Below are positions 1 to 64,000 of a stretch of DNA of 64,000 nt, piece after piece. The position numbers and the translations under genes were made by a program. The stretch spans positions 186,001 through 250,000 of the forward strand of contig JAGYIP010000009.1 in assembly GCA_018402635.1 (NCBI GenBank), read 5' to 3'. This stretch comes from Burkholderiaceae bacterium. Its GTDB lineage: Bacteria > Pseudomonadota > Gammaproteobacteria > Burkholderiales > Burkholderiaceae_A. The notes beneath the pieces are model-generated. The model saw only the letters and a list, made by a program, of their open reading frames with translations. It had not been told where the DNA came from and made no database searches. Position 1 is the stretch's first letter; each line of letters starts with the position of its first letter.

Positions 1-1
1 C

Positions 2-1282
2 AAGTTTTTTGTTATTTCAGGCTCACCAACCGTTGAACGTGGTATTGCATTTTTTAGGCCGGTGGACTGGGACGATCGCGACCGGTCAACCATGCAAATT
101 TCCCAGGAGTTGCAGCCAAAACTTCTATCAATTCCAGGGGTGAATGCCTTTGCGGTTAATCCACCGGCCCTTGGTCAAAGCGTTCGATCGCGACCCATCC
201 AGGTGGTTATTATGTCCTCCGCACCGGTGGAAGAGTTGGCCGAGGTTACCGAGAAACTGCGAAATAGCCTCAGCGAGAACCCAATGCTTCGAGGCGTTGA
301 TACAGACCTGCAGCTCAATAAGCCGGAGTTTCGTCTTGAAATTGACCGAGAGCGAGCGGCCGACATGGGTGTGCAGGTGGAGGCCATTGGACGGACTCTG
401 GAGAGTTTACTGGGAGGCCGACAGGTAACGCGCTTTAAGCGAGGCAATGAGCAATACGAGGTTGTTGTTCAACTGGAACAACAGAATCGCAATACGCCTC
501 AGGACATCCAGGCTATTTACGTGCGCGGTCGTGATGGTGGTCTTGTAGCACTTTCAAGTCTTCTCAAAATTAGCGAGGCGGTGAGTCCACGCGAGCTCAA
601 TCACTTTATGCAACAGCGCGCTGTCACGATAACCGCAAGTCTTGCTCCAGACATCACCATTGGAGAGGCTTTGGATTTCGTAGAGAAGACTGCCAGAGAC
701 CAGTTGCCTGCAGGCTATACGCTTGACTATGACGGGCAGTCCCGCGAGTTCCGGGACTCTCAAAGCACGCTTTTATTTGTCTTTGTTTTAGCACTGCTTT
801 TTATCTACTTGGTTCTTGCTGCTCAGTTCGAAAGTTTCGTGTTTCCCTTGGTTATTTTAATGACGGTGCCTCTTGCTCTAACGGGCGCACTGGTGACGGT
901 TTATCTCTCCAATGGCAGTCTTAATGTCTATTCCCAGATCGGCCTTGTTGCGCTAATTGGCCTAATTGCCAAGAACGGTATCCTTATTGTTGAGTTTGCA
1001 AATCAGTTACGTGATACCGGTATGTCGGTTTATGAGGCCGCGCGGGCCGCGGCGGTAAGGCGGTTTCGCCCCATTCTAATGACAACCATTGCAACCATTT
1101 TCGGCGCCTTGCCTCTTGCGCTTGCCAGCGGGCCAGGGTCTGAGAGCCGCCAGGAAATTGGCTGGGTTGTTGTGGGTGGCATGAGCTTTGGAACACTCTT
1201 AACCTTATTTGTTATTCCTACTATTTATGCCTGGGTAGCATCATGCGTATCGTCGTCCTCGACACCGAAACAACCGGATTAA
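2..1282 (+). CDS. RND efflux transporter permease (AcrB/MexB/MdtC family), 5' truncated by window edge
   Basis: Frame open from base 2; C-terminal RND motifs (LVLAAQFESFVFPLVILMTVPLALTGAL, GLIGLIAKNGILIVEFANQLR, RFRPILMTTIATIFGALPLALA). Confidence 0.93.
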   Translation, partial: KFFVISGSPTVERGIAFFRPVDWDDRDRSTMQISQELQPKLLSIPGVNAFAVNPPALGQSVRSRPIQVVIMSSAPVEELAEVTEKLRNSLSENPMLRGVDTDLQLNKPEFRLEIDRERAADMGVQVEAIGRTLESLLGGRQVTRFKRGNEQYEVVVQLEQQNRNTPQDIQAIYVRGRDGGLVALSSLLKISEAVSPRELNHFMQQRAVTITASLAPDITIGEALDFVEKTARDQLPAGYTLDYDGQSREFRDSQSTLLFVFVLALLFIYLVLAAQFESFVFPLVILMTVPLALTGALVTVYLSNGSLNVYSQIGLVALIGLIAKNGILIVEFANQLRDTGMSVYEAARAAAVRRFRPILMTTIATIFGALPLALASGPGSESRQEIGWVVVGGMSFGTLLTLFVIPTIYAWVASCVSSSSTPKQPD

Positions 1283-1962
1283 AGCCCGAAGACGGTCACC
1301 GTATTATTGAAGTCGGTGCCATCGAGCTTATTAGTCGACGCCCCTCAGGAAGGCGGCTTCACTATTATTTAAATCCCGAACGCGAGGTTGATCCGGGTGC
1401 CGTTGAGGTGCACGGTCTTACCTATGAGCGCCTTATGAATGAGCCGCGGTTTGAGGAGATCGCTGATGAATTGCTTGAGTTTGTTAAGGACTGCGAGCTT
1501 GTTATACACAATGCCCCTTTTGACCTTGGTTTTCTAAACCATGAGTTTGCTCAGCTTCATCGGTCTGTTCGTATTCAGGCAGGTGAAGGCGCCCAAGATT
1601 CCCCGTGTCGGGTCACCGACAGCCTTCGGCTTGCGCGCGAGCTTCACCCCGGCCAGCGCAACTCGCTTGATGCACTTTGCCAACGTTATGGTGTGTCGAA
1701 TAAACACCGTCATTTCCACGGAGCGCTTCTTGATGCGGAGCTTCTAGCGGAGGTTTATGTGCTGATGACCCGGGGTCAAAATGACCTTGGAATTGGTCAG
1801 CAACAAAGCTACCACGACATACAGCCACTTTCAGACATTCTGGCCGAGGGGCCCTTACTAAGGGCTGTGGTTACTGACCAAGAGGCGCAGGCTCATCATG
1901 ACTACATCACTGGGCTTAAAAAAGAATGCGCAACATCCCCGATCTGGGAGAAAATACGTTAA
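1243..1962 (+). CDS. dnaQ: DNA polymerase III epsilon subunit / 3'-5' exonuclease
   Basis: MRIVVLDTETTGL ExoI motif, HNAPFDLGFLNHE, HGALLDAELLAEVY. Confidence 0.93.
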   Translation: MRIVVLDTETTGLKPEDGHRIIEVGAIELISRRPSGRRLHYYLNPEREVDPGAVEVHGLTYERLMNEPRFEEIADELLEFVKDCELVIHNAPFDLGFLNHEFAQLHRSVRIQAGEGAQDSPCRVTDSLRLARELHPGQRNSLDALCQRYGVSNKHRHFHGALLDAELLAEVYVLMTRGQNDLGIGQQQSYHDIQPLSDILAEGPLLRAVVTDQEAQAHHDYITGLKKECATSPIWEKIR

Positions 1963-2291
1963 TGCTTGCCCTATTTCGAGATAACGCACGCTACGAGTTG
2001 CAGGACCACGAGGTCTTGAAGGTGCTTGCCTACTCCGATTTTCATCCGTGTTCGCAGGCCTCAAGCGCCCGCGAAACCGCGGGGCTTGGCTTTGCGCTTG
2101 GACTGCCGGTTCTTGCCCACGAGCCCGACTGGCTTGTTGACCCCAGCCAGGCAGGCGATGCACCGCACATTGGGGCAGGCGCTAAACATTTGGTTCTATT
2201 GAGATGGGGCAATGGTGATGTCATGCAGGCCGTGGTGGCCGATGATCTCGATTGGCGGCCCTCAGCCCGTGTTGCTCCGGGAGATCTTTAA
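1962..2291 (+). CDS. hypothetical protein
   Basis: Open frame; likely start MLALFRDNARY at 1962 overlapping dnaQ stop; no recognised family. Confidence 0.55.
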   Translation: MLALFRDNARYELQDHEVLKVLAYSDFHPCSQASSARETAGLGFALGLPVLAHEPDWLVDPSQAGDAPHIGAGAKHLVLLRWGNGDVMQAVVADDLDWRPSARVAPGDL

Positions 2292-2722
2292 TGGAATTGC
2301 ACAAAGGCCAGGGCCTTTTAAAGTTTTTACTTCTATTAAGTCTCTTCTCTGTTGTGTTTGCAGTCATCGCCTCCATGGCCCAGCTCTGGTTCTTGCCACC
2401 TTCCAGCCTTAACGCCGCATGGATGCCGCCTCATATGCTGGCTTACGACCTTATCTGGAATGCGATGCACGACCTGGCTCGCTGGGGCTTAAGCCAGGGC
2501 CTTCTGCCGGAGTCAGTGCGGCAGTTTAAGTCGCAGGGCGTGCCTGCCTTTCTGCCTTGGCTTGTTCTTGCTGCCTTTCTGCTTGCGCTTGCGGGTCTGG
2601 TTGGCCTGGTTTCGTCGGTCAGTCCTGCCTCGGCTCAGTCCTCAAAGCATGAGGCTGAGCCTACTCTGGCTGGGGAGGGCGCAGCGCAAGAGCCGCCCGT
2701 AGCCTCGCCGAAGGCCCGTTGA
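2291..2722 (+). CDS. hypothetical membrane protein
   Basis: MELHKGQGLLKFLLLLSLFSVVF..., two hydrophobic segments. Confidence 0.55.
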   Translation: MELHKGQGLLKFLLLLSLFSVVFAVIASMAQLWFLPPSSLNAAWMPPHMLAYDLIWNAMHDLARWGLSQGLLPESVRQFKSQGVPAFLPWLVLAAFLLALAGLVGLVSSVSPASAQSSKHEAEPTLAGEGAAQEPPVASPKAR

Positions 2723-2867
2723 TTCCGCCTTCCCTACTTTCACAGCGCCTGCTCCTACGGCGCCTCATGCCTATGGTGCCCATGGTGCCCAGGGGGCTGA
2801 GAGCGAGCGGCCTGGCGCAAGCCGCGATCAAGACGACGGATTTGGTAAGCTCGTTGAAGAGAGTCTT

Positions 2868-3104
2868 TTGTATTCTGAGGCGCAGCTCGCGCATGCTCAA
2901 GAATCGGTCGAGCGCCTGCGAAGGGCCTTGGTCAACGTTTATTTAGATGCCGGATCAACAGCAACAGAAGACATGCAAGACCTTCGCACCAGTATTGAGG
3001 AGCTTGAAATTACCCTTGAAACCCTTAAGGGAGAGCAGCACCGGGTTATGGCCGCCTTGGTCAGCCAGGCTCCCTCGTCTCATGTCTCAGCCGCCTCCCA
3101 CTGA
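2868..3104 (+). CDS. hypothetical coiled-coil protein (start may lie further upstream; frame is open from at least 2721)
   Basis: Heptad-like charged sequence EAQLAHAQESVERLRRALVNVYLDAGS...; overlaps next ORF. Confidence 0.45.
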   Translation: MYSEAQLAHAQESVERLRRALVNVYLDAGSTATEDMQDLRTSIEELEITLETLKGEQHRVMAALVSQAPSSHVSAASH

Positions 3105-3822
3105 TCTCGAGAAGTCTCTCGACGGTCTTCTGGCAGGCCTCGATAACCTTTTGGCCTCACGAGACCGGCTGGTCTCGGCCCAGTCCATTGCCGTTGATAA
3201 CAATGCAGAGGTCGGGCTGCCTAGCGAGGCAGACTGGGAGTTTCTGGGGCTCGTTGCCTCGGTGGGCTGGGTTGCTCTGTCCCCCGATCGCGTGGCGGGG
3301 ATGGCACGCGGGGCAAGGGCGATGCTTCGACGGCATTTGCGCAGGCGGGCCGCGACCTTTGCCTTAGCCAATGGGCGGTCTCACCTGCTTTCCCCGCGTT
3401 GGACCCGTCTTATGGGAAACCTTGGCGAGGACCTGCTTATTGACCAGACCGATGACGCAGAGGGTCTGCTGATATCGAGCGCAAAGCCTGTTCTGCCATC
3501 CGTACTTCTTCAAGATCTGGCGATACTTGCCGGCCCAGTAGGCGAGACCCTTACCCTCATTCCGATGGCTCGGGGAGAGGCGGTCTACCTACCGTCGTTT
3601 CCCGAGCTTGGTCTTGCCACGCAGTCCGACCAGGGCCTCCAGCGCCTGCAGGGCCTCCAGGGCGCCGAGAGCGCTTTGTCAACCGCGGTTCATTGGTCCT
3701 TTCACGAGGGTGAACCATGCCTTTTCTTCTGGCTCGATGACGACCTAGACCAGCAGCCTGCGGTTTTAGGCATGGGGCTGCTCGGCTCAGGTGAAACCCG
3801 GCTTATCCTGCGAAGACCCTAA
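3084..3822 (+). CDS. hypothetical protein
   Basis: Long ORF; start MSQPPPTDLEKSLDGLL at 3084 overlaps preceding ORF end. Confidence 0.55.
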
Positions 3823-3886
3823 GATCCTTCCTTTCAGTTGCAAAAAAGTCAATTAAGGTTGACACTAGAACTGTCAGGGAGGCTTT

Positions 3887-4342
3887 ATGCCACAGTCTAC
3901 GCTGTCTACGCTGGTTTATCACAGTCGCGCTTCTCAGCTTTTCACAGAGATCGATCTGCTGTATTTGCTTGCTGCGGCGCGCTCGCGTAATCAGGCAGAA
4001 GGTCTTACCGGCATGCTCGTCTACGATGAAGGGCACTTTTTCCAGTGGCTTGAAGGCCCTGCCTTACCGCTTCAAAGGGTATGGACTGCCATTCGACACG
4101 ATGCACGCCATGAGGCCATCGAGGTTATCGCCGATTCCGAGATCCCTTTGCGCCTTTTCAGCGATTGGCACATGCAGTTTGCCCATCGTGGGGGAAAGGC
4201 TGCACGACACATCGACGGTCTTATTCAGGCACCCGAAGATGTATTGACGGCCTTGCACCAAAACCCCCGGTGTGTTGCCGAAATTCTGGCAGAGTTCAGT
4301 TGCCTGGGTGCAGGCCCCTATGCAAGAGAGCTTGGGTTTTAG
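3887..4342 (+). CDS. BLUF-domain blue-light (FAD) sensor protein
   Basis: LVYHSRAS...ARSRNQAEGLTGMLVYDEGHFFQWLEGPALPLQRVW...FSDWHMQF: BLUF Tyr, Asn, Gln and Trp positions present. Confidence 0.88.
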   Translation: MPQSTLSTLVYHSRASQLFTEIDLLYLLAAARSRNQAEGLTGMLVYDEGHFFQWLEGPALPLQRVWTAIRHDARHEAIEVIADSEIPLRLFSDWHMQFAHRGGKAARHIDGLIQAPEDVLTALHQNPRCVAEILAEFSCLGAGPYARELGF

Positions 4343-4344
4343 GT

Positions 4345-5670
4345 TTAAGCAGTAAGCTTTTTTACAAGAATCTGTGAGCGCCTGGCCTGATCGTAGGCCT
4401 GTTGGCGTGTTACCGGAAGCTCGTCAATGGCTGTGGGCTGGAACCCCCGCTTAAGAAACCAGTGGGTTGTGCGTGTGGTGAGTACAAAGAGCCTTTTTAA
4501 ACCCGCCTGGCGTGCCTGACCCTCAATGCTTTTAAGAAGTCGTTCCCCGTCGCCCATCTCGCGCGTATCCGATCGCACCATGAGGCAACCGAGTTCACCC
4601 ATATCCGAACCCTCGAAGCTGTAGAGCGCCGCACAGCCAAAAATAACACCGTCATGTTCAATGACCGTAAAAAACTCAATATCGCGTTCAATCTGGGCGC
4701 GACCCCTTAGAACCAGGGTTCCATCGGCTTCGAGGGGTTCAAGTAAAGACACAATGGCAGCGACATCATCAACCGTTGCAGGCCGAAGGGCTTCAAGGGT
4801 CTCCTCGACAATCATGACGCCAACACCGTCGTGGGTAAAAAGCTCAAGCAGCAGGGCGCCGTCTTTTCGAAACGGCACGAGATGCGCGCGCTCAACACCG
4901 CCCCGACAGGCTTTTAGTGCATGCTGAAGCGCAATACTTGCCTCTTCTCCAATGGCCTCACGTTCAATAAGCTGTTCAGCCTGCAGTTCCGTAATCTCAA
5001 CAAGAGGCCTGCCGTTGTCGTTAGGAACAGCCTCGTCCGTCACTAAGAAAACGAGCTTGGCTGCATCAAGGGCTATGGCAAGGCTGGCTGCAACATCCTC
5101 GAGCGATAAATTAAAGGCCTCGCCGGTTGGCGAAAAGCCGAGCGGAGGCACAAGAACAATAAAACCTGAGTCAAGAGCCTGTCGAATGGAGTCGGCCTCA
5201 ACCTTACGCACCACCCCGGTGAGTTCGAAGTCCACACCATCGACAATGCCGACAGGTCGGGCCGTGACAAAATTTCCACTCATGAGTCGAATGCGTGAGT
5301 TGCCCATGGGCGTATTGGGTAGGCCTGCCGAGAAGGCTGCTTCAATATCAAGCCTGAGTTCACCAGCGGCCTCTTTGGCACACTCCAGTGCAGCACGGTC
5401 GGTAATTCGCAGGCCCTGGCTGTAGTGCTCTTGAATATTACGAAGGCGAAGCTGCTCTTGAATTTGGGGCCTTGAGCCATAGGTAATCACGAGCCGCATG
5501 CCCATGGCCTGCAAAAGAGCGAGATCGTGCACAAGCGACTCCAGCTGGCCTTCGGCCACCAGCTCCCCCGGAAACGCAATAACGAAGGTCTTGTTGCGAA
5601 ACGCGTGAATATAAGGCGCTACAGTGCGTAGCCAACCAACGAAGTCGGGCTGATGATTCGAAGGGATCAT
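4345..5670 (-). CDS. argA: amino-acid N-acetyltransferase (N-acetylglutamate synthase)
   Basis: AAK-like domain plus C-terminal GNAT (ELGCLMVRSDTREMGDGERLLKSIE...LFVLTTRTTHWFLKRGF). Confidence 0.93.
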   Translation of the reverse strand: MIPSNHQPDFVGWLRTVAPYIHAFRNKTFVIAFPGELVAEGQLESLVHDLALLQAMGMRLVITYGSRPQIQEQLRLRNIQEHYSQGLRITDRAALECAKEAAGELRLDIEAAFSAGLPNTPMGNSRIRLMSGNFVTARPVGIVDGVDFELTGVVRKVEADSIRQALDSGFIVLVPPLGFSPTGEAFNLSLEDVAASLAIALDAAKLVFLVTDEAVPNDNGRPLVEITELQAEQLIEREAIGEEASIALQHALKACRGGVERAHLVPFRKDGALLLELFTHDGVGVMIVEETLEALRPATVDDVAAIVSLLEPLEADGTLVLRGRAQIERDIEFFTVIEHDGVIFGCAALYSFEGSDMGELGCLMVRSDTREMGDGERLLKSIEGQARQAGLKRLFVLTTRTTHWFLKRGFQPTAIDELPVTRQQAYDQARRSQILVKKLTA

Positions 5671-5771
5671 GACTTGCTATAAGAATCTCGGAAAGGACTG
5701 TACCGAAGGTTAGGAGGTTCATCGCCTCGGTGCAAGTGAAAACCTATAATTTGATTGTGACGCCCTCCTTA

Positions 5772-8700
5772 ATGTTGTCTTCTTCGCATGACCAGCCCAT
5801 TTCTTGGGAGTATGGGTCTTTCCAGTTTCCTTCAGACCTTCCTGTCTCCGAAAACTGGCAACGCATTGCCGAGGCTATTCTTGCGAATCCCGTAACCATA
5901 GTCTGCGGAGAGACGGGCTCTGGAAAAACCACGCAGCTACCTAAAATTGCCTTAGCCTGCGGCAGGGGTCGTCACGGGAAAACCATTGGGCATACCCAGC
6001 CGCGAAGGCTTGCAGCGGTTACGGTGGCACGCCGTATCGCCGAGGAGCTTGCCGTAAGCTGCGGTCGAAGCTCCTCAAGCGCTGTGGGCTATAAGGTGCG
6101 GTTTAACGACCAAAGCCGATTAGGCGTTCCTATTAAGCTTATGACCGATGGCATTTTATTGGCCGAGCTTCAGGCAGACCCGATGCTCTCGCGGTATGAC
6201 ACCATTATTGTGGATGAGGCGCATGAGCGCAGCCTGAACATTGATTTCCTCTTGGGGTATCTGCAGCGGCTCGTTCATCAGCGGCGCGATACCTTCAGGC
6301 TAATCATTACGTCGGCCACGTTGGATGCGGAAAAGTTCTCGCGTCACTTTGCACTTAATGGCCAGTCGGCTCCGGTTATTGAGGTTTCCGGAAGGCTCTT
6401 TCCTATCTCAATGGCCTATCGGCCACCGCAAGACGAGGGCGATGGCAGCGAGCTTGCCGATCAGATCGCCGCGGTTGTGCTTGACATTCTGCAGACCAAG
6501 GTCTTTGCCGAGCACCAGCCGGTCTTAGCGGCAGCCCAGGACATTCTCTGCTTCCTTCCGGGGGAGCGCGAAATACGCGCATCCATTGAGGCTGTCCAGG
6601 AAAGGCTTGTCGGCCGCCCTCTCGGGCAGCAGGTTGAGCTTATCGCCCTGTACTCCCGACTCACCCAGGTGGAGCAAGACCGAGTCTTTCGGCCGGGGGG
6701 TCTTCGTCGCGTTGTCTTTGCAACCAATGTAGCCGAGACATCCATTACGGTTCCGCGCATTGGCTATGTGGTTGATTCGGGGCTTGCTCGTGTCAAGCGC
6801 TACAGAGTTCGAGGCAAAGTGGAGCAGCTTCAGGTCGAGCCCATTTCACAGTCGCAGGCAAAGCAGCGGGCGGGTCGCTGCGGCCGTGTGGGACCGGGCA
6901 TTTGTTTTCGGCTTTTTGGTGAAGACGAATTCCTGGCGCGTCCTGTTGACCAGGATCCCGAGATACGTCGTTCTTCGTTAGGGGCTGTCATTCTTCGAAT
7001 GCTCTCAATGGGCATCGACGATATTTCGGGCTTTGCATTCATTGACCCGCCTTCCGGTCGATCTCTGGCCGACGGCATGGCGCTTCTAAGCGAGCTGCAG
7101 GCTACTGAAAATGTACAGGGCAAGACCCAGCTCACCGAAGTGGGTAAGACGCTTGCAGAGCTCCCCCTCGACCCTCGGTTTGCACGCATATTGCTTGCGG
7201 CGCGCGAGCGCGCTTGTTTAAAGGAAGCCCTAATTATTGTGACGAGCCTATCGCTCTCGGACCCCAGGGAGCGGCCGCTTGATCGCCAACAGGCCGCAGA
7301 CACGGCGCACCAAAGGTTTGCAGATGAACGCTCTGAGTTTTTGTCCATTGTCAGACTCTGGACATTCATTGAGACCATTTTTCAAGAGGCGGGTTCGCGT
7401 CGCAGACTCGACCAGAGGCTTCGAGCGGAGTTTCTCTCGCCCAATCGTGTACGCGAATGGCGTGAGCTTTATGGTCAGATTAACGACTGGATTTCTAACC
7501 AGGGATGGCGTCTGAACGAACGCGCCGCCGACTATGAAAGCCTGCATCAGGCCTTGCTAACGGGGTTGCTGTCGAATGTGGGCTGCCGGCTTGAGGAAAA
7601 GAGCGCTCGCGATAAGGGTCTGGCCTCGTGGCAGGGCTGCCATGAGGTTCGTTTTTACTTATGGCCGGGAAGTGGTCTTCGAAAAAAGCCACCACGCTGG
7701 CTGCTTGCGGCAGAGCAGGTGGACACCACACGACTTTTCGCACGCACGGTGGCGGCCATTGAGCCTGAGTGGATAGAGCAGCAGGCCAAGGCCTTATTGC
7801 GCTGGAGCTATACCAACCCCCATTGGGAGAAGAAGTCGGGTAAGGCGGTTGGCTATGCAAAGGCAACCCTTTATGGCTTAACCGTGGTTGCCCAGCGTCG
7901 GGTGGCATGGTCCTCTCTTGGCGAAGAGCAGGCTCTTGAGGCAAGGGGCTTACTTATTCGCGAGGGCCTTGTGCACGGCGAACTCTTGGTTAGTCTTGAT
8001 TTCGTAGAGCACAACCTGCGTCAGGTTAAGGAGCTTGAAAGGCTTGAACAGAAGTCCCGTCGTTTTGACCTTTTGGTGGACGAGTCTCTTATTGAAGCCT
8101 TTTATGACAGCCGTCTGCCGAGTTCGGTGGTTGACCTTGACAGCCTCGTGAAGTGGCATCGAGCAGAGAAAAAGGAAAAAACCACCGGCCTTAAGCTCTC
8201 GCGCGAGGACCTTCTTCGACGCGATGCCAAGGGCATTTCAAGTGAACAGTTTCCAAGAACCATTAAGGCCCCGTTTGCAATGGCGGTGGACTATCACTTT
8301 GAGCCGGGCGCTGCAGACGATGGGCTGACCCTTACGGTTCCCTTATCGGGCCTTTCTGCTGTGCTTGCCAGCCAGGCCGAGTGGCTGGTACCAGGCATGC
8401 TTAAAGAGAAGGTCCTTGCACTTGTAAAAAGCCTGCCCAAAGCCTTGCGTCGCCCGCTTGTTCCCGCAGATACCTATACGCAAGAATTTGTCGACCGCTG
8501 GGCAAACAGGGCAGGGGAGTTTTCGCTCGTTCGATCGTTGGTGCTCGATATTTCAGAGTCGCGCGGTCTGTCGGTTAGGCCCGATGATTTTCGACGCGAC
8601 AGCATCGCCCTCCATCTTCAGCCCATCTACAAGGTCGTCGATGAGCATGGTCGTATTCTTGCCAAGGGACGCGATCTGGCGCAGATTCGTGAGCTGCTTG

Positions 8701-9455
8701 ACTGTCAGGATCCGGCCGAAGGCGACAATAAGAGTCAGACCGACTTCATTCGCAGGCTTGAGCAACCAATGAGGGAGCCTATTCGCTCTCTGGAAAAAAG
8801 TCTGCAGGCCGATCAGTCCTTGCTTTTGGTCTGGTCGTTGTGGGGCGGCGCCAAGCACGGCTCGCTTGAGAAACTAAGTGAGCAGCTTGTCGCAGCGGCA
8901 TACACAAGGGTAGGGATGCTTGATGACCCCCTTCCAGAAAACGACCAACAGACCCAGGACCGACTGCAGCGTTGCCGGCCGAAATTCCTTTTAGTTGCCC
9001 AGGAGTTGCAAAGGCAGCTTCTTGAGCTTCTTACCGAGCACCAGCGCTTAAATAAGCGGCTTGCAACGGCAACCCTTACCCCGGCTGCGAAGAAAGACAT
9101 TCAGGCCCAGCTGGCTCGGCTGCTTCCCAGTGACTTTCTTGTGGTCACGCCTCACGAACGCCTTCGCCACATCACTCGCTACCTAAAGGCCATTGGTCTA
9201 AGGCTTGAGAAGTATCGCAGCGATCCCAGGCGTGATGAGCTGCGACTTTTCGAACAACTAAAGGTGGAGCAGCCTTTCTGGACAGCAGCCTCGCGATACA
9301 GAGGGCAGTGGTCTGAGGCTATGGTTGAGTTTCGTTGGATGCTTGAGGAGTGCCGTGTTGTTCAATTTGCCCAAGAGCTTAAGGCACCCTTTCCAATGTC
9401 TGTAAAGCGGCTTGAAAAATCTTGGGCCACACTTAGCCGTGACTTTTTTCAATAG
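5772..9455 (+). CDS. hrpA: ATP-dependent RNA helicase HrpA
   Basis: DEAH helicase: CGETGSGKTTQLPK, DEAHERSLN, ITSATLD, VVFATNVAETSITVP, QRAGRCGRVGPG; about 1230 aa with HrpA C-terminal region. Confidence 0.95.
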   Translation: MLSSSHDQPISWEYGSFQFPSDLPVSENWQRIAEAILANPVTIVCGETGSGKTTQLPKIALACGRGRHGKTIGHTQPRRLAAVTVARRIAEELAVSCGRSSSSAVGYKVRFNDQSRLGVPIKLMTDGILLAELQADPMLSRYDTIIVDEAHERSLNIDFLLGYLQRLVHQRRDTFRLIITSATLDAEKFSRHFALNGQSAPVIEVSGRLFPISMAYRPPQDEGDGSELADQIAAVVLDILQTKVFAEHQPVLAAAQDILCFLPGEREIRASIEAVQERLVGRPLGQQVELIALYSRLTQVEQDRVFRPGGLRRVVFATNVAETSITVPRIGYVVDSGLARVKRYRVRGKVEQLQVEPISQSQAKQRAGRCGRVGPGICFRLFGEDEFLARPVDQDPEIRRSSLGAVILRMLSMGIDDISGFAFIDPPSGRSLADGMALLSELQATENVQGKTQLTEVGKTLAELPLDPRFARILLAARERACLKEALIIVTSLSLSDPRERPLDRQQAADTAHQRFADERSEFLSIVRLWTFIETIFQEAGSRRRLDQRLRAEFLSPNRVREWRELYGQINDWISNQGWRLNERAADYESLHQALLTGLLSNVGCRLEEKSARDKGLASWQGCHEVRFYLWPGSGLRKKPPRWLLAAEQVDTTRLFARTVAAIEPEWIEQQAKALLRWSYTNPHWEKKSGKAVGYAKATLYGLTVVAQRRVAWSSLGEEQALEARGLLIREGLVHGELLVSLDFVEHNLRQVKELERLEQKSRRFDLLVDESLIEAFYDSRLPSSVVDLDSLVKWHRAEKKEKTTGLKLSREDLLRRDAKGISSEQFPRTIKAPFAMAVDYHFEPGAADDGLTLTVPLSGLSAVLASQAEWLVPGMLKEKVLALVKSLPKALRRPLVPADTYTQEFVDRWANRAGEFSLVRSLVLDISESRGLSVRPDDFRRDSIALHLQPIYKVVDEHGRILAKGRDLAQIRELLDCQDPAEGDNKSQTDFIRRLEQPMREPIRSLEKSLQADQSLLLVWSLWGGAKHGSLEKLSEQLVAAAYTRVGMLDDPLPENDQQTQDRLQRCRPKFLLVAQELQRQLLELLTEHQRLNKRLATATLTPAAKKDIQAQLARLLPSDFLVVTPHERLRHITRYLKAIGLRLEKYRSDPRRDELRLFEQLKVEQPFWTAASRYRGQWSEAMVEFRWMLEECRVVQFAQELKAPFPMSVKRLEKSWATLSRDFFQ

Positions 9456-9479
9456 GGTTGTTTATTTAGAAAGCAGCGT

Positions 9480-10328
9480 ATGACAGCAAGCACGAGCGGC
9501 GCACCCTCCCAGCCCGAGCCGGGCCTGAGCATTGGTATTTTTATTCTTGGCGATGAGATTCTTTCTGGCAAGCGAGAAGACCGTCACTTCACAAAGGTAA
9601 GGGAAATTCTCTCAAGTCGCGGCCTTGGCCTAAGCTGGGTTCAGTACCTTGGGGACGACCGTCAGCGCTGCGTTTCAGCCTTTGAGCAGTCTTTTGCTTC
9701 CCAAGACCTTGTCTTTAGCTTTGGAGGAATTGGCAGCACACCCGATGACAATACCCGTCAGGCTGTCGCTAAGGCGCTTCATTTGCCGCTTATCTTGCAT
9801 CCGCAGGCCGAAGCGTTAATTCGACAACGGTCTGAAGAGACCGGGCAGCCATGCACACCTGAAAGGCTGCGCATGGGCGAGTTTCCTAAGGGTGCGTCGA
9901 TTATTCCGAATGCCTATAACCGCATCCCTGGGTTCTCGATTCACCGGCATTACTTCTTGCCTGGGTTTCCAGTTATGGCCTGGCCGATGATGGAGTCGGT
10001 GCTCGATCAGAGTTATTCGATGTTTTTCTCGGAGTCCTGCGAGATCGATCAGTCGCTCTTGGTTGCAGGGATTTTTGAGGCGACCGTGACCCCTTTGCTT
10101 GAACGGTTAGATAAGGCCTATCCCGATCTACGTATCTACAGTCTTCCCTCAGCCCCCAGCCCGGGCGATTCAGGCCCAAGGCGGCTGCTCGAGCTCGGTG
10201 TTAAGACAAGGCTTGTGGCCACGCAAGGCCAGGCGGAGGAACGCCTTGGCGTGGCGTACAACGAGCTTAGGCAGGGTGTACTTGAACTCGGCGGTCTGAT
10301 CTCCAAAGAGTCCTTGGTACGCAGGTAA
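9480..10328 (+). CDS. molybdopterin-binding / CinA N-terminal-like protein
   Basis: IGIFILGDEILSGKREDRH...FSFGGIGSTPDDNTRQAVAKAL, MoaB/Mog-type motif. Confidence 0.85.
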   Translation: MTASTSGAPSQPEPGLSIGIFILGDEILSGKREDRHFTKVREILSSRGLGLSWVQYLGDDRQRCVSAFEQSFASQDLVFSFGGIGSTPDDNTRQAVAKALHLPLILHPQAEALIRQRSEETGQPCTPERLRMGEFPKGASIIPNAYNRIPGFSIHRHYFLPGFPVMAWPMMESVLDQSYSMFFSESCEIDQSLLVAGIFEATVTPLLERLDKAYPDLRIYSLPSAPSPGDSGPRRLLELGVKTRLVATQGQAEERLGVAYNELRQGVLELGGLISKESLVRR

Positions 10329-10463
10329 ACAAAGGAAATCTTATTATCTTCAGGGCTTAAACCCTTTTTTTCTAAAAAGGATTTTTACAGATGTTCATAA
10401 GCTACGGAATTATATGATTTTTTTATTTTGCACTTTTCCATAGTCTTGGTACACTGCCTCCCA

Positions 10464-11486
10464 ATGAGCTATTTTCACCGTTTAAATTCTCAGCCAAGAG
10501 GGTGCAGGGGCGTTGGCTTTCTGCGCTTTTTCCTGCCAGGACTCGTTATTGGTCTGTCGCCAATTGCACTTGCCGACTCGTCACGGCAGGTTCTTGAGCA
10601 CGACCTGCCCCCGTCTTCGCTCATTGCCCAGTCCTCGGCGGCAGGTAAGTCGCCCTCCAGGCAGATGGCCTCGGTGGTGCAGTCTGTTCGCCTTAACTCG
10701 TCTGCGGCCATGGTGGTCGATCAGGTCTCAGGCCAGGTTTTAATCGAGAAGAACGCAGATGCCGAGCTTCCGATTGCCTCAATAACAAAGCTAATGACCG
10801 CCCTGGTGGTGCTTGATGCGCAACTCTCGCTCGACGAGAAAGTGATCATTACACGAAGCGATGCGCGGCTTGAAAAGAACCCCCCCTCACGACTACCCGT
10901 TGGTGCAAGGCTCACGCGTGGCGAACTGCTGCACCTTGCACTCATGTCGAGTGAGAATCGAGCAGCCCAGGCCCTTGGTCGCAGCTACCCAGGCGGGCTC
11001 TCAGGCTTTGTAAGGGCAATGAATGTAAAGGCGGTGAAGCTTGGCATGGCCTCAAGTCGTTTCACCGAGCCAACCGGCCTTAATTCAGGCAATGTAAGCA
11101 GCCCGCGCGACCTTATCCGCCTGGTTGAAGAGGCCTATCTTTATCCCGAAATTCGTCGTTATTCAACAGCAAAGCAGCTAAGCATTAAGGTAAGAGGGCG
11201 CACGCTGCAGTTTCGTAACAGCAACACCCTGGTTCGTGCCGAACGCTGGGATCTCGGGCTTTCAAAGACAGGCTTTATTCGCGATGCTGGCCGGTGCCTG
11301 GTGATGCAGGCCGAGGTTGAGAACCGACCCGTTATTATTGTGATTCTTGATGCGCAGGGTAAGCGTCACCGTGTTCGCGATGCCGAGATTATTCGTAAGG
11401 TTCTCATTCAAAAGGCTGCTGCGCCCTCCGTTGAAGATCGTTCCCAAACAGGGCCCGCGCAGTCTTTGGCTCGCAATCCTGTTTAG
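10464..11486 (+). CDS. pbpG: D-alanyl-D-alanine endopeptidase (PBP7-like, peptidase S11)
   Basis: PIASITKLMTALVV (SxxK), SSENRAAQALGRSYPGG (SxN), SKTGFIRDAG (KTG). Confidence 0.88.
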   Translation: MSYFHRLNSQPRGCRGVGFLRFFLPGLVIGLSPIALADSSRQVLEHDLPPSSLIAQSSAAGKSPSRQMASVVQSVRLNSSAAMVVDQVSGQVLIEKNADAELPIASITKLMTALVVLDAQLSLDEKVIITRSDARLEKNPPSRLPVGARLTRGELLHLALMSSENRAAQALGRSYPGGLSGFVRAMNVKAVKLGMASSRFTEPTGLNSGNVSSPRDLIRLVEEAYLYPEIRRYSTAKQLSIKVRGRTLQFRNSNTLVRAERWDLGLSKTGFIRDAGRCLVMQAEVENRPVIIVILDAQGKRHRVRDAEIIRKVLIQKAAAPSVEDRSQTGPAQSLARNPV

Positions 11487-11560
11487 ATGGAGATGTTCAA
11501 CGTCGGTCAGGCCTGATTTGGTTGGGCCTGATACGACCAAGTGTTTTTCTCGTTCAGCGC

Positions 11561-11609
11561 TCAACGGTCAACAGTCAACGGTCAACGGTCAGCGGTTAAC
11601 GGTTAACGG
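11561..11609. repeat. 7-bp tandem repeat, seven consecutive units (TCAACGG and variants)
   Basis: tcaacgg tcaacag tcaacgg tcaacgg tcagcgg ttaacgg ttaacgg read directly. Confidence 0.9.
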
Positions 11610-12399
11610 ACTCTTGAAAACCTGTTCCGAAGCCAATCGACTCTGAAATCTGAAAAGCTGTTTTTTTCAATGCCTCCACCCAGCCATCGTTGGCTCGATC
11701 CGCCGGGGCAGATATCGATAGCCCTGCCACGATTCGGCCCGCATCGTCGTGAATTGCCGCCGCAATGCACCGAACGCCCAGTTCCAACTCCTCGTTGTCG
11801 CGCGCAAAGCCGTGGTTTCGAACCTCCTGCAGTTCCGATTCAAGCCGCGACACCTCTGTGATGCTGTTTCGGGTCTGCCCTGACAACCCGGTACGCATGG
11901 CGTAAGACCGCACAGCCCGCATCTCCTCGTGGGCCAGGAAGAGTTTGCCAGTGGAGGTTAAATGAAGAGGGGCTCTGCCGCCAATGGCGCGCACCACCTG
12001 CATACCGGATCGCTCGCTTACGGCCCGTTCTACGTAGACAATCTCATCGCCCTGACGCACTGACAGGTTCACCGTTTCGCCGGTGAGTCGGTGCAGCTCT
12101 CGCATGGGCGTTGCAGCCGCATCGCGGATGTTAAGGCGGGTCTTCACAAGGTTGCCGAGCTCGAGCAGACGCATGCCAAGCTGGTAGAGACCCGGTTCAG
12201 TGCGGTCGACCATGCGGGCTAGGACAAGGTCGTTCAAGATGCGGTGGGCCGTTGATGGGTGCAGGCCGGTCTGGCTTGAGAGATCCTTGAGCGAAACGGG
12301 GTCCGACTGGCGTGCAAGGGCGTCGAGCAGGGCGTTCATGCGTTCAATAACCTGGATTGCAGGCCGGGCAGGCACGATTGGCTGAGCGGTTTGAGGCAT
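11596..12399 (-). CDS. IclR family transcriptional regulator
   Basis: N-terminal HTH (LKDLSSQTGLHPSTAHRILNDLV) and IclR effector domain. Confidence 0.92.
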   Translation of the reverse strand: MPQTAQPIVPARPAIQVIERMNALLDALARQSDPVSLKDLSSQTGLHPSTAHRILNDLVLARMVDRTEPGLYQLGMRLLELGNLVKTRLNIRDAAATPMRELHRLTGETVNLSVRQGDEIVYVERAVSERSGMQVVRAIGGRAPLHLTSTGKLFLAHEEMRAVRSYAMRTGLSGQTRNSITEVSRLESELQEVRNHGFARDNEELELGVRCIAAAIHDDAGRIVAGLSISAPADRANDGWVEALKKTAFQISESIGFGTGFQESVNR

Positions 12400-12477
12400 G
12401 CCGGTTATCTTAGTCGAAGTTAAGCTCGTTCACGCTCGGGTAATGGCACAATGAGATGAAATTAAGGATGTAAAACT

Positions 12478-13224
12478 ATGGTCGCTCTTGCGAACAACCC
12501 TCGTATTGCTCTCTTTGTTACATGCCTGGTCGATCTCATGCGTCCGGAAATTGGTTTCGCAACCATCAAGCTTCTGGAGCATGCAGGCTGTGAAGTAGTT
12601 GTTCCCCCCGATCAGACCTGTTGTGGCCAGCCAGCCTACAATTCGGGCGATCGTCGAAGTGCCCATCGGCTTGCCGAGCGAGTGCTTGAGCAGCTCGAAG
12701 GCTATGACTACGTGGTCATTCCCTCGGGCTCCTGCGCGGGCATGATCAAAGTTCATTACGCCGATCTCTTCTCGGACGACCCAGGTCTTAAGCACAGGCT
12801 CGTCGACCTCGGACCCCGCATTTACGAGCTCTCCGACTTTTTGGCCAATGTCATGCAGGTGGAAAACGTGCCGGGAAAGCTCTCAGCCGCTGTGACCTAC
12901 CATGACAGCTGCAATGGTCTGCGTGAGCTTGGTGTCTGCGCGCAGCCCCGGCAGCTGCTAAAACTCATTCCTGGTGTCGAAGTGCGTGAGATGAAAGATG
13001 CCCGCGCCTGCTGCGGCTTTGGTGGAACTTTTTCTCTGAAATACGGTGCGATCTCCTCGGCTATTGTCGATGAGAAAATTGGCAATATTCAGGCCACATC
13101 TGCCCAGGCTGTTGTGCTTGGCGACCTGGGCTGCATTTTAAATATCGAAGGCCGTCTGCGTCGCCTGGGTGACGACAAGACCCAGGTGCTTCATATTGCC
13201 CAAGTGCTCGCAGGGGAGGTCTAG
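12478..13224 (+). CDS. lutA: (Fe-S)-binding protein, lactate utilisation LutA/YkgE family
   Basis: Cys-rich CCG motifs: PPDQTCCGQPAYNSGD, YHDSCNGLRELG, ARACCGFGGTFSLKY. Confidence 0.9.
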   Translation: MVALANNPRIALFVTCLVDLMRPEIGFATIKLLEHAGCEVVVPPDQTCCGQPAYNSGDRRSAHRLAERVLEQLEGYDYVVIPSGSCAGMIKVHYADLFSDDPGLKHRLVDLGPRIYELSDFLANVMQVENVPGKLSAAVTYHDSCNGLRELGVCAQPRQLLKLIPGVEVREMKDARACCGFGGTFSLKYGAISSAIVDEKIGNIQATSAQAVVLGDLGCILNIEGRLRRLGDDKTQVLHIAQVLAGEV

Positions 13225-13227
13225 GCC

Positions 13228-14652
13228 ATGCAAGTTCAGTCCATGCATTTTCATTCGCGCTCGGAACTTAAGTTACAAGACGAACGGCTTCAGAAAAACC
13301 TTCGCCGCCTAGCCGACAAGTTTGTCTCAGCCCGTGCCCAGGCCATGACTGAAATCGACTTCGATGCCACCCGCGATGCGGCAGTCGAGCGTCGCGACAG
13401 AGCTATCCATAACCTTGACGTCTGGCTTGAGCTCTTTGAAAAGAAGGCAACAGAAAGAGGCGCCACTGTTTTATTTGCTGAATCTGCCGCTCAGGCCTCT
13501 GAAATTGTTGTTAGCCTAGCCAAGCGTCACGATGCCAAAACCGTCATTAAATCAAAGTCGATGGTCTCCGAAGAAATGGCGCTTAATGAGGCACTGCAAC
13601 GGGCAGGTGTCGAGCCAGTAGAAACCGACCTTGGCGAGTACATCCTTCAAATTAATGACAACGAGCCGCCCAGTCACATCATTGCGCCCGTTATTCATAA
13701 AGATAAGGATGAAATTGCAGATCTTTTCTCACGGGTCCATAACAAGCCCCGTCTTGACGACATACCCGAACTCGCACGCGAGGCACGTCAGCAGCTTAGG
13801 CCTAAGTTTTTAAGCGCTGACATGGGTGTTACTGGGGGCAATTTTGTTATTGCAGAAACAGGCTCCGTTGCCCTGGTAACGAACGAAGGCAACGAAGGCA
13901 TGTGCACCATCATGCCCAAGGTTCATGTGGTTGTAACCGGTATTGAAAAGGTATTGCCGACGCTTGAAGATTTCGCCACCATGGCTCGCCTGCTTACACG
14001 CTCGGCAACGGGGCAGTCCATTTCCAATTACGTGTCATTGCTAACCGGTGTTCGTGCAAAGGGCGAACCCGATGGCCCAGACCATCTGTATTTCGTACTT
14101 GTTGATGGCGGTCGTTCGGGTCTTCTGGGCAGCGAGTTTGAAGAGATGCTTCGATGCATTCGATGCGGCGCCTGCATGAACCACTGCCCGGTCTATCAGA
14201 AGATTGGCGGCCACGCTTATGGCTGGGTCTATCCCGGCCCGATGGGCGCTGTTCTAACGCCTTCGTATGCAGGCCTTGAGAACTCCCTTGATCTGCCTCA
14301 GGCGGCTACCTTGTGTGGTGAGTGCCATGTGGTCTGCCCAGTAAAAATTCCTCTACCCGACCTGTTGCGAAAGCTACGTGAGCGCCAATTCGACCGGCAT
14401 CTTAGGCCCTGGCGAGAGCGTTGGACGCTTTGGGCTTGGGGTTTTGTGGCCATGCGTCCTCATCTGTACAGGCTTATTTTTGGCCTTACCAATAGGGCCT
14501 TGAGAATCATGGCGCGCGGCCGGGGCTACATTGCCTTTCTTCCCCTGGGGTCTGGCTGGTCAAGGTTTCGCGACTTGCCTGTTCCGAAAGGCAAGAACTT
14601 CGCCGATCGTTACGCGCTCTGGAAATCGTCCAGACCAGAAACCAGGTCGTGA
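13228..14652 (+). CDS. lutB: LutB/YkgF (LldF) iron-sulfur cluster-binding protein
   Basis: CIRCGACMNHCPVYQKIGGHAYGWVYPGPMGAVLTP, CGECHVVCPVKIPLPDLL. Confidence 0.92.
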   Translation: MQVQSMHFHSRSELKLQDERLQKNLRRLADKFVSARAQAMTEIDFDATRDAAVERRDRAIHNLDVWLELFEKKATERGATVLFAESAAQASEIVVSLAKRHDAKTVIKSKSMVSEEMALNEALQRAGVEPVETDLGEYILQINDNEPPSHIIAPVIHKDKDEIADLFSRVHNKPRLDDIPELAREARQQLRPKFLSADMGVTGGNFVIAETGSVALVTNEGNEGMCTIMPKVHVVVTGIEKVLPTLEDFATMARLLTRSATGQSISNYVSLLTGVRAKGEPDGPDHLYFVLVDGGRSGLLGSEFEEMLRCIRCGACMNHCPVYQKIGGHAYGWVYPGPMGAVLTPSYAGLENSLDLPQAATLCGECHVVCPVKIPLPDLLRKLRERQFDRHLRPWRERWTLWAWGFVAMRPHLYRLIFGLTNRALRIMARGRGYIAFLPLGSGWSRFRDLPVPKGKNFADRYALWKSSRPETRS

Positions 14653-15689
14653 ACCAGTCGAGGGCCTTTGTAGATAAGGCCTGAGTAGACCTGAATAAGG
14701 TCTGCACCCGACCTTATTTTGGCTCGACCGTCTTCTGCATTCATGATGCCACCGACGCCAATTAGGCTGGTGTCGGGGCCAAGTAGCGCTCGAAGCTTGC
14801 GAAGAACCGCACTGGATTGAATAGAAAGTGGTGCTCCCGATAGCCCACCTTGTTCCTGCGCATGCTCGAGCCCCTTAATAAGCGATTTATCAACGGTTGT
14901 ATTGGTGGCCACAACGCCTTCGATATCAAAGTGTTGGATAAGTTTGGCAATGGCCTCAATGCCGTCGTCGTCAAGGTCTGGCGCAATCTTCACAAACAAC
15001 GGAACCTCTTTTGCATTGGTCTGGCGTAGCCTTGCCTGCTCTCGCTTGAGGGAATGCAAAAGTGTTTGAAGTAGGTCTTGCGATTGAAGATCCCGGAGGT
15101 TTTGTGTGTTGGGTGAGGAGATGTTTATGGTGATGTAATCGGCCCATGGGTAAACAGCCTGCAGGCAGACAAGGTAGTCGTCGACCGCCCGGTCGACTGG
15201 CGTACTGGCATTTTTCCCAATGTTCAGGCCAAGCACCCCTTTTTTCTCAGCAACCCAGCGCGATGACTTTACGTTGTTTAAGAACGCGTCAAGACCAAGG
15301 TTGTTGAACCCAAAGCGATTAATAATGCCTTGCGCCTTTGGAACCCGAAAGAGCCTTGGTCTGGGATTGCCGGGCTGAGGCTTTGGGGTAACGGTACCTA
15401 CCTCAATAAACCCAAATCCGAAGCAGCCAAGCGCGTCGATAAACTCCGCATTTTTATCAAGGCCTGCGGCAAGGCCGACGGGATTAGGAAACTGCAGCCC
15501 AGCAACACGCCTGACCGAAGACGGCAGAGGGCAGGCGCAAGGAAGAAGCCAAGGGGCCCAGCGGCTAAGCCGGTTTAAAGAGCCAAAACTAAGGTGGTGA
15601 GACGTTTCGGGGTCAAGTTGAAAAAGAAGTGGGCGTAGGGCTGGGTAGAGCTGCCATAGCCAGTGTAGCCTTCCACGGCTTGCTGTCAT
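14610..15689 (-). CDS. pyrD: dihydroorotate dehydrogenase (quinone)
   Basis: [68 protein letters not shown]; start [12 protein letters not shown] at 15689. Confidence 0.95.
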
Positions 15690-16442
15690 GGGCTTTCTTG
15701 AGGTTCCTGAAGGTCTTGAACACGGCGCCATTGTCCATAAACAAGCATTTCAGATGGCCTGAACCCTGCCTTGTAGGCCATTTTTTTGCTGCCTGAAATC
15801 CAGTAACCAAGGTAAAGATAGCTCGAGCCCGAGTCGCTGGCATTCTGAAATCTGCCACAAGATGCCATAGGTACCAAAGGAGCTCTGCGGCTTTAAGGGG
15901 TTGTAGAAGGTGTAAACCGCCGACAACCCGTCTGGGAGACGGTCTACGATGCTTACCATGACAAGCTCACCGTCGGGCTGTCGAAAGCTAATAAGCTCGG
16001 TTGAGACGCGGCTTTGAAGCAGAAACTGTGCGTATTGGTCTCGGCTGTCTTGATCCATTCCACCGCCAGCATGACGATGGGACTGGTAGGTTTGATAGAG
16101 CCGATAGTGTTCGTCGCGAAACTGCAGGGGCTCTCGTTGAATAAGAAGCTGTTCTTCGTGCCGTCGTAGTAAGCGTCTTTGTGTTCGGTTTGCCTCAAAC
16201 TCGCCCACAGGAATGCGCAAGGGAATGCACTCTCTACAGCCATCGCAATAGGGCCTGTAGGCAAAGGCACCGCTGCGACGAAAGCCCATCTGAACCAAGT
16301 CCCCGTAGAGCTCAGACGTAATGAGGTGATTCGGGGTTGCGACCTGAGAGCGCGCCTTGCGTGATGATAAATAGCTGCAGGCGTACGGTGCAGTTACGTA
16401 GAACTGCAGGGTTGCAACGGGAAGGTCTCGAAGGCTTGACAT
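15686..16442 (-). CDS. bpt: aspartate/glutamate leucyltransferase (Bpt; arginyltransferase-like), one-base frame break near 15828-15830
   Basis: [55 protein letters not shown]-terminus [32 protein letters not shown] found in a shifted frame (15686..15877); restored stop TGA overlaps pyrD ATG (ATGA). Confidence 0.88.
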
Positions 16443-17189
16443 GATTAATTCCTCCCAGAGTGTAAGTCTGGGAGGGGCCTCTTGCCAAGGAAACCCCGAT
16501 TTTTCTGTTTCCTTTGTTAAGACCGACTCGAAGAGCTGGCGTGTAATGGGTCGAGCCCCAAGAAACTCCAGGTGCTGCGTTTGTTGTTGGCAGTCGATGC
16601 ACTGGCCGCCATGCTCCTTTGCCCACTGCACCAGCATGGCTAGGCAAATTTTTGAGGTGTTTGGCTCAAGGCTTACCATGCTCTCCCCAAAGAGCATCCG
16701 ACCAATGCTTACAAGATAAAGGCCACCCACAAGCCTGTCCTCTCGGAAGAGCTCAAGGCTATGCGAAAGCCCACGTTCTTGTAGCTTTTGATAGTTCTGA
16801 ATAATGGCTGGGGTAATCCAGCTGCCGTTCTGTCCTTGTCTGGGGGCGGCACATTCCGTCAGCATTCTCTGAAAGCAGCTGTCGACGCGAAGTTCGTAAT
16901 GCATCTCCACTGCCTGACGAATGGTCTTCCTAAGCGATCGTCTGCACTGAAATTCGTTTAACTGCAGCACCATCCGTGGGTTCGGTGTCCACCATAGAAC
17001 CGGTTCACCAGGGCCCGACCAAGGGAATATGCCGCCACGGTAGGCCCTCTCGAGCATCTCGGGGGTGAGAGACTGGCTTGCTGCTACAAGCCCATTTGCG
17101 CCGTGCTGATCGGTTAATGCGCGAGCGCTTGATGGAAAGGCATCGCCTGGTTCTATCCAAGGAAGTCGAATAGGCGATGGCTCGGTCAT
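16443..17189 (-). CDS. aat: leucyl/phenylalanyl-tRNA--protein transferase (Aat); as read, open in frame through into bpt
   Basis: [64 protein letters not shown]; single ORF 15750..17189. Confidence 0.92.
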
Positions 17190-17197
17190 GGGTCTTC

Positions 17198-17728
17198 TTA
17201 ACGCATGCTCTGATGATCGACAGGCAGTGAATAGTGGACCTGTCGATCTTTTAAGAAGTGTCTAAGGGCGGCCTCGACAGAGCGAAAGGCAATTTCGTCC
17301 CAGGGAATTTCGTGCTCGTAAAAGAGTCGGGCCTCAAGCGACTCCTCACCGGGATCAAGGCTTTCGGAGGCCATTTCTGCAAGGTAGAAGAGGTGTACCT
17401 GGTTGGCAACGACAACATCGTAGACTGCCATAAGCTTAATGGGCCTAACCTGAGCACCCGCCTCTTCTAGGGTTTCGCGCAGGGCGCCTTCTTGCGTGGT
17501 TTCGTTTAACTCCATAAAACCAGCGGGCAATGTCCACTTGCCGCTTCGCGGCTCGATGGCACGACGACATAGAAGAACTTTGTCGTTGAAGTAGGCAACC
17601 GTGCCAACAACAAGTTTGGGGTTTTCGTAATGAATCTCTCCGCACTCTGTGCAGACATGACGTAGGCGATTGTCGTTGGCTGGAATGATCGACCGGGTCT
17701 GAGCAGCGCAGCGGGAGCAAAAGTTCAT
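17198..17728 (-). CDS. NUDIX hydrolase with N-terminal zinc ribbon
   Basis: [11 protein letters not shown]...[19 protein letters not shown]; Nudix box [24 protein letters not shown]. Confidence 0.9.
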
Positions 17729-17780
17729 GCCGTATTCTAAGCTTGCTGTCTCCCGAATTGTTGTATAGTTAAAAACTCGG

Positions 17781-17857
<77 letters not shown>

Positions 17858-17984
17858 ACTATCCAAATGACAAACTGGTATTTACTATTACCTTTGGGTA
17901 CAGCGACTCTGAGGATCGCATCTGGGGGCCTACTGCTCCCTGGGCCGAAGCCCTCGTGAATAACCAGTAGGGGGAGCAACAGGC

Positions 17985-18197
17985 ATGAAGGAATGGCTGC
18001 TTATTGTCTGGATTGGGACCACAACAAACTTCACGGTTATGGAACGGCATTTGTCCGAAGAGTCATGTGAGCAGTCTGCTGAGAAATTAAGGCAGACAAC
18101 CGACCCCAAGTTCACCGTGGAATGCTCATCAGACCTGCGCGAGGGTCGTTCGCAGCTTCCGAAGCCCTTCGGTTCAGGCACCGGTGTGGGCAAGTAG
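17985..18197 (+). CDS. small hypothetical protein
   Basis: 70-aa ORF MKEWLLIVWIGTTTNFTVMERHLSEESCEQSAEKL..., hydrophobic N-terminus. Confidence 0.4.
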   Translation: MKEWLLIVWIGTTTNFTVMERHLSEESCEQSAEKLRQTTDPKFTVECSSDLREGRSQLPKPFGSGTGVGK

Positions 18198-18205
18198 GCA
18201 GAGCG

Positions 18206-18235
18206 CACGGAGTACACGGAGTACACGGAGTACAC
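18206..18235. repeat. 9-bp tandem repeat (CACGGAGTA) x 3.3
   Basis: cacggagta cacggagta cacggagta cac read directly. Confidence 0.9.
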
Positions 18236-18266
18236 TACCGGCTTTGGTCACCCCTGGGATTACCCT

Positions 18267-18704
18267 TTGTCTACGAATACGCTTTTTGAGGAGATCACCA
18301 TTGGGCAGTCGGCAAGCCTGTCTACGGCCCTTACCCAAGACATCCTGGATGCCTTCGTGAAGGTATCGGGCGACTGCAACCCCGCCCACACCGACCCAAG
18401 CTACGCAGCATCCACGCCACTGAAAGCTGTGGTCGGCCATGGCATTTGGACAGCAAGCATTATTTCGCGCATCTTGGGCACTACGTTTCCGGGGCCCGGC
18501 ACGATTTATTTGGGACAGACTCTAAAGTTCAAGCGGCCCGTCTACCTCGGCGATGAAATCACGGGAACCGTCACGGTTTCTCAGAAAGACGAGAAGGGCA
18601 AGGTCTGGCTAGAGACGATGGTGACGAACCAAAAGGGTGAGACCGTGCTTGAGGGGGAGGCCGTTATTCTTGCCCCCACCAGTCGCTATGGCCTTCCAGG
18701 CTAA
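18267..18704 (+). CDS. MaoC-like (R)-specific enoyl-CoA hydratase
   Basis: SGDCNPAHTDPSYAAST...VVGHGIWTASIISRILGTTFPGPGTIYLGQTLKFKRPVYLGD; TTG start. Confidence 0.9.
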   Translation: MSTNTLFEEITIGQSASLSTALTQDILDAFVKVSGDCNPAHTDPSYAASTPLKAVVGHGIWTASIISRILGTTFPGPGTIYLGQTLKFKRPVYLGDEITGTVTVSQKDEKGKVWLETMVTNQKGETVLEGEAVILAPTSRYGLPG

Positions 18705-21700
18705 CCATGGTCTAGGGAAAGTGCCTCTTCCTGCCTTCCGTAGACCAGGCTGTAAAGCGCAGGTAGTGAAAGCAGAGTAAGTCCGGTGGCCACCACGAGT
18801 CCTCCCATAATGGCAACAGCCATGGGCCCCCAAAAGATGCTGTTCTGAAGAGGAATCATGGCCAGTACGGCAGCAGCAGCTGTTAGGGTTATGGGACGAA
18901 ACCGCAGTAGGGTGGCCTCAACGATGGCCGATCGAACCAACAACCCTCGAGCGCGCTCCTTTTCAATTTGATCGATAAGAATGACAGCATTGCGCATAAT
19001 CATGCCCATGAGGGCAATGACACCAAGCATGGCTACAAACCCGAAAGGCCGTTGCAGCAAAAGAAGGGCAGCAGCCACGCCGGCCAGGCCCAGCGGCGCG
19101 GTAGCTAGAACCATAAGGCTGCGCGGCGTGCTTTGAAGCTGCATGACAAGCAGCATGAGAGTAATAAACAACATAATGGGCACGCCGGCAAAAATGGAGG
19201 CCTGGCCCTTAGCGCTCTCTTCAATCGTGCCGCCAATTTCTAACTTAACCCCAACAGGAAGCAACGCCTTGACAGGCTCTAAGGCTTTCTGAAGTTCCAG
19301 CGCCACCGTGGCCCCTTGCACACCCGGGCTGACATCGGCCTGCAGGGTAAGCGCGTATTGGCGGTTATGGCGCCAGATCATTCCGGGCTCCCAGACAAGT
19401 TCAAGCCGCGCGATCTTCTCAAGCGGAACAAGTTGCCCATTGGTGTTGGGTACGAGCAGCTCGCGTATGTCTTTCATCGAGTCGCGCTCTTGTTGCGGCA
19501 GTTCAACTTCAATGGGAAGAATCTTCTCGCGTTCGCGGTAGTCGGCAACCACACGGCCTGAGAAACGCGCCTGAAGCTCGCGCGCGACCGCAGCAGAGGT
19601 GACGCCCGCATCGCGTGCCTTGGCGAGATCAAGGCTGATCTGCACCACGGGCCTGCGTTCGTTCCAGTTATCGTGCAGCCCACGGACATCGGGATGGGCC
19701 TTCATAACGTCTCGAACCTGCTCAGCCACTTCGTAGAGTGCATCGGGTCGTTCGGCGGTAAGCCGAAACTGCACGGGGTAGGGAACAGGTGGCCCGTTGG
19801 GTAGAAGCTTAATGCGAAGGCGTGCCTCTGGTGCTGCAGCAGGGATGCGCGCGTGCAGCGCATTAAATACAGATTCTCGAGAAAAGCCGGGTTGGGGCTG
19901 AATGATGAGCTGAGCGACGTTACTTTGGGGGAAAATAACGTCAAGCGGGAGAAAGAATCGGGGCGCCCCGGACCCTACCCAAGAGGTAATGGTGTCAATG
20001 CCTTCGATAAGGCGTGCTTCTTTCTCAATGCGCTCAACGGTTGCTGCGGTTGCCTCAATACCAGCACCTTCCACAAGATAGACATCCACCAGAATTTCCG
20101 GACGCGAGGAGTCGGGGAAGAACTGCTGCTCGACTTGGCTCATACCCGCAAGCCCAAGGACGAAGGTAAAAAGTGTTGCCGCAATGGTCTTAATAGGGTT
20201 ATTGACACACCATGTCACCATGGCACGAAAGACTTGGTAGGCAGTTGAGTCACGAAGGCTGCCCTGGTTGTCTTCGTGAGGCCGAGATGGAACTTTGAGA
20301 AGCCACATTCCCAGAAACGGCACGAAAAGCACCGAGACAAGCCAAGAGACAATAAGTGAGGCGGCCGTTACTGCAAAGATGGCATAGGTGTACTCACCCA
20401 CCACGGACATTGCAATACCAATGGGAAGAAACCCAACGGCCGTAATAAGGGTGCCAGTAAGCATTGGAATGGCGGTAAGTTCGTAGGCAGCTGTGGCGGC
20501 CACAAGCCGGTCGTTTCCTTCCTCTAGCTTACGAATCATCATCTCCACAACAATAATGGCGTCGTCTACCAGCAGACCGAGGGCAATAATTAAAGAGCCC
20601 AAGGAAATTTTATGTATCCCTACTCCCCAGAGATTCATAATAAGAAAGGTAACAGCCATGACCAGCGGAATACTAATGGCCACAATAAGCCCCGGGCGAG
20701 GGTCAAGCCTTAAGGGTCGTCTGTGCAGGCCCAGCGCCAACAAGCTAACGGCCAGTACAATGGCCACAGCCTCTGCAAGAACCGTTAGGAATTCATAGAC
20801 CGATTCCGCAACAACCTTCGGCTGATTCTGAATTTGTTGAATGGTTACGCCAATTGGCAGCTGGCGTTGAATTTTAGAAACTGCCTCTTCCAGATTATTG
20901 CCAAGGGCAATAATGTCACCGCCTTTGAGCATGGACACACCCAGGGCAACGACAGGCTGCCCATTGACCCGCACAAAGGGGCTGGGTGGATCAACCGTTG
21001 CACGTCGAATGGTTGCAATATCTTCAAGCCTTAAAATGCGTTGGCCTGCGCGAATGGGCATGGAGGCAAGTTCTTCAATGGAGCCGAATTGTCCCAAGAC
21101 CCTTATGGGAATAGTGAAGGCATTGGTCTCAATGCGGCCTGCATCGACAACGGCGTTTTGCTCTGCAATTTGTTGCCCGACGGCGCTGGCACTCAGCTGA
21201 TACCGAGCAAGTTCCCGCCTGCTTAATTGAACAAAGACGCGCTCGTCTTGAAGGCCAAAGGTTTCGACCTTGCCTACATCTTTAACCAACAGAAGTTGAC
21301 TTCGGGCACCACGTACAAAGTCGGTAAGCTCAGCCTGGCTGTAGTCGGGCGCGGCAAGGCTGTAGATCACGCCAAAGGTGTCTCCAAAGTCATCGTTGAA
21401 GAAAGGACCTTGAACCCCTTCCGGAAGGTCTCTGGTCATATCCATCATTTTTTTTCGTACGGTGTAGAACCGGTCAGAGACTTCGTTGGGGTCGAAGTCA
21501 TCTTTGACCTGAAAAATGATGGTGGTCTGGCCTGGCTTTGAGAAGCTTACGATCTTGTCGGTGTTTGGAACCTCTTGAAGAATGCGCTCAAGCCGATCGG
21601 TTACCTGGTCGGCCATCTGCGCGGCTGTTGCACCAGGCCAGTAGGCCTGAACAACCATGGCACGGAACTGAAAGGGAGGGTCTTCGTCTTGGCCAAGCTG

Positions 21701-21808
21701 AAAGTAGCTGCCAACACCAAGGATGAGAAGCGAGACCATAAGGAAGCGAATAAGCGCGGGGTGCTGGATTGCCCAGAGCGAGAGGTTCAATTTTGAGGAG
21801 TTGTTCAT
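18701..21808 (-). CDS. RND efflux permease (AcrB/AcrD/AcrF family)
   Basis: 1035 aa; GLLVDDAIIVVEMMIRKLEEG, LGVIALMGMIMRNAVILIDQIEKE, LLRFRPITLTAAAAVLAMIPL. Confidence 0.94.
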   Translation of the reverse strand: MNNSSKLNLSLWAIQHPALIRFLMVSLLILGVGSYFQLGQDEDPPFQFRAMVVQAYWPGATAAQMADQVTDRLERILQEVPNTDKIVSFSKPGQTTIIFQVKDDFDPNEVSDRFYTVRKKMMDMTRDLPEGVQGPFFNDDFGDTFGVIYSLAAPDYSQAELTDFVRGARSQLLLVKDVGKVETFGLQDERVFVQLSRRELARYQLSASAVGQQIAEQNAVVDAGRIETNAFTIPIRVLGQFGSIEELASMPIRAGQRILRLEDIATIRRATVDPPSPFVRVNGQPVVALGVSMLKGGDIIALGNNLEEAVSKIQRQLPIGVTIQQIQNQPKVVAESVYEFLTVLAEAVAIVLAVSLLALGLHRRPLRLDPRPGLIVAISIPLVMAVTFLIMNLWGVGIHKISLGSLIIALGLLVDDAIIVVEMMIRKLEEGNDRLVAATAAYELTAIPMLTGTLITAVGFLPIGIAMSVVGEYTYAIFAVTAASLIVSWLVSVLFVPFLGMWLLKVPSRPHEDNQGSLRDSTAYQVFRAMVTWCVNNPIKTIAATLFTFVLGLAGMSQVEQQFFPDSSRPEILVDVYLVEGAGIEATAATVERIEKEARLIEGIDTITSWVGSGAPRFFLPLDVIFPQSNVAQLIIQPQPGFSRESVFNALHARIPAAAPEARLRIKLLPNGPPVPYPVQFRLTAERPDALYEVAEQVRDVMKAHPDVRGLHDNWNERRPVVQISLDLAKARDAGVTSAAVARELQARFSGRVVADYREREKILPIEVELPQQERDSMKDIRELLVPNTNGQLVPLEKIARLELVWEPGMIWRHNRQYALTLQADVSPGVQGATVALELQKALEPVKALLPVGVKLEIGGTIEESAKGQASIFAGVPIMLFITLMLLVMQLQSTPRSLMVLATAPLGLAGVAAALLLLQRPFGFVAMLGVIALMGMIMRNAVILIDQIEKERARGLLVRSAIVEATLLRFRPITLTAAAAVLAMIPLQNSIFWGPMAVAIMGGLVVATGLTLLSLPALYSLVYGRQEEALSLDHG

Positions 21809-21832
21809 TCGAACAAAGCGCGCCCTTTACCC

Positions 21833-22723
21833 TTAGGGTGTGAGGCGGCGTACTTTTTGCCCGGGACTTAAAAGATGGGCGCCTACAGCAACAATGCTGT
21901 CGCCCTTTAAAAGCCCCTCAACAAGCGCATACGACTCGTTGGCCTCAAGCACGTTGACTGCAATAGGCTCAACGAGGAACTGGTCATTATTTGGAACAAG
22001 GCGCATGACGCTACGTCCTTCAAGCAGAGCCGTTAAAGGAATACGGTAGACCCCGGCCTGCAGGGTTTCATTGCCCTTTATGTTGGCCAGTCGTTTTGGG
22101 GCGGCCTCACGAGGAGTTGCCTTGCTCGATTGCCTAAGCTGAAGTTCAATGACAAGGTCGGCGGCCTGGACCACTTGAGATTTTCTTGCCAGAACCCGAC
22201 GTACAACGCCCGAGTCAAGCGCTCGCAAGGTATAGACACCCAACTGGTCGAGCGTGACTTCAAACTGGGCCCGCTCGGCAATGAGAAGCGCCTCGCGGCG
22301 GTCCCATTCTGCTTTTGAAATAAAGCCCTTGCTTAATAACTCGGAGTAACGGCTGAAGTCGGCCTCGACGTTGGCAAGTTTGGCTCGTGCGGCCTGCAGT
22401 TGAATTTCAGCAGCCGAGTTAGCAAGCTTTGCATCGCGCGGATCGAGGCGCATAAGGCTTTGACCAGCTCTTACAGCCTCACCGGGCTTAACCAACACCT
22501 CAATGACGGTACCGGAGAGCTCAGAGCGAAGCTCGCCTGGGACTTCATTAGCGCCCGTTGCGGTTCCCGCGGTCAGGTCGCCTTGCGCGCGCCGCCCCTC
22601 ACTTACAGGAAGGGATGCACCCACCTGGAAAACCTTAACAGCAGGCACAAGGACAGCAGCAGGCTCATTTTTGCTGCACCCCAATAGCAGACCTAGACCC
22701 GCAACCATAGCAAGCAGCAGCAA
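21833..22723 (-). CDS. RND efflux periplasmic adaptor (HlyD/MFP family) lipoprotein
   Basis: Lipobox GLLLGCSKNE; SGTVIEVLVKPGEAVRAGQSLMRLDPRDAKLA; adjacent to RND permease. Confidence 0.9.
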   Translation of the reverse strand: MLLLAMVAGLGLLLGCSKNEPAAVLVPAVKVFQVGASLPVSEGRRAQGDLTAGTATGANEVPGELRSELSGTVIEVLVKPGEAVRAGQSLMRLDPRDAKLANSAAEIQLQAARAKLANVEADFSRYSELLSKGFISKAEWDRREALLIAERAQFEVTLDQLGVYTLRALDSGVVRRVLARKSQVVQAADLVIELQLRQSSKATPREAAPKRLANIKGNETLQAGVYRIPLTALLEGRSVMRLVPNNDQFLVEPIAVNVLEANESYALVEGLLKGDSIVAVGAHLLSPGQKVRRLTP

Positions 22724-22885
22724 GCACAGCAGTAAAGCGTCTCTTGCTTAATGCCTGACTTGCAACAGACAGGCCAAAAGCAGATTGTTGAAAAAGCATA
22801 CAAAAGGAGCCTTGCAAAGGGCTGGCGTTGGGCACCAACCGAATAACGTGAGAAGAGTTTTTATTGTCTTGATTGTCTCAAAAAA

Positions 22886-23218
22886 CTAGCCAAGAAATTC
22901 GCTCGGGCGCTTCTGAACCCATTCAATGAATTTGTGTATTTCAGGATGGGTCTTTAGGGCGTCCCACGAGTTAAAGTGGCGGGCAAGTTCACGGGGCTTG
23001 AGGGTCTGGTGAATTTTTTGGTGGCAGACTTTGTGAATTAACTGCTTTTCTCGGCCGCCCTGAGAGCGAGGTGTAAGATGATGCTCGTCAACGGAGTCTC
23101 CCGGCGTTAAAAGCCGGCCGCACAAGGGGCATAGCTGAACAGCCTGCGCTGCGGCAATGTCATCCGCATCGTCCCCCTCTTGCCAGCGAAGTAATCGTTT
23201 AGAAACCATGGTCTTCAA
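22886..23218 (-). CDS. HNH endonuclease-family protein
   Basis: LCPLCGRLLTPGDSVDEHHLTPRSQGGREKQLIHKVCHQKIHQTL. Confidence 0.82.
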   Translation of the reverse strand: MKTMVSKRLLRWQEGDDADDIAAAQAVQLCPLCGRLLTPGDSVDEHHLTPRSQGGREKQLIHKVCHQKIHQTLKPRELARHFNSWDALKTHPEIHKFIEWVQKRPSEFLG

Positions 23219-23221
23219 TCA

Positions 23222-23788
23222 ATGTTAAGTCTCGAGTGGCTGGCAGCAGGGCTTGGATTATTGGGCGTCTTGCTTGGCCTACGCGAGAACATTTGGGTAT
23301 GGCCCGTCTTTATTGCTTCAAGTGCAATTTATCTGGCTATCTACCTCAGTGTGAATCTTATCGGACAAGCCGTTCTTATGTTGGTCTTTATCCTGACCTC
23401 GCTTTGGGGTTTGTGGAATTGGCGACAGGCGAAACCTGGCGTCTCGGGCTTGGTTCTAAAGGGGCCGGGCTGGCTCACGACTGCGCAGCGTGTCTACTTT
23501 TCTCTGGTAGTTATGGGCTTGGCATATGCCTTTTTCATTTGGTTCTCGGGGGTTGACCAGCATCCAAACCCTTGGCTCGATGCATCGGTAACTTCGGTTA
23601 GCCTTGTTGCCATGGTGTTAATGGGGATGAAACGAATTGACTGCTGGCTTGCATGGCTCTTTGCCAATGCCGCCTCTGTGGTTCTGTTTGTACAACAGGC
23701 CCTCTGGCCCACCGCAGCCTTGTACCTCATTCAGTTTGGCTTGGCCTATTGGGGTCTGCGATTGTGGACGAGACGTCAGGCGTTCTAA
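23222..23788 (+). CDS. PnuC-family vitamin transporter (nicotinamide riboside or thiamine)
   Basis: LGVLLGLRENIWVWPVFIASSAIYLAIYL..., LWGLWNWRQAK, multiple TM segments. Confidence 0.87.
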   Translation: MLSLEWLAAGLGLLGVLLGLRENIWVWPVFIASSAIYLAIYLSVNLIGQAVLMLVFILTSLWGLWNWRQAKPGVSGLVLKGPGWLTTAQRVYFSLVVMGLAYAFFIWFSGVDQHPNPWLDASVTSVSLVAMVLMGMKRIDCWLAWLFANAASVVLFVQQALWPTAALYLIQFGLAYWGLRLWTRRQAF

Positions 23789-24351
23789 AGGTTGCGGTTA
23801 TTGGTGCAGAGTCCACGGGCAAGACAACCCTCTGCCAGTGGCTTTCCGCCGGGCTTGATGGGCTTCATTTTGAGGAGCCCCTGCGGCAGTGGGTGGCTCG
23901 GAAAGGACGTCCGCCAAGGCAAGACGAGCAGTTGGAAATCGTTGAAGCCCAGAAGCAGCAAGAGCTTCTTGGTCTGCAGCAGGCTACCGAGACCCAGCAT
24001 AAAAAGCGCTGGCTCTTCTGCGACTCCGCACCCTTGGTAACGGCCGCCTACAGTCGCTACTACTTCAATGACGCAAGCCTTGACAATCTGGCGTCTTCCC
24101 ATCATCAGGCGAACTATGCCGCAACCCTGTTTTGTCTGCCGCAGGGTCTTGATTGGGTCGCCGAACCGGGCCAGCGTGACAGTCCAAAGGCACGTGAGGC
24201 GGTCCATCAGATACTCCTTGAGCTTGTTAAGCCAATCAACCCCGACCGACTTATTTTTTTATCAGGGGGGCTTAAAAAGCGCTATGAATTTGCCTTGGCT
24301 CTCCTAAACCGTTTACACTCCGAATTCGCTAGGGGTCCCGAAACCTCTTAA
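23764..24351 (+). CDS. NadR-like P-loop ATPase/kinase
   Basis: VAVIGAESTGKTTLCQWL Walker A; PRQDEQLEIVEAQKQQE; FCDSAPLVTAAYSRYYF; overlaps pnuC end, GTG start. Confidence 0.78.
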   Translation: MDETSGVLKVAVIGAESTGKTTLCQWLSAGLDGLHFEEPLRQWVARKGRPPRQDEQLEIVEAQKQQELLGLQQATETQHKKRWLFCDSAPLVTAAYSRYYFNDASLDNLASSHHQANYAATLFCLPQGLDWVAEPGQRDSPKAREAVHQILLELVKPINPDRLIFLSGGLKKRYEFALALLNRLHSEFARGPETS

Positions 24352-24389
24352 GCCAGTCAAGGTTTCTTTCGCGCTGTTGAAGTAAAGCT

Positions 24390-24490
24390 AAGAATCTTCT
24401 CTGGGTTAAGGGCCTTTTTTAAGGCGGGTGAGACAAACCCTTTGAACCTGATCGAGTTAAGACTTGCGCAGGGAAGCGTGAAGAGTTGCC
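24390..24490 (+). promoter_or_regulatory. TPP (THI-box) riboswitch
   Basis: gtgagacaaaccctttgaacctgatcgagttaagacttgcgcagggaagcg matches the THI consensus CTGAGA..ACCCTTTGAACCTGATC..TTAA..CTTGCGCAGGGAAG; directly upstream of TonB receptor. Confidence 0.93.
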
Positions 24491-24550
24491 CGCCTTCCTT
24501 CTCTAGGTACGCCGCTCGTCCGTTTCCCCATCGCTTTGGGAGACGTTTCA

Positions 24551-26773
24551 ATGGTTAACTTTTTTTCTTCTTTGCCTCACGGTGGTCGTTGCCTGGGCAT
24601 GGCCCTGGGCCTGTTTTCGCTCTCTGTCTTCTCTCAGACTGCCACAGTGCTGCCCGACATCGAGGTCAGGGCTTTGCCAGCCTCTTCCAGTGGCCTTGGC
24701 GTTGGCGTGGGCTCTCCTCAGACTCAGCTTTTTACGGGCCAAGACTGGATGAACCAGCCGCTCTCAGGCCAAGTCATTGATCAGGCCGATATGGCGCTTA
24801 TGGGGCCAGGTCGGCTAACCGACCTTCTGCGTTTGGACAGCTCGGTCGAGCCTTATTACAGCCCTTTGGGGTATTACGAGGGCTTTCTTATTCGGGGCTT
24901 TGCCGTTGACCCAGTGCTTGGCATTCGTGTGAACGGAGTGCCTGTTGTGGGGGAGTCGCGGCTGAACATGCAGAACAAGCAGCAGGTTCAGACCCTAAGG
25001 GGTCCTGCCGGAGCTTGGGCTGGAGCGGGCACATCGGCGGGGCTTATCAACCTGGTAACCGAGCGGCCCCGCGATGGTCGCGAGCTCTACCTCACCGCAG
25101 AGTCACGAGCATCTCTGGGGGCAGGCATCGACCTTGGACAGACGGGCCCGCATGGAGGCTGGCGGCTTAATGCCGCCATTGACCATTTAAGGCCCGAGGC
25201 CCGGGGGGCCGATGGTGGCTCGGGGATGGTAAGCCTGGCCCTCGACCGGCCGCTTGGCTCGAGGTCGGTTCTAGAGATGGACCTTGAGTATTCCCGCCAC
25301 AGTCAGCGCAGTCAGCCAGGCAGCCAGCTTCTGGGTGGCACCGTCTTGCCCCCGTTGAACCCGAAGCTTGTGCTGGGTGGCTCCTCGTGGTCAAAGCCCG
25401 TGGTGTTTGACTCGCTTTTTGCGATGGGTCGCATTACCCATGCTGTTGACTCTGACTTCAAGCTCATGGGAACCGCATCGCTGCATCGGGTGAAGACCGA
25501 CGACCGCAGTAGTTTTCCTTGGGGCTGTTCGGCCACCACCGGGACCTTAGCGGGCACCTATTTCTGTGCCAACGGTGATTTCACTCTTTGGGATTACCGA
25601 AGCCTTAAAGAAAAACGCGAGGCGGCCTACCTGGCCATGGATGGGCTCTATACGGTCGAGCAGGAAGGCTTAACCCACAACCTTGCCCTTGGCGCCTCGT
25701 ACCTAAGGCGCACCACGCGCATGCCGAACTATATGTGGGATGTGGCAGATACAAACAACAATGGTCAACTGGATGCTGACTTCAGTGACTATGCAGACAC
25801 TGGCAATGTCTTCACCTCAAGCTGGACAGGTGGAGCCAACCCAAGCCCGTTTTTTAGTGATGTCTTTGACCAGACCATTGAGCAGCTGGCCTTGGTTGCT
25901 CACGATCGAGTCACTTTGCGCAATGGGGATAGCGTGGCGGTTGGTGGGCGTTGGGTTAGGCATGAAGAAGACCTTAGAGCTAACTTCCCCTTCTATCCCG
26001 CTGTGCGTCGGTCCCAAGACCAGACGGTTTTCTTACCCGCCCTTAGTTACAGCCGCAAGCTCAACACAGGCAGGGCCTTCGCCGGGTACCGGCAAGACCT
26101 TGAGGCAGGCCAGCGTGCGCCTTTAAGCAGTGCCAACTACGGTGAGGTACTTTCGCCTCGGCGTATGCATGCTTATGAGGTCGGGCTAAGGCTGCAGCCA
26201 GGGCAAGCAGTGGCTTACGAGGCAACCGCCTTCTATACCCATCGGCCCTATAACTTCCGCCTTGATGCGGGGCTGAACGATCCCTTGGGACCCTTTGTTC
26301 AACAGGGGAGAGAATCCCGGCTTGGGCTTGAACTTGGCGCACGCGGTTCTTTGGGGCAGTTGTTATCGGGCCGGCTTGGGCTCACCGCCATGCAGGCCAA
26401 GGTCTCGGGAACCTCTCAAGATGCAGTCAATGGCAACCATGCCTTAAATACGCCCAAGCTGCGTATGAATGGCCTGCTTGCTTATAAGCTCCCCGCCTTA
26501 CAGGCTACCCAGGCCTCGGTGGTCTGGAACTATGTTGGCAGGCGGCCTGCGACTGCAGACGGGCGGGTCGAACTGCCCTCCTACCATCGTTTTGATCTTG
26601 GCCTTCTTCACGAGCGCCGACTGGGCGAGGGCACTGGGCTTAGCCTTAGGTTTTATGTTGAGAACGTCTTTGACCATGCCTACTGGCGTGATGCCGCCGA
26701 TTTCCTGGGAGATGGCTACTTAACGGCTGGTGCGCCGCGAACCTTTAAGGCAAGCCTTACCCTAAGCCAATAA
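24551..26773 (+). CDS. TonB-dependent outer-membrane receptor (siderophore-receptor fold), predicted thiamine-related
   Basis: Plug domain DLLRLDSSVEPYYSPLGYYEGFLIRGFAVDPVLGIRVNGVPVVGESRLNMQNKQQVQTLRGPAGAWAGAGTSAGLINLVTERP; signal peptide; beta-barrel C-terminus. Confidence 0.9.
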   Translation: MVNFFSSLPHGGRCLGMALGLFSLSVFSQTATVLPDIEVRALPASSSGLGVGVGSPQTQLFTGQDWMNQPLSGQVIDQADMALMGPGRLTDLLRLDSSVEPYYSPLGYYEGFLIRGFAVDPVLGIRVNGVPVVGESRLNMQNKQQVQTLRGPAGAWAGAGTSAGLINLVTERPRDGRELYLTAESRASLGAGIDLGQTGPHGGWRLNAAIDHLRPEARGADGGSGMVSLALDRPLGSRSVLEMDLEYSRHSQRSQPGSQLLGGTVLPPLNPKLVLGGSSWSKPVVFDSLFAMGRITHAVDSDFKLMGTASLHRVKTDDRSSFPWGCSATTGTLAGTYFCANGDFTLWDYRSLKEKREAAYLAMDGLYTVEQEGLTHNLALGASYLRRTTRMPNYMWDVADTNNNGQLDADFSDYADTGNVFTSSWTGGANPSPFFSDVFDQTIEQLALVAHDRVTLRNGDSVAVGGRWVRHEEDLRANFPFYPAVRRSQDQTVFLPALSYSRKLNTGRAFAGYRQDLEAGQRAPLSSANYGEVLSPRRMHAYEVGLRLQPGQAVAYEATAFYTHRPYNFRLDAGLNDPLGPFVQQGRESRLGLELGARGSLGQLLSGRLGLTAMQAKVSGTSQDAVNGNHALNTPKLRMNGLLAYKLPALQATQASVVWNYVGRRPATADGRVELPSYHRFDLGLLHERRLGEGTGLSLRFYVENVFDHAYWRDAADFLGDGYLTAGAPRTFKASLTLSQ

Positions 26774-26817
26774 GAAAATGGTAGCCTTCGCAGATTCTTT
26801 TATCTGCGGAGGCGAGC

Positions 26818-27297
26818 GTGACAACTGTCGTGCCGGATCAGGCTGTTAGGGTTCTAAAGCAGTTTCGGGTCATATTTAGTGCGGTGAAGGAGCATTACCG
26901 CAGGGTTGAGCAGATCACAGGCATCTCGGGCTCCCATGTCTGGGCCTTGGTGGTTATTGACGAAAATCCGGGTATTCGGCCAGGTGCCCTTAATGACCGC
27001 CTAGCCATCCACCAATCGACGGCAAGCAATATTGTCAGGCACTTGGTTGCCCAGGGCTACGTGCTTCGTACCCGCAGTCAGACCGATGCCCGTGCCTTTG
27101 AGCTGGCTACAACGCCTAAAGGACATGAGCTTTTAGCTAGGGTTCCGGAACCGAAGATGGGCCTTTTAGTGAACGCCTTGGCTGAAATGCCGAATGCCTC
27201 GGTTGCGTCCCTTGAGGGGCTACTTGACCACCTTATTGCCCGTATGGGTCAGCCCGCTGCGAGCCAAAGCTCCGCCTTTGAACCCCTTATTGACTAA
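26818..27297 (+). CDS. MarR family transcriptional regulator
   Basis: ITGISGSHVWALVVIDENPGIRPGALNDRLAIHQSTASNIVRHLVAQGYVLRTRSQTDARAFEL; GTG start. Confidence 0.87.
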   Translation: MTTVVPDQAVRVLKQFRVIFSAVKEHYRRVEQITGISGSHVWALVVIDENPGIRPGALNDRLAIHQSTASNIVRHLVAQGYVLRTRSQTDARAFELATTPKGHELLARVPEPKMGLLVNALAEMPNASVASLEGLLDHLIARMGQPAASQSSAFEPLID

Positions 27298-27343
27298 AGA
27301 CAGCCGGCTTACATCAACACCCGTTTGAAAGCGTACTGCCCAT

Positions 27344-27376
27344 AAAAAAAGCCCGGTAAGACCGGGCTTTTTTTAT
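27344..27376. terminator. bidirectional rho-independent terminator
   Basis: aaaaaaagcccggtaagaccgggcttttttt between convergent genes. Confidence 0.93.
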
Positions 27377-27409
27377 TCTGGTGAGGTGACCCTCACCAGA
27401 AACTGCTGC

Positions 27410-29497
27410 TTAGTTTGCCATTTTCAGGTCGGGGTACCGAACCTGGGAGACCATATCCTGCACCTCACGGCTCGGCGCGGGGGTAATAAGGGTCACAAGA
27501 ATAATGACCGCAAAACCCAAAGGCACACCGAATATACCCGATGAGATGGCACCAATACCGAACCACTGATCGGGACCAATAGGAACCGAACGGGCAATAC
27601 CCCAAATAACCTCACGCATCCATGGCTGGTTAACCGACATGTAGTAGAAGCAGATGACGATGCCAGAGATCATGCCTAGCGAGGCAGCAATACCCGTTGT
27701 ACGCTTCCAGAAAATGCCCAGCACAAGTGCGGGGAAGAATCCGGCAGCAGCAAACGAGAAGGCAGCACCCACCAAGAACAAGATGTCGGCAGGCTTCTGC
27801 TGGGCCACCAAGGCTGCTAGCACTGCCACAACAAGGAGCATGGTCTTCGAGATGGCCACACGACGCGACACCGGTGCATTGGGGTCAATCATCTTGTAGT
27901 AAACGTCGTGGGACAGAGCATTTGCCATGGTGAGCAACAGACCGTCAGAGGTTGACAGTGCTGCAGCAAGACCGCCCGCAGCCACCATGCCCGAGACAAC
28001 ATAAGGCAGACCGGCTATTTCGGGGGTTGCGAGCACAACAATATCGGGTCCAATCCTCACCTCCGCAAGCTGAACAATACCGTCCTTATTAGCATCGACG
28101 ATGCTTAGAAGCGATGCATCCACCGCACTCCAGTTCGCAACCCAGGCCGGCAAGGTTGCAATCTGACTTCCCACAATGTCGTTGTACATCACGAACTTCA
28201 CCAAGACAGCAAGAGCAGGCGCCGTGAAGTAGAGCAGGAAGATAAAGAACAGCGACCATGTAACCGAGTTACGAGCCTCACGCACGGACGGTGTGGTGTA
28301 GAAACGCATAAGGATGTGAGGCAGAGCCGCTGTTCCCAACATAAGCGTGAAGGTGAGTGCTAGGAAATTAAGCCGCGCGGTATCTTTGGCTGCTTCGTCC
28401 TTGCCTGGGAACGCTGCAGCGTGCGCGCGAGGAGGATTCGCTCTTGCAGCAAGCCCCTTCTCTGCATTCTGGGCCCTTGAGTAGGCCGCAAGGTCTGCAG
28501 GAAACTTCGCTAAGGAATCTTCCGCTGCGGCAAGCCCTGCAGGGTCGGAGCCAGATGCCTTCAACTCAGCAACCTTGGTCTCAAGTGCGGACTTATCGGC
28601 CGCAAATGAAGCCTCAGGGTTTTTCAGCTTTTCGGTGGCAGCAGCGGCCCGGTCTTTGAAGATTTGACGAACCTCAAGCTCTTTGGGGTCGGCATTAATT
28701 TTCTTCTCAAGCTCAGTTACCTTAACAAGCTGCTGACCGTAGACGAGCTGAGGAATGGGAAAGCCTGTTTGCTTCACAGACAGCCAGACCACAGGAATCA
28801 TGTAGGCGATGATGAGAATGATGTACTGGGCAACCTGAGTCCAGGTTACCGCGCGCATGCCGCCCAGGAACGAGCAGACCAAAATACCCGCAAGACCCAA
28901 GAAGACACCAAGCTCAAAACTTACCCCGGTAAGGCGCGTTGTGATAATGCCTACACCGTAAATCTGGGCCACCACGTAGGTGAAGGAGCAGAGAATGGCA
29001 ATGGCCACACCAATGAGACGGGGAATATTTCCACCATAACGGGCACCTAGGAAGTCGGGAATGGTGTACTGGCCAAACTTACGCAGGAAGGGGGCAAGAA
29101 AGAGCGCCACAAGCACATAACCACCCGTCCAGCCCATAACGAAGGCCAGAGACCCATAACCACCGGCGTACAGACCACCTGCCATACCAATAAACGAGGC
29201 AGCTGACATCCAGTCGGCGCCGGTTGCCATTCCGTTGAACACGGCGGGTACCCTGCGGCCTGCGACGTAGTAGTCGTCGGCCTCGTTGGTGCGGCTTAAG
29301 TAGCCAATACCTGCGTAAAGGACGATGGTTGCAATAAGAAAGACAATGCCAATCGCCTGATTGGACATGCCCATTTGCTCACCAATGGCAAGAACAACAC
29401 AGAAGGCTAGAAAGCCGCCGGTGTACCAGATGTAGACCTTTTTTAATTGATTAAAAAAGGCACGCTGGGACGAGGTTGCATCGAGCATATTCGCCAT
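27410..29497 (-). CDS. sodium:solute symporter (VC_2705-type SSS subfamily)
   Basis: 12+ TM SSS protein: NEADDYYVAGRRVPAVFNGMATGADWMSAASFIGMAGGLY, GGLAAALSTSDGLLLTMANALSHDVYYK; start MANMLDATSSQ at 29497. Confidence 0.92.
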   Translation of the reverse strand: MANMLDATSSQRAFFNQLKKVYIWYTGGFLAFCVVLAIGEQMGMSNQAIGIVFLIATIVLYAGIGYLSRTNEADDYYVAGRRVPAVFNGMATGADWMSAASFIGMAGGLYAGGYGSLAFVMGWTGGYVLVALFLAPFLRKFGQYTIPDFLGARYGGNIPRLIGVAIAILCSFTYVVAQIYGVGIITTRLTGVSFELGVFLGLAGILVCSFLGGMRAVTWTQVAQYIILIIAYMIPVVWLSVKQTGFPIPQLVYGQQLVKVTELEKKINADPKELEVRQIFKDRAAAATEKLKNPEASFAADKSALETKVAELKASGSDPAGLAAAEDSLAKFPADLAAYSRAQNAEKGLAARANPPRAHAAAFPGKDEAAKDTARLNFLALTFTLMLGTAALPHILMRFYTTPSVREARNSVTWSLFFIFLLYFTAPALAVLVKFVMYNDIVGSQIATLPAWVANWSAVDASLLSIVDANKDGIVQLAEVRIGPDIVVLATPEIAGLPYVVSGMVAAGGLAAALSTSDGLLLTMANALSHDVYYKMIDPNAPVSRRVAISKTMLLVVAVLAALVAQQKPADILFLVGAAFSFAAAGFFPALVLGIFWKRTTGIAASLGMISGIVICFYYMSVNQPWMREVIWGIARSVPIGPDQWFGIGAISSGIFGVPLGFAVIILVTLITPAPSREVQDMVSQVRYPDLKMAN

Positions 29498-29499
29498 GG

Positions 29500-29763
29500 T
29501 TAATCCTCCTCTGCTTCGGCAACGCCGAATTCTTTGTCGATTCGATTCATCGACCTGGCGTAATACCAAATGATGAGCACATAGACGATCAGTGACCCTT
29601 GTGCGCCGACCCAGAATGCAAAGGGCCAGCCAAAAAAGTTGAACTGCAGGCTCTCGGCAAAGTAGCCCACCACGTAGGTGACTACAAACCAAATGGCCAG
29701 CAGGCCTGCCGTCTTTCGAAGCAGCGCTTGCCAGTAGGCAAGGTGTCGTTCCGTCAGTTGCAT
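29500..29763 (-). CDS. DUF4212 small membrane protein (SSS partner subunit)
   Basis: RHLAYWQALLRKTAGLLAIWFVVTYVVGYFAESLQFNFFGWPFAFWVGAQGSLIVYVLIIWYYARSMNRIDKEFGV. Confidence 0.92.
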   Translation of the reverse strand: MQLTERHLAYWQALLRKTAGLLAIWFVVTYVVGYFAESLQFNFFGWPFAFWVGAQGSLIVYVLIIWYYARSMNRIDKEFGVAEAEED

Positions 29764-29865
29764 GAAGTCCTCCAGTTAAGATGTTGTATTTACGGTTTAT
29801 AACTACCGCTTCATCGGTCAAAAACTCTAAACTCGGCTAATAGTACTAGTACTACGAAACTTTTG

Positions 29866-30453
29866 CTACTTAAATGGGTCGCGCACACCGGCATCAACGC
29901 CGGTTTCTTTTTGCAGCTGCAGAGCAAGCTTAGGCTCAAACGAGCCTAGCTTGCGGGTGATTTTTCTGTAGCCTTTCTCGTCGCCCATTTTGAACTGCAG
30001 CACCGCCAAGTGGTAATAGCCATAGGGGCTCATGGGCTGAAGGTCGACTGTGCGTTGCAGCGCAGCCTTTGCCTCTTGGTTGCGTTCCAGGGCCATAAGG
30101 GAAAGGGCCCGGCCGTAATGGGCCCGGTCGAGCCGGTCTTGATGACGAATGGCCTGGTCGAAGGCTGCTAGCGCCTGTTCGTGTTCATCACGCTTTTGTA
30201 GAAGAAACCCCAGGTTGAACCAGGCTGCTGACTGACTGCTGTCAATGTCGAGGCTTTTGCGAAGCACTGCTTCGGCCTCAGCGAACTGCTGGTTAAGGGA
30301 GAGATGGTTTGCGGCGGTAACAAGGGCGACTGCGTTGTCAGGCTTAAAGCGTTGGGCTTCAAGCCAGTATTCGGCCGCAAGGCCTTGACGCCCAAAAATG
30401 CCGCACCAGATACCGAGTTGCTTGTAAAACCAGTGGTTAAGATGCCCAAACAT
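29866..30453 (-). CDS. TPR-repeat protein
   Basis: Tandem TPRs: AAWFNLGFLLQKRDEHEQALAAFDQAI, AHYGRALSLMALERNQEAKAALQRTV. Confidence 0.85.
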   Translation of the reverse strand: MFGHLNHWFYKQLGIWCGIFGRQGLAAEYWLEAQRFKPDNAVALVTAANHLSLNQQFAEAEAVLRKSLDIDSSQSAAWFNLGFLLQKRDEHEQALAAFDQAIRHQDRLDRAHYGRALSLMALERNQEAKAALQRTVDLQPMSPYGYYHLAVLQFKMGDEKGYRKITRKLGSFEPKLALQLQKETGVDAGVRDPFK

Positions 30454-30465
30454 AAGCCGCCTTAG

Positions 30466-30789
30466 TTAGCCTGCCGGAGTGACCGACGAGGGAATGTAGA
30501 TGGCAGCTTTGGCAAGCAGAAGCCCGAACCAAAGCCAGAACAGCAAAAAAAAACCAACCATAGGAAGGTGCCTGTCGGCAATCTGCTTGGGGGTGATGAC
30601 ACGAACAGACCTAACCACCGGGCTACTAAGAAGACGAAAAAAGCGATAGACCGCGTTGGTTTCATGCCTTCCGAAGCTTAAGAGGTAGACCAGACCTTGG
30701 CCCAATAAAATGAGGGCCGCGAATTCAACAAGGCCTTTGAAAATTACAACAAGATCCCCCAATACAAAACCCCCGTAAAATACTTTCAC
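30466..30789 (-). CDS. hypothetical membrane protein
   Basis: ORF with 2 TM segments downstream of divergent CBS gene. Confidence 0.6.
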   Translation of the reverse strand: MKVFYGGFVLGDLVVIFKGLVEFAALILLGQGLVYLLSFGRHETNAVYRFFRLLSSPVVRSVRVITPKQIADRHLPMVGFFLLFWLWFGLLLAKAAIYIPSSVTPAG

Positions 30790-30843
30790 TAGGGTACGTG
30801 CGTTCGCGAACGATGTCTAGCCCATCCGATCTAGAGGAAACCC

Positions 30844-32340
30844 GTGTTTGACGCAATGCAGCAAGACCTCCAAGACCTCCAAGAGCTCGGCCTCGAACGT
30901 CCTCTGGGAAGTCTTATAAGAGGTGACCCCTTGGCATGCCTGCCAGAGACCCCTATTGAGCAGGCATTTCAATCGATGGACCTTTCGGGCCTTGGGTCGA
31001 TTGTTGTTGTGAACACCTTTTTAGTTCCCGTAGGCATTTTGACCCGCTACGACCTCATACGCCGGGTCATCCTGCCAAAGCGTAACCTCTCCACTCCCAT
31101 TGCCGAGGTTATGACCGCAAACGTAAAGGTGGCAGCTGCCAACATGACCGTTATGGAGGCTATGTTGCTGATGGCAAGCCACGGTATTCGGCACCTGCCA
31201 GTCATTGAGTCGGGTCGCCTTCGAGGTGTTGTCTCAGAAAGTGACCTCATGGCCTACCAAAGGCAGAGCCTTCGAAGCCTGTCGGCCTCTGTAGTTAGGG
31301 CGGAAAGCATTGGCAGTCTGGCCAGCATTCAAAACGATGTCCGCCGACTGGCGGCCCGTTTACTCTCCGATGGGCTTTCCGCAACCGCCGTGGCTCGACT
31401 CGTGAGCCATCTGAACGATGCCACCACCCGACGGGTCATTGAACTGGTCTCTGGGAAGCACTCGCAGGCTTTGCAGCGGGTTCGCTGGTGCTGGCTCGCC
31501 CTTGGCTCGGAAGGCCGCGAAGAACAGACCATTGCAACTGATCAAGACAATGCGCTCATTTTCGAGCCTGTCGGGCCGGCAGGCTCAGACCCCGACGAGA
31601 TTCGTGAGTCCCTTATGGCCTTTGCCGTTGATGTGAATCAGGGTTTGGCTGATGCCGGCTTCCCGCTTTGTAAGGGTGGGGTGATGGCACGTTATCCAAA
31701 ATGGTGTCGCAGTCAGTCGGAATGGAAGGCTGTTCTGCTTGACTGGTTTAAGCGACCCACCCCCGAGAAAATTCTCGATGCCCATATCTTTTTCGATTTT
31801 CGGGCGCTGGCCGGTGAGGCGCAGCTTGCCGAATCGCTGCGCGATTGGCTTACGCAAGAGGTGCGAGCCCAGCCTGTGTTTCTTAGAGAATTTGCCCAAG
31901 ACGCCATACGGTCTCGCGTGGGAGAGCTTCCCAGGCCCGTCTTCTTCTCGGCGCTTGCCCGCTGGTTTCGTAAGAAAGGGCTACGGGGCAACTGGCTTTC
32001 GCCCGCGCATCTTGATATTAAACGCGATGCCACTGCGCCCGTTGTGGCCTGGACCCGAGTCTTGTCGATGGTGCGTGGGGTTTCGGCGACCTCAACCGAT
32101 GGAAGGCTTCAGGGCTTAGAGGCAGAAGGAGCCATTCAACGCAGTGAGGCCCAGGCCTTGCGCGAGGCCTTCGACCTTGCTCAGCGCTACCGACTGCGGG
32201 CACAGCTTGCGGGTACTGACAAGCCCAACGAGCTTGCCCTTGACCCGTTAAGTCTGCATGAGATTGATCAGCTCACACATGCTCTTGATGTGCTTGCAAA
32301 CCTAAAGGGTGCAGTCAGTCTCGATCTACGACTTGTCTAG
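30844..32340 (+). CDS. CBS-domain/DUF294 putative nucleotidyltransferase signalling protein
   Basis: Paired CBS domains (VEAMLLMASHGIRHLPVIESGRLRGVVSESDLMAYQ) and LGSEGREEQTIATDQDNALIF nucleotidyltransferase motif. Confidence 0.92.
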   Translation: MFDAMQQDLQDLQELGLERPLGSLIRGDPLACLPETPIEQAFQSMDLSGLGSIVVVNTFLVPVGILTRYDLIRRVILPKRNLSTPIAEVMTANVKVAAANMTVMEAMLLMASHGIRHLPVIESGRLRGVVSESDLMAYQRQSLRSLSASVVRAESIGSLASIQNDVRRLAARLLSDGLSATAVARLVSHLNDATTRRVIELVSGKHSQALQRVRWCWLALGSEGREEQTIATDQDNALIFEPVGPAGSDPDEIRESLMAFAVDVNQGLADAGFPLCKGGVMARYPKWCRSQSEWKAVLLDWFKRPTPEKILDAHIFFDFRALAGEAQLAESLRDWLTQEVRAQPVFLREFAQDAIRSRVGELPRPVFFSALARWFRKKGLRGNWLSPAHLDIKRDATAPVVAWTRVLSMVRGVSATSTDGRLQGLEAEGAIQRSEAQALREAFDLAQRYRLRAQLAGTDKPNELALDPLSLHEIDQLTHALDVLANLKGAVSLDLRLV

Positions 32341-32356
32341 TGCTGCGTGCTAAGAA

Positions 32357-34090
32357 TTAGGCTCGGCTTAAGAGGTAGATCGTTCCATAGCCCGCAAGGA
32401 AAATAACCACCGACACCGCAGTCTGACCAATACCCCAGTTGCGCCCTAAAAAGCTTTTGGGGTTTGTGTTTCGGTCGAGAAATTCCCTGGCATGACCAAG
32501 CAGCGCTTGGGCGGCCTGCACGGACCCGCCCCAGACCGAGGCAGTAAAGCCTGCCAGCTGCTTGAAGAGTCCTGGTGCAAGTTTTCGGTAGACCCAGTCG
32601 GTATCGGCACTAAGCTTTGGCTCACCGCCAAGGTGTTTGAGCATTAGGAAGAAGCCAAGCCCTGTGAAAAGAAGTACCTGCAATTCCCAAAACAAATGGC
32701 CGAGGGAATAGGCGTTGTAGTCGACCGGTGAGGGCAGGTATTGGTAGAGCCATACCGGATAGACCCCGATGAAGATACAAAAGAAGGCTGCAATACCCAT
32801 TGCAAGCAGCATATTCCATGGAGGGTCCTTGGGCCTTAGGCCGGAGTCTTTTCCAAGGAATGTGAAATAAGGAAGCTTGAGTCCTGTATGAAGGAAGGTA
32901 CCGGCAGATGCCATAGAAAGTAAAAGCCAGATCCAGGGACGGTAATCGACTGCGGCCGCCTCGATCACCATGGTCTTGGTAACGAAGCCGCTGGTGAGGG
33001 GGAAGGCAGAAATAGCAAAGCCGCCAATCATGTAAAGAACAAAGGTAATGGGCATGTATTTGTAGATGCCACCAAGCTCGGTCAGTCGGCTTTTGCCTGT
33101 CATGTAAATAACAGCGCCTGCGCCCATAAAGAGCACCGATTTATAAAGGATGTGGGCAAAGGCATGGGCTGTCGCTCCATTGAGCGCAATGGCGGTGCCC
33201 ATTCCAACACCGGCCACCATGTAGCCAACCTGGCTAATGATGTGGTAGGCCAAGAGTCGTCGAATATCGTTTGCCAAGACCGCATAGACAACGCCCCAGA
33301 GGGCCATGATGGTTCCAAGCCAAATAAGGAACTCGGTTCCTGGGTAGCCACGTATAAGCGTGTAGACGGCGGTTTTCGTTGTGAAGGCACTAAGAAAAAT
33401 GGCGCCCGTTAATGTTGACTCAGGATAGGCATCGGTAAGCCAGCCGTGCAGAGGAGGAACCGCCGCGTTAATGAGAAAGCCGAATAAAATCCAGTAAAAC
33501 GCCTGGCTGTCTGCGGGAATGGCATCAAAATGTATGGAGCCTGTCTCGGAGGCGAAAAGCACAATGCCTGCAAGCAGTGCGACACCACTCACCGCGTGAA
33601 CCAGCAGGTAACGATAGCCCGAGGCGTAGGCCTCTGCAGTGGCCCGCCTCCAAATAAGCCAGACCGAGGCCAACATCATCATTTCCCAAAATACATAAAG
33701 GGTAATAAGGTCGCCCGCAAACACAACACCCACCGACGAGGCCGCATAAATAAAGCCTGCAACATGCTGAACCGTATCTTTTACGTGAAGGCTATAAAGG
33801 GTTGCAATAATGGTGATGAGCCCGAAGACATAGCCGAAGACCAGGCTAAGCTTGTCTGCCCGGCCAGTAACAAGCTCAAACCCCATAAGGTTGAACTGGC
33901 CATAGACGCCTGGATTGATCTGAAAGAGCAGCCCTGCGAAGACCAAGGCCAAAGCAAGCCGAAGGACCTGTTGGCCTAGCCCTTTAAGAAGTGGAAGGGC
34001 AAGCGCCCCAGCAATAAGTACGAATGAGGGGTGCAGCCACCAGGAAGATACAGCGCCAACCTGCCCAGCTACCTGGCTTAACTCAGTCAT
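32357..34090 (-). CDS. Mrp/NuoL-family antiporter subunit (MrpD-like, third copy)
   Basis: LITLYVFWEMMMLASVWLIW, FGFLINAAVPPLHGWLTDAYPESTLTGAIFLSAFTTKTAVYTLIRG, AYHIISQVGYMVAGVGMG. Confidence 0.9.
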   Translation of the reverse strand: MTELSQVAGQVGAVSSWWLHPSFVLIAGALALPLLKGLGQQVLRLALALVFAGLLFQINPGVYGQFNLMGFELVTGRADKLSLVFGYVFGLITIIATLYSLHVKDTVQHVAGFIYAASSVGVVFAGDLITLYVFWEMMMLASVWLIWRRATAEAYASGYRYLLVHAVSGVALLAGIVLFASETGSIHFDAIPADSQAFYWILFGFLINAAVPPLHGWLTDAYPESTLTGAIFLSAFTTKTAVYTLIRGYPGTEFLIWLGTIMALWGVVYAVLANDIRRLLAYHIISQVGYMVAGVGMGTAIALNGATAHAFAHILYKSVLFMGAGAVIYMTGKSRLTELGGIYKYMPITFVLYMIGGFAISAFPLTSGFVTKTMVIEAAAVDYRPWIWLLLSMASAGTFLHTGLKLPYFTFLGKDSGLRPKDPPWNMLLAMGIAAFFCIFIGVYPVWLYQYLPSPVDYNAYSLGHLFWELQVLLFTGLGFFLMLKHLGGEPKLSADTDWVYRKLAPGLFKQLAGFTASVWGGSVQAAQALLGHAREFLDRNTNPKSFLGRNWGIGQTAVSVVIFLAGYGTIYLLSRA

Positions 34091-34427
34091 GGCTTTGCCC
34101 CTTTAAGGGCTGTGACGGCTCTTGCTTAGACTGCTTTTCAACAGATTTCGGGTCTCCAATAAGTTCGTTGGGTCGAACCTCGTTATTAAAATAGTCTTCT
34201 TTTCGGTACAAGAATTTGTATCCAAGGAACTTGGAGACCACCACAATAACGACACAGGAGAAAAGGCCGTAAATGGCACCGGCTCCGCTTAGGCTTTCCC
34301 AGAAGAAGCGGTCATAGCCAGAGGGAATGGCGATATCAGCAATAACTAAAACTGCCATAAGCCCAAGCATGATTCGACTTAAAATTTTTGAGCGACTAAC
34401 CAAGAATTCGAGAATCCGGCTGAGCAT
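34083..34427 (-). CDS. small membrane protein within Mrp operon
   Basis: MLSRILEFLVSRSKILSRIMLGLMAVLVIADIAIP..., 2 TM, ATG overlaps flanking stop codon. Confidence 0.75.
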   Translation of the reverse strand: MLSRILEFLVSRSKILSRIMLGLMAVLVIADIAIPSGYDRFFWESLSGAGAIYGLFSCVVIVVVSKFLGYKFLYRKEDYFNNEVRPNELIGDPKSVEKQSKQEPSQPLKGQSHD

Positions 34428-35896
34428 CACAGGCGCCCTCCAAGAAATAAAGAGCCAACAAAATCGCGTATGGGTTCGGCCACAAAGAACAGGCTTAAGG
34501 CGCCAAGCGCAGTAATGCATAAGGGGATAAGGCAGTACAAAGGGGCCTCTTGAATACCGGGGCCTGTTGGCTTTGCCTCAGGTAAAAGAAAAGCCCGAAC
34601 CACAGGGGGCAGCAGGTAGGCAATATTAAGTATTGTGCTTATCAGAAAGACGCCAATAAAAAAGGCCTGTCCTGCATCAACGGCACCCAGCATAATGTGC
34701 CACTTACTCCAGAGCCCCCCCAAGGGTGGTGCACCAATTACAGATAGAGCCCCGATAAAGAAGGCAAACATGGTGATGGGCATCTTGCGCCCAAGCCCAT
34801 CAAGTTCATGAATTTCGGTTTTGTGGGCAGCAACGTAAATAGCACCCGCGCAAAAAAAGAGTGTAATTTTCCCGAAGGCGTGCATCACGATATGCATCCC
34901 GGCACCAACAATTGCAAGCTGAGAGGCAAGCATGGCACCCAGCACAATGTAAGAAAGCTGGCTTACGGTGGAGTAGGCAAGCCGTGCCTTAAGGTTTGTT
35001 TTCCGAAGGGCCACCAACGAGGCCGCAATGATGGTGAAAGAAGCAACTGCCATGAGGAACTGACTTGACCATAGGCTCTGCAAATATTCGGTGCCGAACA
35101 AATAGACACTTACCTTCAGAACCGTGAAAACTCCTGCCTTCACCACGGCCACGGCATGCAGCAGGGCGCTTACGGGTGTTGGGGCAACCATGGCTGCCGG
35201 CAGCCAACGATGGAAGGGCATAAGCGCAGCCTTACCAATACCGAACATGAACAGAAGAAGCAAGATTGCACCGACGCCTGGGCTTACTTGCCCCTGCATG
35301 ATGCCGCCAAGCCTGAACTCGAGCGTGCCAGTAAGGCTGTAGGTGACCAGCATGGCTGGAAGCATTAACCCAATGGAGGTTCCAAGCAAAAGACCCAGAT
35401 AGGTTCTTGCCCCTTGTTTGGCCTGCTCGGTACCTTTGTGCGCAACCAGGGGGTAGGTTGACAGGGACAAGACCTCGTAAAGCACGAAAAGCGTAAGTAG
35501 GTTTTTTGAAAAGGCAATTCCAATTGCCGCGAAGATTGCAATTGAAAAGCATGCATAAAAGCGTGTCTGGTTCTTCTCGTTGGCCCCGCGCATGTAGCCG
35601 ATGGCATAGATAGATGTAATGATCCAAAGCCCCGAGGCAACCAGGGCAAAGACCATGCCCAACGGCTCAACCGAAAAGCCAAGGTCGATTCCAGGAAGAA
35701 TTTCAATAAGACTTACCTGCAGTGAGCTGCCCTGCTGATAGCGCAGCAAGACTTTAACCACCGTGGCAAAGACAACCACAGCCGAGGCCACCATAAAGGC
35801 GTCACGAACCTGAGGGGAGCGATGAAGTAAGGCAATACCTAGGGCGCCAAGGAGCGGCAGCCCAATTGCTAAGAGGATAAGGCTGCTATCGGTCAT
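34427..35896 (-). CDS. MrpD/NuoN-like antiporter subunit
   Basis: LLTLFVLYEVLSLSTYPLVAHKGTEQAKQGARTYLGLLLG, MPFHRWLPAAMVAPTPVSALLHAVAVVKAGVF. Confidence 0.92.
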   Translation of the reverse strand: MTDSSLILLAIGLPLLGALGIALLHRSPQVRDAFMVASAVVVFATVVKVLLRYQQGSSLQVSLIEILPGIDLGFSVEPLGMVFALVASGLWIITSIYAIGYMRGANEKNQTRFYACFSIAIFAAIGIAFSKNLLTLFVLYEVLSLSTYPLVAHKGTEQAKQGARTYLGLLLGTSIGLMLPAMLVTYSLTGTLEFRLGGIMQGQVSPGVGAILLLLFMFGIGKAALMPFHRWLPAAMVAPTPVSALLHAVAVVKAGVFTVLKVSVYLFGTEYLQSLWSSQFLMAVASFTIIAASLVALRKTNLKARLAYSTVSQLSYIVLGAMLASQLAIVGAGMHIVMHAFGKITLFFCAGAIYVAAHKTEIHELDGLGRKMPITMFAFFIGALSVIGAPPLGGLWSKWHIMLGAVDAGQAFFIGVFLISTILNIAYLLPPVVRAFLLPEAKPTGPGIQEAPLYCLIPLCITALGALSLFFVAEPIRDFVGSLFLGGRL

Positions 35897-37422
35897 GGCC
35901 GAGCTCCGAGTAGCGCATTGACTTCAAGCGAGGCAAGACCCAGGGGCAAAGACGGATCAACACCAAACCAGAAGTTGGCCAGTACCAAGAGGTAAAGCAC
36001 AACAAGCATTCCAGCCGGCGCCTCTTTTACTTTGCTTGTTGAAGCCGCTGTCTCTGTGTCTTGGTTTGGGCCATCGTTACCTTTAGGCGCCTTGAAATAG
36101 GCAAGCTCAACGACTCGCCAGATATAAACAACTGCAAGAAGCGAGCTAATAAGAATAAGCACGATGAAGAAGATGCCTTGGGCACCGAGCTCGAGCATGG
36201 CCTGAATAAGTATCCATTTGCTAATAAAGCCAGCTGTTAGGGGTACTCCGATAAGCGAGAGGCCCGCTAAGACAAAGGCAAGCATGGTTAGCGGCATTTT
36301 TTTACCGGCCCCTGCTAAATCTTCAAGGCGCGAACTTCCGTAGCGAAGCACGAGGCAGCCGACAGCCATAAAGAGCGCCGACTTCATAAGGGCATGGTTA
36401 AAGACATGAACAATGGCAGCCGTTAGGCCTGCAGCGCTTACCAGGCTTGAGGCCAACAGAATGTAGCCCATCTGTGCAACAGATGAATAGGCGAGCATGC
36501 GTTTGAGGTCGTTACTAAAAATGGCAAGGGTTGAGCCAACAAGAAAAGCAAGAATAGCCAGCGGCATAAGCACGGCCGAGAAAAGAGCGGCATGGTCAGC
36601 GAGGTTGGGCTGAAGAACGGCAAAGTCAAATTTAATAAGCAGGTAGATGGCAACCTTGGTTGAGCATGCAGCAAGAAAAACCGTGACCGGTGTGGGCGCG
36701 AACTGATACGCATTGGGCAGCCAGGCGTGCATGGGGAAGACGGCAGCTTTAAGGGCAAGGCCCAAAATAATGAAGCCCGAGGCAATGAGTACAGGCGTGG
36801 TTTCAGAGACATCAGGAAGGCGTGCCGCCAGGTCATCGAAGTTAAGTGTTCCTGTCATCATGTACAGATAACCAACGCCAATGAGGTAGAAGGTTGCTCC
36901 AAGCGAACCCGTCACCAGGTACTTAAAGGCGGCCGTTAAGGATTGTCGCTTTGGACCGGTCGCAACCAGAACATAGGATGCAAGCGAAGAGATCTCCATG
37001 AATACAAAAGCATTGAATGCATCTGCGGTAACAACAATGCCCAGAAGGCCTGAGCTTGCTAAAAGCCAGCAGGAAAGAAACAGTGCGTGATGCTCGCGAC
37101 CCATTTCACTATCGAGGCTTTTTGCTCCCCATAAAAGGGCAACAAACGAACCACCTGCAATAACGAGCGCCATGACGGCCGAGAAGGGTGTAACCATAAG
37201 GCCAATGCCAAAGGGCACAGGCCAGCTACCCATCTCGTAGGCCATGGCACCCTGACTTGCTACCTGGTTAGCAAGGAGAACCGCAATAACAAAGGTAAGC
37301 CCAGCCGTTAGGGTTGCAAGGGCGTAGCCAAGCCTTGAGCGCGAGGGCAATACAGCGATAAGTGGCGCAACAGCCATTGGCACCACAACAAGCAGAGCAG
37401 GCAGATGGCTAAGGAAGGTCAT
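35893..37422 (-). CDS. MrpD-like antiporter subunit
   Basis: AFVFMEISSLASYVLVATG, VFPMHAWLPNAYQFAPTPVTVFLAACSTKVAIYLLIKF. Confidence 0.92.
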   Translation of the reverse strand: MTFLSHLPALLVVVPMAVAPLIAVLPSRSRLGYALATLTAGLTFVIAVLLANQVASQGAMAYEMGSWPVPFGIGLMVTPFSAVMALVIAGGSFVALLWGAKSLDSEMGREHHALFLSCWLLASSGLLGIVVTADAFNAFVFMEISSLASYVLVATGPKRQSLTAAFKYLVTGSLGATFYLIGVGYLYMMTGTLNFDDLAARLPDVSETTPVLIASGFIILGLALKAAVFPMHAWLPNAYQFAPTPVTVFLAACSTKVAIYLLIKFDFAVLQPNLADHAALFSAVLMPLAILAFLVGSTLAIFSNDLKRMLAYSSVAQMGYILLASSLVSAAGLTAAIVHVFNHALMKSALFMAVGCLVLRYGSSRLEDLAGAGKKMPLTMLAFVLAGLSLIGVPLTAGFISKWILIQAMLELGAQGIFFIVLILISSLLAVVYIWRVVELAYFKAPKGNDGPNQDTETAASTSKVKEAPAGMLVVLYLLVLANFWFGVDPSLPLGLASLEVNALLGARP

Positions 37423-37811
37423 TCGTCGCGATCCGCCCGCAGGGTGTCCGACTCCTCGATCGACCCGTACTCCTCTTTAATTCGTATGGCAAGGGCAAGC
37501 CCAAGCGCGGTGACTGCAATGCTAACGACAATGGCGGTAAGAATAAGAACCTGAGGAAGCGGGTTGGCGAAAATTGTGGTTGCATCTTGGGAGGGGCTAA
37601 ATATGGGCCCAGTGCCGCCGTCTACCTTGTCCATACTAATAAACAAAAGGAATACGGCCGCCTGGAAAATACCGAGGCCAATCATGCGCTTGATGTAGTT
37701 GCCCTTAAGCAAAACGGCGTAGAGGCCAACGACTAGTAGACCAACGTAAATCCAGTAGTTGTAGAGGCCAAGAAAGGTATCCATAGGCTTAGTAAGTATC
37801 CCTTCCTGCAA
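37419..37811 (-). CDS. MrpC (NuoK-like) subunit
   Basis: GNYIKRMIGLGIFQAAVFLLFISMDKV...PLPQVLILTAIVVSIAVTALGLALAIRI. Confidence 0.92.
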   Translation of the reverse strand: MQEGILTKPMDTFLGLYNYWIYVGLLVVGLYAVLLKGNYIKRMIGLGIFQAAVFLLFISMDKVDGGTGPIFSPSQDATTIFANPLPQVLILTAIVVSIAVTALGLALAIRIKEEYGSIEESDTLRADRDE

Positions 37812-38775
37812 AAGCGTTAAAAACCATCACCAAAACAGAGGCCACGGTTAAACCAACCCCGAACTCGATTAAAAGGATACCCAGTTGTTGACCTGCGACT
37901 GGGTTGGAGGATAGGACGCTGTAGTCGAGAAAATTACCGCCGAGAATCATGCCAAAGATACCAACGAAGGTGTAGATGCTGGCTCCGAGTGCAGCTAGGC
38001 GCAACATGACAAGCTGCGGCATGACCTTCATTGAACGATCAGCTCCTTCCAGAATGCCATAGAGCATGACGGCTGAGGCAAACAGCGCGCCTGCAGAAAA
38101 CCCTCCCCCGGGACTGTATTCGCCATGGAACTGCACAACCAAGGCAAACAACATAATGACCGGAATGAGAAGCTTGCCTACAACCCTAAGAACAAGGTGA
38201 TCGCGAATTCGGACTGTTTTACGTGAGACTTCGGCCGCCGTGATCACGGCCTTTCGTTTCGGTCGAAAACCAAGCACGGCGAGCACCCCAATACCTGCTG
38301 TGAAAACAACCAACGTCTCGCCCAGGGTGTCATAGCCCCGAAAGGATGCAAGCACCGCCGTTACGACGTTGGGGATGTCAATAAGCACCGGGGTCTCAGA
38401 CAGGAACCAAGGAGCAATATGTTGATGAACGGGTGCTGAGGGGTCGCCAAGCCTTGGTTGGTCGAGGCTGACAACAATAAGCACAACGGCAAGCGTGAGT
38501 AGGGCAACCGAGGGCAACAGCCGGTAACCACCTCTGCCGGACTCCTTCTCTCCGGTGAGGGCAAGCGCACTTAGGAACAAAACAGTGGATACACCGGCTC
38601 CGACAGCCGCCTCGGTGATGGCCACATCGGCCGCATCGAGAATGAAAAAGTTGGACGCCATCATGAGGCTAAAGACGCTAAGCCAGATGGTTGAGACGAA
38701 GAGATCGCGGGCATTCACGGCAAGGACTGCCGAGATAAGCACAAAGCTGAGGGTAAAGAAGAACAAAAAGCTCAT
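37789..38775 (-). CDS. MrpA C-terminal/MrpB-like subunit (DUF4040 + MnhB domains)
   Basis: ADVAITEAAVGAGVSTVLFLSALALTGEKE and LFALVVQFHGEYSPGGGFSAGALFASAVMLY. Confidence 0.9.
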   Translation of the reverse strand: MSFLFFFTLSFVLISAVLAVNARDLFVSTIWLSVFSLMMASNFFILDAADVAITEAAVGAGVSTVLFLSALALTGEKESGRGGYRLLPSVALLTLAVVLIVVSLDQPRLGDPSAPVHQHIAPWFLSETPVLIDIPNVVTAVLASFRGYDTLGETLVVFTAGIGVLAVLGFRPKRKAVITAAEVSRKTVRIRDHLVLRVVGKLLIPVIMLFALVVQFHGEYSPGGGFSAGALFASAVMLYGILEGADRSMKVMPQLVMLRLAALGASIYTFVGIFGMILGGNFLDYSVLSSNPVAGQQLGILLIEFGVGLTVASVLVMVFNAFAGRDTY

Positions 38776-39116
38776 GCCGATACTCCGCCTGCTTTGTCTT
38801 TCACGACGAGGGGCTTTTGACCTGCAATTGAGGCGGTGTTTGCCAAAGCGTAGGTGCTAACCGGCGAGGTAAACAACAAAAACAAGGCAATGGCAAAGAG
38901 TTTGACCGTGGCAAGGGTAAAGCCCGAGAGAATCATGAGGCCTATAAGCACAAACAAAGAACCCGTGGTCTCGGTGACGCTGCTTGCATGCATGCGTGTA
39001 TAGATTTCAGGCATGCGTAGCACCCCAATGCCGCCAATAACAATAAAGGCAGCACCAATGGCCATGGATGCATAGGCAAGTAGTGTGGGGAGGGTTTGAA
39101 AGAGCTCGGTCCCCAC
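38772..39116 (-). CDS. MrpG-like subunit
   Basis: GAAFIVIGGIGVLRMPEIYTRMHASSVTETTGSLFVLIGLM. Confidence 0.92.
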   Translation of the reverse strand: MGTELFQTLPTLLAYASMAIGAAFIVIGGIGVLRMPEIYTRMHASSVTETTGSLFVLIGLMILSGFTLATVKLFAIALFLLFTSPVSTYALANTASIAGQKPLVVKDKAGGVSA

Positions 39117-39445
39117 TAGGCCTCCGTTGAATTGTCTTGGCCGGCAGGCTTTTCGGGAGAGGGATTGCGAAGCGACTTGTTCTGCACAAACTGAAGGATT
39201 GCCATGACCCCAATAAAATTAATAAGGGCATAGGCAAGGGCTAGATCGAGGAAGTCGGGCCGGTCGTAGAGAAAGGCAACAACAGCAAGCAACAGCACCG
39301 TTTTGGTGCCGATCATGTTGACGGCAAGCACTCGGTCAAAAATAGAAGGCCCCAATACCCCTCGGCTTAGGGCAAGCCCAATGGTGACAAGAAGTGCCAA
39401 GCTACAGACTTCAAGCATGCTGCTCGGACCGATCAAGAAGGGCAA
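39116..39445 (-). CDS. MrpF-like subunit
   Basis: RGVLGPSIFDRVLAVNMIGTKTVLLLAVVAFLYDRPDFLDLALAYALINFIGVMAI. Confidence 0.92.
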   Translation of the reverse strand: MPFLIGPSSMLEVCSLALLVTIGLALSRGVLGPSIFDRVLAVNMIGTKTVLLLAVVAFLYDRPDFLDLALAYALINFIGVMAILQFVQNKSLRNPSPEKPAGQDNSTEA

Positions 39446-39896
39446 CCTTCTGATTCATTGGACCCTGCAAGACGCCATTGGCGCTGTTTTGCGTAAGGGC
39501 ATGAACCGTGACGTCTCCGCTTTCATTAATGGACGTGGTCATGGTGCCAGGGGTGAGGGTAATGGAGTTTCCGAAAATAACCTGTCCCACATCGCTGCGC
39601 GCGCGCGATGTCACTGTAATGAACTGCGGCTGTATGCGGAGTTTGGGTGACAAGATGATTCGGCTGACTTCAATGGAAGAGACAATAATTTCTTTAAGAA
39701 GCCAGGCCCAGTAGGTAAGTACGGAAAGCCCCAGGTGCACAGGCACAGATTCGTGGTCAATGGATTGAAATTGGCGAGCAAGCCAGACCACAAGCAGGCA
39801 TGAGGCCACCCCAAGCGAGATAAGCAACGGGGTGTAGAGGCCTGACCAGAGAAGCCAGATCAGCATAAGGGCAATGAATAAGATAACGGTTCGCAT
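39411..39896 (-). CDS. MrpE-like subunit
   Basis: YWAWLLKEIIVSSIEVSRIILSPKLRIQPQFITVTSRARSDVGQVIFGNSITLTPGTMT. Confidence 0.9.
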   Translation of the reverse strand: MRTVILFIALMLIWLLWSGLYTPLLISLGVASCLLVVWLARQFQSIDHESVPVHLGLSVLTYWAWLLKEIIVSSIEVSRIILSPKLRIQPQFITVTSRARSDVGQVIFGNSITLTPGTMTTSINESGDVTVHALTQNSANGVLQGPMNQKVALLDRSEQHA

Positions 39897-39998
39897 GAGG
39901 GCTATCGGTAAACAAGTAAGTGGCGGCAGAAGTTCGAGGTTAAATGATTGTCTTTCACCTTTGGGTTTCTAACCCTCACATAATTGTAAACTAGGGCT

Positions 39999-40817
39999 AT
40001 GCACATTCATTTGGCATCCGATCTCCACCTAGAGTTCCTTCACAAGCGCTTTCCCGACTATCTTCGGGTCGATCGGCTTTATACCCCCTGGGCAGACGTT
40101 TTGGTTCTTGCAGGCGATATTCACAAGGAAACCGAAGCGATACGGTGTTTTGCCCAGTGGCCACACCCGGTTCTTTATGTGTTGGGCAACCATGAGTTTT
40201 ACGACCATACGGTCTCGCAGACCATTGCGGCTATACGTCAGGCTGCGAAAAATACCGCGGTGATCATTCTTGATCGCGACGAATTTATCTACCGTGGTGT
40301 GAGGTTCTTGGGCTGCACGCTGTGGACAGACTATTGCCTTGGTGGCGATAGGCAACGCCAGCGGGCCATGCAGGTCTGCGAGTCAAGACTTGCCGACCAC
40401 CGGAAGATTCTGGGTGTTGATCGCCCGGATGAAAAATTTGGTGCCCAGCAGGCTGCCGAACTGCATGAGCGTGACCGGGCTTGGCTTACAGCGAAACTGG
40501 CCGAGCCCTTTGATGGACCGACGGTGGTGATCACCCACCATGGCCCCCATCCGGGAAGCGTTCATCCGCGCTTCATGGATGACCCTTGCAATGCGGGCTT
40601 TATCTCCGACCTTGGACCCTTGGTTGAGAAGCCTCAGCTTTGGATTCATGGGCATGTTCACGATAGCTTTGATTACAAAGTGGGTGGCTGCCGTGTCGTA
40701 ACGAACCCGGGTAGCTACGCCGCCGGGCTCTCAAAGGCGAAATCACCGGGTGATCTGGCCTGGGAGAATCCTTTGTTTGACCCGCAGTGCACGGTAGAGG
40801 TTGCGCACCCCGCTTAA
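39999..40817 (+). CDS. metallophosphoesterase
   Basis: HLASDLHLEF, VLVLAGDIHKE, YVLGNHEFY, WIHGHVHDSFDY. Confidence 0.9.
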   Translation: MHIHLASDLHLEFLHKRFPDYLRVDRLYTPWADVLVLAGDIHKETEAIRCFAQWPHPVLYVLGNHEFYDHTVSQTIAAIRQAAKNTAVIILDRDEFIYRGVRFLGCTLWTDYCLGGDRQRQRAMQVCESRLADHRKILGVDRPDEKFGAQQAAELHERDRAWLTAKLAEPFDGPTVVITHHGPHPGSVHPRFMDDPCNAGFISDLGPLVEKPQLWIHGHVHDSFDYKVGGCRVVTNPGSYAAGLSKAKSPGDLAWENPLFDPQCTVEVAHPA

Positions 40818-40873
40818 GGCTAAGAGGCATGCCGAGCTGGGTTAACATTTAAAAACGTAGACGTTTTATGCCT

Positions 40874-40958
40874 GCCCGGATGACGAAATAGGTAGACGTA
40901 CGGGACTTAAAATCCCGGGCCGCAAGGCGTGCGGGTTCGATTCCCGCTCCGGGCACCA
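40874..40958 (+). tRNA. tRNA-Leu (TAA), CCA encoded
   Basis: gcccggatgacgaaataggtagacgtacgggacttaaaatcccgggccgcaaggcgtgcgggttcgattcccgctccgggcacca. Confidence 0.95.
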
Positions 40959-40977
40959 TTGCAGATTGGTAGAAACC

Positions 40978-41148
40978 ATGCGAGACCCATTCCTCGTAGC
41001 CATTGCAGGAACTGCGCTTATTGCCGTTTTTGTGTTCCTGTTGGCAACGCCCAACGAGGCCATGCTTATTACTTTACTGGCACTTGCCGTCTGCATTGTG
41101 CTGTTAGGTCTTTGGAAGGCCACGCGCGGCCCAGGTGACGAGGGCTAG
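40978..41148 (+). CDS. small membrane protein
   Basis: MRDPFLVAIAGTALIAVFVFLLATPNEAMLITLLALAVCIVLLGLWKATRGPGDEG, 2 TM. Confidence 0.6.
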   Translation: MRDPFLVAIAGTALIAVFVFLLATPNEAMLITLLALAVCIVLLGLWKATRGPGDEG

Positions 41149-41226
41149 AGCAGCTCTTGAGCGCCTGCCGGGCGAGCGGGCCTGCAAGGTCCAGGCCCAG
41201 GGTCCCAGGGTTGGTGATCAATGTTT

Positions 41227-41585
41227 TTATTGAGGAACGGGCTGACCAAGTTGCGCTGCCAGGGCGATAAGGGTTGCGCACCGCCCACCCGAGCGACAGT
41301 AAGAAAGAATGGGTGATGGCAGGCTGTTAATAAGGTGTCCCATCTCAAGGGCCTGCTCGGGAGTATGGCCTACCGAATTCACCGGATGATAGGCCACTTC
41401 AAGGCCCAGGGCCTTGGCAGCCTCGAGAACCTCGCTCTGACTTGGCTGACTGGGCCCTTCCTCGCCATCAGGGCGGTTACAAATAATGGAACGGAATCCG
41501 GCCTCATGGGCCTCGCGCATGTCGGTGGCACTGAGCTGGCCAGCCACGGCAATTTTGGGGTGAGCCAACGGTAATCAATGGTCAT
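41227..41585 (-). CDS. TIGR01244-type sulfur transferase / BLH (DUF442) domain protein; probable one-base frame break near 41553-41560
   Basis: MTIDYRWLTPK in frame of 41379..41585, then IAVAGQLSATDMREAHEAGFRSIICNRPDGEE...SYCRSGGRCATL in frame of 41227..41568. Confidence 0.82.
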
Positions 41586-41643
41586 ACATGCTCCTGAACA
41601 CGTTTAGGTTCTTGGTCAATGGGGCAAAAAAGCGAGTCTTATT

Positions 41644-42591
41644 TTACGGTTTTGGCGGCATTTCGATATTTTTAAGCGGGCTGAACATCTCTTCAAGAAG
41701 CGTATTCCCCCTTTCAAGTATGAAATACCGGAAGGCCTCGGCCGCCAGCGACAGGGTTCGATTGGTTAAATTAACCACATGCCAAAGCCGCATGACGGGT
41801 GTGTCTTGAACGGGAAGGATTCTTAAAACCCCATGGCGCAGTTCAAGCCCAATGGTGTGCAAAGACACAAACGAGATACCCAGCCCGGCCATAACCGCCT
41901 GTTTAATGGTTTCATTGCTTGACATCTCGATGGTTGAAAGGGGCCGAAAACGATGCTCGTCGAAGAAACCTTCCATAACAGCCCGCGTGCCCGAGCCTTG
42001 CTCTCGAATCATGATTTCGTGCTGTTCGAGTTGGTCGATCGAGATTGCAGAGCTTGTGGCCAAGGCATGGTCGGGTGCCGCAATGAACCCGTGTGGATGG
42101 GGTGAAAACGATTCCGATCGGGTATCGAGATCTTTGGGGGGCCGGCCCATAATGGCGATGTCGATCTCACCATCCCTAAGCAGCACGGTAAGTTGATCAC
42201 GGTTGCGCACCTGAATGACCACTTGAATGCCTGGATGCTCTTTACGAAAGGCTGCCAGCAGCTTGGGGATGATGTATTTGGCTGTGCTTACGAGCCCTAT
42301 GGTTAGAGTGCCTGTCTCGATGCCTCGCAATTTCGCCATCATGTCCTCGGCCTCGCGTAGCGCCGTGAGCACGCGTCGTGCATAGACCAAAAAGTATTCG
42401 CCAGCGCTTGTAAGGCTAACGCCTCGCCCTTTCTTTGCAAACAAAGAGATACCGAGATCTTCCTCGAGATCACGCATCTGCATTGAGACCGCGGGTGCCG
42501 TAAGGTGCATTTCTTCCGCAGCCTTAGCAAAGCTGGAATGTCTTGCGGCAGAGACGAAGATTCGTAACTGCCTAAGCGTCAAATTCCGCAT
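41644..42591 (-). CDS. cbbR: LysR regulator, CbbR family
   Basis: MRNLTLRQLRIFVSAARHSSFAKAAEEMHLTAPAVSMQMRDLEEDLGISLF; CbbR-like effector domain MGRPPKDLD. Confidence 0.88.
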   Translation of the reverse strand: MRNLTLRQLRIFVSAARHSSFAKAAEEMHLTAPAVSMQMRDLEEDLGISLFAKKGRGVSLTSAGEYFLVYARRVLTALREAEDMMAKLRGIETGTLTIGLVSTAKYIIPKLLAAFRKEHPGIQVVIQVRNRDQLTVLLRDGEIDIAIMGRPPKDLDTRSESFSPHPHGFIAAPDHALATSSAISIDQLEQHEIMIREQGSGTRAVMEGFFDEHRFRPLSTIEMSSNETIKQAVMAGLGISFVSLHTIGLELRHGVLRILPVQDTPVMRLWHVVNLTNRTLSLAAEAFRYFILERGNTLLEEMFSPLKNIEMPPKP

Positions 42592-42662
42592 GGGGTCTCC
42601 TCCCACACTTTATTTAGTGTTGTAGCCTCGAAGGATTACAGATATTGGCTATGTTCACAAGC

Positions 42663-43598
42663 CTAAGGGCTTGTCTTTTTTCGCGCCGGGAGCACCGCGG
42701 CCTTGGGACGATAGGCCTTGAGCCAGGCCTTAAACCGTGTTGCGGCAGGAGATAGACGCCTGCCTGAGGGATAGACGAGGTTCCACTGCCGCATGAGAGG
42801 AAAGCCTTCGAGCTTCACGACAGAGAGTTCGCCAAGGGCCAGTTCCGAGGCAACCGTGCTTGATGACAAGACAGCAACACCAAGCCCCCCTGCAACAATG
42901 TGCTTAACGGCCTCATTGCTAACAACCTCAAGCCGTGTCTGAATTCGTACACGATACTTTTTGAAGAAACTCTCGGTGGTGAGGCGAGTTCCGGAGCCCG
43001 CCTCGCGAACGATGAAGAGTTCTTTGGCCAGATCTGAGGGCTTGACGAGCCGTTTCTTGGCAATTGGGTTACTAGGGTGTGCAACCAGAACAAGTGGATT
43101 CGGTGCGAATGGTTCAGCAACGACATCAAGTTCGTCAGGGGGCTGCCCCATGACATAGAGATCGTCTTCATTTTTGCGAAGGCGATCAAGAAGGGCCTCG
43201 CGGTTTCCAATCCAGAGTGAAATATTGATGCCGGGGTAGCTGACGCAGAAGGAGCCGACAAGCCTTGGCACGGTGTACTTAAGGGTTGTAAGAATAGCAA
43301 CCCTGAGCTCGCCCTCTTTGAGTCCCTTAAGGCCGGCAATTTCCTGTGAAAGCTCTTCAATTCGGGCTTCAATGTCTTGTGCGCAGCGCAACATAAGTTC
43401 GCCTGTGGATGTGAGATAAAGCCTTTTACCGAGCACTTCAAAAAGAGGCCCACCTGCCGTCTCACCCAGCTTCTTAAGCTGTAGGGACAGCGTTGGCGTA
43501 GACAGGTTCAGAGCCTTGGCTGCCTTCACAAGGCTGCCATGACGCGCCACAGCAAGAACAAACCTAAGCTGGTGCAGTGTCATACCGGCGAGATTCAT
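42663..43598 (-). CDS. cbbR: LysR regulator, CbbR family, divergent to cbbL
   Basis: MTLHQLRFVLAVARHGSLVKAAKALNLSTPTLSLQLKKL; VMGQPPDELDVVAEPF; adjacent and divergent to cbbL. Confidence 0.88.
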   Translation of the reverse strand: MNLAGMTLHQLRFVLAVARHGSLVKAAKALNLSTPTLSLQLKKLGETAGGPLFEVLGKRLYLTSTGELMLRCAQDIEARIEELSQEIAGLKGLKEGELRVAILTTLKYTVPRLVGSFCVSYPGINISLWIGNREALLDRLRKNEDDLYVMGQPPDELDVVAEPFAPNPLVLVAHPSNPIAKKRLVKPSDLAKELFIVREAGSGTRLTTESFFKKYRVRIQTRLEVVSNEAVKHIVAGGLGVAVLSSSTVASELALGELSVVKLEGFPLMRQWNLVYPSGRRLSPAATRFKAWLKAYRPKAAVLPARKKTSP

Positions 43599-43731
43599 TG
43601 TTAGTTTTTTGTAAACGTTTTCATCAAAATATTTTACTTTCATACAGGTATCATGTCGATCAGAATTGCAGCAGCGATAGAAATGAGTTTAGTTTGATTG
43701 TCTCGTGACACACAGAGGAAGAGGAGCTTTC

Positions 43732-45153
43732 ATGGCCGCAAAAACATACAGTGCTGGCGTAAAAGATTATCGCCAGACCTATTGGATGCCGGAGTACACA
43801 CCCCTTGATACCGACATTCTTGCCGTCTTTAAAATCACACCGCAGCCCGGCGTTGATCGCGAAGAGGCTGCAGCAGCAGTGGCTGCCGAATCATCAACAG
43901 GAACCTGGACAACCGTCTGGACAGACCTGCTAACCGATCTCGACTATTACAAAGGCAGGGCCTACCGCATTGAAGATGTGCCTGGCGACGATTCCTGCTA
44001 CTACGCCTTCGTAGCCTACCCCATCGATCTTTTCGAAGAGGGTTCGGTTGTTAACGTCTTTACATCGTTGGTCGGTAATGTTTTTGGCTTTAAGGCGGTT
44101 CGAGCCCTACGTCTTGAAGACGTTCGTTTCCCCTTGGCCTACATCAAAACCTGCGGTGGCCCGCCTAATGGCATTCAGGTTGAGCGCGATGTTATGAATA
44201 AATACGGCCGGCCTATGCTGGGCTGCACCATCAAGCCTAAGCTTGGTCTCTCGGCAAAGAACTATGGCCGGGCGGTTTACGAATGCCTTCGTGGCGGTCT
44301 CGATTTCACAAAGGATGACGAGAACATCAATAGCCAGCCCTTTATGCGCTGGAGGCAACGGTTTGACTTCGTTCAAGAGGCCACCCTTAAGGCTGAGGCC
44401 GAGACGGGCGAGCGCAAGGGCCACTACCTGAACGTTACTGCTCCCACGCCCGAAGAGATGTATCGCAGGGCAGAGTACGCCAAGGAAATTGGTGCGCCCA
44501 TCATCATGCACGACTACATCACAGGCGGCTTTTGTGCAAACACAGGCCTGGCCAACTGGTGTCGTGAAAATGGCATGCTGCTGCACATTCACCGTGCTAT
44601 GCATGCTGTGATCGATCGTAACCCTCACCACGGAATTCATTTCCGCGTGCTCACGAAAATCCTGCGGCTTTCGGGTGGAGATCACCTTCATACCGGAACG
44701 GTGGTCGGCAAGCTCGAGGGCGATCGCGCCTCAACACTTGGCTGGATCGACCTTCTTCGTGAGTCTTTCATTCCCGAGGACCGAGCCCGCGGGCTCTTCT
44801 TTGACCAAGACTGGGGTTCGATGCCAGGAGCCTTTGCTGTGGCCTCGGGCGGTATTCATGTCTGGCACATGCCTGCTCTTGTCACCATCTTTGGCGATGA
44901 CTCGGTGCTTCAGTTTGGTGGCGGAACGCTTGGCCACCCCTGGGGTAACGCAGCAGGGGCATGTGCGAACCGCGTTGCGCTTGAGGCTTGTGTTCAGGCC
45001 CGTAACGAGGGTCGGCAGCTTGAAAAAGAGGGCAAAGAAATTCTTACCGCTGCAGCTCAGCATTCGCCAGAACTCAAAATTGCTATGGAGACCTGGAAGG
45101 AAATTAAGTTTGAGTTTGACACCGTAGACAAGCTCGACATCTCTAACAAATAA
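43732..45153 (+). CDS. cbbL: ribulose-bisphosphate carboxylase large subunit, form IA (carboxysomal)
   Basis: [81 protein letters not shown]. Confidence 0.98.
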
Positions 45154-45170
45154 GCTGAAGGGAAACGAAC

Positions 45171-45497
45171 ATGACTGTTCAAGCCTATAAGTCGTCGCAG
45201 AAGTACGAGACCTTTTCTTACCTCCCCAATATGACGGCCGATCAGGTGAATCGGCAAATTGCCTACGCCATTGGCCAGGGATGGAACCCCGCTGTCGAGC
45301 ACACCGAGAAGGGAACCGCCTCAACCAGTAATTACTGGTACATGTGGAAATTGCCCCTTTTTGGTGAGCAGTCTGTTGAGGCGGTTCTTGCGGAGTTGAG
45401 CGCCTGCCACAAAGAGTTTCCCAATCATTTGGTGCGGTTTGTTGCCTATGACAACTACTCCCAGAGCCAAGGAACGTCGTTCGTCGTTTACCGATAA
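45171..45497 (+). CDS. cbbS: ribulose-bisphosphate carboxylase small subunit
   Basis: [46 protein letters not shown]. Confidence 0.97.
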
Positions 45498-45506
45498 GGT
45501 GGTCCT

Positions 45507-47075
45507 ATGTCACTTTCCGAATCGCAAACCTACACGGTGACCTTATCGGGTCGAGAGCTCGCACTGCGCCGCAGGCAGGCCATGTCGAGCCTGGGCAAAT
45601 CAGCTATTAAAGGCGCCTCCCAGACAAGTTCGACAGGCTCTGAACATCAGAGAAAGTCTGCCCAAAACGTCGATCGGGCCGGGGTTCAAGACTGGCCCTT
45701 TAGCCCAATGCCTGCGCGCGCAAGTCAGGACCATGAGGTCTGTGGGCCTGAGTGTGGGTGCGATTCAAAAAAGCCCGAGCCCGCTGCTACCCCGTTGGGT
45801 AACCTTGTGCGCGGCGACATCTCTTCTCGAACACTCGCTCGGATGCGCCGTGAGGCTGCTTCAAGGTCGGGTAAGGCCGGGCAACAAAGGGTGGCAAAGG
45901 CCGTTCAGGTGGCCCAGCATCTTCCAGCCTCCCAGCTCTTTTCTGCCTTGTCTTCTGGTCCCAGTGGCCGTCAGGTGGCCATGCAACGACGGCTGGAACA
46001 ATCGCTTTTAGGCAGAGCCAGTCACAGGCATGCGTCCAGCTCATCGGCACCTTCAAGCCAGTCCGGCTCCACCATGCCTGCAGCCAAGGTCGAGATCGGT
46101 CATACCCTCTCGGGGCAGCTTGTTACGGGGCAGTTGCCCGATAACGATCCGAAGGTAACAGGGAATTTTCCGGGGTTATGTCAGCGGGTGACCGGAACAG
46201 AATATTTAAGCGTTGAGCCGTTTAAGACCTTTTGTTCGCAAACACCCAATCCCAAGCCCAGAAAGGTCAGTGTGATGTCCATTCGCCAAGACCTTTCAGT
46301 AACGGGTGCCGATGCCAGTAGTGAAAGCAGGGTGACCGGTGATGCACGTAACTTTTCGGTCAGTGTTACAGGAACAGACCACATGTCCTTGGCAAAATCC
46401 AGTCCGCGTCAGTCGGCGGCACAAGCGCAAACCCATTCTGTGGCCTCGGTCAGGCCCACCCATGCAACCATTCCCGCATCCTTTGTAACAGGCGAGCGGC
46501 CCGGTGCGGGTGGAGAGGGAATTACAGGCGATGAGCGAGGTGCCTGCCAGCCCATCTCTGGAACGCCATACATTGGAGATGACAACCGTCCTAGTTATTG
46601 CGGTCCTAATCCATCGGCCAGCGTTGCAATGCCAAAAGGGCCTCGTGAGCAGGTAGACAAGAAGCTTATTACGGGGTCGTCGTTTCAGACCGAACGTATC
46701 ACCGGGGCACTCACTAAGGCCGATGGTGTCATTACTGGAACCCCTGAGTTTCGCCATGCCGACCCAGCGCCGCGCGCTGCGGCTGACACATCCGCTGTTC
46801 ATGCTGCACAGCGCGTAACGGGCGAGGGTAGCCAGTCGGGCACACAGGTCACCGGCGATGCCTGGCATTCTCAAAGCCGCGTTACAGGAACAGAAGGTGG
46901 CTCGGTGATGGGGCGCAATCCATCCATGCGTGGACAGTCTCGCGGGCAGGGAATGAATGCCAGTCAGTTCAAGGGCATCGAGCGACAGACAGCGCCTCAA
47001 AGCCCAATGACCGGGTCGGCAGGTAACACGGGCAGTGGGGCTGTTGTTACAGTCTCAGGCGGTGCTCGAGGCTAA
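45507..47075 (+). CDS. csoS2: carboxysome assembly protein CsoS2 (short form, 522 aa)
   Basis: N-repeats (GRELALRRRQAMSSLGKSA), VTG/ITG-rich M and C repeats, C-terminus MTGSAGNTGSGAVVTVSGGARG; position between cbbS and csoSCA. Confidence 0.95.
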   Translation: MSLSESQTYTVTLSGRELALRRRQAMSSLGKSAIKGASQTSSTGSEHQRKSAQNVDRAGVQDWPFSPMPARASQDHEVCGPECGCDSKKPEPAATPLGNLVRGDISSRTLARMRREAASRSGKAGQQRVAKAVQVAQHLPASQLFSALSSGPSGRQVAMQRRLEQSLLGRASHRHASSSSAPSSQSGSTMPAAKVEIGHTLSGQLVTGQLPDNDPKVTGNFPGLCQRVTGTEYLSVEPFKTFCSQTPNPKPRKVSVMSIRQDLSVTGADASSESRVTGDARNFSVSVTGTDHMSLAKSSPRQSAAQAQTHSVASVRPTHATIPASFVTGERPGAGGEGITGDERGACQPISGTPYIGDDNRPSYCGPNPSASVAMPKGPREQVDKKLITGSSFQTERITGALTKADGVITGTPEFRHADPAPRAAADTSAVHAAQRVTGEGSQSGTQVTGDAWHSQSRVTGTEGGSVMGRNPSMRGQSRGQGMNASQFKGIERQTAPQSPMTGSAGNTGSGAVVTVSGGARG

Positions 47076-47105
47076 AGCGCTACGGGGTCCCCCTTAGGTC
47101 TAACC

Positions 47106-48593
47106 ATGAGCCGCTCAATTAGCCATCATCCCGTCTTGCGTCGGCAGGCCGCTGTTGCTCAGAGGCGAGGCGAGCTTGCGAACCCCGCCTGTGAAATAGG
47201 GCCGGGACAGGACTGTCGACATCCATTGGTTGATGAGTCGCTTAACGCAGAGCTTCATCGGTACGAAACCATTATTAGCCAACGCTTTCTTCTTATTGAA
47301 GCTGCATTGAAGAAAATCTCAGCCATTCAGCACGATGATTCGTTTGTTCAGAAAGCCCAAGACATTTGTCAGGCCATGCTTGGCTATTGCCTGCCTGAAG
47401 ACAAACTTGCCAGTGCCTGGGTCAATGGTCTCGACATGCCAGACCTTCATGCTTATTGCGTTTTTCAAAGTCTGGTCTTGTCTGTTCAAAAGGCCAATGA
47501 GGATCGAGCGATATGGCTAAAAAACCTACCGCTTAGCTCCCCCGTGCTTCGTGACATGGGCTACCACACGGTTAACATCAGCCCCTGTGCAGATGGACGT
47601 CTCCAGGGTCTCTTGCCGTTTATCCTTCGTATCTCCCCCGCCCCTGAAATCTCGGTAAAGGCGTTTGCCGGCGCAAGGTTCGATATTGAAGACGATATTG
47701 CCGACTGGACCCAGGCCGAGCTGCAACGCTTGGCAAACGAGCCAGGATACGACGCATCACTTAATTATTTAAAGTGTGTTGTCTACCACTTTAGCTCCTC
47801 CTCCCCCTGTGTTGAAGGCTGTGCAGCCCATGGCAGCGACGATGGCATGGCGATCGACTGCGCAATTGAAGGGCTATCGGCCCTGCAGGCGGCCATACGG
47901 AATTTGTATGGCCTGGGTGCCGAGCCCGATGGCCTGGTGCTTGGTGTCGATACTGACACCGATGCCCTTCGCGTTCATCTACCCGATGGCTCAGGAACCG
48001 TGCGCGCTCATCAATTCTTAGACAGCGCCCAGCTTTTCGCAGAAACGCTGCCATTAGGTCGCGTCCAGGCCGAGCAAGTTCTTATCGACCGTGTTCGGGC
48101 TGCTGCCTCAAACCCAGATGCCAATACTGTGGCCTTGGCAATAGGACTCCTTCGTGCCAATTTCTCGCAGCTGCAGTATGTTATTGAGCATCACAACGGG
48201 CGGTATACCGACGTAGGCCACGATGAAAAATTTATTTGTGCAGGCGAGGCGGTTGCATCTCTGCACCTTCGTAATAAGTATTACTTTGCCCACCTTTCCA
48301 CAGTTGAAGAGGGGGCAGCCGACCTTGACGTTGGCATAAAGATTTTTACCTCGCTTAATCTGTCCCGAGGGCTCGCCATCCCAATTCTGGTGCATTTCTT
48401 TTTCGATGCCAGGGTTTCAGGCGCACGACAGCGAGCCGAACAGCGTTGCCATCGGGTTAAGCAGGCCATTCAGACACGTTATCAGGCTCTGCATGAGCGC
48501 CATCAAATTAGGTGCTTTCTTGCGGTGTCCGATATCGGAGGAACGGAAAACGTGACTCCCGTTCCATCAAGTTACTCGGTATCTGTTCACTGA
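47106..48593 (+). CDS. csoSCA: carboxysomal carbonic anhydrase CsoSCA (CsoS3)
   Basis: MGYHTVNISPCADGRLQGLLPFILRI (CxD), VVYHFSSSSPCVEGCAAHGSDD. Confidence 0.95.
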   Translation: MSRSISHHPVLRRQAAVAQRRGELANPACEIGPGQDCRHPLVDESLNAELHRYETIISQRFLLIEAALKKISAIQHDDSFVQKAQDICQAMLGYCLPEDKLASAWVNGLDMPDLHAYCVFQSLVLSVQKANEDRAIWLKNLPLSSPVLRDMGYHTVNISPCADGRLQGLLPFILRISPAPEISVKAFAGARFDIEDDIADWTQAELQRLANEPGYDASLNYLKCVVYHFSSSSPCVEGCAAHGSDDGMAIDCAIEGLSALQAAIRNLYGLGAEPDGLVLGVDTDTDALRVHLPDGSGTVRAHQFLDSAQLFAETLPLGRVQAEQVLIDRVRAAASNPDANTVALAIGLLRANFSQLQYVIEHHNGRYTDVGHDEKFICAGEAVASLHLRNKYYFAHLSTVEEGAADLDVGIKIFTSLNLSRGLAIPILVHFFFDARVSGARQRAEQRCHRVKQAIQTRYQALHERHQIRCFLAVSDIGGTENVTPVPSSYSVSVH

Positions 48594-48614
48594 CCGGCGG
48601 AGGCTTTTAGATTC

Positions 48615-48869
48615 ATGAAGATTATGCGGGTCGAAAAAACATTAGTGTCGACAAATCGAATTGACGCCTTTGGTCATCGACCTTTATTGGTTGTCCAGGA
48701 GCGGGTGGGTGGCAGCTACAGCGTTGCTGTTGATTCTGTGGGCTGTGTGCCTGGCGATTGGGTTATTTGTGTGGGCTCTTCGGCGGCCCGCGATGCTGCC
48801 GGTGCGAAAGACTTCCCCTCCGATCTCACAATCGTCGGGATTATCGACCGTTGGGAGGCACAGGCTTAA
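48615..48869 (+). CDS. csoS4A: carboxysome pentameric vertex protein CsoS4A
   Basis: MKIMRVEKTLVSTNRIDAFGHRPLLVVQERVGGSYSVAVDSVGCVPGDWVICVGSSAAR (BMC-P). Confidence 0.94.
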   Translation: MKIMRVEKTLVSTNRIDAFGHRPLLVVQERVGGSYSVAVDSVGCVPGDWVICVGSSAARDAAGAKDFPSDLTIVGIIDRWEAQA

Positions 48870-48871
48870 GC

Positions 48872-49114
48872 ATGGAGATTTACAAGGTTAGCCAAGAGCT
48901 TGTCTGCACCAGGCGCACACCTGGGCTTGGGCTGCATTCTCTTCGTGTGCTTGAGGCGGCCGATGGCAGCCTGTCTGTTGCAACCGATCCAGTCGGTGCG
49001 CCAGTGGGGAAATGGGTCTTTACAACCATTGGGACGGCGGCTCGCTATGCCATGGCCGACCCAAGTGTAGTAACCGATCTCACAATTTGTGGGCTTATTG
49101 ATAACTGGGAGTAG
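48872..49114 (+). CDS. csoS4B: carboxysome pentameric vertex protein CsoS4B
   Basis: MEIYKVSQELVCTRRTPGLGLHSLRVLEAADGSLSVATDPVGAPVGKWVFTTIGTAARYAM; ORF start corrected from track 48758. Confidence 0.93.
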   Translation: MEIYKVSQELVCTRRTPGLGLHSLRVLEAADGSLSVATDPVGAPVGKWVFTTIGTAARYAMADPSVVTDLTICGLIDNWE

Positions 49115-49146
49115 TTTTTTTTCTTTTTTAAAAAAGGAGTAGTGAA

Positions 49147-49443
49147 ATGGCAAGTGTGACTGGTATTGCTTTAGGAATGATCGAAACTCGTGGTCTTGTT
49201 CCCGCCATTGAGGCTGCTGATGCCATGACCAAGGCTGCTGAAGTTCGCCTGGTCGGCCGTCAGTTCGTTGGTGGTGGTTATGTCACGGTCTTGGTTCGTG
49301 GCGAGACAGGTGCCGTGAATGCCGCAGTTCGTGCGGGTGCAGACGCCTGTGAACGTGTAGGCGATGGACTTGTTGCTGCGCATATTATTGCTCGTGTGCA
49401 TCAGGAAGTTGAAGGCATTCTTCCTTCAGCCCCAAGCGCCTAA
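49147..49443 (+). CDS. csoS1: carboxysome shell hexamer CsoS1 (BMC-H), copy 1
   Basis: [79 protein letters not shown]. Confidence 0.97.
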
Positions 49444-49456
49444 TTGTTGAAAAAAT

Positions 49457-49476
49457 CGCGCCTGAGGTTTGGCGCG
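49457..49476. promoter_or_regulatory. intergenic hairpin between csoS1 copies
   Basis: cgcgcc-tgaggttt-ggcgcg perfect 6-bp stem, upstream of the aaaggagg RBS. Confidence 0.55.
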
Positions 49477-49493
49477 CATAAAGGAGGTCGTAA

Positions 49494-49832
49494 ATGGCTA
49501 CAGTATCCGGAGTTGCACTTGGCATGATAGAAACACGCGGTCTTGTTCCTGCTATTGAAGCAGCTGACGCAATGACGAAGTCTGCCGAGGTGCGCCTGGT
49601 CGGCCGCGAGTTCGTGGGTGGTGGTTATGTCACGGTGATGGTGCGTGGCGAGACCGGCGCTGTAAATGCAGCGGTTCGCGCCGGAGCTGATGCCTGCGAG
49701 CGTGTTGGCGATGGCCTTGTTGCTGCCCATATTATTGCGCGTGTGCACCAGGAGGTTGAAGGTATTCTTCCGTCAAAGCCGACTGCCGTGGGTGGTGGAA
49801 GAGATGGTGAACTCTCAACCATTCAAAGCTAA
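49494..49832 (+). CDS. csoS1: carboxysome shell hexamer CsoS1 (BMC-H), copy 2 with C-terminal extension
   Basis: Near-identical BMC domain to copy 1; tail [18 protein letters not shown]. Confidence 0.97.
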
Positions 49833-49877
49833 GCAATCATGGGTCTGGCCTAAGGGCATCCCGTTCGGGGAGTAGGA

Positions 49878-50132
49878 ATGGCGGATACAGAGATTGAAGG
49901 CTGGGATTACAGGGCAAAGCCAAGCTCCTTGTCGAGACGCTTTGAGTTCCCCAGTTATGCTCAGACCCGAGACTTTCTTGACCGTCTCGATCAGTTAAGT
50001 CAGGAGACTGGGCTTTATCCTCACAGCACCAACTTTGGCACCAGCTATGTCAACCTAACGATCGACCTCGATGCCGATTCAGAGGCCTTTCGGGCCTTTG
50101 CAGTGAAGGTCAGCCAGCTTTACCGTGCATGA
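49878..50132 (+). CDS. acRAF (pterin-4a-carbinolamine dehydratase-like RuBisCO assembly factor)
   Basis: SLSRRFEFPSYAQTRDFLDRLDQLSQETGLYPHSTNFGTSYVNLTI; position in cso operon. Confidence 0.88.
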   Translation: MADTEIEGWDYRAKPSSLSRRFEFPSYAQTRDFLDRLDQLSQETGLYPHSTNFGTSYVNLTIDLDADSEAFRAFAVKVSQLYRA

Positions 50133-50764
50133 AGATTGTTGCGGTAGTCAATCAAAAGGGAGGCGCTGGAAAGACAACCTTGGCGATGAATCTGGCTGGT
50201 GGGTTGAACCGGCGAGGTCAGACTTTGGTGTTAGACCTTGATCCCCAGGGTTCTGCTGTGCAGTGGGCAAGCCAGGGAAGCACTCGATTTCCTGCTGTGG
50301 TGAAGAAGCCCATGGCTCGATTTGATAATGCCTCCATTCGAAAGACCTACAGCGAATTCGACTATGTCGTTATGGACTGCCCACCTTCGCTAGAAAGTGG
50401 TGCAACCCTATCGGCGTTGAGGGCTTGTCATCTGGCGATTATTCCGGTGCTGCCCTCGCCTGTTGACCTCTGGGCAAGTCTTCGGCTTCCGTCAGAGCTT
50501 GAGCTTGCAAGGCAGACCAACCCAGGTCTTCGCAGCCTTATGGTTATTAATCAGTTAGAGCCAGCAAGTGCTTTGTCCTCGGCCATGCATGGGGCGCTTG
50601 AAGAGTTTGGGCTTCCAGCGGCAAAGACAGCCATTCGACGTCGTGCTGTTTATCGCACCGCAGCCCTCGATGGCGTAACCGTCTACGAGCTTGGTCGTCG
50701 CGCCGAGGCCGCAGTTAACGAATTTGAATCTCTACTCAAGGAGGTGACGCATGAGTTCGCTTAA
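50129..50764 (+). CDS. mcdA: ParA-family ATPase McdA (carboxysome positioning)
   Basis: MKIVAVVNQKGGAGKTTLAMNLAGGL deviant Walker A; DLDPQGSAVQWA; operon position. Confidence 0.93.
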   Translation: MKIVAVVNQKGGAGKTTLAMNLAGGLNRRGQTLVLDLDPQGSAVQWASQGSTRFPAVVKKPMARFDNASIRKTYSEFDYVVMDCPPSLESGATLSALRACHLAIIPVLPSPVDLWASLRLPSELELARQTNPGLRSLMVINQLEPASALSSAMHGALEEFGLPAAKTAIRRRAVYRTAALDGVTVYELGRRAEAAVNEFESLLKEVTHEFA

Positions 50765-50989
50765 ATCAAAGCTTACAGCCAGCGTAAAGCAGGCAAAGGC
50801 ATCGTCCGGCGTGGCGACGCCACGAACCGAGGCTGCCTCTGCAAAGGTACGAAACGAGGCCGCTTCTGAAAAGCCTCAAAAAGGCCTGAGCCGCCCAGGA
50901 AAAAGTCCTCCTCCTTGAATTCTTCTGTCAATGCGAGTGTGGTTGCGAGTCATCACGAGCTCTTCCCGTCGCGGGTCTGGCCCGATTAA
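50751..50989 (+). CDS. mcdB: McdB-like protein, 79 aa if a -1 shift (or one-A sequencing deletion) occurs at A5 50900-50904; only 55 aa (50751..50918) without it
   Basis: Overlaps mcdA end; frame 0 MSSLKSKLTASVKQAKASSG...SRPGKSPPP*; -1 frame continues KKSSSLNSSVNASVVASHHELFPSRVWPD* with C-terminal Trp. Confidence 0.72.
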
Positions 50990-50999
50990 GGCCTGAGGC

Positions 51000-51920
51000 A
51001 TGAAGACCTATAGGCCTCGTCAGGCAGGGTTTGTTTCCCCCGAGGCGCCGAGCCCTACAAGGTATTCCTCTGGCCATACAGAGGTAAGGCCGGCGAACGA
51101 TCGCTCTGCCGCAAGCCATGCATCGGAGCTTGCTCAATACCTTGTTCCAACCGAGCCCTACTACAGGCCGGTCTCCGACGAGGTGACCTTGTTTGAGGCG
51201 GCCTACTCGGTTCGCATGCCCATGATGCTCAAGGGCCCCACGGGTTGTGGAAAGACACGGTTTGTTGAGTACATGGCCTGGCGCTTAGGCAAGCCCCTTA
51301 TTACGGTGGCCTGCAACGAAGACATGACCGCCTCCGATCTTGTAGGCCGCTACCTGCTCGATACTGACGGAACACGCTGGCAGGATGGTCCCTTGGCACT
51401 TGCCGCGCGATACGGGGGCATCTGTTACCTCGACGAGGTGGTCGAGGCGCGGCAGGACACCACCGTTGTTATCCACCCTTTAACCGATGCGCGGCGAATT
51501 CTTCCGCTTGAGCGCAAGGGCGAGGTGATTGAAGCCCATCCCGATTTTCAGGTTGTTATTTCCTACAACCCGGGTTATCAGTCCTTAATGAAAGACCTAA
51601 AGCAGTCGACCAAGCAACGGTTTGGCGCACTCGACTTTTCGTACCCTGAACACGAGGTTGAGGCCGAAATTGTGGCGCATGAGTCGGGTGTCTCAACCCA
51701 GGATGCTGCGAACCTTGTTCATATTGCTGAGCGGGCTCGGAACCTGAAGGGCCATGGTCTTGACGAAGGCATATCAACACGCATGCTGATCTATGCGGGC
51801 TCTCTAATGGCCGCTGGGGTGCCAGCGCTTTCGGCCTGTCGCGTTGCCTTGGTTAGGCCCATTACCGATGACCCTGATATGCGGGATGCACTTGATGCCG
51901 CCGTAAGCACCTATTTCTAG
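51000..51920 (+). CDS. cbbQ: CbbQ AAA+ (MoxR-type) RuBisCO activase subunit
   Basis: MLKGPTGCGKTRFVEYMAWRL, DGPLALAARYGGICYLDEVVEAR, VVISYNPGYQSLMKDLKQSTKQRF. Confidence 0.95.
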   Translation: MKTYRPRQAGFVSPEAPSPTRYSSGHTEVRPANDRSAASHASELAQYLVPTEPYYRPVSDEVTLFEAAYSVRMPMMLKGPTGCGKTRFVEYMAWRLGKPLITVACNEDMTASDLVGRYLLDTDGTRWQDGPLALAARYGGICYLDEVVEARQDTTVVIHPLTDARRILPLERKGEVIEAHPDFQVVISYNPGYQSLMKDLKQSTKQRFGALDFSYPEHEVEAEIVAHESGVSTQDAANLVHIAERARNLKGHGLDEGISTRMLIYAGSLMAAGVPALSACRVALVRPITDDPDMRDALDAAVSTYF

Positions 51921-51925
51921 TCCCT

Positions 51926-54271
51926 ATGGCTCAAGCCTTATCCGATTTTCTTAGCCCGGACGACGACTGCTCTGAATCGTTACGGCTTGCGCTTGAAGAA
52001 CAATGGTCAAGCCTTGCACGTGTCTTTAGCTCGCGTGGCATTGATAACTACCTAAAGGGCTGCACGGCGCTCGATCAGCTTGGGCGTTCCCAGGAACTGC
52101 CCCTTGCCTTTGCGGCTTGTATGCCCGAGGTCGCACGTGCCATCGGTGAGGACGTCTTACCCGACCTTGTCAATTTTCTTTTGGGCATGGCATCAAAGAC
52201 CTCGGGTCAGGTCTTAGCAGCCATCGTTAATGCAACGCCAATTGTTGCCCGTCGACTTGGCGATGCCGAGCTGTTTCGACAGTTTCTGCAGGTTTTGGCC
52301 AACATGCTTGCCCAGGCGCCCAGGGGTGTGCGACCTATGCTTGAGCAGTTGGACACCCTGCTTTCGCAGCTTACCCTTGGAGGCCTTCGGCGTTGGGCCT
52401 TATGGGGTGCACAGGCCTATAAAAGCGATCTAGAAGGGCAGGCTCTTTACTTTTCTCTGCAAAGCGAAGATGCCCGGGCCATGTTGCAGGCCGAGCGAAA
52501 GGGAACCCTTTTTGTCGATGTTCAAAGGCGCCTGTTAATTTATCTAAGGGCCATCTGGGGGCGCGATTTTTTCTTGCGACCAACCTCTGGGGACTACGAG
52601 CGTCGTGAGGGTCTCAAACCATATATTGATCGGTTTGTTATTTACATTCCCGATGCCTTTGATGACTGGTCTGATGCAAGCCGGCAAAGGTCTGTTTCTG
52701 GGCTTGATGTCTATCGCGCGGTTGTGAACCATTGCGCCGCGCATCTTCAGTTTGGGCGCGAGCCTCTTACGGACGAGGGGCTGACCCCGCTGCAGCGTCA
52801 TCTTGTTGAGTGCATTGAGGATGCCCGCGTTGAATACCTAGCAGGCCAGGCCTTTCCCAACATGCTCGATTCCTGGGCAGTCTTTCACACCATGCCCAGT
52901 GGTGAAGCATCGCCGTTGCGACTAGCCGATCTTCTAAGGCGCCTGGCCCTGCGTCTAACGAACCCTAAGGCCCACGATAGCCATGAATGGGTAGAGTACG
53001 CCGCCCAGTGTTTCTTTGGTCATCCCGACCTAACACAAGGCTTAGCAAGCGTCTCTATTGCCCGCGCTATTGAGGCAAAGCTAAGCCAGTTTCAGCTTCC
53101 TGCTTTTGACAGTCGTCTCGACAGCCTGACTCTTTTTTACCGCGACGACAACCGTATCATCTGGCAGCCTGATAGGCATGACGAGCAGGATGCACTTGCC
53201 TTGACCTGGCAGCAAAAGCAGGTGCGAAAAAAGGTAAGCATTATGGAAATGGTGAACGAGGTGAATAACGAGTTTGCCGGTGATGATGCGCAGGAAATCT
53301 GGGTCCTTCCCACCGAGTTCTTTCTTGATCAAGAGGGGGTTTCTATTAACTCGCTTGAGGGTCGTGAGCCTGTCTCAAGCCCGTTTTATTACAACGAATG
53401 GGATTATCAAATTCAGCTCGATCGTCCGGCCTGGGTCACCCTGTACGAGAGGGCTGCACCTCGCGGAGATGCGGCAGTTATCGATGCCTTGCTTGCCGAG
53501 CACAAACCGGTCGTCTCGCGGCTTAAGTACCTTATTGAGTCGATGATTCCCCAGGGTCTCAAGCGAATACGCCGCCAGGAAGAGGGCGATGAAATTGACC
53601 TTAATGCGGCAGTCAGCAGCTTTATTGACCTGCGAATGGGGTATCAGCCCGACCCTCGCATCATGACGCGCTACAAGCGGTCTGAGCGCGATGTCTGTGT
53701 TCTGGTTCTGCTCGATCTTTCGGAATCCTCAAACGACACCGTTCGGGGGCAAGACTTCACAGTTATTGAGCTTACCCGGGCCGCCACCGTTCTTATGGCA
53801 GACGCCCTCAGTCGGGTAGGTGATGCCTTTGCCATACACGGGTTTTGCTCAAATGGGCGCGATGATGTCCATTACTATCGAATGAAGAACTTCGATGAGC
53901 CTTATGAGAAAGAGGTGAAGGCAAGGCTTGCAGGGCTCTCGGGCTCTTATTCAACACGAATGGGTGCAGCCATTCGGCATGCATCAAGCCTGCTCGCCCA
54001 GCGATCCGAGCGGAAAAAGTTAATTTTTGTTGTCACTGATGGCGAGCCTGCCGATAACGACGTTCGCGATCCGCAGTACCTAAGGGCCGATACCAAGAAG
54101 GCGGTGGAGCAGGCCGGGCGTTTGGGTGTTAGCTGTTATGCGCTCTCGCTCGATCCCTACGCCGATCAATACGTTTCAAGTATTTTCGGTGCCGGCCGTT
54201 TCACGGTTCTCGACCATGTCGAGCGCCTGCCCGAAAAGCTCCCTATGCTCTACCTTGGTTTAACACACTAG
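51926..54271 (+). CDS. cbbO: CbbO VWA-domain RuBisCO activase subunit
   Basis: 781 aa; C-terminal VWA MIDAS-type [16 protein letters not shown]...[20 protein letters not shown]. Confidence 0.95.
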
Positions 54272-54278
54272 GTTCGTT

Positions 54279-54920
54279 ATGAAAATTAGCCTTCGAACCT
54301 TTGTTCTCATCGACTCGCTGCAGCCTCAGCTTGCTTCCTACCTAGGAACCTCCTCTCAGGGCTTTCTTCCTGTTCCCGGCGATGCCTGCCTCTGGATTGA
54401 GGTGGCACCTGGAATGGCGGTGCATCGACTCTCCGACATTGCCTTAAAGCGAACCAATGTTCATATGGGTGAGCAGGTGGTGGAGCGCTCGTTTGGGTCG
54501 ATGGAAATTCATTACCGCAACCAAAGCGAGGTGCAGGAGGCTGGCCGCGTTATTCTTGAGCAGCTTGCAAGCGCACCAGAGGACCGTATGGGCTGCTCGA
54601 TTGAATGGGCTGAGGTTATTTGCGCAGTGACGCCCGATCATGCAACCCTTATCAACCGCCAGATGCGTCGTGGCTCGATGCTCTTACCAGGTAAGAGCAT
54701 GTTCATTATGGAAACAGAACCCGCGGGCTATATTGTCTACGCAGCCAATGAGGCAGAAAAGGCCGCCAATATAAGCCTTGTCGACCTCAAGCCTTTTGGT
54801 AGCTTTGGGCGCCTAACCATGATGGGAACAGAGGCCGAGGCGGCCGCCGCAGCAGTCGCTGCAAAGGCTGCAATTGAGGCCTTAAATCGTCAGGCCCGCC
54901 CAATCGGGTTTAAGGGATAA
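54279..54920 (+). CDS. csoS1D: tandem-BMC shell protein CsoS1D
   Basis: [53 protein letters not shown] ... [61 protein letters not shown]. Confidence 0.9.
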
Positions 54921-54922
54921 CG

Positions 54923-55750
54923 ATGGATATCAATTCGCCTACCAAGCGCCTTTTGTTTAACACCGTTCGGGTCGACACCGAGCTAGAAGATGGCAGTCGC
55001 GGCTCGGGCACTGCCTTTATTGTGAGTCATCGTCATGGAAATAGGGCCACGGCCTTTGTGGTCACGAACCGCCACCTTGTTGAAGGCGTGCGTCGAGGGG
55101 GCCTGGTTTTTACTGTGGGCCAGAAAGGTCAGCCTCTTATTGGCCAGAGGTTTCAGCTCGATATCGATGAGTTCCCTCAGGCCTGGTTCCTGCATCCCGA
55201 CCCTTCCATCGACCTTGCCGTCATTCCGCTTGCACCACTTGAGCAGGCTGCAAATGAGCGAGGGGTGGACATCTACTACCAGCTTATTGATACCAGTCTC
55301 GTTCCCGAGGCAACCGATGTGCTTGCCTTTGATGCACTTGAAGAGGTTCTTTTTGTTGGCTATCCAAGCGGCGTCTGGGACCAGGTGAACCTTATGCCCA
55401 TTCTTCGTCGTGGAACGACGGCAACCCCACCACAAATCAATTTTGAAGGCCGACCAGAGTTTCTTATTGATGCTGCTGTCTATCCGGGGTCAAGCGGTAG
55501 CCCCGTCTTTTTCTGTGCCTCCGATGGGCTGGCAAGCCGTATAACAAGTGATACGAAGTTCTTTTTTGCGGGCGTCGTTGCGGCCGTTTTCTTCCGTCAA
55601 GAAGAACAGCAACTTGTGCCTGCCCCTGTGCCTGCAAACAATGGCCATGCATCGGTGATGGGCTCCGAGATGATCGACCTAGGACTTGTTATAAAGTCAA
55701 CGCAGGTTGTTCATTTAATCAACGCCTACTTAAGCACCTGGAAGGTCTAG
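54923..55750 (+). CDS. trypsin-like serine peptidase
   Basis: SGTAFIVSHRH...VVTNRHLV (His), SIDLAVIPL (Asp), AAVYPGSSGSPVF (Ser): apparently intact S1-type triad. Confidence 0.85.
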   Translation: MDINSPTKRLLFNTVRVDTELEDGSRGSGTAFIVSHRHGNRATAFVVTNRHLVEGVRRGGLVFTVGQKGQPLIGQRFQLDIDEFPQAWFLHPDPSIDLAVIPLAPLEQAANERGVDIYYQLIDTSLVPEATDVLAFDALEEVLFVGYPSGVWDQVNLMPILRRGTTATPPQINFEGRPEFLIDAAVYPGSSGSPVFFCASDGLASRITSDTKFFFAGVVAAVFFRQEEQQLVPAPVPANNGHASVMGSEMIDLGLVIKSTQVVHLINAYLSTWKV

Positions 55751-55759
55751 CTCGAGTCT

Positions 55760-56056
55760 ATGAATACACGGTATGCAGGTTTTTTTAACGATTCACACGG
55801 CATAACCCAGCTTGGTCGAATTGTGCTTGATGCATGGGCCTTTGGAATTCTTCCGCGCGAGGAAGATTGCAAGCAATGGGACCTTGGGCGTATGCAGAAC
55901 CTGATGCAGCAGGTGCAAGAGTTCTGGGATGCTCATGGCGGTCTGCCTAGCCTCTTGCCCGCTGAGCTTAGTAAAGAACATCAGGCAACTTACAGCTGGG
56001 CGATGGATCGTGCCCGAACATTAGGATGGTCCTCCGCCTTAGGCGAGGACGACTAA
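55760..56056 (+). CDS. hypothetical protein (98 aa)
   Basis: MNTRYAGFFNDSHGITQLGRIVLDAWAFGILPREEDCKQW..., compact operon spacing. Confidence 0.75.
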   Translation: MNTRYAGFFNDSHGITQLGRIVLDAWAFGILPREEDCKQWDLGRMQNLMQQVQEFWDAHGGLPSLLPAELSKEHQATYSWAMDRARTLGWSSALGEDD

Positions 56057-56080
56057 GCCTTCACCGGCTGGGAGTGTTTT

Positions 56081-57025
56081 ATGGTTTTTGACCCTATCGT
56101 TTTATTTTTTCTACTTGGCGTAATTGCTGGAATTGTTAAGTCCGATCTGAAAATGCCCTCGGCCCTTTACGAGGCCTTATCGATATTTCTTCTACTTGCC
56201 ATCGGCCTTAAGGGAGGCGTTGAGCTCTCAAAGTACAACATTCTCGAGCTACTCCCCAGCACTTTTGTTGTGATTCTTATTGGCGTCCTTATTCCTTTAA
56301 TTGCCTTTCCTATTCTTAAGTTCGTTGGCAAATTGAATCATTTCGATTCCGCCTCAATCGCGGCACACTATGGTTCGGTAAGCGTGGTCACCTACTCGGT
56401 CGCACTGGCTGCTCTTGCTGAAAGGGGTATGACCCACGAGGGTTATATTGTTGTCTACCTTGTTTTGCTTGAGATGCCGGCCATTATTGTTGGTGTTGCT
56501 CTGGCGCGTATGGCTCCCGACGCTACCAAAAAGGCAGCAGGCTGGGGTAAGTTAATGCACGAGGTTTTCTCAGGCAAAAGCATTCTTTTGCTAACTGGGG
56601 GTCTTGTGATTGGTTGGATTGCCGGTGAGAAAGGGTTTGCCCCTATTGAACCGATGTTCGGTGGGCTTTTTAAGGGCGCACTCGCTTTGTTCTTGCTTGA
56701 GATGGGGCTCGTCGCTGCCTCACGGGTGGCGGCATTTCGCTCCTACGGCATGTTCTTGGTGGTCTTTGCCATGGTTATGCCGATCATTTCTGCGGCAATA
56801 GGCATCCTTACCGGCTTCATGCTGTCGCTTTCTCCGGGAGGAACTGCGCTGCTTGCCACCCTTTATGCCAGCGCCTCCTACATTGCAGCGCCTGCGGCCA
56901 TGCGAATTGCGGTTCCGAAAGCCAACCCATCGCTATCGATCGGCGCATCTTTAGGGGTAACCTTCCCATTCAATCTTTTTGTTGGGATACCCTTATACTT
57001 CGGAGCAGTTGAGCGATTCTTCTAG
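56081..57025 (+). CDS. sbtA: SbtA-family sodium-dependent bicarbonate transporter
   Basis: LFFLLGVIAGIVKSDLKMPSALYEALSIFLLLAIGLKGGVELSK ... YASASYIAAPAAMRIAVPKANPSLSIGASLGVTFPFNLFVGIPLY. Confidence 0.95.
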   Translation: MVFDPIVLFFLLGVIAGIVKSDLKMPSALYEALSIFLLLAIGLKGGVELSKYNILELLPSTFVVILIGVLIPLIAFPILKFVGKLNHFDSASIAAHYGSVSVVTYSVALAALAERGMTHEGYIVVYLVLLEMPAIIVGVALARMAPDATKKAAGWGKLMHEVFSGKSILLLTGGLVIGWIAGEKGFAPIEPMFGGLFKGALALFLLEMGLVAASRVAAFRSYGMFLVVFAMVMPIISAAIGILTGFMLSLSPGGTALLATLYASASYIAAPAAMRIAVPKANPSLSIGASLGVTFPFNLFVGIPLYFGAVERFF

Positions 57026-57032
57026 GGATTCC

Positions 57033-57323
57033 ATGCAAGTCAAACCGTTTAAGCTCGTTACCGTCTTTTGCGAGGCTATTTTAGAGTCTCTGGTTATAAC
57101 CGAGCTCGATGAGTTGGGGATTGTGGGTTACACGGTAAGCGACTGCCGCGGTCGAGGAACCCATGGAGTGCGCAGCGGTTCCTGGAGGTTAAGCTCCAAC
57201 ATCCGAATAGAAATCATGTGCGATGAAGAAGTCGCCGAAAAGCTTGCCTTTGCGCTCAGTCAAAAATACGACAAAGACTATGGCCTGCTTATTGTTGCAA
57301 GCAATGTCGATGTTTTGAATTAA
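57033..57323 (+). CDS. sbtB: SbtB-like PII-family protein
   Basis: KLVTVFCEAILESLVITELDELGIVGYTVSDCRGRGTHGVRSGSWRLSSNIRIEIMCDEEVAEKLAFAL; directly downstream of sbtA. Confidence 0.88.
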   Translation: MQVKPFKLVTVFCEAILESLVITELDELGIVGYTVSDCRGRGTHGVRSGSWRLSSNIRIEIMCDEEVAEKLAFALSQKYDKDYGLLIVASNVDVLN

Positions 57324-57357
57324 ATCTTTTTCCCCGCCTTGGCAGGGGAAAAGATTT
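57322..57357. terminator. bidirectional terminator
   Basis: aaatctttttccccgccttggcaggggaaaagattt between convergent sbtB and prkB. Confidence 0.85.
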
Positions 57358-58240
57358 ACTTGCCTGCCGTTAGCTTGCGTCGCTTTTCCATCATGCGCCA
57401 GACAAAGGGCGTGAAAATAAGCTGCATAGCCAGCTCCATCTTTCCCCCTGGAATAACAATGGTGTTCGCGCGGCTCATCCATGATGAATTAATCATGTTC
57501 AGCAGGTAGGGAAAGTCGATGCCTTTGGGGTTGGCAAAACGAATGACCACCATGCTTTCATCGGCAGAGGGAATGTCTCGGGCAATAAACGGGTCGGACG
57601 TGTCGACAATAGGAACCCGTTGAAAATTTACATGCGTGTGCGCAAACTGCGGAACGATGTAGTGCACGTAGTCGGGCATACGACGAAGAATGGTGTCGGT
57701 GACAGCCTCGGTGCTGTACCCCCTTTGGTGCTTGTCGCGCCAGATCTTTTGAATCCACTCAAGATTAATCACGGGCACAACGCCAATGCGAAGGTCGGCG
57801 TATTGGGCAACATTCACAGTGTCGGTTACGACTGCGCCATGCAGCCCCTCATAAAACAGCATGTCGGTTCCTTGGGGTAAGTCTTCCCAGGGCGTAAATG
57901 TTCCGGGCTCTTGCTTATAGGGCTCAGCCTCTTCGTGGTTATGAAGGTACTTCCTTGACTTTCCCTGGCCTGTTTCCGAGTAGGTTTTAAAAAGGGCCTC
58001 CAGTTCAGGAAAGAGGTTGTTATCAATGCCGAAATGGCTGAAGTTATTGTCACCAAGTTTCTCGGCATCGCCCTGCCGCTTGCGCATCTCGAGGCGGTCG
58101 AAGCGGTGGAAGCTGTCGCCTTCAATGATTGCGGCCTTGACCCCCTCTCTACGGAAGATGTTCTGAAAGGTACGCGTAACGGTTGATGTACCCGCTCCCG
58201 AGGAGCCTGTAATTGCAATAATTGGATGGCGATCAGACAT
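57356..58240 (-). CDS. prkB: phosphoribulokinase
   Basis: IIAITGSSGAGTSTVTRTFQNIFRREGVKAAIIEGDSFHR; FYEGLHGAVVTDTVNVAQYADLRIGVVPVINLEWIQKIWRD. Confidence 0.96.
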   Translation of the reverse strand: MSDRHPIIAITGSSGAGTSTVTRTFQNIFRREGVKAAIIEGDSFHRFDRLEMRKRQGDAEKLGDNNFSHFGIDNNLFPELEALFKTYSETGQGKSRKYLHNHEEAEPYKQEPGTFTPWEDLPQGTDMLFYEGLHGAVVTDTVNVAQYADLRIGVVPVINLEWIQKIWRDKHQRGYSTEAVTDTILRRMPDYVHYIVPQFAHTHVNFQRVPIVDTSDPFIARDIPSADESMVVIRFANPKGIDFPYLLNMINSSWMSRANTIVIPGGKMELAMQLIFTPFVWRMMEKRRKLTAGK

Positions 58241-58254
58241 GGGCGTTTCCTGTG

Positions 58255-59366
58255 TTATTCACGAAAGAGACTACGGGTGCCGAAAAGTGGGGATTCATCG
58301 TCTTCATGAGCCCCTTGAGGCGGGTCATTGTGATAGCGCTCAATAAGCTCTACCTCTTCGCGGGACCCAAAGACAAGACCAATTCGTTGGTGAAGAGAGC
58401 TTGGGTTCACTGTTAACACTGGCTCATAGCCGGTACTTGCTCGACCTCCGGCCTGCTCCATGATCATGCCAATTGGGTTGGCCTCGTACAAAAGGCGAAG
58501 GCGCCCCGGCTTCGTTAGATCTTTGGTGTCCTTGGGGTATAAGAAAACGCCACCCCGCATAAGAATACGGTGGGCTTCTGCAACCATTGAGGCAATCCAA
58601 CGCATATTGAAGTCTTTGCCACGGGGTCCTGTCTGGCCCGCCAGGCATTCATCGACATAGCGTTTAACGGGTGGCTCCCAGAACCGAGCGTTTGAGGCAT
58701 TAATAGCGAACTCTTTGGTTGATTCAGGCACCTTAATATTGGGGTGCGTGTGCATGAATTCCCCAAAGCTAGGGTCAAGAGTAAAACCGTGCACCCCCGC
58801 CCAACGGTAAGAATGAGCATGGTTGCTGGCCCGTAAAGTGCGTAGCCTGCGGCAACCTGCTCGGTACCCGGCTGCAGAAAATCGTCTGCGGTTAGGTCTC
58901 GTCCGTCGTGGGCACTCTCGGGTGCTCGCAGCACGCTAAAAATACTTCCGACCGACACATTGACATCGATATTCGATGAGCCGTCGAGTGGGTCAAAGAC
59001 AAGCAGGTAATGGCCTCGCGGCAGGCCTTCGGGAAGGTTGTAAGGCTCGTCCATCTCTTCAGAGGCCATGCCTGCAACGTGACCAGCCCATTCGTTCATC
59101 TTGATGAAGACCTCATTGCTTATGACATCAAGCTTTTTCTGAACCTCACCCTGTACGTTAAGGGTCTGACCGTCAGAGGAGTCACCGGCGAAGTTGCCGT
59201 GCAGCCCGGCAAGCTCACCAAAAGCAACGGATTTCGCGATGGCCTTGCAGGCCATGGCGATATCAAGAATAAGGGCATTGAATTCGCCACTGGCGTCTGG
59301 AAAGCGACGTCTTTCCTGAATGAGGAATTGCGTCAGCGTACGATTCATTATCGGGCTAAGTTCCAC
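58255..59366 (-). CDS. fbp: fructose-1,6-bisphosphatase class I, one-base frame break at C5 58794-58798
   Basis: [25 protein letters not shown] (ORF 58515..59366), continuing [25 protein letters not shown]...[24 protein letters not shown] (ORF 58255..58794). Confidence 0.93.
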
Positions 59367-59513
59367 TGCAAATCTCCCTTAATTACGTGAACAGTTGATT
59401 TTTGCATCCACTCCGTACTCTATTCAATAAAACCAGCCTAAGTCTTCAGATATCGTGAGCAATGGGTATAAGGATCGCTGAATAGAGCTGCCGTTGGGCG
59501 GAGTTGACCCCGG

Positions 59514-60521
59514 TTAAGTTAATTGTGCAGCCTTGGCACGGGTGCCCAGGCTGGCCGTTGGTTCAGCATTTTTATTGGCATTGGGCCGATCTGGGATAGG
59601 CCTCTGGGGGCTGGCAAAGAACGCCTCAAGCAGTGGCCCACCCTGGGCAAGTACAAAGTCTCGGAAGTCTTGCGCAGCCCGGGACATGGTCTTGGTGCGA
59701 CCGACGACATACCAGGTTCGGACCACGGGGGTGTCGTGCACGTTCAGCACGCACAGTTCCCCATGGAGGAGTTCTAAACCCACCGTATGCAAGGAGACGA
59801 AGGAAATACCAAGGTCTGCCATGACGGCCTGCTTGACGGTTTCGTTGGAGGACATTTCAATGGTGGAAAGAGGGCGGAAGCGAACATGATCGAAGAATTG
59901 ATGCATCATCGCCCGTGTTCCGGAGCCTGCCTCTCGAACAATAATTTCTTCTTGATCAAGCATGTCCAGTTTGAGAGAGCCATGCTCGGCGAGGTGATGG
60001 CTTGGCGAGGCAATAAATGCATGAGGATGATCGGCAAAGGCCTGAGCAACAACATCGAGATCTTTTGGAGGCTTACCCATGATGGCGATATCAATTGTGT
60101 CGTCTCGCATGAGCTTAATTAAGTCTTCACGGTTCCTCACCTCAATGACGACGCTCACGCCCGGGTGGGTTTTACGAAAACCGGCCAGGAGTTGGGGAAG
60201 TATGTAAATGGCAGTGCTAACAAGGCCAATTGAGAGGTTTCCCGTCTCGACACCTTGGAGCTTTGTCATCATTGACTCAGCTTCTTTTAAAGCACTTAGA
60301 ATTCGACGGGCATAGACTAAAAAGTACTCCCCTGCGCTTGTAAGGCAGACGCCTCGACCCTCACGTGTGAACAAGGAAATACAAAGGTCAGCTTCAAGAT
60401 CTTTCATTTGCATCGAGACCGCGGGGGCTGTGAGATGCAGCTCTTCTGCTGCGCGAGCGAAGCTGTTATGACGCGCTGCAGAAGTGAAAATACGAAGCTG
60501 TCGTATTGACAAGTTTTTCAC
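59514..60521 (-). CDS. cbbR: LysR regulator, CbbR family (third copy)
   Basis: MKNLSIRQLRIFTSAARHNSFARAAEELHLTAPAVSMQMKDLEADL; IAIMGKPPKDLDVVAQAF. Confidence 0.88.
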   Translation of the reverse strand: MKNLSIRQLRIFTSAARHNSFARAAEELHLTAPAVSMQMKDLEADLCISLFTREGRGVCLTSAGEYFLVYARRILSALKEAESMMTKLQGVETGNLSIGLVSTAIYILPQLLAGFRKTHPGVSVVIEVRNREDLIKLMRDDTIDIAIMGKPPKDLDVVAQAFADHPHAFIASPSHHLAEHGSLKLDMLDQEEIIVREAGSGTRAMMHQFFDHVRFRPLSTIEMSSNETVKQAVMADLGISFVSLHTVGLELLHGELCVLNVHDTPVVRTWYVVGRTKTMSRAAQDFRDFVLAQGGPLLEAFFASPQRPIPDRPNANKNAEPTASLGTRAKAAQLT

Positions 60522-60639
60522 TTGGTTCTTCCCCCCTGACGCTCAGTAAGTGGGTCTTATATGTATTTATCAGCAAATCTTACTTTACCTGATAACCTCG
60601 AATGCAAAGAATGGGGGCTTACTTCAGTTGGGAGACTTC

Positions 60640-61335
60640 TTGAATCTGGTCATCTTTGATCTTGACGGCACGTTAATTGAGACAGCAGGAGAAATTGGCC
60701 TGGCGGTGAACCGCACGCTTGAAGACTTCGAGCTCGCACCAGTCAGCGACTCCGACGTTCGTCGTTGGATTGGTCATGGAACGGGCTGGTTGATGAAGCA
60801 GGCCTGGTCAGATAAGGGTCAAGACCCAGAAGCTGACAGCACCCAGTGGGATCGGGTTATGGAGCGTTTCGTTCATCACTATTTTGAAACAGCGGGCACG
60901 CAAAGCTACCCTTACCCGCATGTCATGGAAACCCTAGGCAGGCTTGGAGAGATGGGCGTTAAACGGGCGGTTCTTACAAACAAAGAAGGCCGCTTCACAG
61001 ATCGTGTTCTTGCCGCTCATGGCCTTGATAGGACGCTTCTCGATGGAGTGGTTTCTGGCGATACCTTGCCCGTTAAAAAGCCAAACCCAGCTGGTATTCA
61101 TCATCTGCTGAGTCAATTCAATGTTGAAATTCAAAACGCCTTGTTTGTTGGTGATTCAGAGACCGACATTAAGACTGCTAGGGCTGCCAAGCTGGCCTGC
61201 TGGGCCGTACCCTACGGGTACAACCATGGCAGGCCGGTTGCTGATGAAAACCCCGATCGCGTTGTAGAGGATGTTCGTCCGGTACTCGATTACTTTTCCG
61301 CGCCGCAGACCATTTCGAGAGCGCAACAACACTAA
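60640..61335 (+). CDS. cbbZ: phosphoglycolate phosphatase
   Basis: VIFDLDGTLIETAGEIGLAVNRTLED; SGDTLPVKKPNPAGIHHLL; FVGDSETDIKTARAAK; probable TTG start. Confidence 0.9.
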   Translation: MNLVIFDLDGTLIETAGEIGLAVNRTLEDFELAPVSDSDVRRWIGHGTGWLMKQAWSDKGQDPEADSTQWDRVMERFVHHYFETAGTQSYPYPHVMETLGRLGEMGVKRAVLTNKEGRFTDRVLAAHGLDRTLLDGVVSGDTLPVKKPNPAGIHHLLSQFNVEIQNALFVGDSETDIKTARAAKLACWAVPYGYNHGRPVADENPDRVVEDVRPVLDYFSAPQTISRAQQH

Positions 61336-61347
61336 AAGGAAAGTCCC

Positions 61348-62412
61348 ATGGCACTTATTTCACTACGACAACTTCTTGACCACGCAGCCGAGCATGGCTA
61401 CGGACTGCCTGCCTTTAACGTTAATAATATGGAGCAGATTCACGCCATCATGCAGGCTGCCCACGAGGTGGATAGCCCGGTGATTCTTCAGGCCTCCGCA
61501 GGAGCCCGAAAATATGCGGGCGAGCCCTTCCTTCGTCGCCTCGTTGAGGCCGCAATTGAGCAGTACCCTCATATTCCAGTTTGCATGCACCAAGACCATG
61601 GTGGGTCACCTGCTGTTTGTCAGGCCTCCATTCGAAGCGGCTTCTCAAGTGTCATGATGGACGGGTCATTGAAGGAAGACATGAAGACGCCTTCTGACTA
61701 CGACTACAACGTCAATGTCACCAGTCGGGTCGTCGAGATGGCCCATTCCGTTGGCGTTTCTGTAGAAGGCGAGCTTGGCTGTCTGGGCTCGCTTGAAACG
61801 GGAACAGCCGGTGAAGAGGACGGCGTTGGGGCCGAAGGAGTACTCGATCATTCCCAGCTGTTAACCGACCCGGATGAGGCTGCCGATTTTGTTGCCAAGA
61901 CTCAGGTCGATGCGCTTGCCATTGCCATTGGCACTAGCCACGGCGCCTACAAATTCAGCCGCCCACCAACAGGCGATATTCTTGCCATTGGACGCATTAA
62001 AGAAATTCATGCACGCATACCCAATACTCATTTGGTAATGCACGGCTCCTCCAGCGTTCCCCAGGAATGGCTTGAAACCATTCGTAGTTACGGTGGCGAT
62101 ATTAAAGAGACCTATGGTGTACCTGTTGAGGAGATCGTTGAAGGCATCAAGCACGGTGTGCGCAAGGTAAACATCGATACCGATATTCGGCTTGCCATGA
62201 CAGGCGCAATGCGCAAGCTCATGCATGCCACCCCCGAGGAGTTCGACCCAAGGGCGTTCTTCAAGGCGGCGACAGCCGCTGCAAAGGGCATCTGCAAGGC
62301 ACGTTTTGAGGCCTTCGGGTCCGCAGGCAAGGCTTCGACGATACGCGTCATCCACATGGACACGATGGCAGGTCGTTATTTGAAAGGCGAGCTTAAGGCG
62401 GTCGTGCACTAG
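61348..62412 (+). CDS. cbbA: fructose-bisphosphate aldolase class II
   Basis: [77 protein letters not shown]. Confidence 0.96.
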
Positions 62413-62419
62413 GGCGGTC

Positions 62420-63106
62420 ATGCTCCTCAACAATGCCCTTCCAAAGGCAGTCTTGTTTGATGTTGATGGAACCCTGGCCGAGACCGAGCAAGATGGCCAC
62501 CTGGTGGCCTTCAATCGTGTCTTTCAGTCGCTTGACATTCCTTGGGTCTGGACCGATGAAGACTACCAATGGCTGCTTAAGACCACGGGTGGCCTTGAGC
62601 GCATGCGGGTCTATGCCGAGCACTGCGGTCAGTTGCAGTTCTTAGAGGGCAAGGGCGCTGAGCGCCTGCAAGACGCCCACAGGCTGAAGAACAAGGTATA
62701 CGCAGAGCTCGTCGAGCAAGGAGCTGTCAAGCCCCGGCCTGGGGTGGTGGCGTTTATTCAGAATTTCTTGCAGCAGGGGGTGGCCTGGGCGGTTGTAACA
62801 ACAACAAGCCGCGCCAATTTCGAGGCGCTCTATGCAGCCTGCCTCAAACCGTCAGGTCTTCCGCCGCCTAGGCTTGCAATCTGCGGGGAGGACGTCGAAC
62901 GCAAGAAGCCCGACCCGCAAGCTTATCTGCAGGCCCTGCATGGTCTCGGGCTTCACCCCTCGGATTGCCTAGCCGTTGAAGATGCTCCCAACGGGCTTAA
63001 GGCCGCGCGAGCTGCGGGTATTGCCTGCCTTGTGGTTCGCTCGGTCTATTTTCAAGCGGGCCCTTGGGATGGTGCCTATGCAGTGCGCGACAGTTTTCTA
63101 AGTTAA
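62420..63106 (+). CDS. cbbY: HAD-family hydrolase, CbbY-like
   Basis: AVLFDVDGTLAETEQDGHLVAFNRVF; KKPDPQAYLQALHGLGLHPSDCLAVEDAPNGLKAARAAG. Confidence 0.92.
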   Translation: MLLNNALPKAVLFDVDGTLAETEQDGHLVAFNRVFQSLDIPWVWTDEDYQWLLKTTGGLERMRVYAEHCGQLQFLEGKGAERLQDAHRLKNKVYAELVEQGAVKPRPGVVAFIQNFLQQGVAWAVVTTTSRANFEALYAACLKPSGLPPPRLAICGEDVERKKPDPQAYLQALHGLGLHPSDCLAVEDAPNGLKAARAAGIACLVVRSVYFQAGPWDGAYAVRDSFLS

Positions 63107-63112
63107 CCTGGC

Positions 63113-64000
63113 TTAGTCGACTGAAAAACGTTTGCGCGCCTGCCGAAGCGCAAGCAGCAGGGCGATGGCGATGATGGGTACAGCCACTGCGGTGATCAGG
63201 TCGATGGGCACCGCGACGCCCATTTCCCTTGCACCCTTTGCAAGGTATTGAATAATCCCAACGCTGTAATAGGTGAGAACAACCAGCGAGAGTCCTTCAA
63301 CGGTCTGTTGGAGCTTTAATTGCATTTGCGCCCGGCGGTTCATGCTTGCTAACAAGGCCTGATTCTGACGTTCCGTCATGAACTCAATGCGAGTTCGTAG
63401 AATCTGCGTCATGCGCGAGACACGGTCTGAGAGCTCCCGCAGCCGTCGCTGTGTCCATCGGCAGGTACGCATCGCGGGCTCGAATCGACGGTCCATGAAC
63501 TCAGAGAGGGTCTGAACGCCGGTGATAGGGGTTTCCTTGAGCTCAGTCAGAGCCCGGCGTACAAGCTCGGAGTAGGCCTCACTTGCCGTAAATCGAAGCC
63601 CATGCATGGAGATCCAGTCCTCTACCTTTGAGGCGAGGCTTGACAGGCCGTTAAGCAGCTGCTCATGAGGGGTTGCCTCGTTCTCAGGCTGTGAGGCCTG
63701 GTGCTGGGCCATTTCATTGGCCCAGTGAGAGAGCTCGTTCTCGGCGCGCTTCAGAGGCTCTGACAAGCTCTTTGCATGGGGCAAGGAAAGCATCGACATC
63801 ATTCGGTAGGTGTCCGTGTCAATAAGCCGTTGGGCAACACGACCGGCCTGGCGGGAGCCAATACCCTGATGCTGCACGAGTAGACGAACAAAGCCGCCTG
63901 AGTCGAGCTGAAGGTCTGTCCAGACCTGCGCATTGAGTGATCCAAGAATGCTTGAGCCAATCAGCGTGTTGCCAGAAAAAAGAGGGGAGAGGGCTGCAGC
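63113..64000 (-). CDS. DUF3422-family membrane protein, 5' truncated by window edge
   Basis: Frame stays open to 64000 (AAALSPLFSGNTLIGSSILGSLNAQVWTDLQLDSGGFVRLLVQHQGIGSRQAGR); C-terminal TM pair. Confidence 0.82.
   Translation of the reverse strand, partial: AAALSPLFSGNTLIGSSILGSLNAQVWTDLQLDSGGFVRLLVQHQGIGSRQAGRVAQRLIDTDTYRMMSMLSLPHAKSLSEPLKRAENELSHWANEMAQHQASQPENEATPHEQLLNGLSSLASKVEDWISMHGLRFTASEAYSELVRRALTELKETPITGVQTLSEFMDRRFEPAMRTCRWTQRRLRELSDRVSRMTQILRTRIEFMTERQNQALLASMNRRAQMQLKLQQTVEGLSLVVLTYYSVGIIQYLAKGAREMGVAVPIDLITAVAVPIIAIALLLALRQARKRFSVD

Follow-up and report, generated by a model that had tools for sequence, protein, structure and literature searches.

The window analysed here, a stretch of 64,000 nucleotides from a Burkholderiaceae bacterium (contig JAGYIP010000009.1), holds a complete alpha-carboxysome cluster that runs on the + strand from cbbL through an SbtB-like P-II gene. 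The core genes (cbbL, cbbS, csoS2, csoSCA, csoS4A, csoS4B, two csoS1 genes and acRAF) occupy positions 43705-50132 and are followed by genes for a ParA/McdA-type ATPase (50129-50764), the carboxysomal AAA+ Rubisco activase ATPase CbbQ (51000-51920), its VWA adaptor CbbO (51926-54271) and a CsoS1D-like tandem BMC shell protein (54279-54920). Between csoS1D and sbtA lie two further + strand ORFs. The first (54923-55750) starts after a gap of 2 bases from the csoS1D stop codon (54920) and encodes a trypsin/HtrA-like serine protease of 275 aa that is predicted to be cytosolic; the second, orf98 (55760-56056), begins 9 bases past the protease end and encodes a 98-aa protein. The genes for the SbtA bicarbonate transporter (56081-57025) and the SbtB-like P-II protein (56979-57323) complete the cluster, and no promoter-like sites were found on the + strand from csoS1D to sbtB. 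An earlier note on this DNA gave the coordinates, ORF order and catalytic-triad motifs of the protease and its 98-aa neighbour correctly. Both are genuine genes rather than chance ORFs, because both are under strong purifying selection, with dN/dS values against sister genomes of 0.024-0.029 for the protease and 0.03-0.09 for orf98.

Some other features of the window merit a brief record. A 55-aa ORF rich in Lys, Ala and Ser (50751-50918, + strand) occupies the place expected for mcdB, overlapping the 3' end of parA, and has a strong ribosome-binding site (AAGGAGGTG). CsoS2 (45507-47075) is short at 522 aa, as it is in the sister genome G008 (537 aa), whereas most other genomes with csoS2 encode a protein of approximately 610-1000 aa. 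Downstream of the cluster, fructose-1,6-bisphosphatase (58255-59366, - strand) is divided over two overlapping frames of 283 aa (N-terminal) and 179 aa (C-terminal), which looks like a frameshift in either the gene or the assembly.

By profile, triad and fold the protease is a chymotrypsin-fold serine protease of the PA clan. It matches Pfam Trypsin_2 (PF13365) over residues 29-196 at 43.4 bits, above the cut-off of 27.6, and its catalytic residues are H51 (55073-55075), D97 (55211-55213) and S191 (55493-55495, within PGSSGSPVF). The set that had been described as apparently intact is so throughout the close clade: H51, D97 and S191, together with G189 and G192 of the GxSGxP serine loop, are invariant in all 54 members of the carboxysome clade. 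An AlphaFold2 model built on a 63-sequence alignment (pLDDT 87.1, pTM 0.88) predicts a double beta-barrel, with an architecture of a single chymotrypsin-type domain followed by a C-terminal helix, and Foldseek matched this model to DegP, DegQ, DegS and chymotrypsins at E values of about 1e-7 to 1e-5 (about 1e-7 for DegP/DegQ, about 1e-6 for chymotrypsins). A sequence search of the PDB gave no relatives (best E 0.17). The fold of the protease domain is thus held in common with the HtrA/Deg proteases, and an invariant D183 lies upstream of the GxSGxP loop, but structural alignments with DegP, DegQ and DegS reach only about 14-18% identity and the NCBIfam HhoA/HhoB/HtrA model scores 12 bits, far below its cut-off of 450. 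The present protein also differs from that group in having no PDZ domain (by Pfam search, and as a single domain in the 275-aa model), no signal peptide and no membrane anchor. Reading by eye showed no hydrophobic leader at the N-terminus MDINSPTKRLLFNTVRVDTELEDG, which agrees with the earlier reading that an export signal is lacking. Judged from the conservation of its catalytic residues, the protein is probably an active endopeptidase.

A scan of one genome per species across 85,462 species found 71 loci with close relatives of the protease (59-97% identity), and essentially every one of them lies inside a cso, cbbQO or sbtAB cluster. The hosts are beta-, gamma- and alphaproteobacteria, among them Thiobacillus, Thiomonas, Hydrogenophaga, Nitrosomonas, Thioalkalivibrio and Nitrobacter. 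The entire cluster is plasmid-borne in Nitrobacter hamburgensis X14, where the gene is annotated simply as 'serine protease'. Counted over 79 loci, the immediate upstream neighbour is most commonly csoS1D (36), then cbbO (12) or sbtB (5), and the downstream neighbour is orf98 at 45 and sbtA at 12. Among 23 protease-bearing genomes that were re-checked, mostly because the contig with the protease had no csoS2, csoS2 was located elsewhere in 19; the other four are draft assemblies. Within the window's order, five of 398 genomes have a protease orthologue, all five being among the 44 that bear csoS2, and a sample of the class added three further orthologues, again all in csoS2-bearing genomes. 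In a panel of 80 cso loci, every cbbQ-cbbO-csoS1D locus came from a protease-bearing genome, and cso loci without cbbQO never have the protease. The earlier note had asked whether the gene keeps company with carboxysome loci in unrelated lineages; it does, and its close relatives are not mostly found outside such loci. At the same time the protease is absent from most csoS2-bearing genomes and confined to one operon lineage, and its distribution therefore makes it a marker of one carboxysome-operon lineage rather than of carboxysomes generally. We are close to certain that it is a dedicated gene of that lineage. Even within the window's own genus (G000-G010) the occurrence is patchy, at four of 11 genomes, and a search of the 18 genomes of a second genus (g36) for a within-genus contrast found the protease in none. 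In one draft genome (L026), the matches to csoSCA are spread over three reading-frame pieces, and that gene may be broken.

The protease does belong to a wider family. The PADLOC model PDC-S45, a candidate single-gene phage-defence protease, matches it over residues 1-270 (289 bits, E 6.2e-87), and the two are alike in triad and domain layout, including the lack of a PDZ domain. Remote homologues of about 30-46% identity are found on plasmids, beside restriction genes and in variable chromosomal regions. Other PDC-S45 members have no carboxysome context, whereas the carboxysome clade is found in carboxysome or CCM operons only and not in a defence-island or mobile context. In the protease tree that clade is monophyletic on a long stem (99/99 support), consistent with a single origin, and we infer that a carboxysome operon acquired its protease in a single event from a mobile family.

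The 98-aa protein has a different history. It has no family match in Pfam, NCBIfam or PADLOC, and its confident structure model (pLDDT 91), a predicted bundle of three helices, found no PDB match in a fold search. To this extent its description as an orphan of no recognised family holds, yet homologues are widespread and the orphan status is wrong: a profile search placed the family in 62 of 79 csoS2-bearing genomes, few of which have the protease. Homologues often lie directly behind cbbO, or between cbbS and cbbQ, in cbbLS-cbbQ-cbbO operons that are often carboxysome-free. Conversely, an adjacent copy is missing at more than one third of protease loci, and several protease-bearing genomes have orf98 elsewhere, for instance upstream of dabA-PII-cbbL. 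A dedicated pairing of the two proteins is thereby ruled out, since the orf98 family is independent and far more widespread. The idea that orf98 serves as adaptor or inhibitor of the protease is not supported for a family that is mostly protease-free and situated by cbbLS-cbbQ-cbbO or elsewhere. It is best read as a separate, more widespread accessory protein linked to Rubisco and CbbQO that shares the operon.

A few loci show further settings of orf98. Locus L040 has a second copy (15968-16276) immediately before a form II Rubisco gene that is accompanied by a separate cbbQ and cbbO, and there a SulP-family-like transporter gene (11170-13230) is inserted between orf98 and sbtA. In some gammaproteobacteria (L166, 9033-9500; L179, 9844 region) the family occurs alone, away from Rubisco genes and beside an apparent frataxin (CyaY) gene. 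Nitrosomonas europaea presumably has a cbbLSQON operon in which cbbN, a gene for a small protein, stands behind cbbO. CbbN resembles in its position the orf98 homologues behind cbbO in free cbbLSQO operons, and the likeness is one of position. An N. europaea transcriptome paper lists cbbOQSL only (PMC6967387).

A correlate of the protease that the earlier note overlooked lies in CbbQ. In protease-bearing loci the carboxysomal CbbQ has some 40-50 extra N-terminal residues; in the window these are approximately residues 1-44 (51000-51131, + strand) of the 306-aa protein, with the motif KTYRPRQ at the start and RPAND at residues 30-34. Given the internal start codons, the extension was read from the sequence together with its conserved motif. 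This start motif, R[TGVR][YLF]xP[RK] (RTYxPR; KTYRPR in the window), is followed by a linker with 29% alanine. Within the linker another motif recurs, R[PSQ]A[SAND]; a search with the pattern [RQ][PSQT][AV][SAND] located it in 35 of 49 linkers, where shuffled sequences would give 9, a comparison that is not an independent statistic because the CbbQ sequences are related. L035/L124 has a long extension in which the pattern did not find the start motif.

The extension is present in all full-length carboxysomal CbbQs of protease-bearing loci or genomes (50 sequences) and lacking from 42 other CbbQs, in a sample part of which came mostly from protease-bearing loci. The CbbQs of other cso loci, even where cbbQ-cbbO lies directly behind parA, start at or near the core, as do those of form II or free form I operons. 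A family of 118 genomes, in which CbbQ was searched for and doubtful loci were then read, provided an independent sample. The protease was found in 27 of these genomes and the extension in 23; the protease accompanies the extension in 22 of the 23, and 90 of the 91 protease-free genomes have no extension. The sole exception in this family is an 84%-complete draft (G904) with the extension and no detected protease, and the five protease genomes without a visible extension are explained by a contig cut (G832) or by a carboxysomal CbbQ that was not found. In the CbbQ tree the extended proteins form one clade (88/87 support, 89% of bootstraps).

No other protein of the operon behaves in this manner. 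Comparison of CbbS, CsoSCA, CsoS4A/B, CsoS1, acRAF, ParA, CbbO and CsoS1D revealed no lineage-specific N- or C-termini, and CbbQ represents the only consistent protein-end difference that sets protease-bearing cso loci apart from the others. The length of CsoS2 was considered as a further correlate and rejected as inconsistent (522 aa in the window, about 900 aa in others). A resemblance of the CbbQ tail RTYSPRQEAMAR to the Rubisco-binding repeats of CsoS2 (GRELALxRRQAMAxxGK) was also considered and is at most a tentative idea, since the two differ in arginine spacing. The CsoCbbQ of Halothiobacillus neapolitanus has the same AAA+ core and is likewise a carboxysome-locus CbbQ with a CbbO (PMC4633670). 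Its published cloning primer encodes MTQNADQYR, and to judge from this primer the protein starts at the core and has no RTYxPR extension (PMC4633670).

The protease and the CbbQ extension are thus linked by co-inheritance, which is linkage and not proof of interaction. Each trait has a single origin, so that a functional bond and hitch-hiking within one operon are inseparable on this evidence. What favours a functional link is that csoS1D, orf98 and sbtA are each missing near the protease in many of these loci, and the protease and the extension stay together. The protease became a fixed part of one operon lineage, in which the order is parA-cbbQ-cbbO-[csoS1D]-protease with orf98, sbtAB or both behind it, and we speculate that it acts in the CbbQO, or Rubisco-activase, branch of the carboxysome. 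The CbbQ tail, with its RTYxPR motif, presumably flexible Ala/Ser/Pro-rich linker and R[PSQ]A[SAND] motif, might be cleaved by the protease or might dock the protease onto the activase. The outcome could be control over the location of CbbQO, over the timing of its activity, or over the removal of damaged Rubisco or activase. To a function in the CbbQO branch we would give somewhat less than an even chance. That the tail is the substrate or docking site is possible with the balance of probability against it, and the full proposal, in which a dedicated protease matures, releases or docks on the CbbQ tail and so places Rubisco repair in this lineage under proteolytic control, is slightly more speculative than either of these parts.

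The main rival is a different client in the protease's own operon. The protease might process or quality-control CsoS2, the shell or Rubisco, as the earlier note also imagined, or else CsoSCA, with the CbbQ extension being unrelated, for instance a targeting peptide. The genes for all of these share the operon with the protease, the single origin of protease and extension permits hitch-hiking, and the wider fold family includes DegP, DegQ and HtrA, which carry out general quality control. The same clients are, however, also present in most csoS2-bearing panel genomes that have no protease, and among the compared operon proteins only CbbQ has a terminus specific to protease-bearing loci; we regard this explanation as somewhat less likely than a role in the CbbQO branch. 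Alternatively, the protease might regulate inorganic-carbon uptake by cleaving SbtB or SbtA. The genes at the 12 loci with sbtA directly downstream, the sbtAB genes that flank protease-orf98 in many others, and some Thiobacillus relatives that keep protease-sbtA-sbtB upstream of cbbL and away from cbbQO would all suit such a role. Against it, the protease has no sbtA nearby in Nitrobacter, most Nitrosomonas and Thiomonas loci, and many genomes with sbtAB in their cso loci have no protease. The absence of an adjoining sbtA from so many protease loci disfavours a role specific to SbtA/SbtB, as the earlier note had proposed, and we consider it improbable. A role specific to CsoS1D was likewise set aside, since some loci, those of Thioalkalivibrio among them, have no csoS1D adjoining the protease gene.

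Two further explanations concern the protein itself. Its fold might serve for binding and not for proteolysis, as a scaffold or pseudo-enzyme; the structure of MamO, a magnetosome relative of this fold that is known to lack protease activity, is among the fold matches. The invariance of the triad and of both glycines in every member of the clade makes this explanation decidedly improbable. Lastly, the strength of the PDC-S45 match and the plasmid, restriction-gene and variable-region settings of remote homologues would suit a stray defence or mobile-element protease that hitch-hikes in the operon with no role in carbon fixation. Such a passenger fits very poorly with a clade set apart on its long stem, which occupies the same place in the operon in three classes of proteobacteria, and with a gene that is single-copy in this genome and under strong purifying selection, and we think it the least probable. 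Our preference remains with the CbbQO branch.

The claim that alpha-carboxysomes have no established protease component stands, in that none is described in the open-access literature searched. That search, confined to open-access sources, likewise yielded no report of a CbbQ N-terminal extension or relevant report of cbbN, and a keyword search of reviews and locus surveys (PMC12918739, PMC4207490, PMC9164163 and PMC4633670) found mention of neither a carboxysome protease nor this CbbQ extension. A parallel is the GRM3 microcompartment locus, which has an ancillary peptidase with a suggested part in regulation (PMC4207490). Both cases have a peptidase gene in a microcompartment locus, but GRM3, as presented there, is a heterotrophic metabolosome and not a carboxysome, and the likeness is one of locus type. 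The novelty of the present case lies in a known protease fold that appears to have taken on a new and fixed role in carboxysomes.

Efforts to engineer better CO2 fixation make alpha-carboxysomes one of their major targets, and the inventory of alpha-carboxysome components is generally regarded as close to complete. In one lineage this inventory would lack a component: a conserved protease that nitrifiers and sulfur oxidisers have and most other carboxysome loci do not. Its co-inheritance with a specific CbbQ tail supplies a substrate hypothesis. From the same locus orf98 emerges as a second, more widespread uncharacterised factor linked to Rubisco and CbbQO. The pattern of CbbQ tail and protease suggests that carboxysome function in this lineage may include a proteolytic step that has yet to be described.
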